Shown here one piece after another: positions 1 to 64,000 of a DNA stretch of 64,000 bases (position 1 is the stretch's first letter; each line of letters begins with the position of its first letter). The DNA lies in the NCBI GenBank assembly GCA_000310025.1, contig FN649732.1, positions 2,181,160 through 2,245,159 on the forward strand. The letters are read 5' to 3'. Below the pieces are notes generated by a model, which saw only the letters and a program-made list of their open reading frames with translations, ran no database searches and was not told where the DNA came from. This DNA is from Ectocarpus siliculosus. Its lineage: Eukaryota; Sar; Phaeophyceae; Ectocarpales; Ectocarpaceae. The position numbers were made by a program, and so were the translations under genes.

Positions 1-3000
1 TGGCCGGTCGTCGTGTCTCGGCACGAGAGAGGCCTACATCTCCCGGTGTTTCCCTTTCCAAGGCACTGTCCATTTCAAATCACTTGGAACATCAAAGATT
101 GTGTGGTGGACACTGGGAGCGAATGGATGTTGCGTCTCAGTCGATGATGACATGCAGTATACGTGCCGAATGAGATCGGCTCTTTTGCGGTACTTCGAAA
201 CCATGACCTTACCTCCAGGTGGTCATCAGTATAGAATCTCTTGCATAGAAGGCGAGAGTGCGCTCTCGTCTTCAGCCGGGTTGAGGAAGCTCGAACATGG
301 AAGGCCCTCGGTCGATAAACGCCGTGTTCGATTCTCTGGTTTTGAGTCATAGGGAAGTTAAGGGGAGGCCGACACAAAATCTGCAGTAGAACTCCACTAC
401 AGTGCCCACAAGCATACTCACTCCCTCGTCCATTCCTTTCCGTGCCAACTTCGTCTGCTTCTCAATATTCTCTCGCAGAGACGGCGGCACAGCCCCCATG
501 CCCGTCGACGGCGAAGTCGACAACGATCAAGGCAACGACACCGAAGGGTAAGGTCAATGCCAAGAAGTATGATGTCTTGCCCCTACAAGTTTGCACGGTC
601 GTCGTGTCTCGGCACCAGAGAGGCCCACACCTTGCGGTGTTTCCCATTCCAAGGCTCTGTCGGTTTCAAACCACTTGGAACATCAACGATTGTGTGGCGG
701 ATACTGGGAGCGAATGGATGTTGCGTCTCAGTCCAAGATGACATGCAGTATACGTGCCAAATGAGATCGGCTATTGTGCGTTACTTCGAAATCATTACCT
801 TACCTTCAGGTGGTCATCAGTATATAATCTGTCGCGTCGAAGACGCGAGTGCGCTCTCGCTCTCAGCCGTGTTGAGGAAGATCAAATATTGAAGGCTCTC
901 GGTCGATAAACGCCGTGTTCGATTCTCAGGCTTGAGTGAATGGGTTGCGGAGGGTAGGCCGACACAAAATCTGCAGTAGAGCTCCGCTCCGGTGCCCACA
1001 AGCATACTCACTCCCTCGTCCTATTCTCTCTGTGCCAACTTCGTCTGCTTCTCGTTATCCTCTCGCAGGGACGGCGCCATAGCCCCCACGCCCGTCGACG
1101 GCGAAGCCAACAACGATCAAGGCAACGGCACCGAAGGGTAAGATCAATGCCAAGAAGTATGATGTCGGTTGCACCTCCAAGTTTAGGCGGTCGTCGTGTC
1201 TCGGCACCAGAGAGGCCCACATCTCCCTGTGTTTCCCTTTCCAACGCGCTGTCGATTTCAAACCACTTGGAACATCAAAGAGTGCGTGGCGGACACTGGG
1301 GGCGAATAGATCTTTAGGATCACATGCAGTATGCGTGCCGAATGTGATCGGCTGTACTACAGTACCTTGAAACCAGTACCTTACCTTCAGGTGATCATCA
1401 GTATAGAATCTGTCGCGTCGAAGACGCGAGTGCGCCCTCGTTCTCAGCCGTGTTGAGGAAGCTCGAACATGGAAGGACCTCGATCGATAAACGCCGTGTT
1501 CGATTCTCAGGTTTGAGTGAGAGCGATGTTGAGGGAAGGCCGACATAAGATCTGCAGTAGAGCTCCGCTCCGGTGACCACAAGCACACTCACTCCCTCGT
1601 CCATTCCTCTCCGTGCCAACTTCGTCTGCTTCTCAATATGCTCTCGCAGAGACGGCGGCCCAGCCCCCACGCCCGTCGACGGCGGAACGAACAACGATCA
1701 AGGCAACGACACCGAAGGGTAAGATCAATGCCAAGAAGTGTGATGTCGCTTTCCCCTCCAAGAATACGCGGTTTTCGTGTCTCGGCACGAGAGAGGCCTA
1801 TTTCTCTCGGTGTTTTCTTTTCGAAAGCGCTGTCGATTTCGACTACTTCGAACATCAAAGATTGTGCGGCGGACACTGGGAGCTAATGGATGCTGCGTCT
1901 CAGGCCATGATGACATGCAGTATACGTGCCGAATGAGATCAGCTGTACTACGGTACCTTGAAACCAGTACCTTACCTTCAGGTGGTCATCAGCATAGAAT
2001 CTCTCGCATAGAAGGCGAGTGTGCGCTCTCGCTCTCATCCGTGTTTAGGAAGCTCGAACATGGAAGGCCCTCGGTCAATAAACGCCGTGTTCGATTCTCA
2101 GGTTTGAGTGAGAGCGATGTTGAGGGAAGGCCAACATAAGATCTGCAGTAGAGCTCCGCTCCGGTGACCACAAGCACACTCACTCCCTCGTCCGTTCCTC
2201 TCCGTGCCAACTTCGTCTGCCTCTCGTTATCCTCTCGAAGGGACGGCGGCACAGCCCCCACGCCCGTCGACGGCGAAGCCAACAACGATCAAGGCAACGG
2301 CACCGAAGGGTAAGATCAATCCCAAGAAGTGTGATGTCGCTTTCCCCTCCAAGCCTGCGCGGTCGTCGTGTCTCGGCACCAGAGATGCCTACATCTCTCG
2401 GCGTTTCCCGTTCCAGGGCGCTGTCGATTTCGACTACTTGCAACATCAAAGGTTGTGCGGCGGACACTGGGAGCTAATGGATGCTGCGTCTCAGGCCATG
2501 ATGACATGCAGTATACGTGCCGAATACGACGGGCAACTTCGCGGTACTTCGAAACCATTACCTTACACTCAGGTGGTCATCAGTATAGAATCTCTCGCAT
2601 AGAAGGCGAGTGTGCGCTCTCGTCCTCAGCCGGGTTGAGGAAGCTCGAATTTTGAACGACCTCGGTCGAGAAACGCCGTGTTCGACTCTCGGGTTAGAGT
2701 GAGAGGGATGTTGAGGGTAGGCCGACACAAAATCTGCAGTACAGCTCCGCTCCGGTGCCGACAAGCACACTCACTCCCTCGTCCATTCCTCTCCGTGCCA
2801 ACTTCGTCTGCTTCTCAATATGCTCTCGCAGAGACGGCGGCCCAGCCCCCACGCCCGTCGACGGCGGAACGAACAACGATCAAGGCAACGACACCGAAGG
2901 GTAAGATCAATGCCAAGAAGTGTGATGTCGCTTTCCCCTCCAAGAATACGCGGTTTTCGTGTCTCGGCACGAGAGAGGCCTATTTCTCTCGGTGTTTTCT

Positions 3001-6000
3001 TTTCGAAAGCGCTGTCGATTTCGACTACTTCGAACATCAAAGATTGTGCGGCGGACACTGGGAGCTAATGGATGCTGCGTCTCAGGCCATGATGACATGC
3101 AGTATACGTGCCGAATGAGATCAGCTGTACTACGGTACCTTGAAACCAGTACCTTACCTTCAGGTGGTCATCAGCATAGAATCTCTCGCATAGAAGGCGA
3201 GAGTGCGCTCTCGCTCTCATCCGTGTTTAGGAAGCTCGAACATGGAAGGCCCTCGGTCAATAAACGCCGTGTTCGATTCTCAGGTTTGCGTGAGAGGGAT
3301 GTTGAGGGTAGGCCGACACAAACTCTGCAGTAGAGCTCCGCTCCGGTGACCACAAGCACACTCACTCCCTCGTCCGTTCCTCTACGTGACAACTTCGTCT
3401 GCTTCTCGATATCCTCTCGCAGAGACGGCGCCACAGCCCCGACGCCCGTCGACGGCGAAACCAACAACGATCAAGGCAACGACACCGAAGGGTAAGATCA
3501 ATGCCAAGAAGTGTGATGTCGGTTTCCAGCCTGCGCGGTCGTCGTGTCTCGGCACCAGAGAGGCCAATATCTCCCGGTGATTCCCTTTCCAAGGCGCTGT
3601 CGATTTCAATTCACTTGGAACATCAAAGTTCGCATAGCGGACACTGGCAACGAATGGATGTTTCGTCTCAGTCCATGATGACATGTAGTTTCGTGCCGAA
3701 TGAGATCATCTGTACTACTTCGAAACCATTACCTTACCTTCAGGTTGCATTCAGTAGAATCTGTCGAAGAGAAGACACGAGTGCGCTCTCGTTCTCAGCT
3801 TTGTTGGCCAAGTTCAAACATGGATGGCCCTCGGTCGAAACACGCCTTGTACAAGTTCGAAGTTGAGGGGGCGGGGAAGTTGAGGGTAGGCAGACAGAGC
3901 ATTTGCAGTAGACCCCTGCTCCGGTGACCACCAGCATTCTCACTCCATCGTCCGTTGCTCTCTATACCAACTTCGTCTGCTTCTCGTTATCCTCTCGCAG
4001 AGACGGCGGCACAGCCCCCACGCCCATCGACGGCGAAACCAACAACGATCAAGACAACGGCACCGAAGGGTAAGATCATTTCCAAGAGGTGTGATGTCTC
4101 TTTCCCCTCCAAGTCTTGTTGGTCGTCGTGGTCTCTGCAGGAGAGAGGCCCATATCTTGAAGTGATTCTCTTTCCAAGGTGCTATCGATTTGAATTCACT
4201 TGGAACATCAACGATTGTGTGGCGGACACTGCCAACGAAAACATATTTCGTCTCAGTTCATGATGACATGCAGAGTACATAGAGAATCAACTCGGCTGTA
4301 CGTAGAAACCAGTACCTTACGACTCATGCAACGGTAGGGGTGCACGAATCCCTTCTGAGTCTCAAACGAGAGAAGCTCCATATCTCAGCCTGAAATGGAC
4401 ATTGACACAACATGAAAATATGACGTGACAGGTAATCCGATGGGCTAGATGAAACGCCATTGAAATTTGAAATCGGAGTTGATATTCGAAGGTTATTGGT
4501 TGGTTATTCATCTGAATAACCGAAGGTTTTGGGCCGTAATGTGCTATCCCTACCGTTGCATGACTCTTACCTTCAGGTGGTCATCAGTAGAGTCTGTCGA
4601 ATAGACGACGCGAGTGCGCTCGTACTCTCAGCTTTATTGATGAAACTCGAATATTGAAGGCCCTCCGTCGATAAACGCCATGTTCGATTCTCAGGTTAGA
4701 GTGAGGGGGGTGTTGAGGGTAGGCCCACACAAAATCTGCAGTAGAGCTCCGCTCCGGTGCCCACCAGCACACGCACTCCCTCGTCCGTTGCTCTCCGTGC
4801 CAAATTCGTCTGCTTCTCAATATCCTCTCGCAGAGACGGCGGCACAGCTCCCACGCCCGTCGACGGGGAAACCAACAGCGATCAAGGCAACGGCACCGAA
4901 GGGTAAGATCAATGCCAAGATCAATGCCAAGAAGTATGGTGTATCTTTCCCCTCTACGTCTGGCTGGTCGACGTTGTCTCGACACGAGAAAGGGACGTGT
5001 CTCGAGGTTTCTCTTTACAAGGCGCTCTCGGGGTTTCTGTCGTACTACTGGATGAGTTCGTATAGCCGATGCTACGGGTGTGGTATACCCGCCGGAGTTC
5101 GGGACATCGCATGTTGGACTGGTCGGTGTTAGTGACACGTGGATTTTTAAGGCCACACCTGGCTGCTGCACAGCGTGATCCGGACGATACATTGGGCCAT
5201 ATCTACCCTAACACCGCTCTATTCCCTTCAGATCATGAATGACATGATAATGTTCGGCCGAGCTAGCGTTGAGAATGAAATGCTGATCAAGCTTTGTTCG
5301 TGAAATCACGCCAGCATCGTCAACCATCGTATCCCTTCCGCCGATCCAATCATTCCCTGCTTTCGCCCTAACGAAGCGCAGTGGGAACGATTACACATAC
5401 GTAGGATGCTTCAAGGACAGCCAGCAAGATCGCATATTGGGGGACCAGCTGACAAATTCCCAGGAAATGACTACCGAGGTAAGTATCACAGAGTCTATGC
5501 CTGGGTTCAATGTAGAAAACTTTGGAATCAGAATTTCACGATGCAATGTGTAGTGTCTTGGCGATACAGAATCCATGTGCGACACAAGAGTCCGTTGATT
5601 TTGATAGTCATTCGAGAAGCTACCTGTTTTGGTGCCCGTTCCACTGACACCGGGCTCGTTAGAGCGGCATAGGTCGTTGTTTCGGGCCCTGGAATTCGAC
5701 TTACGAGTACGAGTCCGACGTGCAGCCTCGCATCATGAGTCTGTGTTGCTTGGTCTCTTCTCAATCGAAATATTCTGCTCGCCCTTGGTGCTACCTCCTC
5801 GTATCGTGTCGCTTCTTGGCTGAGTTTACGCTGCCACCCATCGGCCTGACGCTGGTTGTGTATTTGTTGTGCGTTCGTATAGTTTTGCTACGACTATTGC
5901 ATTACGAAGGACGCCACATTTATGGCTACCCAGTACGCGATTGAGTGCTGGTGCACATCCGAGCCCGAGGATCAGGTCGACTATGCCCGCCACGGAGAGG

Positions 6001-9000
6001 GAGCGCAGTGTAACTACGATTGCGCCGGCGATGAGGTACGAAAGGCTCGGAAGCAAATAACGGTCAGGAGCTTGTCGCCCGCGTGCGATGTTCACATTGC
6101 GACGTACAATACGTACATTGTAGAAAGCACGACCGTTGTCTGCTGCGTTTCACGACCACAGGGGACGCGTGTGGTAACGCGTAGTGCCGCAAAATACGTT
6201 CATGAAACGATAATCTCGTAATCTCTTCCCGAATGTTGGCCTAAAGGGCAAGTAAATATTGCCTCTGCTTGCCCTTGTTGTCAAAAATCTGCCGTTGCTT
6301 TCCCGTTTTTCCGAACTTGACAGTAGACCCCACCAAAGTTCAACTTCTACATCAGCCGGCCTGGCTGTATTCACGTCAACTCTAAACAGTGAGGACAATC
6401 CAACCTCTTGAACTCATTCCAAAGCCACCCATATTCGGTCTCCCAGCCCTCGAAATACGAAGCACCCGAAGTATTTGCTTTTAGCGTCAGCAAACTTCTC
6501 AGCCCTGTTCTCAATCTCTCTGGTCTCGTCTGCGTCTCTCTCTCTCGGTTTCTCTGTGCGTGTCTCTGCCCTCCATCTATCTTCCTCCACATCATAGGAC
6601 GAGTCGTGCGGTGGTTTTGATGCTTTCGATCTATACCGCATCGGCGCGGCCTACACTACGAGGTGTGAGCATGCGCCTGAGTTCTTCAAGACTACATATA
6701 TATATATCGGAGCCACGTTGTTTATAGTTTGGCTGAATGGCCATGTCGGCAAAACGTTTCATGGTCTGCTCTAACTATTCAGAAGCAAAAGGGAAGCAAA
6801 ATCCATGTCTTGTTCAATTCCAAGATGACACGAGCGTACGGAATCAACAAAATCGGCCGTACGGCTTGGACCCTCCCTTGGGTGGATATCAGCAGAATCT
6901 GTCACCCAGAGGAGACGCGCGCTTCAGAACAATCAGCTCTGCTGTTGAAGCTGGGATAGAGAAGGCCTTCGGTCGATAAACGCCATTTTCGATTCTCAAG
7001 TTGAGGTGGTGGTGAAGCTGAGACTAGCGGGACACACCGTTTGCAGTAGACCCCTAATCCAGTGACCACCAGCACACTCACTCCCTCGTCCGTTCCTCTC
7101 CGTGCCAACTTCGTCTGCTTCTCATTATCCGCTCGCAGCGACGGCGGCACAGCTCCCACGCCCGTCGACGGCGAAACCAACAACGATCAAGGCAACGACA
7201 CCGAAGGGTAAGGCCAATGCCAAGAATGATGTTGTCCCTCCCCCCTTCAAGTCTGGGAGGTCGTCGGTCTCGGCACCAGAGAGGCCGATATCTCGCGGTG
7301 TTTCCCTTTCCAAGGCGCTGTCGATTTCAAACCACTTGGAACATCAACGATTGTGTGGCGGACACTGGGAGCGAATGGATGTTTCGTCTCAGTCCATGAT
7401 GACATGCAGTATACGTACCGAATGAGATCGGCTATTTTGCGGTACTTCGAAACCATTGCCTTACCTCCAGGTGGCCATCAGTAGAGTCTGTCGCATAGAA
7501 GACGCGAGTGCGTTCTCGGTCTCAGCCGTGTTGATGAAGCTCGAATATAGAAGGCCCTCGGTCGATAAACGCCGTGTTCGATTCTCAGGTTTGAGTGAGA
7601 GGGATGTTGAGGGAAGGCCGACACAAAATCTGGAGTAGAACTCCGCTCCGGTGACCACCAACATACTCACTCCCTCGTCCGTTCCTTTACGTGACAACTT
7701 CGTCTGCTTCTTGTTATCCTCTCGCAGAGACGGCGGCACAGCTCCCACGCCCGTCGACGGCGAAACCAACAACGATCAAGGCAACGACACCGAAGGGTAA
7801 GATCAATCCCAAGACGTATGATGTCGTTTTCCCCTCCAAGTCTGCGCGGTCGTCGTGTCTCGGCACCAGAGAGGCCTATATATCGCGGTGCGTCTCTTTC
7901 CAAGGCGCTGTCGATTTCGACTACTTTGAACATCAAAGTTCGCATAGCAGACACTGGTGGCGAATGGATGTTTCGTCTCAGTCCATGATGACATGCAGTA
8001 TACGTGCCGAATGAGATCGGCTGTACTACAGTACTCTGAAACCAGTACCTTACCTTCAGGTGGTTATCAGCAGATCTGTCGCATAGAAGACGCGAGTGCG
8101 CTCTCGCCCTCATTCGTGTTGATGAAGCTCGAACATGGAAGGCCCAAGGTCGATTATCAGCGTGTTCGATTCTCAGGTTAGCGTGAGAGGGATGTTGAGG
8201 GTAGGCCGAAACAAAATCTGCAGTAGAGCTTCACTCCGGTGCCCACCAGCATACTCACTCCATCGCCCGTTCCCCTACGTGACAACTTCGTCTGCTTCTC
8301 GTTGTCCTCTCGCAGAGACGGCGGCACAGCCCCCACGCCCGTCGACGGCGAAACCAACAACGATCAAGGCAACGGCACCGAAGGGTAAGATCAATGCCAA
8401 GAAGTATGATGTTTCTTTCCCCTCCAAGTCTTGTTGGTCGTCGTGGTCTCTGCAGGAGGGATGCACTTGCCTCGGTGTTTCTCTTTTCAACGTGCTGTCG
8501 ATTTCAAACTACTTGGAACATTATAGATTGTTCGGCGCACACTGGGGGCGAATGGATGTTTCGTCTCATCAGTCCATGATGAGATGAAGCTGTATCGCCT
8601 AGAATCCCTTACCATACTCCAGGTGGCCATCAGTAAAATCTGTCGCATAGAGGACACGTGCGGGTGTGTTCGCACTCTCTCAGCTCTGCTGTGAGACGTC
8701 GAACATGGAAGGCCCTCGGTCGTAGATCGCCGTGTTTGATCTTCAGGTTTCCGGAAAGGGGCAAGCTGAGGGAAGGTCGCCTGAACACTTGCCGTAGAGT
8801 CCTGCTCCGGTGACCACCAGTATGCTGAATTCCTCATATAATCCTTTGCATGCAATGTTCTTCTGCTTCTCGATACCCTGTCGCAGAGACGGCGACACAG
8901 CTCCTACGCCAGTCGACGGCGGAACCGACAACGATCAAGGCAGCGGCACGGAAGGGTAAGACCACTACCAAGAAGTATCGTGGTCGATTTCCCCTCCATG

Positions 9001-9615
9001 TCTCGAACGGTCGCTGTGGTCTCGGCACGAGAGAGGGACATGTCTCGGTGATTCTATTGCTAAGGCGCAGTCGCTTTTGTCATCCTATACGTTTGTAGAG
9101 CCGAAAATACCGGAGTAGTATGCATAAGTCCGCCAGATTTTGACATCGCGTTTTGGACTGATCCGTGTTTACGACCTGTGTATCTCTCATGCCATCTCCT
9201 ACTGTTGCGAAGTGAAATGGAGACTACCATAAGCGATGTGACATTAGAAGGAGCGTTCAGTGAGGACATCGTCCGGATCATCGACGTCGAAGGTGTTGTT
9301 CCAGGTGGCGCAAGTTGGGCTGACAGCTACTCCGTCGGAAGCAAGTGCTACATGCAGACCACGTTTGACCACGGCATTGGCGAGGTGGAGGTGGACACAC
9401 CGCAAGGCACCATGAAAATCGAAGATCTATTTTTCCTTCTAGAACCTGGACCCGGATCTGAAGGCCGACCCCTCTACAACGATATTCAATGCGGAAACGG
9501 CCCAGTCAATTCCGACAATATACTTGATGAAATCGTTTGCCCTGGTCTGGTGGAATACGGTATTGAAGGCTGCGGCCAGATCGGTCCATTGTGGGATCTT
9601 TCAGAGCTCGAGTAG
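1..9615 (+). CDS. WSC-domain protein with tandem 23-residue repeat exons (5' end outside window)
   Basis: Sixteen exons can be joined in one frame: 479-547, 1069-1137, 1650-1718, 2241-2309, 2832-2900, 3423-3491, 4001-4069, 4834-4902, 5382-5478, 5883-6035, 6598-6662, 7139-7207, 7728-7796, 8316-8384, 8887-8955 and 9234-9615 (stop). Each has an AG acceptor and GT donor, and every junction phase matches. The product is eight copies of a 23-residue acidic repeat, one complete WSC domain, four more repeats and a 126-residue C-terminal region. WSC domains are eight-cysteine putative carbohydrate-binding modules of secreted or cell-surface proteins, so a wall or surface role is likely (inference). 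The start, signal peptide and any further domains lie left of position 1: the window opens inside a repeat-unit intron. Exon structure is well supported by phase and conservation; no transcript was available. Confidence 0.85.
1579..2105 (+). repeat. Near-identical tract, copy 1 (array A)
   Basis: This tract contains exon 1650-1718 and most of its downstream intron. It matches 2761-3287 almost base for base at an offset of 1182. The only difference noticed is t versus a near 2019. Sequence on both sides (for example 1540-1578 versus 2722-2760) diverges at the usual between-unit level. Sharp edges like these point to gene conversion or unequal crossing-over. Confidence 0.8.
2761..3287 (+). repeat. 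Near-identical tract, copy 2 (array A)
   Basis: Partner of 1579-2105, two units downstream. It contains exon 2832-2900, which is identical to exon 1650-1718 and encodes the variant with Pro at position 4 and Gly at position 12. The unit between them (exon 2241-2309) is clearly different, so the pair is not simply the two newest neighbours. Confidence 0.8.
4321..4566. mobile_element. MITE-like non-autonomous DNA element, 246 bp
   Basis: The ends are inverted repeats of 19 bases with one mismatch: the left starts gactcatgcaacggtaggg and the right ends ccctaccgttgcatgactc. The element is flanked by ttac on both sides (4317-4320 and 4567-4570), a 4-bp target duplication. The empty site is visible in sister units, which read accttaccttcagg without interruption. 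The interior is AT-richer than the array and holds a perfect 9-bp hairpin (ggttattca/tgaataacc). There is no coding capacity. It sits in the intron between exons 4001-4069 and 4834-4902 and explains the long spacing there. The superfamily is not assigned. Confidence 0.85.
5382..6662 (+). CDS. Three exons encoding a complete WSC domain
   Basis: Exon 5382-5478 (1 nt plus 32 codons) encodes YVGCFKDSQQDRILG and ends at MTTE. Exon 5883-6035 (51 codons, phase 0) encodes FCYDYC, then MATQYAIECWC and CNYDCAGDE. Exon 6598-6662 (21 codons plus 2 nt) encodes DESCGGFDAFDLYRI. Together they give the eight cysteines and the order typical of WSC domains: GCF, two Cys in the first helix region, ECWC, C-x3-C and CGG followed by a hydrophobic strand. 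Donors are gtaagt, gtacga and gtgtga. The entry phase fits the GG-ending repeat exon at 4902. The exit phase fits the repeat exon at 7139, where AG plus C makes Ser instead of the usual Gly. The ligand is unknown; WSC domains are thought to bind polysaccharide. Confidence 0.88.
6800..9170 (+). repeat. Tandem exon array B: four units of the same 69-nt exon
   Basis: Exons are 7139-7207, 7728-7796, 8316-8384 and 8887-8955, with start spacing of 589, 588 and 571. Recognisable unit sequence begins around 6810, inside the intron after the WSC exons. The first two exons encode the same peptide as the array consensus; the third has Gly at position 20. The fourth is the most divergent (Asp at 3, Gly at 12, Asp at 14, Ser at 19) and is the only one lacking the Asn-x-Thr motif. 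The intron after it (8956-9233) resembles the intron after array A (4903-5381) and not the internal introns. Confidence 0.88.
9234..9615 (+). CDS. C-terminal exon of the WSC-repeat gene
   Basis: The exon is 1 nt plus 126 codons and a stop. It joins GG-ending exon 8887-8955 in phase and makes Gly again. The peptide opens DVTLEGAFSEDIVRI, carries ASWADSYSVGSKCYMQ, a PGPGSEGRPLYNDIQCGNG loop, and CPG and GCGQIGP motifs, and ends WDLSELE. It has four cysteines, is acidic and has no membrane segment, so the visible part is not anchored by a C-terminal helix. I do not recognise the domain by name; it may be a lineage-specific secreted module. The acceptor (accataag) has a weak pyrimidine tract, so the exact exon start is less certain than the frame. 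Confidence 0.8.
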
Positions 9616-12538
9616 CCTACAGCGACAACTTTTGAGTTACGAGTAGCGCGTCGATGTTAGGGTCAGCGTGTCACCCTTGGGCTTTCGGCTTCAGTCGTGA
9701 CGCAGGCCTCACTTCGCTGGTCGAGGGGTGGGGCCTTCCAGACCAAGTGCTGCTCCCGGAGACAAAACCCAACTTAGCGAGTCTCAGGCCCTCATTTTGT
9801 AAGACACGGAGGGTCTGGGAGGGTGAACTCTGCTTCGAGACGAGATGGCCAAACGGTGACTTCAAGCGCTGGGGCAGCTTCCGCTGGGCTAATATACGTT
9901 TGAGCGAGAAGCACAGACGCAAGGGTGTGGGACATCCCCATTATTTGATTTGTGCACGACCGCGAGGACCAATTATATGTACGCCAGGTTCAATGAATAG
10001 TGTTTATGTGCGAGAGAACGGATTTGTGCACGGGATGGATGGTTGTTCGGAGATACGTGACTGGGGAAGTATGATGGGGTTCGTTGCGGTATCGGGTGAC
10101 ATGTACGATTGACGTTTTTTCGCAGTCTTAGTCTAGTCCGAGAGAAAACGGAGTAAGTATGCATGATGGCTTCGCCGGAACCGAGTAAAACACAAATTTG
10201 CAACATGTACTACAGAAAACGTTGAATGCGGCCACGGTGGAGGTGTAGCCAGAATTGAAGTCAACGATGCATGGGGGCAAAACGCAAAGCGAAATTCGTG
10301 CAGCGAGGTATGTCCCGGGATGAAGATGATGGAGGGGATGGCAGGAATAGCATTCAATATCGATGTAGTCGTGTATTTGGACAGCGCACTCTAATACAAA
10401 CCGTGGAATAATTGGTTCCCTAGTTGGCTCCCGAGCTCGCCCTCATCCTAGAATCATTTTTTTCCGTTTCTATTTTATGCGTGTACATATGGAAAGGTGT
10501 GGCCATGTTTCTTGAAAGGAACAATACGGGGGTGCGGAATGCACAGAAAAAATCGCACAGAGAGGCGCGATCTATGTAAGTGTATGTATGCAAGTATCGC
10601 CGAAGAGAGGACACAGACACGTGGCACCTGTCACCGTCACCTATCTCCCAGTGTTGCTTCTGTCCCATCACATTTCTTGCATTGCCCACTTGACCGATGT
10701 GTGGCAGTGCTCGGTGGTGTTATGCATGTTGATATTCCACGCCGTTTCTACGTGGATGCCCTCTTGGCTGCGTACAGTCGGGGTGATCCTGGCCGGCGAG
10801 AACCTGGCATTGGAGTATCGGCGTGGTACAGTAGTCGGGAATACGCGGTCTTGGTCGTCTGGAATGCGGCATACCGAAGTCGCCTATATCTTGATCTTGA
10901 GTCCCCAACATTTGTAGGCATGGTTTAGGAAATGGCATAAGCGGCCGTGCCTGGTGGCGAAGATTCCCGGTACAGGACGAAAGTCGTCGCGATCATTGTA
11001 TCTTGCGTTTACAGAACAGTCGTATTGGTGCCGACGGGAGCAATGGGCTCTACCAGGTACCCATCTTACCGTTTGTGCAAACATGTTCCCTTACGACGCC
11101 GAGTTTCGGTGGGCGTATATCTTCTCTTAGTTTCGCGTGTGCATTGATTGTTATTCCTTCGACCACTTGTGGGTCCTTGCTTTTTTCCGGCCATCTCCTT
11201 GTTGGTCTCTCATTGTGGAGAGCATCCGCCTCCCGTGTAGGACGTGTCGCCTACTACGACGTCTGGCGTTTAATATGTTGCCTTGTCTCTGCTCTTTCTT
11301 CTGATGCTATTGTGGACGCACTAATTTCTAAATAGATATTTTTATTTTTGTTATAGTTCATCACTTTTGTATAGCCGGGGAAGAGGGACGCTTGAGTTTC
11401 GGGTAGACTAGTTCAGTACGCATCTTATAGGCCACTGGACAGAGATCAAAAGGTTTTTATTGTGAAGACAACAACAGCGATCAGGCTGGCCGATCGCTCT
11501 CCGGGCAGGCAATTTTCGATCACAGTAAGTGGCATGGCACGGCTTGAAAGGGTTGTTTGACGGGCACGTCGTTGTGACTATCAATCGTCCATTTCATCAT
11601 TCTTTGCTGATCATCAAGCGCGATAAATGGATGTGACGGGATGGAACAAGTTTCGTTAACCATGCGTGACGTGCGCAGCGGTGCACTACCACACCGGAGT
11701 TGAGTCGGCCTACAAGGAGATAGGAAGAGAGCAACGAGAATCAATTGTTCACTATGTTAGGGTAGGGCGAGATGCCGGATGGAGGGAAGAGGTATTTTCA
11801 GATTTTTTCACCATTATCACAATTTTCATGGGCACCCCCTCTGATTCCTATTGCTGCTTGTTTCTGATATATCTGTGTGAGCGCAGTGCCATGCGCGCTT
11901 CTTTTCTCGTTTCGCTTGTCCTGTCCTGTCTTGTGCGTGATTTCACCAATAGCCTTTAGTCAACTCATGTACGTACGGCCGTCAGGCAACCCAACGCCAC
12001 CGGAGAAAGCCGAGAATTTTCTATTGGGGAACAAGCACGGAAGGGCGCATGACTACACATTGCTAATCATCCAACGTGCGCGTAGAGGTAATCCCCTGCC
12101 ACGCAAGCACTCCCTTGTGTGCACTTTGCACACCATGAGGCGCAGACTCGGGTATGGTATTCTCCATGGGGAGAACGTCGTTCCAGGCGCGCGACAACAG
12201 CTAGTTGTAACATCGGAATATCTTCGAAAGTATCGAGGGTCTGAATTATGGACTAAGGAGTGGCGTGAGAAGTTCGGTCACCGCCGACGCACACCAAATC
12301 CTGTTTGGCAGCTTAGCAACAGTGCTCGTTGTACCGCGTCGATGACCATGTCCTCGTGCATGTCGTCGTCGCTTCCTTTTCGGCAGAGCGGCGCCAAACC
12401 TATCCGTGAAAGGTTTTTCCCCGTCCGCTTCCCTCTCTACCAATATGGAGGAATTTTGTCACTGACGAGGTTCTACCAGGTTCATCCCCAACACGATTGT
12501 GAATCAGCCTCAAGGGAGACAACCCAATACGGCACGTA
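9616..12538. other. Non-coding interval between convergent genes
   Basis: No convincing exon was seen on either strand. The 153-codon plus-strand frame at 9654-10112 directly follows the WSC gene's stop, lacks recognisable motifs and is probably 3' UTR. The minus-strand giant gene ends at 12539, so the right-hand part probably holds its 3' UTR. AT-rich tracts near 11330-11360 could be near a polyadenylation site, but no signal can be fixed. Confidence 0.5.
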
Positions 12539-14495
12539 TCATGCCCCCGCAACCCACCCCCTTCTCCCCCTCATCACATTTCCAAACTCAGCGTCTCCGG
12601 CGGGAGGACTAGCAACGATTATCTCCGGGAATAAGTTCGGTTCGGTCCTGGCCATGGCCTGCCGGGCCTCTGCCTCGACCGCTTCACGCTCCGCCCGCAC
12701 TGCCTCCAGCCCCGATCTCGATCCCGCTCCTAACCCCGATGACAACGTAGACGTCCGCGACACCTGAGGTGCGGGAGTGCCTGTCCCAAGGGACAGATGA
12801 TGCGATGCGGACGGCCATGGAGACGAGCTCGTAGACGACGGGGAGGAGACGCGGGGAACGACAGCCTGCTCGAGCCCGAACCGGAAAACGTCGCCACCTA
12901 CCGGTGGCTTGTACCCCTTCGGCCACCAATCGGCTTCGTCGCCGGTTGCGGCATCACCCCGGTGGCCCGTCGAGGCGCTCTGAACCCTCCTTCGCCTGCG
13001 ACTGGCCGCCCCGCAATCCCCAGGTGCCGAACTAGCGTGTGCTGGCTTACTGTAGGGCGTGCTTGCACTCCGTCGAATTGCCTTCGACGTCTCGGCACGG
13101 CCAACGGTGGAGGAATTGCCCGGGTGTCCCACATCCTCTGGTGCGCCTTCTGATGCTACCGATGTGATTCCTGGTAGTGATGTGTGCTGAATGCGTAGAT
13201 CGCTCAGGCGAAGTTCGTTGCAATGAGTGAGATCGAGGCGCCGAACGGAATATCTGACGGGAGGACGGGCGGTCGGGGAGGGCGGAAAGCACGGAAGGCA
13301 TAAGTCTAACGACACTGCGATAGACCCCGCGATAGCCCCCGCCTGCACTGAGAGTTTCATCCTCGTTCACACTTGTGATATTTTCGTATTGATCAAATTT
13401 CTCGGCCCCGTGGCCACTCCGGAAGGCATGGTGAACTTTGCCGTTTTTCCATTTGTTCCTGTCCCCAGAACGTTCCAACCGCAGAAGTACCAAGCCTAGC
13501 TTAAGCAGCAAGCGGATTATTTGACCGATACTATCGCCACCCCACCTGAACGGTCGGACGGTGACGCCCCCTCGGCTACTATCCTCCTCTCTTTCCTCCC
13601 GCATGATCACTTCTGCTTCCCCTTCGCTATTCGGGGTGGTCCACGGCCGTCTCATCTCCCTAGCACGCGCCCCCGAACCCAAAGCTCCCGCATCCTCGTC
13701 CCCTCCAGCGAGAGACGCGAGAAGCGGCACAGACATCCGTCTACGCCGTTGGCCGTACAGGTATCGCCCGTGAGTAGCCGCCACGGCAGCTTCGTTTGAA
13801 GCCACCGCCGCGTTGCCTCTGAGTTCTGCGCCGAAGGCAACCACTCGGCCTGCAGCATCGTCGACGACATCTTCATCACTGCTGCGGTCGAAACACGTTA
13901 GACCCACAGCTGGCACAGGAGCGCTATGGGATACGAGGGTGGAGACAGATACAGACGCTGGTCGCACAGTTGCCAAGAGGCCCGTCGGCCTGGCTCGGGC
14001 CATCCTGTCGTCGAGGACCGCAACCGGCGACGCGAGCGCCCGCTCTCGTTGCCGAAGAGCGGTAAGAGCAACGGGAGCCGCCCCGAGCAACCGCTGTTCG
14101 CCATCTGTTTGAAGTGCTCCTTCGTTGCACAAGTCGCGAGCAGAGGCACCGCTTCGCGGCGTCTCATCTCCTGCAGATGGGCTAGGAGTAACCGCGCTGG
14201 AAACCACGTGATGGCGAGCGTCACTTGCCGGAGAAGAGTCCTCCGCGGGCCCCGGTCGCAGTGAGTGTTGTTCGGAGCCGGAAGAGCTGTCCGGTCGCTG
14301 GTGCTGCTCAAGAAGCCCTTGGTCCTGCGGTTGTCTTCCCGAGATCGTTTCGTCAAGCTGAAGCGAGTTCCGATGGGATGCGTCCAGGGCGACTTCTGGG
14401 CTATCCACGACCCTATCCAGCAGGGCCGCCGCCCGCTGCTTTCGAAGGGTCTCTTCGGCCTCCAGCCGGGCCCCCACGAAGTCCTTCACAAGGCG
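12539..14495 (-). CDS. C-terminal exons of the giant gene
   Basis: Exon 14495-~13541 begins RLVKDFVGARLEAEETLRKQ, in phase with exon 15015-14850, then becomes an Ala/Ser/Arg-rich segment of about 300 residues. Its donor is one of two overlapping GT sites near 13541-13546. The last exon starts near 13320-13350 and ends at the TGA at 12539-12541, with YSVRRLDLTHCNELRLSDLR near its start and AEREAVEAEARQAMARTEPN near its end. Low-complexity, probably disordered. The plus-strand frames across 12.8-14.5 kb are shadows of this coding sequence. Confidence 0.65.
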
Positions 14496-17400
14496 CTGGT
14501 TGACGAAATTGTTCGGTGGCACCATCGTAAACGAAGGCGGAAACACGAAAGTGGAAACTAGCAGGATGAATGGCGTGGTTGTTCGGCGGTAGAAGGTCGT
14601 GGTGGGGCGCCGAAGCATCATTTGTGCTTTGGACAACCTTGCATTCATACAAGTAAACTTCTTTCTCTGTGTTGTTTCGGGAGACAGCAAGCACGTTCCC
14701 CTACAACCTCACACCGTAGAATCGGGAAACTGTAAGCAGGGAGAGCTGTAACAGGTCAGGGTGGTGAGACGAGTACGGCCGTGTTTCAGTCGTTTGTCAG
14801 GACATATTGTGAACCGGGTGGCATTAACCTCGAACTTCGGCGACCTTACGTGCGGGTCCATGTTAGACATGACGGCCAAGTTGTCCACAATTGCTGTCGC
14901 CGTTCGCATGTGTGTCGATATCTCATCGGCTGGGGACGCAGCCGAAACTCTGAGCCGAAACCTCGACGGGTTGCCTCTGGACACGATACCGACGAAGTAC
15001 TCTCCTGGGCCGTAGCTGTAAATAGCGGCGGGAGAGGCCATGCACGAGTTCGAAGCAAAACACGGTGGAATTCAAGCCAGGAAGAACACACCGAAACAGC
15101 AAAGTGAAACGAACACTACTCACAGCGATCGTTTCCCGTGCCAACCTAATAAGTGCAGGGGGCGTAAGCCCTTATCGCGGATGCCAAAGCCGTAAAGCAC
15201 GTGGTGGAAACTGTTTCTTCCTCTTAGCCACGGAAACTCGGTGAAATACATTTTTCTACCACTTTTGCCGAAAGACCCTTTCACTAGTTTTCACTCTCCT
15301 GGAGTGATACCCCGTGGCCTTCCCCCAAACATTCCCCCAGAACTCCACATCATGGGCGTCTCTTCGGCTGTAGCTCATTATCCATGCACGTCGCCTCACG
15401 CTGGGTACATGACCTGACCGGCTGGGCTACCCCCAGCGCACTCCGTGCGAGCTACGTAGAGAAACGCGAGGGCACAGTCTGGCAAATACACTACCCTATA
15501 TGATGCGCCATCAAACTCACTTAGTATCCCGCGGAAAGATCTTCACGACGTGCAGATCCCGTTGTGTGGACGAGGACTTCCACCCACTAACGTCGCTGCC
15601 ATCCCGTGCTGCCTCGTCTTGCCCCAACGACGGCAGGACTCCTCGTGTCACCATAATTTCCGGGTCACCGTCGGCCACCTCGAGTACGACGGTAACGATT
15701 ACGCCGGTGGACGGGAGGTCGAAACGGAAGAAAGCCCTGGATTCGGGACCAACACCGGTAGTTCCCCGCACCGTTCTCCCCAGCTTGACTGGCCGTATCT
15801 TCATCTCCGCTCCTGTTCCGGCTGCTGCTCTTTGTTCGTAGCGATGAGAAGGGGGTGCCATAGGTGGAGGGTACGCACCGTTTATGCTTTCGGCTGCTCC
15901 TGCTGCTGCTACTACTCCCGATGGGTCCCTCGTGTTCTCGGCCTTGCGTGCTGTTGAACGCTGCTGTTGTTCACCTCGAACAATATCGGACCCACCGCCG
16001 CTGCCATGCCCTCCTTGGGCCACAAACTCGGGTGCATTCCCAGGGGTTTGGAGTCTTTGGGAAGGGTTGAGCACAGCCGTAATATTTTCGCTAGACGAGG
16101 TGACAGCGCGCGTTCTACCTTCGTCCGAGCCACCTCCGTTAACGTCACAGGCTCCGTTTCCTCCCCGCGTGCCGCTGGAGGCTTCAAGCGCGACCCCTTG
16201 CTTGATGATAGCGTCTGCCTGCGCAACGAGGGCCGCCTTGACCATGTTCATGTACTCGGGCCAAGCCACCCTTTCGCTCAATACCATCGGGAAAAACGCA
16301 TCAGGGTTGTTCTTGCCAGAGCCGGTTGAGTCCTGGAACAGGCAACTGTTCAAACGTGGGGAGGGGCGTGGGCCAGGACGAACGTATGTCCTTCAAGTTG
16401 GTCGGAGGCTGCACCAGTGATCGGCGACCCAATATTTTCGCCGGGCATTCACCACGTTGTACATTGAGGAGATGCGATGCGCCCTTCGCGATTGAAGGTG
16501 AGTCACGCAATCATGTTTCTCCCGGCACAGATTCATCACCCCTTCTGACGCCAAACGTGTCGATTCGGCTTGTTGGGATACCCGTCGGACTTCGACGTGC
16601 ATACCGAACAAAGCCGTATCTCTCGCGAAACCTTTCAGATCTTCATACTCGGCCTACCGTCGACTTGCTTGCCGCCAGAAATGATTATCGGGGTCATTAA
16701 CGGACGATACAATGTAGGGCTAATGTGTGCGCTCCGTTACCTGAGATCGTCCGGGCGGGAGGCCGCGAAGATCCCCTCCATCCAACGCCTTTCACGCTCA
16801 AGGAGACCCTCGGCGTCAAGGCACGTTTCGTCTTCCCCGTCAGAGGTTCCCTGGTTCAGAAACAACATGTCCTCCTTGTTCGTTGGTTGCTTTTTGGCAC
16901 CTCCTCACTAATATATAACTTCCCATTTTGTTTTCAAGATGACAGCTTTTGCTATATACCATATGGCTGCCTGCTAGCGTACACCGCACGATGGTACTGT
17001 GTATGTGGCACGTTTTCAACTCAAGAAGAAGGTCCCGCGCCCACAAGAGCGTCTCCGTCCCAGCTCGACCCTCATCTTTTGTGAAGACGCACCCCGTTTC
17101 CCCGCCAGTGTGCATGGAGATAGAACGCGGGAGGTGGTCGTGGCCAGGCATGTAGAGTGCTCTTCGATATTACACCAGAAGCAACGGCAAAAAACCGTTG
17201 GGATTCACCCGGATTTGATTGGGTTCTCTGGTTGCTCGGAACGTATTACTACGCGACTGGAACTCTCTATCCCGACCACGTGAAGTTTCTCTGTGTATTC
17301 AAGGTCGCGCTTGGAACCATCAGCCCCCGCCATGGTCAAGGCCTCCTTCTTCTTCAAAACCTGACGTAGCACAGTGCTCCGCGGTGAACCAAAATCCGTG

Positions 17401-20400
17401 GACGAATGTCCCGCTCACCTCTTCTTGTCCTTCAGTTCCGCCTTCAGCGCTCGTGCCAGCAGCGTCGGGCAGAGTGGTGCCATCTCCCCTGCCTCCTCCC
17501 CGTCCGCCGATACCCCCACCTTCCCCTTGGAAAACGTCTCTCGGATCGAAGGTGTATCCGCCGCTTCCATCGACATAGCACTCCTGCTGGACGAGCCGCC
17601 CGGCGAAATCTGTTTGAGCCGTGCACTCCATCTCCCATCTGTTTTCATGTGGCGTTGGGGGTAGGTTGCGAGCATTGAAGAGAAACGTATGCTCTCGAGG
17701 TTCCAAATCGACATCCAGGGGGAACATGAAGTACGCCCGGAACACCGTAAGGGAACCTACCTACCACGGTGAAGAGAGCATGAGCATGTCACTCAGACAC
17801 GCACGTTGCTATGGACCGCAAAAGCAAAGCCGCAACGTATTTCATTCCCCAACTACCCCTCCCGTTTTTTCACGCATTTTGTCTTCTTTTTTTTTTTTCC
17901 TGAACGCACGCGCTGGGCACTCCGAGTACCGGTGCCTGAGGGTACGAACACGCCTTGCTCGTAAAGCCTGCGGAAGCCGGTTTCATGGAGAACTCAGCGT
18001 GGAATCAGTGGGACAATGCGATGAGATATTCATGTTCCCACGCCCGTCGTGCTAACGCCGTGTTTGATTCCGTGCTGAAGAGCAAAAACTCTACTACTGT
18101 ATATCGTGTGTTGTAGGCATCCTTTGGTGATGAGCTCTTTGCTTGCGTCGGCGCAGATCGCTCACAGTCTGATGTCCACCGGGTTGCCATGTTCGTCCCG
18201 AACAACCCGCGAGCGCGCTCGCTTCTTCTTCTTCTTCACCTCCTGAAGCTCGACCTGTTGTCAATTTGGAAATGATCATGTTCCGTTTGCCCAGGTGGGT
18301 ACACGACCAAGTGTGAGAACATCTGGGAGTTTCAAAATGAAGATAGGTGTTGGTGGTATTCCACGACTTTGCCTGGTTCCTCTGTTTCGGCCGTTGCTCC
18401 TACACGACAAACTTGCGCCGAGTGAGGATTTTTCTGAACCGGTTGACGAGATGGTGGACCCCAGCTGGATGTCTACCGAAATATCGCTGACGTGTGACAG
18501 ACAGCGTTTTGTGCTACTATTCTTTGAAACCGGCGCCTTTCTTTCGATATGCCCAACAGAGCGGGATAAAAGGAAACCGAACAGGCCTGTTCGCTTTCAC
18601 ACCACTGGCATTGAGGAAATATCTTTTCGGAGATAGGAAATATTCAGCAAGCGCCCACCTCGCGAAGGAATCACCTCACACTACTTCGTTTTTCTTGCAA
18701 CTAGTTGAACCCTTGCTGTACCCGACCTTGACGACGGCATCCTCCATCTGCCAGCGTTCGTTCCACAGTGCGGACTCTTCGTCCGCTTTGCTCATCAGCA
18801 GGCAGGCATGCTTTCGTTTCGCATCTTGGGCGACCCTTTCCAGCTCCTCCGCCTCCCGAACTGCTTCTGCCTCTCTCTCTAGCTTTGCCTCCTCCTGTGC
18901 TATGGCGACGTTTGCCCTGAGTACAATGTCTGTTGCATACGCCAGCAATCGGGGAACAGGTGGTCTTCACCAACACCAATGACAGCAACAAAAACCAACG
19001 ACGCCACAAACGTCGTCAACAAGCAGGGACCATAGGAAAGTATGGACAGAAACGCTTGTTTGCAAGGGGTGCTCACCGATGTCTTCGTCGTGCTGTGTCA
19101 TCCTCTGTTGCTCCCCAGCCTCTCGTGCTCGCTCCCTCTCCACTGCTGCTCTCTTGAGCGCTTCTTCAGCTTCCGCGAGGCGTTCGTCCTCCTCCCTTTT
19201 CAGCTTTTCCTCTTCTTCTTTGGCCAACCTGCAGTCAATTCCCAAGAGGATATCGCATCACATCGATGTGCTTCCACACCCTCAATAATTATCATGTTAC
19301 CATGCAATCGTTATTCCGGCCTGAACCTCACTTTGGTGCTTCGTGCGGTTCCACGTGATGAAACGTGCGTGATCGCCGGCCCTGCAGTGCAACCGCAAAC
19401 TCGCTTTGGTCGTTTTTGTTCGGCGAGCAACGAGAAGCTGTGGGGAGAAAGGAAGCGCACAGGTGAGTGCACCACTTCCACGAGTGAGAGAACTCCCCAG
19501 CGACAACGAATGAAAGAATCAGTGCTAGAACTCACCTGGCATCCTCCTCTCTGGCAACTCGCTCTTCCTCGGCCTTCCTGGCAGCCTCTTGCTGACGGCG
19601 GACTTCGTTCGCCTCGCGACGGGCTTGGTCCGCAGCCTGCCGCTCTGCCTCCTTTTTCAATCGTTCCTCCTTCAACAACGGAGCATCAGGCATTCACAAA
19701 GCGTAGATGCAGGGAAAGAAAACTGTCGTCACGTACCACGCCACTACCCAAATGGGTAAAGCGTGAAAGCGCCGCTATCGATATCCTATGCAAACTAGCC
19801 AACACGGAAAGTACTTGGTGCACATTTGTCTGCAGAAACGTGCCGGGAAACGTGGCAGAAGTGGAGGCGCGCCTACATTCAGTGGCCTCGAGGTATAAAC
19901 CCCCGGAAAAGCATAAATACCGCTGCGCCTAGAAAGTCAACCATGTAGAGATTCCTCCGATTTTGGACCTTCCCTCCTTGGGTTTGTTTGAAATTGTTCT
20001 GTTGCTTTCTTGGAAAAGTTGAATAAACACGTGCGTATTTTCTCTTCCTGGAATACCACCTTGCCGTTCTGCCTCACTCGGGCATGAAGAAACTGACAAC
20101 GGCATTTTACAACATGCCCTGCACCTTTCTAGCCCATTCACCTCGAGCCGGCGGTTCTTCTCTTCTAGATCGGCTCGTTTTTTTGCTAAAGCCTTCCTCC
20201 TCTCCTCCAGCTCCCTCCTCTGTCGCTCCTCGAGCTCTTGCTTTGCCTTCTCCTGCGCTATCCTTTCTGCGTCCTCTTCCGCCTTCCGTAGTCTCTTGCG
20301 TTCCTCTTCTTCGGCAATTAGACGCTTCATCGCATCCCCGGAAGCTCGGCGTTTCGCCGCCTTGAAAACGTTGTTTTTGCAGGGCGTTCGGAAGTATCGA

Positions 20401-23400
20401 CTTTAATGAAGCAAGCGAAATAGCAGTCACGAAGAGTCGGAATGATCGTACATACTAATCATGGCATACAACGAACACGATGGGCAACAGCAGCGTCGAC
20501 CAGGGAAAAAGCGCCAACAAGACCACCAACAACACAGCGACACCAACAACACAGCGACAAGAGTACCAAGAACGACACACATCCAACCAGCCCACCTGTT
20601 CGGCCATCATGGCCTCGATCATCCTCTGCTGGGAGGCCTTCTTCGCGTCCACCCCACTCCCGCCCTGCCCGTCGTCGTCGCTATCATCATCACTGTCGCC
20701 CGTGGTTTCCGGGCCCCTCCTGCCCCTGCCCCTTTCCCGCCCACGTCTACCAGCCGACCCCCTCCTCCCTCTCCCGCGCGCCCTTCTCGTCTGTCCAGCC
20801 GCTCTGGGAGGTGGTGCCTTACCCGCCGGAGGCTCTCCGTCGACATTTGGCGCTTTGGAGTCGGACGGGTCCTGTTCGTTGACGGTACCGCTCGCGGTTG
20901 CTTCCTTGGTAGCCGGAGAGGTGTTTCCTGGTTCGGCACTAGCGGCTGTCAGCGGTCGCGTTGGTGACTCTCGGGAACGGGGGGGCGTGAACCCAGGGGA
21001 TTGAAGGCGGCGGCCGACGCCTCCGCCGCGGGTGTGGGGAGGGCTCCTAGATGCCTTAGGACTCACGACCCTGGAATGGCGGCGAGCGACGAGGTAGGGG
21101 GTGCGGAAAGATCTAATCGGTAGTGGTGCTAACCCTCACGCGACAGCGGCGTGAGTGTTTGCCAACTGCCGTAGACCACTGTACTGTATCCCGCTGGACC
21201 CCCGTACTTCTATAAGTTCCGGGAATTACTGTTTTTTTTTGGGGGGGGGCAAGATGATATATCTCGGAGGACAACAACTGCCTCATCGAAACATTGCTGA
21301 CCTGCTTGGAAACAACAGACGACTTCGCACCACGAATTGGTGTCGTGAGAGGCGCAAACCCTCGGAAGCATTGTTAATAGGCATCATATGCGGTGGTAAA
21401 CGAGACACTTTGAAGAACACATGCGGAGGACGATGTGGATCCGTGGTCCATTAGTCGGGTACTCTGCTCTAGGAAAATTCGCACTCCCCTGAACGTTTAT
21501 ATGCAGCCTACATGTCTAGACGCTGCTTGCTGCGAGTTATGTGACCCGCACGCTCACCTCTTCCCGGTGGCAGTCCCAGCAAGCACAAACCCTCTTCGCC
21601 CTTCAATTGATAGATTGTCGTCGACGGCTGATGCTAAGAGTGCCGCCTCTATGTCTCCTGCCGCGGGCGGCTCGGAACTCGCTGCGCCAACATCGGTGCC
21701 TGTGGAAACAACGCGTTGTGCTCATTGGCAATATAGTCACCTCTTCAGGAGCCGAGTGAAATTTGGATGAGACATTTTCTGTCTTTCAGTGGTATTGGCA
21801 CGAGGAGTGCACTGCCCGGTCAGTCTCGCCATGCATAAGGCTTCCTTCCCCTCTCCCTTAACCTTGATGTTTGGGGCAACTCTCCAGATGAGTGTGGTTG
21901 TGCCACTCTCTGGTTCACCAAAAGGTCAGTTTCGGGAATGAAGAACGTGACCCCGGTTCGGCAGGAAGCGGCGTGTGAACGACGTGTCTGCCTGTCGTGA
22001 AACTTCCAGCAGTACCCTTTCAAAAAATGAGCTCTGCATCCTTCCTTCTCACTTTTCCTTCTTTGCCGCTGCCCAGTCCAAGATTCCCGGTCTTCCGCAG
22101 CAGCCATGTGCGCTTCCTCTCCTCCCCGCCCTCCGCCCCCCCCGGGACCTGGGGTGTACCTTCCTGCCGTATCATGGCGCCTCTCTCTGCTCTGGGAACT
22201 CCCTTCGCGTAGCGTCGCCTCCTGCCATTTGGCGCAAAAAAAGAGTGCCAGCGGCATCCGGTTATCATGGCCCGCACAACCACCGTAGACGGTTGTTCTG
22301 TTGGTGTGGTGGGTAGTGAATGGTGTTGAAGAAGGTGGTCTTGGTGCTGCAGGTGCTGTCAGTGTCGGTCACCATGTCGGGGTTGCCGGTGCTTGATGAC
22401 TATGCTGATGTCCATAGGAAGTAAGCTCTCATACTATGCGCCCAGTGTGAAGGCCATGATCAGCGACAAAACTGACGGTGTCTTTCTCGGCATGATGCTA
22501 AGATTTTGACAACCTTGAGCACTCTAGCATGACAACCACACGCACTTTCTGCATAGCCTACCTCCCCGAGGTCATATCGCCGTAATCGAGGTTGCGCGAG
22601 CAACAAAGGAGCATCAGTAGCTGCTGTGGTTTCATTGAAGAGTACATGTACCTTGACCGTTGTTTCCAGGCTGGGCAGAGACCCGCGAACAGGCACGAGG
22701 TCGCGGTCAACACACCGCAACCGGGCGCAATGACCGCCGCAAAAATCTTCGAGTCTCGACTTTAGTTTTTACCTTCAGACTTTGAGGAAAGTGTAGCTCG
22801 AGAGGCCCCCCTGTTCCTCCTCCGGCGTCTCGGTGCCGATTTCTGTTCTTGTCTTTCCTGCCCCTCGAACCCAGATCTTGCTGCCGCTCAGCGTGAACGG
22901 CCGAATCGGCCGCTGCTTTCTTTGCCTTGACGCTAGCGATGGAAGAGTACAGCTGGGCAGCCATCGAGGCTGAGTCGACCGCCTCACGGAAGATAGGCAT
23001 AGGCGGGGGGGCGTTGAGCCGCCTCCCGCGGGGCACCCGGTAGGCGTGTTTGCTCTTCACGGGGTCTAGGAAAGGACACCTTTTGGTGAAGTCGTGGGTC
23101 GCAAGGAGCAGGAACAGAGGAAAGAACATAGGGTTGTCCATTCGTGTTTTAAAGTTTGTGCGGGGGGGCGCTCCCGTCGAATCAAGCACCAGTATCACTT
23201 CATGCACCCATGGGTTCTGTCCAGGATCAAGATTGTTTCAACAAATGTTGTTGAGGAAGATCAAATCACTAAATCCTGTAGTGTGCGGGTGGAGTCACCA
23301 GCTCGGGGTCGGTATCGAGTTGAGGGGACGGCGTGTTGATTGTGCATGGAACGCACCGCCCCTGTGTCATCGGCTTCCTTCCACCTGATAAACCATCCCT

Positions 23401-26400
23401 ATGCCCACTATGACCATTCCATTCGTAAGAGCGTGGAGGAGGAAGAGACGTACCTGACGTAGAGGGATGTCATTGTTCTCTTTTCCCTCCGCTTCTTCCT
23501 CCTACCAACGCCTGTGGACTGCTGCCCCCGCTCCGTGCCCACGTTATCTCTCCCACCCCCCTGCTGCTCAGGAGACGGCGGTTGTGGAGATGGGGGTTCC
23601 AGCGTCCCGCAGTCGAGGTTGTAGAGCAATACGCCTCCGGACATCGAGTCCTCATCGAATCGGGACGGGTGCGCCTGCTGGGACGGATATCTGTCTTGGT
23701 CGTAGCCGGAATGCGGAGCATCTTCTGACCAATCAACCCCCCGGTTGTTTTTCCTGCTGTGATCACCGCCGTTACCCTCGTCGCCCGGAACATCTGACAC
23801 GTACAGCAGACAAGAAGATAGAACACCTGGTGGAAATCCAAATTTCTCGTTTGAAAGGCGCAAACTTGTACCCTTGTCTGTTGTGTCGATGGTGGTTAGG
23901 CCGCTTCACGAAACGAGCTCATAGTTAAGGTTAACAGACGTTCGCCACTCAAAAAAGCTGATTCGGCGGTAACAAGAGCTCTTTTGCGACGGTCCGTAGC
24001 AAGGAAATTGGGATCTCGGTGCTGTGCTAAGTCCCGCGAAGTAAGACATTTCTAACCTAGTGCAGATTAACGATCGGAAGTGCCTCACGTGTTTACTCTT
24101 TGCGGACTATGTCTTGAACACCAGATCGGACAGTGGACTTGAGCGTGAGGGTCTAAGAAATGAAATTAATATGCTATGAATTGGTCAGAGTTGTGATGAT
24201 GCGTGCATTCCGTGCAGTACCTCGAGTTTCTTCGCCGGGCCCGGTGAAACCGTTTAGACCTCTGTCGACAGGAGTTTCGGGGATGATCGCGATTCCCTCT
24301 GTCATGCCAGGGTCCGAGAATTCCCTACTCGTCTGTTGGTGTGGTTGTTCCTCTTCCTGCTGCTGTTGCTGCTGCTCTTCCTGATTTTTCAAACGCTGCT
24401 CTTCCTCCACACCGTTGCACTTTTTTTCCGGGATGCCGTCCACATCCACGTATCCCCCGCCGCCAGTGGTGGCGATCGAGTGACAGTCATTATCGTATTT
24501 TGTTGCTCCCTTCTTCTTTTCGCCGTCCGATGTGAACCCGGCCGGTTCTATACTGCCGCCGCTGCTGTTGAAAACCTCACCAGCGGCAAATTCACTCGGG
24601 CGCAGTGTCTTGCCACCCCCTTTGTCCTTCAGCAACTGATGACCAATCCTATCACCTTCATCCCGTATAACCGATATGTCATTTTCCGCCTCTTGGCGGC
24701 CTTCTCTGCCCCCCCCCCGCCCGTCGGCGCCGCCGCCACCGTCCCATGACCCCTCCCCGGCAAGCGGCTGCGACGAAAATTGCAACTGTATCTGAGCCCG
24801 GGAGTGGTGTGGTGATCTGGTTGGGTTCCCTTCTTCGAGAATTCCTCCGCCTCCGACACATGCAGGGCCGTCGGCAACAACGCCCCCGCCACCAACTCGA
24901 ACACCTTCGCTTTCCAGACCCAACTCCCCAAGGACCTCAGCGGCCCCACACACTCCCACCCCTTCACCTCCATGAATCCCCAGCGGGTTCAATGCCAGGG
25001 TTACTGCAGCGGTTGGCAGGGTCGTCCCAGATGGCCCAGCAGCGCGAGGAGGGCGTGACACGGTAAGGGATCCTGGTCCCCAGCCGGCCCGAGGCCACTC
25101 GACTGGTCCCTTTACTGGCTTGGCTGTAGCAGGGGCGGTTTTGGTGGCTGTAGAAGGGCGGGGACGACGGGCTGATGTCCCCGCCGTCACGGTATGGGAA
25201 GAGGCAGCACCACCTTGCGGTTCGGGAAAGTGGTGTTTGTTGCGAGAGAAGACACAAATAGGTATTTCATCAGCGTTAGGGCTTGCAAGGCACCCAACCA
25301 ACGGCTCGAAAATGGCGAATATCGGCAGTGGTTCCCTGTCTTTTTGCGCGATACAAACCTTTAGGTTTGTGAAAAGGTGTATGTGAGAGTGAGGTTAACC
25401 TCCAAAGCAAACTTGAGAAACAAATCGCGTGAAGACCACGCATGCACTGTGGTATTTTCATCGGGTGTCTACTCACCGTTGATGGCCGTGCGCAAGAGGC
25501 CAAGCACAGGCGTCGAACTTCCCCTGGCCATCGTTGAGACGTGAGAACTGGCGCACCCTCCTCCCTCTTGTTTAAAAGCGTCTCTCCCGCTGTGATCCAA
25601 CGTTGACCCCGAGGGCTGCCCTTTGCTTGACAGCGCCCTGACTCCTACTGGCCAGTCTTCCCGTTCGCCGCCCCCCCCGCTCGATCGCTCGCTGTTTGTG
25701 GGTAGGCGTAACACGAATAGCCCGACCGTTAGAATAATAGTCTGTCTGTTGCTGAAAGTAACCGAAGTTTGACCATGGCCCTTATGAAATGAAGCGACTA
25801 GAAATTGGGGCTGCTGTGTACGGTGGATGCTAACGCGCATTCACACAATATCGCTTGAGTGCTCAGATGTTTTTTCGAACGAAGGTTTGGCTGAGGCGTG
25901 TGGCGTACGACCACGAAGAGGGTCCTAAATCTGCTCCCCCGTTGCTCTTCCCCGGTGTACGGCGCGATCATGCAGTCGGTTGCGGTATACGAGGAAGGTC
26001 GCGACATTTCGACGGGCATGGTGTGTCTCAGCATTGCTTGCAAGATGTTTCCGAGCCCACCACGTCCGACTGGGAAAATTCCACGGCAATGACACGGCGC
26101 GAGACCAAAGTTGTGCCATTTTATATTTTTTTACAACAAGGCGGCATCAGTGTTCTACACATGCGGTCCGCATTCAACACCTGTTATTTTGGCCGAGGAT
26201 CGTTTCTTATTGTATCTGTTTCCCCGACGGGAACTATATAGATGTTGGTGGAAGCTTCTTGACTGAGCATCTGTTCTTATTACCAAATTCTTTGATTTAC
26301 CTTTTTCTTGAACCTGAATCCCTTACATTAACTCCCAAGTCACTAAGTGCGGGCCGTTATGTACCTGATGCAGTGTTTGGGAGAGGCGTCCCCAATCCCG

Positions 26401-29400
26401 GCGGTCTCCAAGTACTCGAGGAGGGCTTGCCAATGCTCGGTGTCTGCCCCGCGTAGCTGCATCTCACAGATGGATGGCAACTCCGTGAAAGGAACAATCT
26501 GGAAGTTGGTTGCGGGCGACGATTAATTCAGAATACAGAATCTGTTTGCGGGGTGATGGAAAGAATTAGGCGAGCCGCCGCCTTCGCAGAAAGGAGCGAC
26601 CTTCCGAACATGCTAAGATTCTTTGGGTTGAAGTCTGCATGGGTCCTACCGTCCACGTCGATCGATACCTTGCCTGCCGCTCTTGAACACGGAAAAATCC
26701 AGAATCGTACATAGTAGTGTCGATCCACCCGCTTGGCAATAAAATATACGAAGTATTTTTTGGTATGCTTGCGTCGACGAGACGCCAATGAATACAGCAT
26801 GGACTACAGGGCTTGACCCACGTACTGAAATGGTAGAGAAGTCCGCATGACGACATTCCTGAAAATATTAGCGCAACGTGCATCACGTCTACATATGTCA
26901 GGAAGCGAGACAAGACAGAAAAGGCTACATATGTGAAGCAGACACAGGCACCGGAACTCTTAGGTTTCGGTCTACGAGGAGGATGCGCAATACCAGCCAC
27001 CGTTCAACACACTCAGAGGAAGTAGCCGATACAAAAGTCCAACTAGATCAGGTGAAGACTGGAGATATCCAGGATGAAAATACCTTGCCGGTTCGAAAGA
27101 CAGCGTGGTAGAGAGTTATCCACACGTCCAGGTAGCACGCCTGACCGTCGAAAACGTCCATGAAACGTCGGACCAGCGCTCGTGCCGCGTCGTTCTCCGG
27201 AGATGTCAAGCGAGGGTCGATGAACTCTGCGGCGCTTTCTGCAGGTCGATGGCACGAAATATTTCATAGCCCCAGTAAGAACGAGTGACAAATGGGGTCA
27301 TCAAAGATTTAGCTCCACACGGGCAACTCTTGATCTCGAAGTTGTCCCTGTGTGTAGCAAAATGTAACATTCGAACAAAATTTGCTTGCTGTAGCGCGAT
27401 ATCCCGGCAGGGCGCGCCATGGCGTGGTTCGTTGGCCCCCGTACCCATTTGGTTCGAGGAATAACGAGCAAGGTCGTCTACAATGGGGCGATATTATCTC
27501 TGTCCAGGTCAAATGTTTTATCTATTTCTCATTTCGTGTCTTTGGAGCCGGGGGCATCAGATGGTACCAGACCCATTTGAGAACCCCCCCCCTTGGCACC
27601 ACTGCAGGTTGTTCCATGTCTCCGCATGTTCGAACTTTGACAACATTCGATGGATGTAATGACAGACCAAGGCGGGCTCGCCCCCGCGCGCTCTACCGTT
27701 TCACTCCGCCACGTATCCACAGCCGGACGGCACAGCAGATGGCTGACTGTATCGTTCTACCGCTGCCTACGGTGTTGCCAACCATGCAGGCAAACCCCCA
27801 CCCCCTACATCCCCTCACCTTCGGGTATGAGGACGAAGCCGATATCGCTCCTCACCGAGGTACCCAAACCGGGCCACAATCCCCCGTGACCCTCACACAA
27901 GACTCTTCGGAAGTCAGCGGCGGGAAGCGTTCCTAGTTGAAGGCATTCCAAGGGAAGGGCGCAGGGGGAAAGGAGGTGTCATACTGAGGTTGGCATGATG
28001 GCAGGCGCAGTCTTCAGAACAAAGGTCGCTCTCATCCGTACGAACGAGCACTTGGGTTTTCCACCAGTCAGGCAAGCGTTGTACCCTTGTGCCCGACGCA
28101 GCATACTTTGGTCGGTACGTCACGTTTTCTCGCACCCTTTGGCGAGATAGCGACGGAGGGCGTGCGTAGGATTGATACTTGCAGGCAGGCGTCGCGCGGT
28201 GGGCAATCTGTGGAGGGATGCGCAATTTCATCCGTGGCATCGGGGTCGTGCGCATTCTACGAGTCATACCCCATAGACCCCAAACCATGTTTGAGGCGAA
28301 CATGAACGCCAGGATTACTGCACCGGCCAAGGAGGCCGTGTGGATCATGCCAAACGCGAGACGAGGAATGATGTTGAATTCATCTCCGCTTGCCTGCTTT
28401 TATTGCATGGTGTGTGTCAACCGATCAGAGATATGCACGGGCATGCTCAAACGGCCTTCAAGCACACCGATGGACCGACACAAACGTCTGATGTTCACCT
28501 GTGCGCTGTGTGTCTTCGAGAATGAAGTTGTCGAGCAACGGCTTTAGTCGCTGTAGAACTTTTCCACCTTCTCCGAGCTCGTTTTCTCGGTTTCGGAACC
28601 TGAAAACCAAGCGCATCAAACACCCGTGCATCGGGTAGAAGAGGACCGCTTGGATCCAACATCTCGGGTCGAGGCACCCATGAACGAACACGTTTGATGC
28701 GGACAAGCTCTCTGGAACTTTCAAACTTCGAGAGAGGTGCGGTGCGTTAGGAATCGGAATATAAATATGTTGTACGCAGCCTAGAAACTGAATATTTAGG
28801 GCACATTCGACTCTTTTTCGTGGCCAGCCTGTCCCCCTTTGCCGTCCTCAGCGTTCTCTCCAGTTGTGATCCACCCGCCGTGGCAAGGTCAGGGAGGTTG
28901 AAGTTCCTCGGTCCTTCTACAGCGGTGAACCGTCGTTGAAACGACGGTGCGACGAGTGACAGGTAATTTTGTGGCATGAATTTCGCTGAACTCGTGATAA
29001 TAAACTGCAGACATGCACGAGATTTCTTGGAGATTGTGTTACGCGTGGTACGGGGAAAGAGGTTGCAGAACACTTAAACTTTGTCCGAAAGATAGTGGGA
29101 ACTCGTGCTGGCTGGGATATAGCTCATCGACCCAAATCGCGCACCTTGTCCCCTTCGCCCCACCGCCATCTTGTTCTTCCGTATCGGGTGGGTTGTTGTT
29201 GCTAGCCGGGAAGTTCTTGCTGCTGCTGCTGTTGTTGTTGCTGCTGTGGTCTTCGTCGTCGTCATCGTTGTTTTGGTTGGGAACAACAGGTTCACCCTCT
29301 GCGTGGGCATCGCCGGCCTGGTTTCCACGAAAGTCCCCGCTGCCAACCCCTTTGATGCCTCTGCCGCTGTTGTCGCCCGAAGACGCAATTCTCGTTCGAT

Positions 29401-32400
29401 AATATTCTCCAGAAGCCGGAGCGGCGAGAAGAGAGGGTGGACTCTTCGAGACTGTGTCGAGAAGGGACTCTAGACTTCGCTCCGTGGTGGTTTTCCTTCC
29501 AACCTGAGCGGCGTCTTGTTCGTGCTCTGTCGCTGCTGCTGAGGCCCCGGCGTTGATGTCCCGGGCTTTGGCGAGCAAAAAAGAGTGTCCCGCCATGGCT
29601 CTCCGCCCGAACAGCCCATCGTTGGTTGTACTAGCGAGTTTCTGGGTGGGGGTATCGTGGTTTGTGTGATGTCAAGATGGCACGGAAGCACAAACGAAAT
29701 CCTCATCCCCATTACAGATCATCGCCTGTGCCCTCCACTGCAACAGTGAGACGAAAATGTGGCCCAAACGTGCTGCAATACCATAATTCTTGCCCCCCGG
29801 AACGTTACGCTGTACTCTACATTTCACGGACGCGGTAGGGGGAAATGCCATTTATGTCGAACTCATTAGTTCCGAAAAGAAACGAGGTGAATCCCTCATG
29901 AACGTGTAGGTATTGGTCGGTTTGGGTGTTGGGGGTGTCGAAAAAGCGACCATTCACAAACGAAGGTTGTCCAAGGGCCTCCCACGTCGTCTTGGCTTCG
30001 TCGTTGCAAAAGTTCTCTTCTCACCGCAACCCGAGACGCGCCTTCGAAGCTCCGGTGTGTTGGCTCAAGGTAGAAACACAAAATTCAACATTGGTCGGAG
30101 CCGGGCCGTAGCTACGAAATAGAGTAGGTTGGAGCGAGGTTACGCTAGGGTGGGGGTCTTACAGGTTTGCTTGGACCGGAATACGAGCGGGAAGAAAGGT
30201 CAACTGCAAGGACGATTTTCTCGCCCATCGTATCCGTACCATTCTAGACTCAGGCACTCTACAACGGGCTGGGGGGGAAATCCAAAGAGTGAAAGGCAAC
30301 AACCCAACAGCAAGCGCTGCACCGCTCCCAATGCTGCAGCCCAACCTCGTAATATCGTGATTTGTTACGACCACACAGTGAGCACGTGGCGTACGATCGA
30401 AATGCTCACCCGCGCACAGAGCACGACCAGCAGAAAAGCTTCAAGAAAAGCTTCGCCGTCAACGAACTCCGACCACGGCTGCTGCCCACGCCGACCAGCC
30501 CAACGGCGAACACCGGGCCCGCTAGGTGTCACCGTGGGGAGTTCCAATACAGCCTGCTCGCGTGCAACACGCGACGTAGGAGGGTGTACGGCTGGGTACA
30601 CCAATTGTCTGTTGGTCGGAAGACACCACCACCGCACCCCGATGTGCTGACACCACCGCTGCGATTTTCCATTTTGTATTTGGCACAATGACTTACACCC
30701 ACTAGAATCTCCATGAAGTACAGCATCCTTGCTAGTTCCCCGCGTCGATTTCGCCGGATGTTGAACTTACCCACAGGCTGTTATGCGTAGTTGGTCTACT
30801 GAAGCGTGTTCTAGTGCTCAGATCTCCTGCCGAGTACCTACAATTCTTTTGTTCTAAGTTTCAGACCCTTCTGCCCAGTGTACGAGTGAAAAAAGAACAT
30901 TGATTAATATTCTATACTCCTTGATCCTTGATTATCCTACACGAACACTAGCCAGAACTGACACCGCGCTGCTCTCGAAGGCTGTACCTGTTCGGCCGCT
31001 CCCATGATCTGGTGCCCGGCTCCCCAACCGGGCGTCAGCAGAGCCGATGCGCACATGGCAGCGTGCGTACGAGCGACGATGGTCGTTCTCCAGCCGATTC
31101 CGAAACCGCTATCCCTCATAGTTTTCCCGTTCTCACCGACCCCGGCCCACGGGCCGTCCGTAGTCATGAAGCCCCTCGTGATGAGCCAATGTCTAGCCGC
31201 TGTGACCAAGTTCACGAGCTGGGGTTCCAGTCCAAGATTAGCGTCTTCCGATGGGGTCTGCGATGGCCAGCGACCTCCTCAAGCGGAGCCAGTGCCAAAA
31301 GAACACATTTCACGTGGGGGTCAGATTGTTGCAACGGGTGAGATAGAGAGCGGGGCGAAAGGTTCCCTCGACGGGATTCTCTTGGAAATGCCTCCAAGTT
31401 CACCAATACAGCGGACGAATACCACGGATATGCGGATACGCGTGCGGACTTTTTCTGGCTCCTTCCGATGTTGGAGTAAAGGCTTACCTTCCCCGCTTGC
31501 GCCCGCCGGCGCTCCTACCATCCTGGCGAAGAGGCGCAGCACCGGCGACGCCGGACCGTGCTCGAGGACTGCCCCCAGCAGCCCCGCCACCCTCTCCTCC
31601 GCGGTGCGCTGCAACCCGTAGCGCCTCCGAAAGTCTCTGTACAGGGCAACGCCGAGGGTTTCTACCCTCGACGCAGGACAGCATGATGTGTCCTCCTCAA
31701 GGTCGAAGCAGGCGGATGCATCGCACTTTTCTCCGCGACTGTTTTCGCTGTAGATGCCGTCATCGACGACGATCGCGTGGGAATCCGGAGCGCACCTAGA
31801 TGTTTCGTGCGTTCTATTGTTGAATTTTCACAGGAAATAAGATAACCATGCCGTGGCCCGTAGTTTGCGCAGAATGTTCGCGTCTATACTGTGTGCTACA
31901 GAACGCGCTCCGGTTCAACCGGAACACGAAACTTGTACAAAACCGTGTAGTCGTAGCACGGACCGATGTGAGCGTGCCCCTAGGAATAAAACGCAAAAAT
32001 ATACAGGGTAGGCGCTTCGGAGCAAAGGCGTCGACGTCTAGTCAACCGGTTCAAGTCACTGGACCATGTAATTCAAGCGTTTTGGTTTCCTCATCGGCCC
32101 ATGCCGTGAGCACGCCACCCAGGGCGGCAGTGTCCCCGATCATCTCCTCGTTTGTGCGTCTATCAGTATGATGCGAAGCCTATAAATTGCACTTTCACGC
32201 ATGATACTTGAGGTCAGTCTGCACTGGCCCTGCCAAAACACAGCCCGCAAAAGAAACACATACCCAACGGGGCTCAAAATGAGGCTGATTTGATGGCCTG
32301 GCGTCGCCTGCCCTGCTCACCTGCCCAGGCGTCTGCAGGCCATGAGAGCGGCCTCCCTTGCCGCTGCCCTACCGTCCAAGACCTCGCGTACCAGGCGGAC

Positions 32401-35400
32401 GCATTCTCCCTCCCCCATCACCTCAGCGGTGCCGTCTGTTCCCTCCGCCGGGAGTTGGTCCGCGGGTCGTTCCGCGTGGTGGGAGGCGGACCACGAAGAG
32501 AACATGCACGAGCCCTGCCTGTTGGTGCGAGTTTGACGGAGCAAGCGGGTTGAGAGGGGGCTGGAAAGACATGTTGCCGTAGGCCTCACGCATTTGGCGC
32601 TCATGGATCGAGCACGACGGTCTGTGAGATGTTTTGCGGCTGTGTGCACGGGGCGGGTGGGAGAGAGACAGGTAATGATGATTGGACGGGCACAGTTTCG
32701 GTATGCTTGCAGGCCGTACGGAAATATGTGTGTAGATCTGGAACGCGAAGCATGACATGTACAACGCTACAGCGAGTTATCTTTTTCGTGCAAGGACAGT
32801 AACTTGTGGTCTCATGTGCGTTCCTGACCGTCGCATTTCATACTATTATGCATGCTTGTTCCTGCCCACGCTGTATGCATGGGCGTCTGGTGCCCGAAAT
32901 CCCTGCGAAATCAGACCGAAGTCGTCACCATCCTTGGAAAGATCAGCGAGTCGCAAATCATGTTGCGATAGAGAAAGTCCATTGCAGCGGGACTTAGGCT
33001 TGCACCTGTGCGCGAGCTTCTGGGTGACAAAACCAACGCAAGGTATAGATAACGTACGCGCTTCATGCCCGGTGAGAGCGGGAACGATATATAGAGTCAG
33101 TATATTCAATACGTCACAACTACAGTTCATTGTCAGGTCCCGAGGACAGAAGCATGTGTCGTGTACCAATCACGCTCCAATGTACCTGCTCCAGACGCCC
33201 CTGAGGCCGGCGGGCACGCAGCCGAGGTTCGCGGCCGTTGCCCGGGAAGGCCGGGCTAGGGAATCAAGGTCGTCCTCGGAATACATGTGGTCCACGACCT
33301 GCCGTAGGGTGAGAATGAGCGTCGGGCATGATCTGGCGATCACTTTATCCTCTGAACCGCAGACTGCCAGACAACGAGCGGCGAGAGGAACCACTCTTGC
33401 GATATTGAACGCTCCGACGCGACGAGGTGCGTGTGGGTGAAAAGCGTTCATTGTCAACCGAATGAAACCTTAAGGCTTGCACATATAATAAAAAAGAAGA
33501 ATTCCTCTGCCCGAGCAAAGGTAGTGTTGATCCCGCCGATGACAGTAGCACACATGCCTTGGAATCGACGGACGAAAAATCCGGCCAGCCGAAACCTAAG
33601 CACTTCGAAACGTTCTTCGGGGGCAGTGATGGCGGCGATGCTTGCCGTCCATCCAGAGCACACTGGACGCATTCTTCATCAATGCGGACACGACCTTCGC
33701 CCCCAAAGGCCTTCCTGTCGCCGTCGCCCAGGCCGTTGCTGCTGCTAGTATCGTTGGCATCTTCGCTGTTGTTGTCAGTAACCGTGGAGTTGCCCTTACC
33801 GTCCGGTTGAGCGGCCTGAGGATCCCAACCACCGGCTCCGCCATCAAAGCCCTGTCGATGTTGCTGCTTTCGCTGGTCCTGCGCGAGGTGGGGGCCCTGG
33901 CGGGACCGAGCCGCAAAGGCGTCGATGTCGTCTACCGCCACGCGCACGACGACCCGCTCTCCCATGCTATTGTACTGCAGTCTCGTCTTGAACTTTGCCA
34001 TGTTCCGGTATCGGGCCGGGCGAGATCCGGAGTCACACTGCTTCGCCGACAGCAGAGGGTGGTGATCTCTTCTCCGGGCGTTGTTGCCTTGCCGAGAAGC
34101 AATCGTCGAAGAGGCGGCGACGCTTGTGCAGCCTATCTCCTGTCCAGCGGCCCTCCTGGTGGCAACCTATTATGGGGGATCAGTTTTCGGTTGCCCCAAC
34201 ATTGATTTTGGGACGGGTCGGCCCATCAACTCCTATTATGATACCTTCGGTATCTGGTCCTCTCGTACGTGGTTATGATGCAGGCGTAGGCCTTGGCAGA
34301 TACTGCTCAGACTTGATAGGATAGGAGCAGGTCTACGAGGACACTGACTGCAAGGCAACTACCCGGACGAACACCACACGATCAACGTTGTCGTGGCCTC
34401 TAATAAGGCCGACCATGCAGCGAGAGTTCACTCTACCGTGGATTGCCCCTACGTTTAATAGCGGTCGAGCGAAGCCCCGGCCTGAGCTTACCATGAGCTA
34501 CCGCGTTAGGACTCACCCCTCCAGTGGCCTCCAGTACGGCGGCCGCGATCTCGCAGACGCGTTGAAACGACACTGTTTCGCGGCTAGTCAGGTCTCCCAT
34601 AGCCGCGGAGAAGTCCGCTCGGCTACACGCCTCCATAACCCCAGGTGACCATGCCTTCAGCGTAGCCTTCACCTTTGGAGAGTGAGTTTAAACATGCTGC
34701 TTTCAGGAGGGTAGGAAGATTGCCCGGATTTCAAGCGAAAGTGCGCGCATCACACACCGTAGTACCCCCCCTGTTTACTGGAACCGTTGGGTCTACTGCT
34801 ATCACCAGCGAGCAATGCAAGGAGGACCATACCTAGATGGGCCTGTCTTTGGTATCCCGGGCACAAGCCCGAAAACAAACTCGGATATCCACCACACGGC
34901 GGAACCGTCAAGACCTGGGGACAAGACCCCTGAAAGCCCGGGTTTTGACGTTTAGAGGCTGCTAATTTTCGGGCGAATACTATTTCCTATTTCTTCCTGT
35001 CGTTTCTCACCTCGCGTGCTAAAACGGGGGATTTCTTATGCCGCCCTCTAGCTGCAAATGCTTCTCGCAGCGCCGTGTCCTCCATCAATTCCCTCGCGGT
35101 TGTGGCTTCATGGGGAGGGGCACCTTCATCGCCTCCGTTCTCCCCCGGGCCGCTACTTTCACCTTCCACGGTAATGCCTAGCCGCTGCTGCCATCGCCCG
35201 GCGTTGCCCGCGAACCCATCTTTGGTTGTACCCGTTGATGACGCACCCAGAGAGTTCACCGCCTGCTGAGTTGCGACGAAGCCATCGCCATTGTCGTCCC
35301 CGCCGCCGCAGCGGCCGCCTCCGTTCTTGAGCTTCTTGTTTTTGAGCATGCCTACGCCCGGCCTTTGGCGCTGTGGTCCGGGTTGTCCCCTGATACCGCT

Positions 35401-38400
35401 ATCTCTGGCTTCTATTGCAGCGGCGAGTGCAGAAGACAGGTGTCGTATGAAGTAGGAAGATCGAAAGCTCTGCCCCGGTTGCAAGTGCCTTGATAAAACT
35501 CGAGATGCCTCAGTCGGAAACGGTGCCCAATGACGGCCGTCTACACATATTTTCTGTAATACCGGTGAGCCATCTCGTGGCCACCCTCGCTACGCAAAGT
35601 TGTAATAGGGAACAACGTCGACGCGCTCGGTGCCACTCTGCAGATAAACGGTTCACTAATGACACTTTTGAGGAAGATAAGGTTCTTGAGTCACTAAAAT
35701 AGAAACAAGATATTGTAAGCATCTCACGGTCTTGGAGCAAGATGAAAGTAGGTAGAAATCGCGTTGATTGGGTAAACATGTACAGTGCACAGAGGCCTTC
35801 CTCGTTGGCTGATCACGACGTGTTACACCGGGCATATCATGTAGACCGAACACTTACCCGGTCGAACTCGTTTCGTCCCTCTCTCCCCGTGAGAATCGGC
35901 ACCACTAGCCCCACCGGGGCCGCCAGTCGCTGATGAAGCTGCCCCAGCTTTTGACTGTCGATATCGCAAAGGAAAGTCGATCGATATACTTGTAGCCAGA
36001 TGGTGAGTGAAGGAAGTGGTGGTTGTGACTGAATTCGACGACTGGTCAGCTATCACACATCCTCTCGCTACGAATGCAGATTCCTGATTGTCAATCCAGT
36101 GTTGCGCGTCGGTTGTCCATGTCCTTGTTGGTACACAATTTTGACCGAGTATACCCCCCACGCCGTACAAATCCGAAACTTTGAGTCCTGAATAGTATGC
36201 ACGTGTTAGAAAGCCCTGTTGCACCTGTTCGTCTCCTGTACCACCGCTATCGAGGGTGGGGGAGGAGGAGTCGGCCACAGAAAAGGCTGTGGACACGGGG
36301 GCGGTACTCCCCTTAATTGCGGGGTGAATAAGTGTTCCCGACACCGTGGCACCGGAGGCGTAGCCCTCGCTGCTTGGATAGTCCCAATGCCCCATCATAT
36401 CGACTTCATCCGCTGCCGCCGAGGCGCCGAGGTGCTGCTCCAGGTGTTGCCGGTACCCTCCTCCGTCGCCTACGTAGTTCGCAGAGCGCGGTCGAGAAAC
36501 GTCGGGCGGACCCGACGAGGATATCGATGGTTGCGCACCCTCTAGGAATGGACGGTTTCCACCCGCCGTTCTTGCTGCAAATCTCGGCCAGGCGGTAGTG
36601 TCGGCGGTGGGTGGGGTAATCCATTTCGGGACCTTGTCGAGGATGCTCCTCCCGCCGGGTACGTTTGACGCTGGCCGCATCGACTGCTCTTCCGCTGTAG
36701 TAAAAGGAGAAGCTTTACCGGGCGTAGATAGTTGGCCCCTACCCCGTGCTGCCTCTGTTCCATTCGTGGTGGTGTTGTCGGAGGGCGAACAGGGATCACC
36801 AACTGAATCGTGACGCGCCAAAAAACGCGCATGAGACGGCCGCTTTAGCCCCTTCCCTCCGATCTTGTACTCAACGCCCAGCTGCGTCAGCTCTCCGCCG
36901 GCCGCCGCTAGCACAACAACAGCCTTAGTGGTTTCCGCCACGTCAGCGACACAACGGGGAGGTGGTCATTGGAGGCTACTGTTGTACGCAAATGGCACAA
37001 CTCCGCTGCTGAATCTCTACTGCAGAGGCTTCAGGATGTATGTAGTTCAGAGGGCAAACGACGTACAACTACCTCGCGTGCGGGTGCTCCACTGACCCAT
37101 CCCCGCCTACAGCAGTATCGGATATTGCGCGAGCTGCGCAAGTCTGCCGAAGTATTGGTGGAAACCTAAATCCATAGAGACGTTAAGGACCGTACGCCTC
37201 GTTGCCTTCCCCGAAAAAATATTCGCTGCTTGACCAGCAATACGAGGAATATGCTTACTCTCAAACACCCGGGCCGTTGGGCCACACATGGACTAAGGCG
37301 CAAGTGCGATGTAGCTGAAGTATTGGTCGCCCTCTGTGGCCACCCCAGAAGTTCACGCCATACTTTCTTTCTGTAGCCCTGTAACCCAGCACTATTGTGC
37401 AGACCCCGAAGAACCACAGTTCGACGCATACCTTAAGCTGCGTTCCCGTGACGCCTTCACTCGCGCGTTCCACGGGAATACCCACGAACAGAGCTCCAGG
37501 GAGGCCCCTGGGAGAGCAAGGCACGTTGAGTCTCCTCAAAAGGTGCAAAGCTCGACCATGCCGGGCCCTAAACACGCACAACGTGCGATCCAAAGCCGCC
37601 GAAAGCACCAAGCACTCCGTGACGGAATTTTCCACCAGTTTGGCCGCGCCGCGTCTTCCTCCTTTCCCAACTGCTTGACAGTGCGGAGGTGATGGTGGTG
37701 GTGCCTCGTTGCTTTCAAGTCCGGCGTTGTTTTCCTTCTCCTTTTTATGGTGGACAACGAGCGCTTCTCTTGGTCCCTTCGCATGTATCTCCGGCACGCT
37801 GGTGGTCGTGCTGCTGGAGATGTTGAGACCGGTGGTTTTCCTCGCTTTAGGGCCGTCCGGGTCTGACGGGTACAATTCCCACATATCCATTTTAGTGACC
37901 GCCGCGTCATGTGTCTGTCATAATGGTTTGGCGCAGTAACGGGGGTGGCGCAAGTCAGATACGGGGGGGGGGGACAGAAACCGCGGGGCGCCGAATAAAA
38001 GAAACATGGGGAGGAATGAGACAAACGCGGTGAAGCCTCGTGATTATTAGGGTGAGGCCGTTTGCCACAGGGTCCACGATAAAGTGCAGCTAACGGCAAC
38101 AAGATGGGATCGGGGATTTGTCGATACGAGGTTCTCTGCTGTCAACCCATCCCATGCGGCACCTTCTGCGACCAAAGTGGTTGCCCCCCGACGCCCTCCT
38201 CCCCATCCAGACTCAGCTCCCACGCCTGCACAAACCCGTTGTCCGAGCCGGCGACGCAGTACAATCGCCCCCCTGTGGCTTCCGCCTGCCCTGCCCCCGG
38301 CCTTGCTCCGGACCTGCACCGCCTCTTCTCTCCCTGCTCTTGAGATTTTTCTCGTTCGTGATCCTCGCACTGAACTTGGCCGAATCCCCCATTTCCACCG

Positions 38401-41400
38401 CAGCCATTAATGCCGCCGCCATCGCCGATGCAAGCATCACCCAACGGGAGCAACAGCGCGCACGAAAACGAGCATATCGAAGAGTTCGTCAGCAAAGTCG
38501 CGCGGAACTCGAGCCCCCCTCCAGTGTCCCTTCCGCGCCCCACCGCAGCCCCACCAGGCCAGCGCGAGGGGACGTTCCACACTCGTATTTCGCCCCCGCT
38601 TCCGACAGACACGACCCACTCGCGCGGTCGCGAGGTGCGGTGGGCAGCGTGCGTACTTCCGTTGCAGGACAACCCGGAGGCTGGAGTTGAGGGGGTAGAT
38701 TCTTTGACTCGTTCGATGGCGATGACCACACCTCTGTGCGCGTTTCGGTCTTCCCACAGGAGAGGGCTGATGAGCGAACGTGGTGAGGCAAGATAAAGAG
38801 TGGGTCAGGCGTACACATGGTATCAGGTGAGAGCCTACCACTTGCAGCGTTGCCAAATATTCGAGCCGTAAACGCTGAGGAGCTAAGGGGCAGCACACTT
38901 GCCTTCCATCCGGGGGTAACGCGGAAGAGGTCGTCCACAGAGCCAGCCTCCCGTCCGAGTCACCGGCAACAACAAGCGGGGCTGAAAGCGGGCACAGTGC
39001 TGTTATCGCGGCCTCGATAGCCGCACCTCCTCCGCCGTCTCCCCCTCCCCCTCCCCCGCCGGCCCTTCGCAACCGTCGCACCGTTCTCTCGCCCCTCTCT
39101 CTCTCGTGGTGTCGTGATCCGGTGCCGAAGGTCGGGAGCGGGTGGTTCGTGGAAGAACTTGGGGCTGGCAAGGACGCGCAAGCAATCGACCCGTCGCTAT
39201 AACCCACAACTATTCTGGCAGACTCTGGGGCTCCGGCGTTAAAGGCATATTTGCAGGACACGACTGAGTCGTTCGCCGAAGTGTTCCGGCCAACCGCCGG
39301 GATGGGGCAGACGGCGAAACACGTGGTATCACTGCCCGCTGCCGTAGCTTCCGCGAAGTGACTGCCACCAGGTGCTGTAAGTGTAAGCCTAGAGACCAGC
39401 TGGGGTAGCAGGGGGTGAAGGTATGCGATGGGTAGGAGAACATGTGAGGGTAAGCGATCCCGATTACCCAGCCGAACTAGTTGCGAAAACCCATGGCACG
39501 GGGTGAACAGCACTGCCGTGCATCCGACACCGATGCCATGAAGACTGTGAGAGGAAAAGAAGAATATATGGCTGGTGCCTGGGAACACTCTCGCGCGTGT
39601 GAATGACGCTATCCGCCTAGAAATGTAGCTTGTTCCCCATCTACCCTCCGTCGACATATTCGTGGCTCTGTTCAGGTGATAGATGCACGGGGAAAGGTCA
39701 CCAATCTCACTCACCTCAAACCTTCCATGATAGCCATGGTACCATCCGAACCATCCGTCGTCGCACATGACCATGAAATCATCCGCCGCGCAATCAATGT
39801 CCTCCTCCCTCGCCGACCGCCACACCGAAGGTACCCTCATCATTCGTGCAACCTCCCTCTTTTTCCCGCCGCCCCCGTAGACGCCTGCAGTCAAGTCTGC
39901 GGTTGTCTCCCGCCCTACCCACCCGACGTGCTGCAGAGGCTCGACCACCTCCAGAACTGAGATTAGCCCTCCAGAAACGGCGACGCAAAAATCCCTCCCG
40001 CTGCCACCACCACCGCTTTTTCCTCTCGCGGATGCAATAACCTCCGCCCAGCTGCTCCCTTTCGCGGGCGCTTGGAAATTCTCTCCGCCTTTCCCTGTGC
40101 AAAGAGACGTTCCCCGCCCAGTGGTGTCGGCAGCGGCACGTCTTGTGTCCACCCCGCTGCCGAACACCCCCGCTTCCTCGCCGGCAGACAAACGTATTGC
40201 CATGATGTGGGAAACCCCGGGCCTTCTGTTGGCCGCGAACCGGCCGTTGCCTACGCGGTCTCCGCTTGTGGCGCTGACAGAGGTATAATGCGCACTTCGG
40301 GTCTTTCGCGACGCCTTTTTCGATCGCGTGAGAAGTGGAAGATCCGAGAGAAAGAGCGGGTGGATCATCGACGACGGGGAGAGGGACAGACGTCAGCGAC
40401 GGTGTCAAGGACACGAAAGCGGGGATGTGTGTGATGAGGGCCGTTGAGACGGCATCCAGAACACATCGGATGTCTCACGGAGGCCGACACAACCTCCACA
40501 CAGGGAAAAGAGCATTGTCCTCCACGAAGCAGAAACGAACCCCTCTTGAGATTCGATGCGATAGAAAAATATTAGAGACACACCAGGGCCATCGCGGGTA
40601 TCTAACCCCATTCCATCAAAACAGCCCAACGCCAATCTCCCTTGCTGGAATATTTCCCATCGGGGAGATGACCGAAAGCGAAATTTCGCCCCGAGCGTTG
40701 GTGGTGTCTACACAGCGAGCAGGAACAAGTTTCCGGCTCGAAAAATAAGGCGCGTGTTCATCTTTTGGCAAAGGCAAGTATTGAATGAGTACACCCTCTT
40801 CCCCCTACGATCTGGTTCCGCACCTCGTAGTCTCCAATCATGCGAAGCTCCACACCAGCCTCGGCCACCCCGCTCGCAGCCTCCCGCGCGCTAGCTAAGC
40901 CGACAACGGACAGGTGAGCGACGGTCCCATCGCCGCCGCCAGAAATTATTGACCAGTCTTCTGAACTGCCGCCCCTCCCGTTGTTGATGACACCAGAGGA
41001 TGCGTCGACCCCCTTACTAGACTTAAGTTCGTCTACGCCAGGGGCTGCCGGCGAAGACGGAGACGTGACCCCTTGGTCGGAAGCCCCACACGACCGAAGG
41101 AGGCGGAGGGTTAAGATCGGGAATGCGTCGTGTGCGTCGAACACGGCGAGGACTATCCGCTTGAGGCTGCACGAGGATGAGGCGTTAATTCTGGAAAAAA
41201 ACACGACAGAGGAAGGACAGGGTTCAAATTGTCTCAGGCGTATTTTGCTCCGAATGCTAGTATGAGGCTAGGCAATTTCTCACAAGACGAACAAATGATT
41301 TGAGACGGCGATGCGTACACCTTGTTTGGAGAGCACGGCAGGGATATCATGCGTGGTGAACCACTACAAGGCACGTCCTCTACGCTGTGTCCCCAAACTC

Positions 41401-44400
41401 GAGGCAATGTGAATGTCGGTAGTATCCGGGGGTACAGGTGTGTCTTGTCAAATGGGCGGATCTTGGCAAGCGCGTAAGAGCCGTTCACGCCAATTCAATC
41501 AACGTCTTCACCTCTCGGCGCACATCGGTTCGCCTTTCTCTTCTACGAGTGAAAACAAGGAAACACCGAATTAACTTCGATACATTTCAGAGTACACCGA
41601 TAGTGTGTCTCGGTGCTCGGTGTTCTCGTTGTGTTCTTGATGTTCTGGGACTTTCCAATCTATGCTGTGAGTTGGCATTCAACTATTGCAAGAGCACCTA
41701 CGCCATGTAGCACTAAATAGAGTCACCTCCAGAGAAAAATTCGCCCGTTGGCGAGCCCAGTGGCAAGCAGCGGCTCCCGCACGCCAATCGCGGTAACCTC
41801 AGAAGAATGGAGATCTGGCATGCTTCCCAGGTATTGATAACGACGCCCTTCGAAACCGCCATTGGCGTCACCACCGAGAGAGGTGTTCGGCAGTGTCGGA
41901 ACCTCAACCTCCCCCACCGAGCCCCTCATCGGCACATCCCCTGAAGTTTGATGTAGAGGTGGTAGGCGCCACAAGAACGCCTCGGTTCTGTGTCGAGGAC
42001 GGGGATTATCCAAATGGAAAGGTGGTTATGCGTCTCTATGCCGTATTTTTCCTGTTGGTGGTGGTGGGGAACAGCAAAGCTGGCTGAACAGTTACCGCAT
42101 ATATTGCACAGAGTCGCGTACGGTAACGTCTTCACTACACCATTGGTGACCCGAGCAACCAAGCAGCCAGAGGGCATGTGTCTTCACAAAGTGCCCCCCC
42201 ACGCCGCGAAACAACTCTTTGCGGAGGGGGGTTGATACACGCATTGCTTGGGTCAATTATTCGCGGAAGAAAAGTGTCTATGTATTCGATTAAACTAAAA
42301 GGAAGGAAGATACTACTAAACTTGGGGGAAAATTGATACTTTAGAAACCCCACCGCAACAACAACAATCGTGTATCCCTTGCGTCACAAAACAGTCCTAC
42401 AGCTGCGCGCGGAGGGGAGTGCATGCTTTCGTCCTCTCCGCGAGCACGTGCATACCCGTTCAAGCCAACGACGAGGCCGGAGTCGGCGTCGATCTCGAGT
42501 ATTTCCATCGCCACCCCGTTGGTTGGCCCGTCCAGGCGTTGAACTTCCCTCGCGGTCACCTGCTAGTCCAAGCATATGTGGGTACGGAGGTCGATATATC
42601 AGCGACCTTATCGGCACCTGGTACGAGGAAAAAGAGAGGTCAGAACCCAAGGCAATTGGCATGACACAGGCAACTACGACCCAGCGAGGGTAGCCCAAAG
42701 GATAACATCGCTTGGAGACCCGGTAAAACACAGAACGGCGTCCCAAATGATGTGAAAGACTAGTGGTTCTTCTTGGGACGTGCGTCTATCCTAGCGAATG
42801 CCTGCTCTTGATTTTCTGCACACCAAGTACGAAATCTATCATTTTCGCTTGCTCCAGCACCGCCATCGCCGTTATCTACGCCCCTATCCATTTCCTTCTA
42901 CTGGAAAGATAGAACCCATCTACCCTTTCAGTGCCACCTGGAGTGGTTTTGTTGCCGTGGTGCCGTGTGGCACCGGAGCTGGAGGAAGCCGCCTGGAAGA
43001 AATTCGGAAAACCCGCAATATTCCATCCCTCCCGGATAAAATTAGCGCCCCCGTTGAAGGATAGAAGACGGCGGATGAAACCTGTAAGTTCCGGGTGTGG
43101 AGTCAGGAGGTCACAAGTGCAAGCAATAGACTTTAGCCTCGCTCGGGAACGGAATTTGTTAGTGGCGAAAGGCATATTCAGAAAGCCTTCGGGTTGTCCG
43201 TGCGACACCACAGCCACGTGCTCTGTACATGATTTTAGGACTTCCTCAGAGTGTAGCGCATTACACCGGTTTTCTCAGGCGGAAGTGCCAATGAATTCTG
43301 CCATCGCCTATTCTCCGAATAGTTGTTGGACCTTGGACAGAGGTACGCCAAACACACGCATAGGTTTGATGTTTGCCTCCTGGGTCTACAATTGTAGTGG
43401 CATCCAAATGGTTCATATTCCCATAGAGGGAGGGGTACAATGCTTTCAGTCACGTTCGGTTCTGTCTCTCGTCCCTCTCAACGTATGTGACATCATTTCC
43501 CTTGTTGCTTTCAAAGTCCCGAAGTCTCTGCCGAATGTGGTGTCTCTGCCACTCACCTCGCTGTCGCAGGGGCTAAACCGACAGAGGAGGCGCAGTTTCG
43601 CATCGTACACGAAGCAGCCGCAGCCATAATCGTCACCTCGCGAGGGGCCTGATCCAGCGAAGTTTCGACCTCCATAGACGACAATGTAAAGGTCGTCTTT
43701 CTCGCAGCAGAACGCCGCAATAGCTGGAGAGCTGTCGGAACAACAACGTCACCGTTTAATCAGCAGATGGGCTATTGAATTCATTGACAAGTATTTTCGC
43801 ATGGAATACCACGAGATGTGCATCGTCCCTCCCTCACAGGTGTGACATTCTTGCGAATGTGACTCGTTATGTTCTTGCGATGCTAGAAGACGTCGGTGTT
43901 GTTAGAGGGACATATCCTCCCATCGATGTCCATACTGGGTCACAAAACGTGTAAACAAAAACATCCGCAGCCATCCACGTCGATGTACTTCATCATTCTG
44001 TTTCGCCATGGGTTGACAGTCATGTATTGATAATCAAGCCAGCCATAAGTATCTGCGCATGTGCACCTCCTGGCTACCATATTGCGGGTATCACAGCCGA
44101 CATGGTCGGCAAAAGATGCCATATCGTTTCCATTACGTTGGGTCGATTTTCTGTTATTTTTTACAAAATGCCCATACGACGTAGACTTACGTAGGTATGC
44201 AACGTGCCTCTGCGGTACATGTAGTTATAGCCTTTGACCACGTGAAGGCCTCTGCATCAGTTGCACGAGTTCGGATATTAGAAGGTACTGACCCAAGGTC
44301 GCAACGGCTTTTGAAGCAAAGTACAGTAGGGAAGAGCTGCTGCTGTTGTTGTAGGCTTTTTTTACACATACTGTTGTCTACACTACAGTACAGCAGTCCA

Positions 44401-44728
44401 CGTAGACTAGGGTACTGCTGTAAAGACGAGATACATTGCTTCAGTAGGGATGAACATGCACGCGGCGTTTCAGGAACTTCGTTGGCGATTACCTGACTTT
44501 GCTGGGAGCCATAATCGTCTTGATAACTCTCTTCAAACTCCACACACGCAGCGCTGATGCATCCACGGCAAGGAACTCGCGACGGGGTGTGTTGAAAGCG
44601 CATGCTTCGATTGGTGCAACGCCGTCGCGCAGCTGGTTCTTGAACTCTACTGAAGGGTACGATATCTGCAGCGGGCCCATGAGTGCGGGATGTTTGCACG
44701 GAGGCAAAAATGTGTCCTTGGGTTGCAA
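12539..44728 (-). CDS. Giant WD40 / coiled-coil protein, flagellar type (may be two genes)
   Basis: About 38 exons with good splice sites run without any gap longer than about 1.3 kb. Best-fixed exons, 5' to 3': 44665-44493 (or from Met at 44728), 43723-43557, 43081-42938, 42562-42349, 41941-41727, 41159-40824, ~40290-39715, ~39388-38840, 38733-~38147, 37914-37432, 36923-35858, 35469-35011, 34672-34517, 33974-~33600, then the blocks listed separately, ending at stop 12539. Order: WD40 propellers, Ser/Gly-rich linker, helical domain, Glu/Arg/Lys coiled coils, PPC-like beta domain and low-complexity tail, about 4,500 residues in all. WD40 followed by long charged coils is the plan of WDR87/WDR97-type and other axonemal proteins, so a flagellar role in zoids is proposed. 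This is inference. Some junction phases are unresolved and a gene boundary around 33-36 kb cannot be excluded. Confidence 0.6.
14850..17760 (-). CDS. Beta-rich exons with a PPC-like domain, giant gene
   Basis: Exon ~17760-17360 encodes FRAYFMFPLDVDLEPREHTF ... NARNLPPTPHENRWEMECTA. Exon 16332-15521 opens GKNNPDAFFPMVLSERVAWP and, after a Gly/Ser-rich stretch, encodes FFRFDLPSTGVIVTVVLEVA-DGDPEIMV. It joins 15015-14850 in phase (AA plus C gives Asn) to continue YGPGEYFVGIVSRGNPSRFR and LRVSA. The pattern (aromatic strand, long valine strand, GDP, a central WKSSS, then GEYFVGIVS and a final strand) matches the pre-peptidase C-terminal (PPC)-type beta sandwich known from secreted proteases and some adhesion proteins. 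Its presence in a cytoplasmic coiled-coil protein is a family-level inference. Donors at 15520 (gtgagt) and 14849 (gtaagg) are strong. Confidence 0.7.
18727..20360 (-). CDS. Charged coiled-coil exons of the giant gene
   Basis: Four exons encode continuous Glu/Lys/Arg/Ala helix: 20360-20142 (73 codons; MKRLIAEEEERKRLRKAEED then ELEERRKALAKKRADLEEK), 19669-19536 (EERLKKEAERQAADQARREA), 19228-19077 (EEEEKLKREEDERLAEAEEA) and 18916-18727 (EEAKLEREAEAVREAEELER). Heptad-like hydrophobics are sparse, as in single alpha-helix and MAP7-like rods. Donors are gtgaat, gtgagt, gtgagc and gtcggg. Exon 19669-19536 has no Met. This rod follows the WD40 part in the same strand and order as in WDR87-like proteins. 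Confidence 0.8.
20596..25691 (-). CDS. Low-complexity, poly-Gln and basic linker exons of the giant gene
   Basis: Exons 25691-25477, 25213-24221, 23793-23454, 23065-22773, ~22250-22020 and 21061-20596. The 331-codon exon 25213-24221 is Gly/Pro/Ala-rich and carries a poly-Gln run (CTG/TTG triplets on the plus strand near 24352-24385). Exon 23793-23454 ends in a basic RRKKRREKR patch. Exon 23065-22773 contains REAVDSASMAAQLYSSIASV. Exon 21061-20596 is rich in Arg/Gly (RARGRGRRGSAGRRGRERG), then acidic (GDSDDDSDDDG), and ends with a helix MIEAMMAEQ. Donors gtgagt, gtactg, gtacgt, gtaaaa and gtgggc support the boundaries. These are disordered spacers rather than a fold; exon ~22250-22020 is the least certain. 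Confidence 0.6.
26365..32560 (-). CDS. Helical middle region of the giant gene
   Basis: Exons with clear donors: ~32560-32321 (CVRLVREVLDGRAAAREAAL), ~31665-31488 (VALYRDFRRRYGLQRTAEER ... VLRLFARMVG), ~30630-30410 (SEFVDGEAFLEAFLLVVLCA), ~29600-29050 (low-complexity Asn/Ser/Asp-rich, then IWVDELYPSQHEF), ~28910-28770, 28599-28499 (LQRLKPLLDNFILED), 27238-27084 (ALVRRFMDVFDGQACYLDVW) and 26499-26365 (TELPSICEMQLRGADTEHWQ). The first two core exons recall the helical segment found between coiled coils in several ciliary coiled-coil and EF-hand proteins, where a chain passing YG...LA is followed by LFARFLG-like residues. That similarity is from memory of the families, not an alignment. Several of these exons lack an internal Met. 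Confidence 0.65.
33186..36923 (-). CDS. Last propeller strand and long linker of the giant gene
   Basis: Exon 36923-35858 begins AVVVLAAAGGELTQLGVEY, completing the propeller in phase with exon 37914-37432, then becomes a Ser/Thr/Gly/Pro-rich linker. Exon 35469-35011 (SSYFIRHLSSALAAAIEA ... LMEDTALREAFAARG) joins 34672-34517 (VKATLKAWSPGVMEACS) in phase 0, and that joins 33974-~33600 (NSMGERVVVRVAVDDIDAFA) in phase 0. Exon ~33390-33186 carries VIARSCPTLILTLRQVVDHM and ends GLRGVWSR. Helix-forming stretches resemble armadillo/HEAT-like packing, but no family is assigned. This stretch is where a second gene could start if the model is wrong. Confidence 0.6.
37432..44728 (-). CDS. N-terminal WD40-propeller exons of the giant gene
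   Basis: WD-type blades are recognisable exon by exon: VAPIEACAFNTPRREFLAV...ALRVWSLKR (44665-44493), LYIVVYGGRNF...CGCFVYD (43723-43557), SAVFYPSTGALILSGRDG then ILRVFRI (43081-42938), ILEIDADSGLVVGLNG (42562-42349), VTAIGVREPLLATGLANG then RIFLW (41941-41727), WSIISGGGDGTVAHLSV (41159-40824), FCVAVSGGLISVLEV (~40290-39715), ARIVVGYSDGSIACASL and VVAGDSDGRLALW (~39388-38840), WVVSVGSGGEIRVWNV and CVAGSDNGFVQAWEL (38733-~38147), and LVLSAALDRTLCVF (37914-37432). Phases agree from 43723 to 40824 and across 37914-36923. Blade count suggests at least two propellers. Phase between the first two exons does not match, so one exon in 43.75-44.45 kb is probably missing from this model. Confidence 0.8.
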
Positions 44729-46600
44729 TCTCTGTGGTGCCGCACGGAATTAACTACACGATGCCGGTTCAGTGGTCCATCATCTAACGCCCGAGAGGAG
44801 AGCGGGGGAGAACGGGCGACCAAAGGTGCAGACTGCAGACGAAATGTTTGTGTTCCGAGAACAAATACCAGGTTCGAGTGAAGCGTTACTGCGGAAAAAC
44901 CATAGGGTGAACCATAAAGCCTCCACATGGTGCCACCACACCTCCCTCATCGCTTTCATCGCTGTGCATCTCTTCGCGTCGCCAGACTTTCTTTGGCCGC
45001 TTCGTCCACCCGGATGCATATGCACGCACGACCTCTGCGCATTGCACATGGAAGTGTGCCGGGGGTGAGGGGGGCAGAAGCAACGACACCAGCAGGCAAG
45101 TCCCAACGATTTGACAACTCTGTTGCGGTGCAACCGATTTCACAACAGCACCACTTCCACACACTGTTGTTTGCAATCACATTTGACGCTCAGCTCGCGG
45201 TTGCCCGCTTTTGCTCAGGGTTACGACCCTTTCAAATTGGTGGTATTTACCACCTTTGCTGATACCCACAAGGACAGCTAGAGTCGTCGTGCGATTATGC
45301 TATAATCGTCGCCAGCATATTTCGTACATGGTGCCAAGGAATTGCTTTGTGAACAACGCCTCCACTGCTGTGTTGCGATGCAACCCCAACTGGAGCGGGT
45401 TCCATTTAGACCTCGACAAAGGCAGATGACTAGATTCCACGCACTCCCGAGCTCAAGGGTTATGGAGCAAGTGTACCCCCCCCCCCCCCCCCTTGGTGTT
45501 TTGTTCCCGATGAAACGAACTGCTGTATGCGTATGTAGGCGAGGTTACATACAGCAGTAGACACGATGAAGGATATATACCCCCTGCCCCTCCCGCAAAC
45601 TTGTCGGTTGAGGTGCGCTGGTCTCAGTTTCGTGACTCGCCTTTCCATGAGTGCCGCACATGCACGATAGAAAGTGTGGTATATGTCATAAAGTTTACCG
45701 TAGGCGATTAGGGAAACATGATTGGCCCGCCCGTGTGCTCTCGCCCGTGGCCGGCTGCTTCTTGTGCTCCCCGCTGGTTTGTGTGTTACAGAACTACGCG
45801 ATGTGCGATGTGACCTTTCTTGTGGCAATTTCTTGTACATTTGCCAGTAGACCCCGCTCTTCCTTCACAAGGTTTATCTCAGTGTGACGCATGTGTCCCA
45901 TCTGTACATTGTACACGCCTTCTCGACACCGTTGTTCGGTTTAACCCCTGAGATTGCACAGGCACATATCTTGGATATATTTCAACCCACTGTCCTTCTT
46001 ATTCTAGGTGTTGGAAAATGTACCCTTTATGTATGTGTTTGATTCTACACGTGATGGAATACAGGGCCCCCAAATTAAGTTCCGCCCAGCTATTAACGGG
46101 TGTGAGAGGGTGGGAGGTATGGATAGCTCTCGTTGGTATCCATGCATGGTGGGACCCTTCCGACCCCCTCCCTTCTCGCGCTCTTCCCTCCGTACAAATA
46201 GGCACTCATTGCGTACCTCGGGTTGGTCGTCTGCTGCTGACGGTATGTGTAGTTGCCTCATCCGTATTGCTTGAGGCGGCAAAGAGTATTCCGACACAGT
46301 CGGCTAGTGCTAGTACTATCGGTGCAGCGAGTGCTCCCGCTTCTACCGCGGCACGAACAGGGGTGCTGATCCATGGGTGCCACCTGGGCGCTAAGCGATG
46401 GCGGAGCATCATGTGGGGGGATGAGCAACAGCAGCGCCTTGGCCGGTGAGAGTAGTCGGTTCGGACCACGTTCTTGGTTAGAATAAAGGCATGCATTCCA
46501 CTGCAAGTACGTCCTGCTGCCACGTGTCGAGGTAGAGAAACGTGTCAGCTTTTGTCAAGTGCGGCGAGAAAAGAAGGATGATCCCAAGAAAAATGTAGTT
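44729..46600. promoter_or_regulatory. Head-to-head intergenic region between the WD40 gene and the 46.7-kb gene
   Basis: No exon could be supported here. The minus-strand WD40 gene reads left from about 44.7 kb and the plus-strand gene reads right from about 46.7 kb, so both promoters should lie here, although upstream exons of either gene are possible. It contains a 17-base C run at 45476-45492. No TATA box or named operator can be assigned. Confidence 0.45.
45476..45492. repeat. 17-base poly-C run
   Basis: An uninterrupted C run in the head-to-head intergenic region. The length may vary between individuals or reflect assembly error. Confidence 0.9.
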
Positions 46601-46699
46601 CACACATGAAGCCAATGGTTGCGTGTCGTTCGAAGCTGGGGTGATACAGAGCAACGAAGAACTAAAATGTAGGCCGGGTTCCCATCACAAGGTCGATGT

Positions 46700-48739
46700 T
46701 GCTCCTCCTCTCATTGCGTCTTGCGCTTCGCCATTTTTGCTGTTGTCAAGGCTGCCGCACGGGGCCAGGCTGGCCTGGGAGGAGAGCGCCTGCGTCGTGG
46801 TGCTCGGGACAGGCGCAAGCGAACGGGACGGTGTCTTGGAAGGTCGGTAAGTGGTTTTGCCTCACGCGCCTATCGCGCTTTCTTGTGTCCCCCACAGTTA
46901 AATGGTTTGCCTCGTGCCATCGTTGCGATACACAACACAACATTTGACGACGTGACGTGTGCGGTGATAGCGTTAAACGTGCCAATTGTCGGGGCATTCC
47001 TCCGCAGATGTACGTTTTCCTACAACGTGGTGTGAGTGCCCTGTCCATCGCAATCGATACGTGTGCAGGCAACGCCTACCCCAACCCGTCTATCTCGGGA
47101 CTCTTGGTATTCGCTCATGTTGTCATCCAACTAATTCACAACCCTGTTTCCAGATACGCTCTCGAATACCTGAAGGATAACTGGGAGAAGCTTGGGGAGT
47201 TTCGAGAGGCTTTCTCGGGGGTGGACCTGGAGCAAATAAGGACGGCAGTGCAGCCGTTGCTGGTGGCAGAAGGTTTGTACTGTTGTTAGCGCACGAGAAC
47301 CGACCAGAAATCGGCGTTGGAATGACGGCGAAAATCCTCATCCTGAGCGTGTGGTGCTCCTCTCGCCGTTGTCTTGCGGCGTTTTTCATCTCTGATTCGC
47401 TTTGTCATGTGTGCTACATTCGGTGCCGGTTGTTTATTCTCACTCCGCCATCCACTGGCATGAGAACTCTTTGCTCGTACGATACTTAAGGAAGCTACTT
47501 AAGGAAGCAGTTCTTGACATTTCCTGCACCCTGTGCGACTGGCTCGTCGTACTTGCTTGCTGCCGGCAGTCCGATCCCACAATACGCGGCAAGAGCTACT
47601 GGAGGCTGGGTGCATTTTCCGCGAGGTCAGGGTCGATGGTAGTTTGTGCAGTTAAATAATGGCACTGCAAGGGAACACACACGATAGTCCAGCGCAAGAC
47701 CTACGGAGCCATGACGAGGCGGGCAAAGGCCGATTTTTGGCTACGAAGACGGCGGTGTTTTCGACTTCTACCTCTTGCGTAAGAATGCGTAGCTCTTTTC
47801 CCTATTTTGCCCACCAGTTTGCGCAAGTACTACGGCCTCTTCGTCAGGTGTCGCTTGCGAACACTGCACAGGGCCCAAGATGGCCACGGCTCCGCAGCAG
47901 TTAGGAGCGCGGAATTCTCACCCTCCCCCCATGACAGGGTACCGAAACGTCTTGTTGCCCTTGTCCCCTGTTCGTTATCCTCTCGCTGTTGTTTTCCTAA
48001 AACATGAACGCTGTGACTGCTCTTGTGGCAGAAAAACTGCAACCGAATCATCCTCGTAAGCTCTCCGACCCATCTACCACGGTGCTTGCGGGACGCCTGT
48101 TCCCTTTGGCTGGACAACAATGACCACCATACGCCGGCAAGCGCTGCTCTTGACAGTACCATTGGAAAACCCGGACCAGAAAAAGGACACGAGGAGGAGG
48201 AGGAAGAAAATCTTGCCCGAATGGTCAATGGTGAAGCGGAGCCTCAAAAACTGCCTACCAGAGGAGCCAAGTTTTTAGGGAATCAGGGCGGTAGGTTTGA
48301 TGACACGATGCCGGCCAAAGACGACGACTTAGTCCGTGGAGATATCGATGACCAGGGGGAGGCGCGACGACAGCATCATCAACGACAGTGGCGACCGTTG
48401 ATCCTCGCATCCCCGAGCAGTACCAGCTACGCCAACTACAGTCCCGCTGACGTTGCCATCGTGGAGCCACCCCACAGAGGCGACAGCAGTCATCACGTTG
48501 CGGAAGAGAGTCGCGGCAACATAGCCCCAGAGATCCCAGAAAGTGGTGAACCACCGGCAGCAGCCCCAAACGGAAGGAGGGGTGATTTTGGAGGTGCCAG
48601 AAGTGTTCCGGATCCCGAAGACCATGTGCCTTTGATGTTGCACGAGTTAGCGGCAATGGTGTTGAGGGTGAAGCCGGGTAGCGACAAGCGTTTTCGACTA
48701 GAGTTTGAGGCGCTTCTGCGTCGATATGTGGAGAACTAG
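46700..48739 (+). CDS. Multi-exon gene of unknown function
   Basis: Proposed exons: ~46700-46846, 46898-47031, 47154-47272, 47570-47625, 47672-47778, 47818-47847 (or to 47938) and ~48032 or 48060 to the stop at 48739. Phases agree from 46898 to 47847. Visible segments are AIVAIHNTTFDDVTCAVIAL (beta-rich), YALEYLKDNWEKLGEFREAF with LEQIRTAVQPLLVAE (helical), a basic stretch MTRRAKADFWLRRRRCFRLL followed by LRKYYGLFVR, and a long acidic, disordered C-terminal exon with EKGHEEEEEENLARMV and a final helix DKRFRLEFEALLRRYVEN. Introns 46847-46897 (51 nt) and 47779-47817 (39 nt) are unusually short, so those joins are doubtful. The 5' end and start codon were not identified. I do not recognise the family. 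Confidence 0.5.
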
Positions 48740-49587
48740 CTCGTGACCAAGTCTCTATACCTTTGCCTGGCCGTGATGCAACCTTGGCACGGCCGGCATC
48801 CGGATGCAGCGGAAGGTGACTAAAGCCCTTGACGGGAGACAGTTTGTCGGCTCCATGGCATTCTCAGTGCTGCGCCAATTTATGTAACTGGAGACCTCTT
48901 GTGTGGCGTAGGTGAATCACTGGTGTCACCTTCTGCCTGCGGGTCAGGATACTTTGGAGCCGGGGCGACAGCGTACACTTAAAGATGCGAAAGGTTTCGA
49001 ATTTCGATTTCGGCTTTGCTCGTGTGCCATGACAACCTGGGAGTGCTCGTATTGTCACCACGCGTCAGTCCCCCAAATCTATAAGGTTTTCGGCCAACCG
49101 ATCCTTGTGTGTAATCCAAATAACGTCAAGAGCAACTAATTCCAAGGTACGACCCGCACGCAGCTACACACCAATACGCTTATAGCTGTGCCGAACATGG
49201 TGCGGAGGTATAGGGTGCCATATTGTGTAATCAGCGTACTGCATCGTTCGTTGAACGGCAATCGACAGAAAAACGTATCATCTACATGTCGATACGAAGC
49301 TGCTTGCCGGTACCAATCTATATGTACAAAACAGGTAGTCCTCTACTTCTCACCAAACACCCTACACATCGCCTCGGATGAGATGGCTAGACTCCCGCTT
49401 CCCCAATGGTCCGGAATGTCTTTCCGAATCGATTTCTGCCGCTCGCCACAACAACAATAACAAGCACCATAAAGCCCGCATCCTCCTGCTCGTTCCAAAG
49501 CTCCCTCCCCCGAACCGTGCCCAGAATGCCCTTTAGCCCACCAAACGCTGCGAAATCGTTCTCCGTGCTCGTTTATTCTGTGAGACG
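48740..49587. other. Convergent intergenic region
   Basis: Lies between the stop of the plus-strand unknown gene (48739) and the stop of the minus-strand isomerase (49588). It probably holds both 3' UTRs. No exon, RNA gene or repeat is visible. Confidence 0.5.
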
Positions 49588-52500
49588 TCATAGCTTGCTT
49601 CTCCGGGCCGGCGGGTCCTTCGTCAGGTGCTTCAAAGCCGCCTTTGGGTGTCCTGCTTGCATGCGCCTGAATACAGTATTTCACACGAAATGAGTCGGAC
49701 ATCAACGGGCGAAGGGGAGTGGGCAGTCCGCCCAACGAAACAAAAATCAGAAGAGGCGCCCATTCGCTTCGACATTAGGGTGCACGCCGAATGCAATGCC
49801 AAGGGATGCGGGGAGGGAGGATTCGCTGTATAGGTGGGCCGTGCAAAGCTCATTTGCAGGCATTGTCGTGAGCAACACACAAATCGCTTGGCACACGTGC
49901 ATGTAGAACGTTCGACCCCAAACCAGCGTCCGCGCGGTTCATTTCCCCATTTCCCCGCTCGTGTTCATGCGAGACAACTACTTTTCACAGAAGTTCACAG
50001 CATCACCAATACGTAAACCCACTTGTCAAGCTCCCCGCACTCCTCCGCGAACACCCTGAGCATCCTCGGCCGCCGGTCGCGCCACACCATTCGCTTGAAC
50101 GTCCTCACCGACTCTGTCGCGAAGCAGGTCTCGACCACTTTCTGCCTCACGCTGTGCTTCACCTGCGAGTATCGCGCAAGACCATGAAGCAACGAACACG
50201 GGGGGAGGGGGGGGGGGGTACTCATAGTCGTGCATGCCGTAGTCGTTAGACCATTGACCTTGCATCCCTACAAAGCCGGGATGGAGCACGCCGGGTTCTC
50301 ACCGGACCAGGCCCTCACATCACCAAGCGCGAAGCGCCGTGAGGTATTCGGCGAGTCGCATGAAGGGTGCGCTGCATCCTGCTAAGGATGTTCGGCATCT
50401 TGTGCGTACTTCCTTGCGCATGGACGACAGCTGCGTATGACTTGAAATATTTTCTGGTGCTTTCACTTCAAGAGACAGTTGTAAGCACAGTGTAACTGCC
50501 TCGAGGGTGCTTGACCAATTTAACACAACGTGATGCCATCATCCCCTTTGCGTGGAGTGCAGCTCTCGACCCCGCACAGCGTAATCTACTCGACCACCGC
50601 TACGGTTACCGCAAAAACAAAAACAGAGGCAAAAAAAGCAACCTGGTTGCCTAGCTCACAAAGTGATCGGCTTGTGTTACAAAGTCATTGCCTAGCGACG
50701 AAATCCACGGAGGAGGGGGGGGACACAGGACGTGTAGAAAACCCACGGTGCTCGGGCGCGCAAGTTAAATCCACGTGCAGGCTGCTGAGCAGAGCTTTTC
50801 ATGAGTCCCGCAAGGATACACCCCCCCGGAGTGTTTCGCTAATCACTAGGGCGGATGGACACATGGGTTGCAACGCGGCAAACACATATATGAAAAAATC
50901 ATAGGAGGGTCCAGGAAAATACTTGCCAGGGCTCAACGACAGAGGACAGTTTCCAGGGATTTCGTCGTGTATGTTCAATGCCAAGATTTTCGATTGAAAA
51001 CCAGGGTAGCGCGAGTAGCTTTGGCTTGAGTCGGTCGTCGCACGCCCATATTGAAGCCAAAAGCCATCCACCAGAGACGACACGTGACGACAGAATCGAG
51101 TGTTCATCCGGGGTAAAAGATCAACAAGAGCGGGGCATAGGATACCCCAAAATTCTGACAAACATACTGCAGCATGTCGCAAAAATAACTTCAAAAACAA
51201 CCGCTGAACAGGTGGCCTATCGTGGTTGACGAAATTTTGTACGATCTTGCGTCACGATTAACTGGCCCACTCGCCTGCATCAAGAAATCCTTCTCCGTGT
51301 CGGCCGTCACCACCGTCGAAACCAATCCCGACGACAGGGCCTCTTGCGCGCTGAGTTTACGACCCATGATGAGCATGTCGTTGGCACGAGCCAACCCCTG
51401 TTTGTTGCGCCCACGCGTGCATACCAGAAAAACGAGGTTTGCCAGTGACGGTGGTCGGGGAGGGGATCAGAGGGTGCGGCAGTAAGGCCTGAAGGAACGA
51501 CCAAATAATTGAGCATGTGAAAAACGTGCACAGGAAGCCTAACAATACGTGTCCTCTTGTGCCCCTTAGGTTTCACGTGTGATGATGAACATCTTTCTGG
51601 CGAGCAAGCACCCTTTCGCGTACGGGAAGTGGGGTGCGAGAGCAGCAACGTGATTGAAAGGGAAGATAATCACGAAAACAACAGGGCATCACGGCGAAAA
51701 CAAACCGTGGCAGCAACGTCGACACCACATCCAGCGATGAGCATGTGCCCCTCGGCACGGTGTACAAGAACCAACAGTAGCGTGCATACTAGGAGGGGAG
51801 GAGTCAATTCGATGTCCGGGAGCGCGCATTACAGTGCAATTACCGTAGGCGTAGGCCGCACCGATTCAAGCCGATTGAAATTTTTCTCACCAAAGTCTCC
51901 GGAAAAGTGAGGCTGGAGCAAAACTCCGGCACGATCGCGAGTCGAAAGAAGGGCGTCCAAAGAGTTGCGCCTTCCTTCACCCCCGCTGCTCGCTCCTCCC
52001 TCGCCGCAGGAATGCCGTGGCGCCGCCGTCCTCCAACATCCCCCTCCCTGGAAGCGTTCGAGGTGGTACGTGGTGGCCCCCCGTAGGCGTAGACTAAGTC
52101 ACAGTGTGGAAGGAGCGTTACGCCGACTCCAACGGCTGGCCCGTTGACGGCGGCCACGAGGAGCTTCGGAAAACGCAAGACTGCGCTCCCGAAAACCCCA
52201 AATGGCTGCTGAATCATCGGTACAGGCGAAATCGCTGGGGAAAACGAAGCATACCACAACACACAGCCGGGGCAGGAGGGTACGTTAATTCAGGTCACAA
52301 GCTGAAGCCATGTATCAACGGGGACTTGAGGGTTCAACAAAGACCCACCTGACAGAACATTAAACGGCTGCAACATCACCGCGGCGTATGAAATGGCGCT
52401 GGAAGCAAAGTACGCCCGGGAGTGATCGTGTTGTGTATAACTCGGCCCAGCTGGGAGGATGGGAGTTGGGAAGGGGCAAGAGTCCCAGAATGTCGGTTCG

Positions 52501-54312
52501 GCCTGAAGGCTCCCTGGAAGGCCGCACGAAATCAAGCCCCGACCAGAGGTTGCAGCAATGAAAAAATACGTAATCGAAAGCAGCCCCTTAGAAAACATAT
52601 CACCGAATGCCACTTCGCATCCCTTTCGGGGAAAATCGAGCGGGAAACAGCGGCTCGGGGGTGGGCAAAGGACTTTCGGCGCCATTTCGCATGATTGTTC
52701 TCAGCACTCACACTGTCGTTGGAGCTCCTTAATATCGGCACCGCTTGTGAAGTACCCCCCTGACCCCGTGATTACTACCGCCAAGACGGACTCGCTGCGC
52801 TCAGCCGTTTCAAGGAGTTGAACTACGCGCAAGTAAAGTGCTCCATTGAACGCGTGTTTCGACTACGAAGCACGCATGGACGCACACGTTGCGGGGGAGA
52901 GCACCAAAAGACATGGGGAAGAACAAAAGATCAGCGAGTTCAAGGGACAAGGGTGGGATGAAACTTCGAGCGATAAGAGAGATGGGACAAGAAGGCGTGA
53001 CACGTATTGATAGTCACAACCGTTGGGTGAACACACGCACACGCTTGCAGAGAGCGGATCAACAATTTCACTGCCGGAACGGCTTGGATAGTTCCAATTC
53101 AACATGTCGGCAGCCACAGAAAAGCCGTCTTACAGCAGCAATTAGGTAAAATACCCAAAAAAGGACAAGAGAAGCACTGTACATAGGCAATGATGGTCAC
53201 TCTCAGCTCCAGCACCGACACATTTAGTGCCACCTGATGTGACAAAGATACAAGGCCATACAAGTGATCCCTCCGGAGTGGGCACAATAGAGCACAGTGT
53301 CATCAAGACGTGATGAGGATGGCAATAAAAGTAGGCAGCAGGACCAACCCATAGCTGACTGCCAGCTTCGGTGTGACGTTTCCCAAGCTCAACAGTTAAC
53401 ACAGCGAGTGCGACCCCCCTAGAATCTGCCACCCCCTAGAATCCGCCCCCTAGAATCCGCCAGAGAGATCCGGTTCATTATAAGAACGGCCGGACTTTTT
53501 TCCAGCCGGATTTTTGCCCATCCTGAAAGGTGATGTTTTTTGGGAAAGGAAAGCAATTGCATAGGAAACAGCCTTACAAATATATCTCCGCTTGTTTCAA
53601 CACGCACGTGTTGATCCAGAAAAACACGGCATTGCCGCCACGGATTTTGCCACTGCCAAGAAGAAAAAATGGTATTTGGCTGCATGGCACCCAGCAACCA
53701 GCTCACGTCCGACTCTCTCACCCACGATTCCGCACCACCTGGCAAAACAGCCCGGTGTGCAGACCCCACGTGTAAGAACTTCGGTGGCCGCGTTTGACCA
53801 AAACCTCGGTGGCCAGACGGTACTCTTGCGGCAAAATTACAAAATTACTTGCATATAGACTATTCCGGCAGTACGCACCGGAGACGGGAGGCTCCGGTAC
53901 GTGGTATCTAGCACCAGAGGGCAAGGAGTGGTAGACTATCATGCTTTGATTGGCTTGAAAGGACAGCGCTCAGATCCACAGCAGTCAGCAACATGTGTAT
54001 TCACACCTTCGGCCTGTTCAGAGTCAAGGTGGCGATGCCCTCCTCTTCCTGGTACAGCACACACGAAACACCATCCTCTCCCCCGCCGCCTCTGCCCCAT
54101 CCTCCTCCGTGACCGCCTGCTTCTCGTTCCTCTGCTGGCGAGTCCCTGCGTGTTGGCGATATGAGCTCGACAGTGCTCTCGTTGACCTTCAGTCCTGCTG
54201 CAGAACACTGGCACTCGCATAGAATACGACCGCCGCTGGCGATTCTACACTGTACCGAGGCGGGCGGTGACATACATCGCGGTGGAGACAAACACCGCTC
54301 CGCTGGTACCAT
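49588..54312 (-). CDS. Peroxisomal enoyl-CoA isomerase/hydratase (crotonase family, ECI-like), 7 exons
   Basis: Exons 54312-54007, 52862-52712, 52234-51891, 51397-51275, 50921-50820, 50162-50023 and 49666-49588 total 1,245 nt (414 residues plus stop) with every phase matching. Motifs in order are [49 protein letters not shown] with [39 protein letters not shown], and a C-terminal ARRSKL. These are the crotonase CoA-binding and oxyanion-hole segments. The SKL end is a canonical PTS1, placing the enzyme in peroxisomes, where this family shifts enoyl-CoA double bonds for beta-oxidation of unsaturated fatty acids. Odd points are a 36-residue insertion after DLVYA, a GC donor at 51274 (atgcag|gcgagt) and an N-terminal region of about 80 residues without a domain. 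The start is the first Met of the exon-1 frame; an upstream exon is possible. Delta3,Delta2-isomerase is likelier than hydratase, from overall similarity. Confidence 0.9.
50200..50218. repeat. G-rich homopolymer (C-rich on the gene strand)
   Basis: Nineteen bases, all G but one A. On the minus strand this is a C-rich tract ending about 38 bases before the acceptor of exon 50162-50023, where it may act as part of the polypyrimidine tract. Confidence 0.8.
53414..53461. repeat. Short tandem repeat in intron 1 of the isomerase gene
   Basis: Three consecutive copies of cccctagaatcYgcc with small spacers. It lies between exons 54312-54007 and 52862-52712, so it is intronic and unlikely to be coding. 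Confidence 0.7.
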
Positions 54313-54970
54313 TGTGCGGGACGCCGGGAAAGCAAGGCGTATGCCACACAGAAAGTAGCAGCATCAACTGCAACAACTTCGTCGCAAGCAACCCTCGTTG
54401 TGGGCGGTGATCGTGGGGTGATCCCGGATGCCCCGCACCATGGCGCCATGACGCGGAGGGCCAAGGCTGGCGTGTATCATATTGTGGTCCTTCTGTACAG
54501 CAGTACCCATTGTTCAAGCAGCTTCTGCGTCGCCCCCTGGTTCAGAACTTTTTTGTTACCGTTAAGCTTCAAGCTTGCCACTTTTGCCTTTTGCCCCTTT
54601 TGCCCACATGCAGCGTGAACACATGGACGTTGATGACAGATGATGCTTGACGCACCATTTACCACACTAAAGAAAGAAAACCCCGTTCCGGCAATGTGTG
54701 GAAGCCTGGTTTGTGAAAAAAAATCACTGAAGATGAGTGTACAGCCGCTTGTAGCCTTGTGGTTATATTATTGGGGAAGTTTCGGAAATATGTGTGGTTT
54801 TGCCGAGGGACAAAATCCCTGTTGGTGCATACGAACCCCAACGTAGTGGTAGGCCATATCCCATATGGATCTCTTCTGGGGAAGATAGCAACAGTGGGAG
54901 ACCACTCCCCCGCAAGAACACAGTCACCATAGTCTATATGCTATTGTGAACTTGTCGAATGGTTTGAAAT
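54313..54970. other. 5' flank of the isomerase gene
   Basis: No supported exon. It presumably holds the isomerase promoter (reading leftward) before the retroelement-derived sequence that starts near 55 kb. No promoter element could be identified. Confidence 0.45.
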
Positions 54971-54975
54971 AATAT

Positions 54976-55860
54976 GTGGGTCGCACGGTAGATAATCCGT
55001 ATGCAAGATTTGCTGGGCACTTAGGTACCGGAGATCGGTTGGGCAGGACACTACACCTAGATTGGACTAAGTGTGAGGTTTTCGAGCTCGAGACACTTCC
55101 CCGTTACTTGCCGGAAGGCCATACGTATGGTACACTATTGCAATGGCGGCAGAGGGAGAACTCCTGGATTGCATGCATGGATGCCGTCAGAAATGGCTAC
55201 AATACCAAGAGAGAGATTGCATGCCCCCGTAGCCCAGGTTTTCCTTGGCATGGTTTTGGTACGCGACCGATCAAACGGTCTAGACACGAAGCACGCAAGA
55301 CTACAACGAATGGGGGTTGCCAGAAGAGGATGTTCCGGTCCCGTGATTGGAAACGACGAATACAGTACCTTGCTAAGCTGATTCAGTACAAGCCTTACAA
55401 AGTCAATGCCTACATCAAAGCGCTATAGCAACAAAAAACATGCTGCGCATGATTAGATATGTGGGGCAGGTGGGTATCACAGAGGATGTGCATTTAGCGT
55501 TTCAGACACTACGCAAAGCGTACCTCGCGACTTTTCCCCCTCCGTTGGTTAAGCAACGTAAGGTACCTCAACTGGTAGTGATAAGTTTTACTAGTTCTGT
55601 TGCAGATTCCTTGGGGCTCCGTGGGATGTTCATGCGTGCAAGTATTCTAGCGTACATTCCCCCCCAACACCGTGCATTCCGTGACGCTGTACAACGTATT
55701 ATCCCTTGCTTTAAGTCTAGATAGTATGATGTTCAATACCACCAACGTCGCGAGAGATGTAAATCATGGTAAATATAGATGTATTTGTAAAGACCCCGAA
55801 TGGAGTAAGTACACGGTTGTTGCGAAGGATGGTTCGAAATGTCTGATTACTACAGATGCC
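54976..55860 (+). pseudogene. Decayed retroelement-like coding sequence, unassigned
   Basis: Open segments 54976-55428 (150 codons) and 55440-55724 (94 codons) lie on the same strand as, and directly before, recognisable reverse-transcriptase remnants. The second holds VVISFTSSVADSLGLRGMF, which recalls retroelement polyprotein segments, but I cannot name the domain. Frames are broken by stops and shifts. It is listed as mobile-element derived because of its position and because no splice signals link the pieces. Confidence 0.4.
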
Positions 55861-56531
55861 TGATGTCTTATTGATGCCAACGCTGCAGCTGTGCTAAACC
55901 TGCAAGCTGGTTTTAGAGCAGAATATGCTGAAGCTTTGAATTACCTGTCTTTCTTTGAATCGCTCATAGACGCCATAGAATCGTACATTGGCGATGTATG
56001 TCATTAACTCAAAGTGCCACGCGGTGACATTGAGGACTGGGAGGATGCTTTGTACGACGCGATAGAACAAAAAGTGACTGACGCGGACAAGGGGGAGGTT
56101 CCTTAGCCCCTTACAGGCCACAAGATGTTGCTGTAGCTAGGACATCCTTTCAACAATTGCACAAGAAGGTGGTGTTTACGAGAGTCGACAAAGCGGCCAA
56201 CTGCATTTGTATCACATGTAAGCCGTGCTATATTGGGTTAGCCAGAGCAGAACTTGAAGGACCGGGGTACAGGACAGTACACGGAGAGTTGGAGTTGGTG
56301 AAACAGACGACCATTGACCGACAACATAAGTTTTTGGTAGATGAAAAGTTGCCCATCCCACAGCGGCAGTACAAAGATGAGGACGGTGACACCCACTCAG
56401 AAGTTACCCACGCGATACCTCACTGCTAAACTACATAAGCCGTTGGTAGCGACACGTGGAATTACAGCTTGTTGCGGTACGATAACAGAAGGGGTGGCTA
56501 AGGTAGTTAACGCAGTTCTGGTAACAGTAGC
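55860..56531 (+). pseudogene. Reverse-transcriptase fragment of a non-LTR or Penelope-like retroelement
   Basis: Reading across frames, the segment encodes LQAGFRAEYAEALNYL, GDIEDWEDALYDAIEQKVTD, then VVFTRVDKAANCICIT with YIGLARAEL, and finally RYLTAKLHKPLVATRGITA with CCGTITEGVAKVVNA. The order DKA...Y...EL, then KLHK followed by R-x-I, is the N-terminal part of a reverse transcriptase seen in Penelope-like and related retroelements. Stops and at least one frameshift (near 56400) break it. The catalytic core downstream of this part is missing: the sequence changes to gypsy-type at about 56.53 kb. Confidence 0.55.
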
Positions 56532-59500
56532 TTGACGTCCCCAGAAGACGTTGGTGTGTATCTGATCCGAGCGACAGGTCACGCATCACCCGGACAAACC
56601 ACGCCTGGCGTTGGTTTGGGTGGGCTGGCGCCCCCGAGCGAGAACGCCGCTTTGGGTGGGCTACCCCTCACTTCCGATGATTTTGCGGATTTTCGCAAAC
56701 ACGGGCCTCGAATGAGGATTGACGACCTTGATGCTCCTGCAGGAGAATTCGTCGCTCGTGTTTTTCCGTGCGTCAATGCGCGAGGACCTTTGCGACACCT
56801 TGCGGACGATCGTGCATTGTCTTGCACCGAACACTCCGTATTTGCTGTGCCTGAGGATATTTCCGCTGCAACCCAGAAAAAACAGGGCGCTGTGCCGGCA
56901 CTCCGGTCTTCAGCTTCTCCTGTTGTGTCTCCGATGAGACCATTGTATAGGGACACCGCCACGGTTTACGGACCGTCTGCGCGACCCCACACGGATACAG
57001 CTGCATTTGCGCTCCCTATCCATGACACACAGACCGCCGACGATAACTCTCGGTTGCCCCCTGTCGTGTCTCCTGCGACAGCAACTGTCGACGCCGGCTC
57101 CCACTCTGATCGTTTGGATGCCGCCGACTCATTGCCGCCGCCTTCGACCTCTCGGTTGCAACCGCATCGTATTGATCCGTCGGAACTGATCTCTACTCGT
57201 ACGCGTCGCAGAACCGCGGCTGCTGCGGGTCAGCCTCAACCCTATGTAAACTACGGTTTCGGTCCTGATTTGTCGATCCCCCCACACGCAGGCGCTTCTC
57301 GTCGTCAAACACGAGTGACGCCAGCTGACACCACGACTGAGCCTGCTGTCGAACCTGTCCCAACGGTGCCCATACCGCCGCCGGAGACGGTTACCGACGC
57401 CCCTACGGGTCCTCTGTTGGGTTTGTCACAACCGGCTGCTGCAGCTGGTAAGGCAACGCCCGAAGTGGATTCCATGGTCCTCAATCCTGCTGAGTTAGAA
57501 TTCCGTGAGTCCGTCGAACGCTACACGCGTGCCGATTGGGCGCGGGAACAGCAGAAAGAGCCCGTGTGTGAAGCCACCATCCGCTACATTCTCCTCAAAC
57601 ACCCTCAGAGTCTACCTATCGATTTCTTTGCCGGAGTGTCATATCACTCCAGACATAGACCATCGTTGGAGGATATTCGAGAGCTTGCAGATAAAGGACG
57701 CCTCGTCACTGATGATGGCCTTTGCCTCTTGGTACGAAAGAATACCAAGCCCCCGGTCTCTTCTGACCGTCCCGGAGGACGAGCTGCACGTCTGTTGAAT
57801 GACGAACCCACTCGTATTTACGTGCCCATGTTAATGCGACCTTGGGTCATGCAAGCTTGTCATGCCAACGCCCTCTGCCACCTTGGTACCGCTCGCACGC
57901 TTAGCTTGCTTGAGAGGTTTTACTGGTGGATTGGGATGAGTATCAGTACTCGTTGGTGGATTCGGCGATGTTTGAAATGTCAGGCCCGCAAAACTGCGCG
58001 CCAGACTATTCGCTGGCCGATTCTCACGATCCCTCTGCCTTCGGCACCAGGGGTCGCGATTAGCGTCGGCTATTTTGGTCCGCTTCCCACAACTCCGCGA
58101 GGTTTCTCGTATATTTTGCTATTCACTGACCGCTTCAGTCGGAGAGCCAATATGTACGCAGTGACTGACGCCGAGTTCACCGCTGAAGGTACAGCTGACG
58201 CCCTTGTCAATAAATACATGCCTGTTTGGGGATGCCCCCTCAGCATTCTTTCTGACAATTGATTGCAGTTTCGCTCCAAACTGTCGGTTGCCATCCTAAA
58301 ATTGCTACGCGTCCGAGAAATTACGACGAGCGCGTACCACCCTAGCGGCAACGGAGGAGTTGAGCGCGTGAACCACACCATGGCCCAGATGCTGGCGATG
58401 GTTGTGAACGAACGACAAGATGATTGGGACATTCATCTCCCTCATGTTGAATTCGTGTACAACAACTCCGTTAGCGCTGCAACAGGATTGGCGCCCAATG
58501 CGGTGCATATGGCGCGCCTTCCCAGGTTTCCACTGACCGTTTTTGGCCACATTTACGCTCATGGCCACCAGTCGCTTGCCCGTGATCAGCTCGAGTATTG
58601 CAACCTTGCCGCCGATCGGCAACGGCGCTCCTACGAGCTAGTGCGTGAACAACACGCACTCACAGTTTCCAGTATGGAAAGACGGAACTCGAAACTGTCT
58701 GATGCCTTACACAAACTACCCGTTTACGCTACCGGTGGTTGGGTGTGGGTCTACAACCATTTGGCTACCATCCGCCAAGGTGCCAAACTCACTTCCAAGA
58801 CCCGCGCAGACGCTGACTCCCAGGTACTCAAGAAGAAGCTGTCCTTGAGTTGGACAGGTCCTTTTAAAATCCTCGCAGTCGGTCCTTGCAACAAGGCTCC
58901 CGATGGCAGCCCGGTGGCTGACAAGCTCCTGTACTTGGATCTTCCCTCCGATATGCCCGGAGTGGATGCCAAGCACCGAGTTTCTGTCGCTCTTTGCAAA
59001 CCGTGTGCCAACCCACACGATAGTGACGAGATGCCTCGGCTCTTGCCTGCAGGCCTCACGCAGTATTTTCTCAACAACTACGCGACGAAGTCTCCACCAT
59101 ACCATGTTACCGCGGACGATGTTTCGGCGCCTGTCCGTAGGCTCGAGGTTTAGAAAATCACGGGACACCAGTCGGTTCGAGGACGTTGCGGCGTCATCGC
59201 AGTCATGTACGAGGCCCACTGGAAAGGTCTTATGCGCCCCTCGTGGGAACGAGAAATGGACCTCCAACACTCTCGAAAACAGATTCTTCTGTATTGGGCT
59301 GGTACACCCGACCAACACCGGCAGACTAACCGTCTGTATCGTCGCATGCGCATTGGCGCCGCGGAACGTGAACTGTCTCGCATCAAAGGCGAGCGGTCCT
59401 CGTCGCCTGGGTACGAATATGTTCCCCGCGATGTTTGGGCCCGCCGTTTTCGCAACACCGTGCTGCCTGTTGGCGCACACTTCTGGTACAAGGCCCAAGA

Positions 59501-59735
59501 CGCTCTATGGTGGCTAGGGAAAATCTCCGGACACACTCCAACTACAAACGTCTTCTTCGTTCGCTTCCTGGATGACCCTGGACCTGTCAAGACCACCCTC
59601 TCCCCTTCGCGCTACACAACAGCTTTGGGGGCTGTTTGTGGTTCTTGGTGCCTTCAGCTGCACCGAAGTAGTCCCTTCATGCGAGGTATCTTGCGCAATG
59701 TAGACGTGTCGCGTGGTACGGCTATAGATGCCTGA
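56532..59735 (+). pseudogene. Ty3/gypsy integrase with chromodomain, inactivated
   Basis: One frame runs 3,204 nt, broken by TGA at 58260-58262 and TAG at 59151-59153. The N-terminal 330 residues are Pro/Ser/Thr-rich. Then come an HHCC zinc-binding module (CHANALCHLG ... RCLKCQARK), an integrase core (YFGPLPTTPRGFSYILLFTD, then CPLSILSDN, YHPSGNGGVERVNHTMAQML), a chromodomain-like segment (AHWKGLMRPSWEREMDLQHS) and a Tudor-like end (HFWYKAQDALWWLGKIS). The first catalytic Asp of the D,D,E triad is replaced by Gly (ggc at 58068-58070), and the first stop falls directly after SDN of the second motif. No protease, RT or RNase H precedes it. It is a truncated, dead copy; integrases of this type insert retroelement cDNA. 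Confidence 0.9.
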
Positions 59736-59826
59736 TAGCACTGTTGCCTTTGTTTTTATGTTTATGTATATGTATGTGTATATGTTTGTGTGTTACATGT
59801 TTGTGTTTATGTATGTTTGTCTGTAT

Positions 59827-60084
59827 GTTTCTAGCTCGCCCTCTCGATCTATTTTCGAGACTGGCTATTGCTTCTGTATGTTTCTAGCTCGCCATCTCGA
59901 TCGATTTTTGAGACTGGCTGTTGCTTCTGTGTGTTTCTAGCTCGCCCTCTCGTATATTTTGAGACTGGTTATTGCTTCTGTAGGTTTCTAGCTCGCCCTC
60001 TCGTATATTTTGAGACTGGCTATTGCTCCTTTATGATTTCCACTCGCCCTCTCAATCTCTTTGAGACTGGCTCTTGCTTTTGTG
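59827..60084 (+). repeat. Tandem repeat, five copies of 51-53 bp
   Basis: Copies start at 59827, 59880, 59933, 59984 and 60035. The core is gtttctagctcgccctctcg ... gagactggctattgcttct. The first four are close; the fifth is more diverged (gatttccactcgccctctca). It starts 92 bases after the integrase stop and a T/G-rich tract, so it may belong to the retroelement's 3' untranslated region or LTR. Confidence 0.85.
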
Positions 60085-61476
60085 TTGCGTACTTTCTCGC
60101 CCCGTTTGTCACTTCTCGGTCGGTTGTCGAAAGTTGTCGCTCCCCTTTCCCTTTTTTTCAGTGCGACCTAGGTTCGTCATTAGTTGCGGTTACACCCAAA
60201 TTTGGTGCATCGTTTACGCCCCCCCTATGGTTTGCTTTGCATATTTTGTGGTCCAACGTTCCGCCAGTGCTTCTATTGCATGCCACGGCCAACGTGTTCC
60301 ATCTGGATACTTTCTTTAGCATTTTTCTTCATGCAATTGGCTTTGACGTCCAATTAGGATTGCTTTCCTCGCCCCACCCCGATCGCAAGCACGTTGTATC
60401 GTGACATGCGAACGTTGTTTTTGACGTTGGTTCCTGTCCTTTTCTTTGGCCGTTGTTTACGTTCCCCGGAAACCCCCTCTTTCCCTGCTTTTCTCGATTT
60501 TGGTCGACCCCTAACGGTTTTCCATGTAGTTTGATCCTTTGCAGGCTCGGTTTTCGTTTCTCATTCTTTGTGTTTACATTTCAGCATTCGATCGCATCGT
60601 AGCCCCCCTTCCCGTAAGGTTCTGACTTACTTGATTGCGTATTCGATCGGTTCATTCGTGCGATATCGTTTGTGATTTTCTCTTCACGATTTCGTTACTT
60701 CGTGTTACAATATGGTCTTTTCGGTTCGGATGTTTTGGTTATTTTTCACACCCATGTGCCTTTTCCCGATTTTATCCGCCGACTTTGCCGCCCCGGCTTC
60801 TGTGTTTTCTTCTTTCTTGGTTCCGCTTCTTTGGTTTGGTTAACGGAGAGCTGCGGGTGAGGGTTTTGAGTTGTCGTATCTTCGATCCATCCCGCAATCC
60901 TCTTGATTGACTAGAGTCCCTCCGAGGTTTGCTTCGGTATCTGCATCTACGTCCACTCAGGGTGGGCTATTGTTATGGTATTTGGAGGTAGACATGTGAT
61001 CGTGGTTGATCATGGTTATTTGGCGCCGTCGGATGCTAAGACGTGACGTCATGCTAGATCAGGGCTTTATGCCGACACATGTGCCCTTCTGTTCAGTGTG
61101 TGCGTACAGGCGATCTATGATCGTGTGTGCGCGGGATATTGTGAGTTGGCTTGGAAAGCGTTAATCAAGAGAAAGAGAACAACGGAAAGCAACAACTACC
61201 TGCTACTGTGGTCGGACAAGAGAGTTCCACACAGCTCAAAGGTGATTGATTCTGAAGGAAGGGGTCAAATACCATTACACATACTGGAAGAAAGTGGAGC
61301 TGAATGTTTGGAAGCGAATAGATATGAAGGACTTTTCTTGGTAGACTAGCTTGCGTGCTATCATGTGTTGCTTTTGTTTTGATTATGTTTTGCTGTATTG
61401 GGGAGGAAGTGTTTCGTTCCTTTGTTGAGCAATTCCTGAAGTGTTGTTATTTTGTGTTCGTACACCGTGAGGTCTA
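60085..61476. other. Repeat-flank sequence without a supported gene
   Basis: T-rich sequence follows the tandem repeat. An 83-codon plus-strand frame at 61098-61349 encodes LAWKALIKRKRTTESNNYLL and ends RYEGLFLVD. It could be a retroelement remnant but matches no family I can name. No LTR boundary could be placed. Confidence 0.4.
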
Positions 61477-61822
61477 TGTTAAGGAGGACCCGATTCGCAG
61501 GGTATCCGTCGATTGACTTTTACCAGAATCGGTACACCTTCGCACATGGCGTCAGCGGCAGGATACTGGTTCGAATCTCCCTGGGTGCACACTTTTTCTC
61601 CTGACGTGGACATTTTCCCATGGACACAGTGTGTGTCAGTCCTGAGAACACCTCTTGGAATCGATCCTATAAAGAACCTTGTGACACTTCCATCGAATTA
61701 CCCGTCCTGGCCACAAGAGGTTCCCAGTTGAGGGTAAATTCTGTGGGTGGAGAGTGTTAAGGAGGACCCGATTCGCAGGGTATCCGTCGATTGACTTTTA
61801 CCAGAATCGGTACACCTTCGCA
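61477..61822 (+). repeat. Pair of identical 68-bp direct repeats flanking 210 bp
   Basis: Copies at 61477-61544 and 61755-61822 are identical over 68 bases (starting tgttaaggaggacccgattc and ending ggtacaccttcgca). Flanking bases differ on both sides. The 210 bases between them have no recognisable coding content. A tiny terminal-repeat retrotransposon (TRIM) or a recent segmental duplication could produce this. Confidence 0.85.
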
Positions 61823-63075
61823 TCTACTATGTGAAAAATAAGAACGAACGTCTGTATGTAATTAATGACGTAAAAATCCCGTTCAAACTGCTTTTTGCGC
61901 TACCAAAACTGCTCACACATGATTCATTAGAAGCCTGATAGCTTATGGCGATGCGAAAATCTGTGGGTAACCGCATACATATATATTTGACTGTCGAAAC
62001 CGCAAGGGGGAACATTGAAAATGAAACGTGTCCCTTGCAATTAGGATTATCGATTTCTGTGCACCTTTCATAAAAATTCCCATATACCCAGGTGACGACG
62101 GAAAAATTGGGAATGCCGACAAATTCCGCTGAACCAGAAATCTCCACTTCAAAGAGCCAGCCAGCCACATCTATCTGCTGAGAGGAGCACGCATGCAGTC
62201 ATTCCGCTTTTAGCTCAGCCACCCACCTCTCTTGGATTGCGGAGCTAGCCGGCATTTCGGATCCAGCCGTTGTGCGATACTAATCATCTCCGATAGGACT
62301 TGAGGAGGACGGACTGTAAAGCTGTAGTAGTAGTATACTGCACTGCGTCTGCTCCTTGCTGCTGCTCTTGGCTTACCCAGGACTTCGAAAAATCCCCACA
62401 GGTACGAACAAACTCCTTTGTGTGTGGTCGAGATGGACTGCGTTATGTACAAGCCCTACATGCCACCATGCACAACATACTGCTGCTGCCTTCACCTGTC
62501 GCCGCCCTTCCACGTCGACCTGTCCACGACACATGCTGCCAACTGATGCGACAACATCTGGGAACAACACGGACACAGGGAGTACTCCCCCTGCCCATAC
62601 GCATACCGTCAAAATTGCTTACAAACTAGAACAACCTCTCATTCCTCCCATGCCAAATACAAATAATGTAGCATGCATGAAATGATAAACTCTGTCTTTA
62701 CTTGTGGTCCACGCTGCCTACAAATGGGAGAGGGTAGCCATACTTTCTACATACACACGGACGGGCGAGAGAGGTAACCATACCCACTGCATTTAACACA
62801 CACCCACATGTCGATGATGAAACCTCAACCACACGCCTCTATCGGCGACCACGTCAGGAGGCAATGATGAGAGAATGTTCTCCCGTGCCCTTTGCACATT
62901 AAACGAATTGAAACGACACAAAACAGTAAGAAAACGGTGAGACCACTCCAGTGTGTCCGCACATACATACTCCGAAATGTGTCCGCACATACAAATGCAT
63001 ACTCCGTACATATAATATGCGTACCACACTGAAAATACGTTTGAAAACTGAGAGAGATTGCATGCCCTACGACTA
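61823..63075. other. Intergenic, no gene recognised
   Basis: No exon with convincing splice sites or motif was found. It contains cac/cat-rich stretches and short open frames only. Confidence 0.4.
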
Positions 63076-63886
63076 AGGGTCGTTCTTAACGAAGAAATCA
63101 GATCTCGAAATCACATTTCGATATAAGAATAAAAGAGTCGGATCTACCCAAATCCGGACAGAAATGGCCTGTCTGTGTGTCTTAACGGGAGATCTGCCAA
63201 ATGGAAACGAATCTCTGCAGTCCACCACGAACAACCCGAGAGGTCCGCCGCTTGCCAACTAACTGCCAGATTGCTGTTTGTTGTGACGTACTGTCATGAC
63301 GTGGCCACACCACATGGGGAGCTATCGCTCCTGAGAAGCACACACCAAACGCGTACATGGCCTCTGTGCGGTACTGACACGATGTCTATGCATGTGACAC
63401 TTTGAATCGACCCTCGTCCGACGGCAAGCCGCCAATTCGTCTGTGCATTTAAAGTTCGACAACCCACGGGAGATTGCCCCACAGACCAAAAAATCCCACA
63501 CACGTTTTTTTTCGGGACCAGTCACGTGCAACAACGATACGCAGTCACCCTTCCTTTGGGTTGGCTTTTTGTGCTCTTTCTTTCCTCTGTGCTCGGCGGT
63601 GGATGGAGTTCGTGTGGATGGGGGTAGGTGGGCACGCGCCGTGTATGCGAGTAGACCGTGGTCCCGCAACTATGGACGCTGTTCACCCAAATCGGGATCC
63701 GATTAAATGATTTCACCTTTTTTCAAATCCCGATTTGGTTTTGGGTCGTCCTGTTATAAGTCCTGAAGATTCGACGGGTTCCATAACATTTCAGCCAATC
63801 AACGAAAGAGTTCTGTGGATCTTCCGGTCTTATAACCAAATCTGAATGTGATTTCGAGATCTGATTTCTTCGTTAAGACCGACCCT
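63076..63886. mobile_element. Non-autonomous DNA transposon-like element, 811 bp, 42-bp inverted ends
   Basis: The ends 63076-63117 and 63845-63886 are reverse complements over 42 bases with one mismatch (left begins agggtcgttcttaacgaaga; right ends tcttcgttaagaccgaccct). The interior has an internal hairpin around 63683-63736 (ccaaatcgggat/atcccgatttgg) and no transposase-like frame. No clear target-site duplication was found, so the exact boundaries and superfamily are open. Confidence 0.75.
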
Positions 63887-63961
63887 AACAGGGTGCCACA
63901 CACGAAACGCCCGATACCCAACAGTACCCAACACCTTTCTGCTGCACCTTCCCAACATAAC

Positions 63962-63977
63962 ATATATATATATATAT
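63962..63977. repeat. (AT)8 microsatellite
   Basis: Sixteen bases of alternating A and T at the right edge of the window, just outside the inverted-repeat element. Confidence 0.9.
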
Positions 63978-64000
63978 GAGACACCACAACAAGACAGCTA

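Follow-up and report, generated by a model that had tools for sequence, protein, structure and literature searches.

The beginning of the window, a 64,000-nucleotide (nt) stretch of the Ectocarpus siliculosus genome, contains on its forward strand the 3′ part of a gene whose model (C7:2171760-2190774) begins 9.4 kb 5′ of the window and comprises 31 exons encoding 935 amino acids. All 30 introns have GT–AG boundaries, and the reading frame is open, with no internal stops. The encoded protein consists, in order, of a putative signal peptide, the WSC-A module, 2 stalk units, WSC-B, 14 stalk units, WSC-C, 4 stalk units and a C-terminal domain. Stalk exons account for 20 of the 31 exons, and the stalk for about half of the 935 residues.

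Organization of the gene and its protein

Twelve stalk exons, s09 to s20, lie in the window, at 479..547, 1069..1137, 1650..1718, 2241..2309, 2832..2900, 3423..3491, 4001..4069, 4834..4902, 7139..7207, 7728..7796, 8316..8384 and 8887..8955. Each is 69 nt long, with AG immediately before it and GTAAG immediately after, exactly where an earlier, sequence-only reading had placed it. That reading took twelve as the full count; the window edge in fact cuts the array, which is thus not confined to the window, and eight further copies lie upstream, giving 20 units that span C7:2175049-2190114. A genome-wide DNA search with the 69-nt consensus gave at least 20 matches, all within this gene. The proposed unit spacing of 571–591 nt holds apart from two intervals: 833 nt between s15 and s16, whose intron carries a MITE-like insertion (4318..4569, no strand assigned; 22-nt arms, 91% complementary), and 2305 nt between the eighth and ninth units of the window, where three WSC exons intervene. 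These are WSC-C exon 1 (5382..5478, 97 nt, phase 2 to 0), exon 2 (5883..6035, 153 nt, phase 0 to 0) and exon 3 (6598..6662, 65 nt, phase 0 to 2), the last of which ends in AG. The C-terminal exon (9213..9615) finishes a split Gly codon and continues for 133 codons and a stop.

All 20 stalk exons are symmetric (phase 2-2). The acceptor is CAG in 19 of them and AAG in s12, and the donor is GTAAG in all 20, as read directly from each copy, since the 20-unit alignment is gapped just past the donor (8 of 10 columns). The first base of the exon had been thought always to complete a Gly codon. This is true of the window units that begin with A (9 of 12) or G (2 of 12), which follow a stalk exon ending in GG (GGA or GGG), and false of units that follow a WSC module: s17 begins with C, and with the preceding AG this forms AGC, a Ser codon. 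The whole gene has three units starting with C, each directly after a WSC module.

In a Pfam scan of the 935-residue protein (maximum E value 10), the WSC family (PF01822) reached a whole-protein score of 150.2 bits, where the cut-off is 27.8, with three matched stretches; the only other family listed, UBA_BRSK, fell under its cut-off. Each of the three WSC modules contains eight Cys residues, and a PDB search with WSC matched Kremen-1 and one other protein. Searches with the C-terminal domain gave no match in the PDB, Pfam or NCBIfam, and its relatives come from brown algae and metagenomes, one named relative being bacterial. An Rfam search returned no family at the gathering score. The exon of the putative signal peptide matches the N terminus of the Ectocarpus sp. 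6 prediction P0001; the peptide itself has a weak maximum of hydropathy (1.16). A search for transmembrane segments found none, the highest 19-residue hydropathy past residue 30 being 1.04, within WSC-A. The gene product is probably secreted, and its predicted WSC modules may bind sugars.

Coding constraint on the stalk exons

Substitutions and indels are distributed very differently in exons and introns, which is the comparison that the sequence-only reading had proposed. The 20 stalk exons align over 69 nt without a single gap, and their mismatch frequency is 0.089, whereas that of the upstream intron is 0.233 (20 units). Among the 15 units that have another unit immediately after them, the introns are 70–98% identical and contain 24 distinct gaps, 19 of which are not multiples of 3; none of 467 69-column intron windows is gap-free, and none of 466 is conserved as much as the exon. 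The dN/dS ratio is 0.355 in the proposed frame, compared with 0.637 and 1.944 in the alternative frames, which contain stops in two and one of the 20 copies, respectively. A test on distinct changes gave a modest result, with 14 of 32 changes synonymous (expected proportion 0.278, p = 0.039). The frame is also fixed independently, because the WSC and C-terminal exons meet the array in phase 2 and a tandem paralogue lacks the stalk. This pattern of selection supports coding stalk exons, which are probably spliced head to tail.

Paralogues, relatives and probable duplication history

In the upstream tandem paralogue, WSC exon 3 is followed by the C-terminal exon across a single phase-2 intron, and no stalk exon was found in this gene. 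A second, the C489 paralogue, has one 81-nt linker exon (phase 2-2) at the equivalent phase-2 site. The likeness of this linker to the stalk consists of its position, its phase and a short DG..PTPV resemblance; its flanking introns gave matches at chance level only.

A search with a 659-bp unit gave 25 matches, all inside the array, and we therefore rejected the idea that the intron unit is a dispersed transposon. The introns after s11 and s13 are 98% identical. On a larger scale, the block containing WSC-B recurs approximately 10.1 kb downstream as WSC-C, with 88.9% identity over 4490 aligned positions. Between s02–s03 and s16–s17, mismatches number 5 of 453 exon and 60 of 1885 intron positions; conversion by cDNA between the two blocks was considered for this low exon divergence and set aside, as selection explains it well enough. 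The MITE-like element has 34 matches genome-wide, of which three, this copy included, are 100% identical across the full 235-nt query. It is not common to both duplicated blocks, as no second match lies in 94 kb, and the s01–s02 intron holds another, unrelated insertion. The data fit local tandem duplication, and leave the 'shuffling' proposed by the sequence-only reading unsupported as a process.

Genome-wide, at least 102 WSC matches (150 of 244 candidates scored) merged into 70 regions. Self-against-self BLAST was run on 16 loci, three of them around this array (L010–L012) and 13 elsewhere, and its summary showed a comparable short-exon array in none of those 13. L010 also contains the stalk-less upstream paralogue, and L018 includes 2460 N. 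Repeats spaced at about 1.4–1.8 kb occur in L023, L027 and L030 and are possibly copies of whole WSC modules; L029 has a 30-bp repeat.

The stalk recurs in predicted proteins of other Ectocarpus species, as a check for the array in relatives had asked. The full-length case is the predicted orthologue P0083 of Ectocarpus sp. 4, which also contains WSC (three matched stretches, whole-protein score above the Pfam cut-off) and differs in copy number, with 2/12/2 units rather than the 2/14/4 found here. The predictions join their units head to tail. The automated models are flawed: P0001 and P0006 stop within the array or read through apparent intron sequence, and in P0083 an odd stretch precedes the C-terminal domain. 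Unit counts in the relatives are therefore lower bounds, and their support for splicing is indirect. The internal units are species-specific. Here, all 19 have their nearest unit within their own array; in sp. 4, with three composite units left out of the distance counts, 10 of 12 are nearest to their own array, one is tied and one is nearer to this genome. The terminal unit, s20, has the longest branch among the units and is of a type common to both species.

Interpretation and comparison with known systems

The best explanation, which we regard as probable, is that the window holds the 3′ part of a 31-exon gene for a secreted protein with three WSC modules, whose stalk arose when a phase-2 linker exon was duplicated locally in tandem. 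The ancestral gene would have had one copy of this exon between a WSC module and the C-terminal domain, and the exon would have multiplied together with its intron of about 500–525 bp, through unequal crossing-over or a comparable mechanism. Since each copy starts and ends in phase 2, head-to-tail splicing is possible whatever their number, and each copy gained or lost in the DNA would lengthen or shorten the protein by 23 residues. The spacer may set the carbohydrate-binding WSC modules and the C-terminal domain apart in the cell wall; from this separation we infer that copy number probably sets its reach or flexibility. Related species may thus provide a natural, measurable series of stalk lengths.

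Two readings would deny the array its status as a set of coding units. It could be a satellite-like or transposon-derived tandem repeat that does not code for protein, lying in an intron and open by chance; the other two exon frames are, after all, open in 18 and 19 of the 20 copies, and the introns are repeated as well. Exon conservation, the lack of indels, the dN/dS contrast between frames, the fit of the phases to the WSC and C-terminal exons, the predicted stalks of other species and genome searches that found no copy elsewhere make this extremely unlikely. Tandem arrays are easily mis-assembled, and the copies could stem from haplotypes or wrongly joined reads placed one after another, which we consider very unlikely given intron differences of up to 30% between units, two unrelated insertions in one intron each and a comparable array in the sp. 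4 model; even so, the near-identical s11/s13 pair could conceal an error of one or two in the unit count.

Other readings accept the coding units and differ about their use. The stalk might serve chiefly as an N-glycan carrier, copy number then setting the number of glycans, as an N-X-T sequon in 19 of the 20 units would suggest. This seems improbable, since sp. 4 has the sequon in just 3 of 16 units but stays acidic, with 6–10 Asp/Glu in each unit, and keeps the TPV core in every one of the 16. The stalk exons could also be alternatively spliced cassettes, so that one gene yields a family of spacer lengths: any subset of the 20 symmetric exons keeps the frame, and the available text of PMC11378527 describes alternative splicing of the tandem LRR exons of Ectocarpus ROCO genes. 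The splice sites are near-uniform over the copies, however, with no hint of regulated classes, and gene predictions in other species link the units head to tail, which makes this reading rather unlikely. Equally tentative is an extension of the tandem-duplication account in which the stalk acts as a length dial made of interchangeable spacer exons. Unequal crossing-over, both inside Ectocarpus populations and among them, would change the number of these exons fast, and splicing would vary their inclusion as well. If it were true, a multivalent wall lectin would have its reach adjusted at two levels, the genome and the cell, and the fast-evolving part would be the spacer, not the binding surface.

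In yeast Wsc1-type sensors, a WSC module adjoins a long Ser/Thr-rich rod, and the protein continues through a transmembrane segment into a cytosolic tail. The protein described here likewise has a long linker adjoining a WSC module; as no such transmembrane segment was found in it, we rejected a yeast-type sensor. WSC modules have up to eight conserved Cys residues according to the available text of PMC12879055, and in the accessible parts of PMC8307928, PMC6347293 and PMC12879055 brown-algal WSC proteins share with ours eight-Cys modules and inter-domain linkers, but not, as far as those parts extend, a linker assembled from repeated exons. The linkers of the other brown-algal relatives P0008, P0029, P0032 and P0030 are Pro-rich or Asp-rich. 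In arabinogalactan proteins (AGPs), Pro, Ala, Ser and Thr make up about 50% of the residues as a rule. Brown-algal AGP core proteins were reportedly described by Herve in 2016. The stalk has 39 [AST]P dipeptides in its 20 units, resembling the brown-algal AGP core proteins of PMC8307928 (available text). Its 460 residues are acidic and rich in Gly, Asp, Thr, Asn and Pro, with Pro/Ala/Ser/Thr at 31.3%, a composition unfit for a classical AGP.

Many repeat proteins expand within a single exon. In this gene every repeat occupies a separate exon accompanied by a long intron, and copy number can therefore be altered by recombination in introns with the frame unharmed. Brown algae are said to have tandem LRR- and TPR-exon arrays of this kind, in work by Zambounis in 2012 and Teng in 2023. 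PMC11378527, in its available text, reports tandem LRR-exon arrays in ROCO genes and TPR-exon arrays in NB-ARC-TPR genes, which resemble the present array in having one repeat per exon, phase 2, a tandem arrangement and the same genus. The LRR exons are 72 bp long, compared with 69 nt here, and have, in the same text, four positively selected sites; the mean dN/dS here is 0.355, and the internal units of one species resemble each other. Unlike in the LRR and TPR arrays, the repeat is a low-complexity acidic spacer in a protein with WSC modules. We found no description of a WSC-linked repeat-exon stalk in the open-access papers searched, and the term 'WSC' is absent from PMC11468063; arrays of single-repeat phase-2 exons are known for LRR and TPR, and an acidic spacer that contains Pro and Thr and lies between putative sugar-binding modules appears to be new. 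In brown algae the repeat-exon design has been described for putative immune receptors and read as a source of binding diversity. That it also occurs in a plain spacer of a probably secreted, putatively sugar-binding protein, where selection is purifying and the internal units are species-specific, suggests that it belongs more generally to the evolution of genes in brown algae and is not confined to immune receptors.

Extent of the array and predicted gene structure

Between AG and GT sites at window positions 479–8955 lie the twelve segments of 69 nt that the sequence-only reading had described in a WSC-domain gene, with the spacing it reported; the array is real and bigger than that reading had it. 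Across 94 kb, consisting of the window, at G000:C7:2181160-2245159, and 30 kb upstream, we located 20 copies of the stalk exon (s01–s20, numbered 5′ to 3′), eight of which lie outside the window on its upstream side, and the opposite strand of the scanned region contained none. DNA searches of the whole 189-Mb assembly returned at least 20 matches for the exon consensus and at least 25 for a 659-bp unit comprising two exons and their intervening intron; both counts are lower bounds, and every match falls within this array.

The joined predicted model contains 31 exons and encodes 935 residues, with GT–AG boundaries at all 30 introns and a sole, terminal stop codon. The likely signal-peptide exon (C7:2171760-2171845) matches the N-terminal end of a protein predicted in Ectocarpus sp. 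6, and is followed in the predicted protein by WSC-A, two stalk units, WSC-B, 14 units, WSC-C, four units and a C-terminal domain. The stalk units account for 460 of the 935 residues, and the three WSC modules interspersed among them each span three exons, whose phases are 2-0, 0-0 and 0-2. The proposal that the first base of the stalk exon always completes a Gly codon holds for units that follow another stalk exon (GG|A or GG|G), whereas the three units after WSC modules begin with Ser (AG|C), including one of the 12 units in the window.

Coding constraint and turnover

Among the 20 units, exons had a mean pairwise mismatch of 0.089, compared with 0.140 over the final 20 intron bases and 0.233 for the upstream intron. 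The exon alignment of these units is free of gaps; the intron alignment of the 15 units directly preceding another stalk unit spans 535 columns and contains 24 distinct gaps, most of them (19) not multiples of three. In it, none of 467 windows of 69 columns was gap-free and none of 466 matched the exon in uniformity. Pairwise dN/dS was 0.355 in the phase-2 frame, as compared with 0.637 and 1.944 in the other frames, in which stops occur in two and one of the 20 copies, respectively. When distinct changes were counted once each, 14 of 32 were synonymous against 28% expected (P = 0.039), a weak test taken alone, with P = 0.37 and 0.98 in the two alternative frames. The adjoining WSC and C-terminal exons set the stalk reading frame independently. 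Together, these observations strongly indicate that the stalk exons are coding, with predicted splicing.

Intron identity among the 15 units ranges from 70 to 98%, with s11 and s13 the closest pair. A tree of the 20 units grouped s03 with s17, s05 with s06 and s12 with s14 with high support, and left eight of 17 inner branches open. WSC-B lies in a block with a second copy about 10.1 kb downstream, where the module is WSC-C; the two copies match at 88.9% over 4,490 aligned positions. Where s02 to s03 is aligned with s16 to s17, at the core of the block, mismatches number 60 of 1,885 in introns and 5 of 453 in exons. The introns carry two different insertions. A MITE-like element at window positions 4318–4569 has 22-nt arms and 34 matches genome-wide, and three copies, itself included, are 100% identical across the 235 nt searched, which suggests that it was active recently. 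The second insertion, in the s01–s02 intron (G000:C7:2175453-2175702), has inverted segments around TAGCATAGTGGATAT and is unrelated to the window MITE.

Elsewhere in the window, positions 56511–59153 hold two successive retrotransposon-like open frames separated by a stop codon, with an Integrase_H2C2 match in the first; no direct repeats of at least 80 nt were found in 53500–60500. A tandem repeat of period 51 and about five copies occupies 59820–60083. The minus strand at 51843–52289 has a weak enoyl-CoA hydratase match, under the Pfam cut-off, which is perhaps one exon of a bigger gene. At other WSC loci, L023, L027 and L030 contain repeats spaced at about 1.4–1.8 kb, possibly duplications of whole modules, and L029 contains a 30-bp repeat.

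Paralogues, relatives and predicted domains

Just upstream of the stalk gene lies a tandem paralogue with WSC and C-terminal exons at C7:2166111-2167913, and no stalk exon was found between its WSC exon 3 and C-terminal exon. This paralogue (in L010, G000:C7:2161161-2171160) resembles P0007 and has two additional Cys-rich modules ahead of the WSC domain. A paralogue on contig C109 likewise has no recognised stalk exon in this interval. In the annotated E. siliculosus protein P0012, the WSC exon 3 and C-terminal parts are joined directly; five stretches of it match the C109 paralogue, at 100% in three cases, 98% in a fourth and 75% in a fifth that crosses an exon end. The window thus most probably derives from E. 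siliculosus or one of its close relatives. At the corresponding WSC/C-terminal site, the paralogue on contig C489 has one 81-nt phase 2-2 exon, reading IDIDDGPSPTPVVDEPEPTPPPVQEEE. Because the surroundings of this exon match the stalk units only at chance level, we infer from its position, phase and a short motif that the stalk may have descended from such an exon.

Three protein searches, the first two of which scored the 8,000 candidates sharing most words, yielded predicted Ectocarpus orthologues among the matches listed. Counted with a sequence pattern, the stalk units number 2/14/4 here and 2/12/2 in the predicted Ectocarpus sp. 4 orthologue P0083, in which three of the 16 units are 32 residues long; predictions from sp. 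6, sp. 8, sp. 12, CCAP 1310/34 and E. fasciculatus are partial or broken, and their counts are only lower bounds. After omission of the first residue and of the three long sp. 4 units, the mean difference between internal units (19 here and 12 in sp. 4) is 2.9 residues in this genome, 2.2 in sp. 4 and 6.1 between them. The nearest neighbour lies in the same array for all 19 units here and for 10 of 12 in sp. 4, where one is tied and one is closer to this genome. The last units of the two arrays are 2 residues apart, against averages of 5.1 and 6.3 to the rest of their own arrays. This pattern would be expected if internal units were homogenised or re-amplified within species and the end unit escaped. 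Of the 20 units here, 19 carry a sequon, as compared with 3 of 16 in sp. 4.

The WSC domain has been described as a putative carbohydrate-binding module (PMC12879055), and its PDB relatives include Kremen-1. The stalk comprises 24% Asp/Glu and 9% Pro, with 39 [AST]P pairs and no Lys or Arg; hydropathy revealed no transmembrane segment in the predicted protein. Composition and placement suggest that the stalk acts as a spacer. An alignment of 35 proteins, hand-picked from 82 protein-search matches plus the window protein, shows 24 invariant columns in the C-terminal domain (window 9213–9615), four Cys among them. Its relatives include many metagenome proteins, one of the 35 is named bacterial (P0041, from a Myxococcota MAG), and some relatives carry CBM6 or malectin-type (PF11721) domains. 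It has no match in Pfam or NCBIfam, and looks like an undescribed extracellular domain.

Comparison with known repeat-exon designs

In mainly open-access literature on Ectocarpus or brown algae with WSC, exon shuffling and exon duplication, none of the papers listed describes a WSC stalk array in its title or abstract. Brown-algal ROCO genes are described as containing arrayed 72-bp LRR exons of phase 2 that are alternatively spliced (PMC11378527). The WSC stalk array is a new form of this known brown-algal repeat-exon design.
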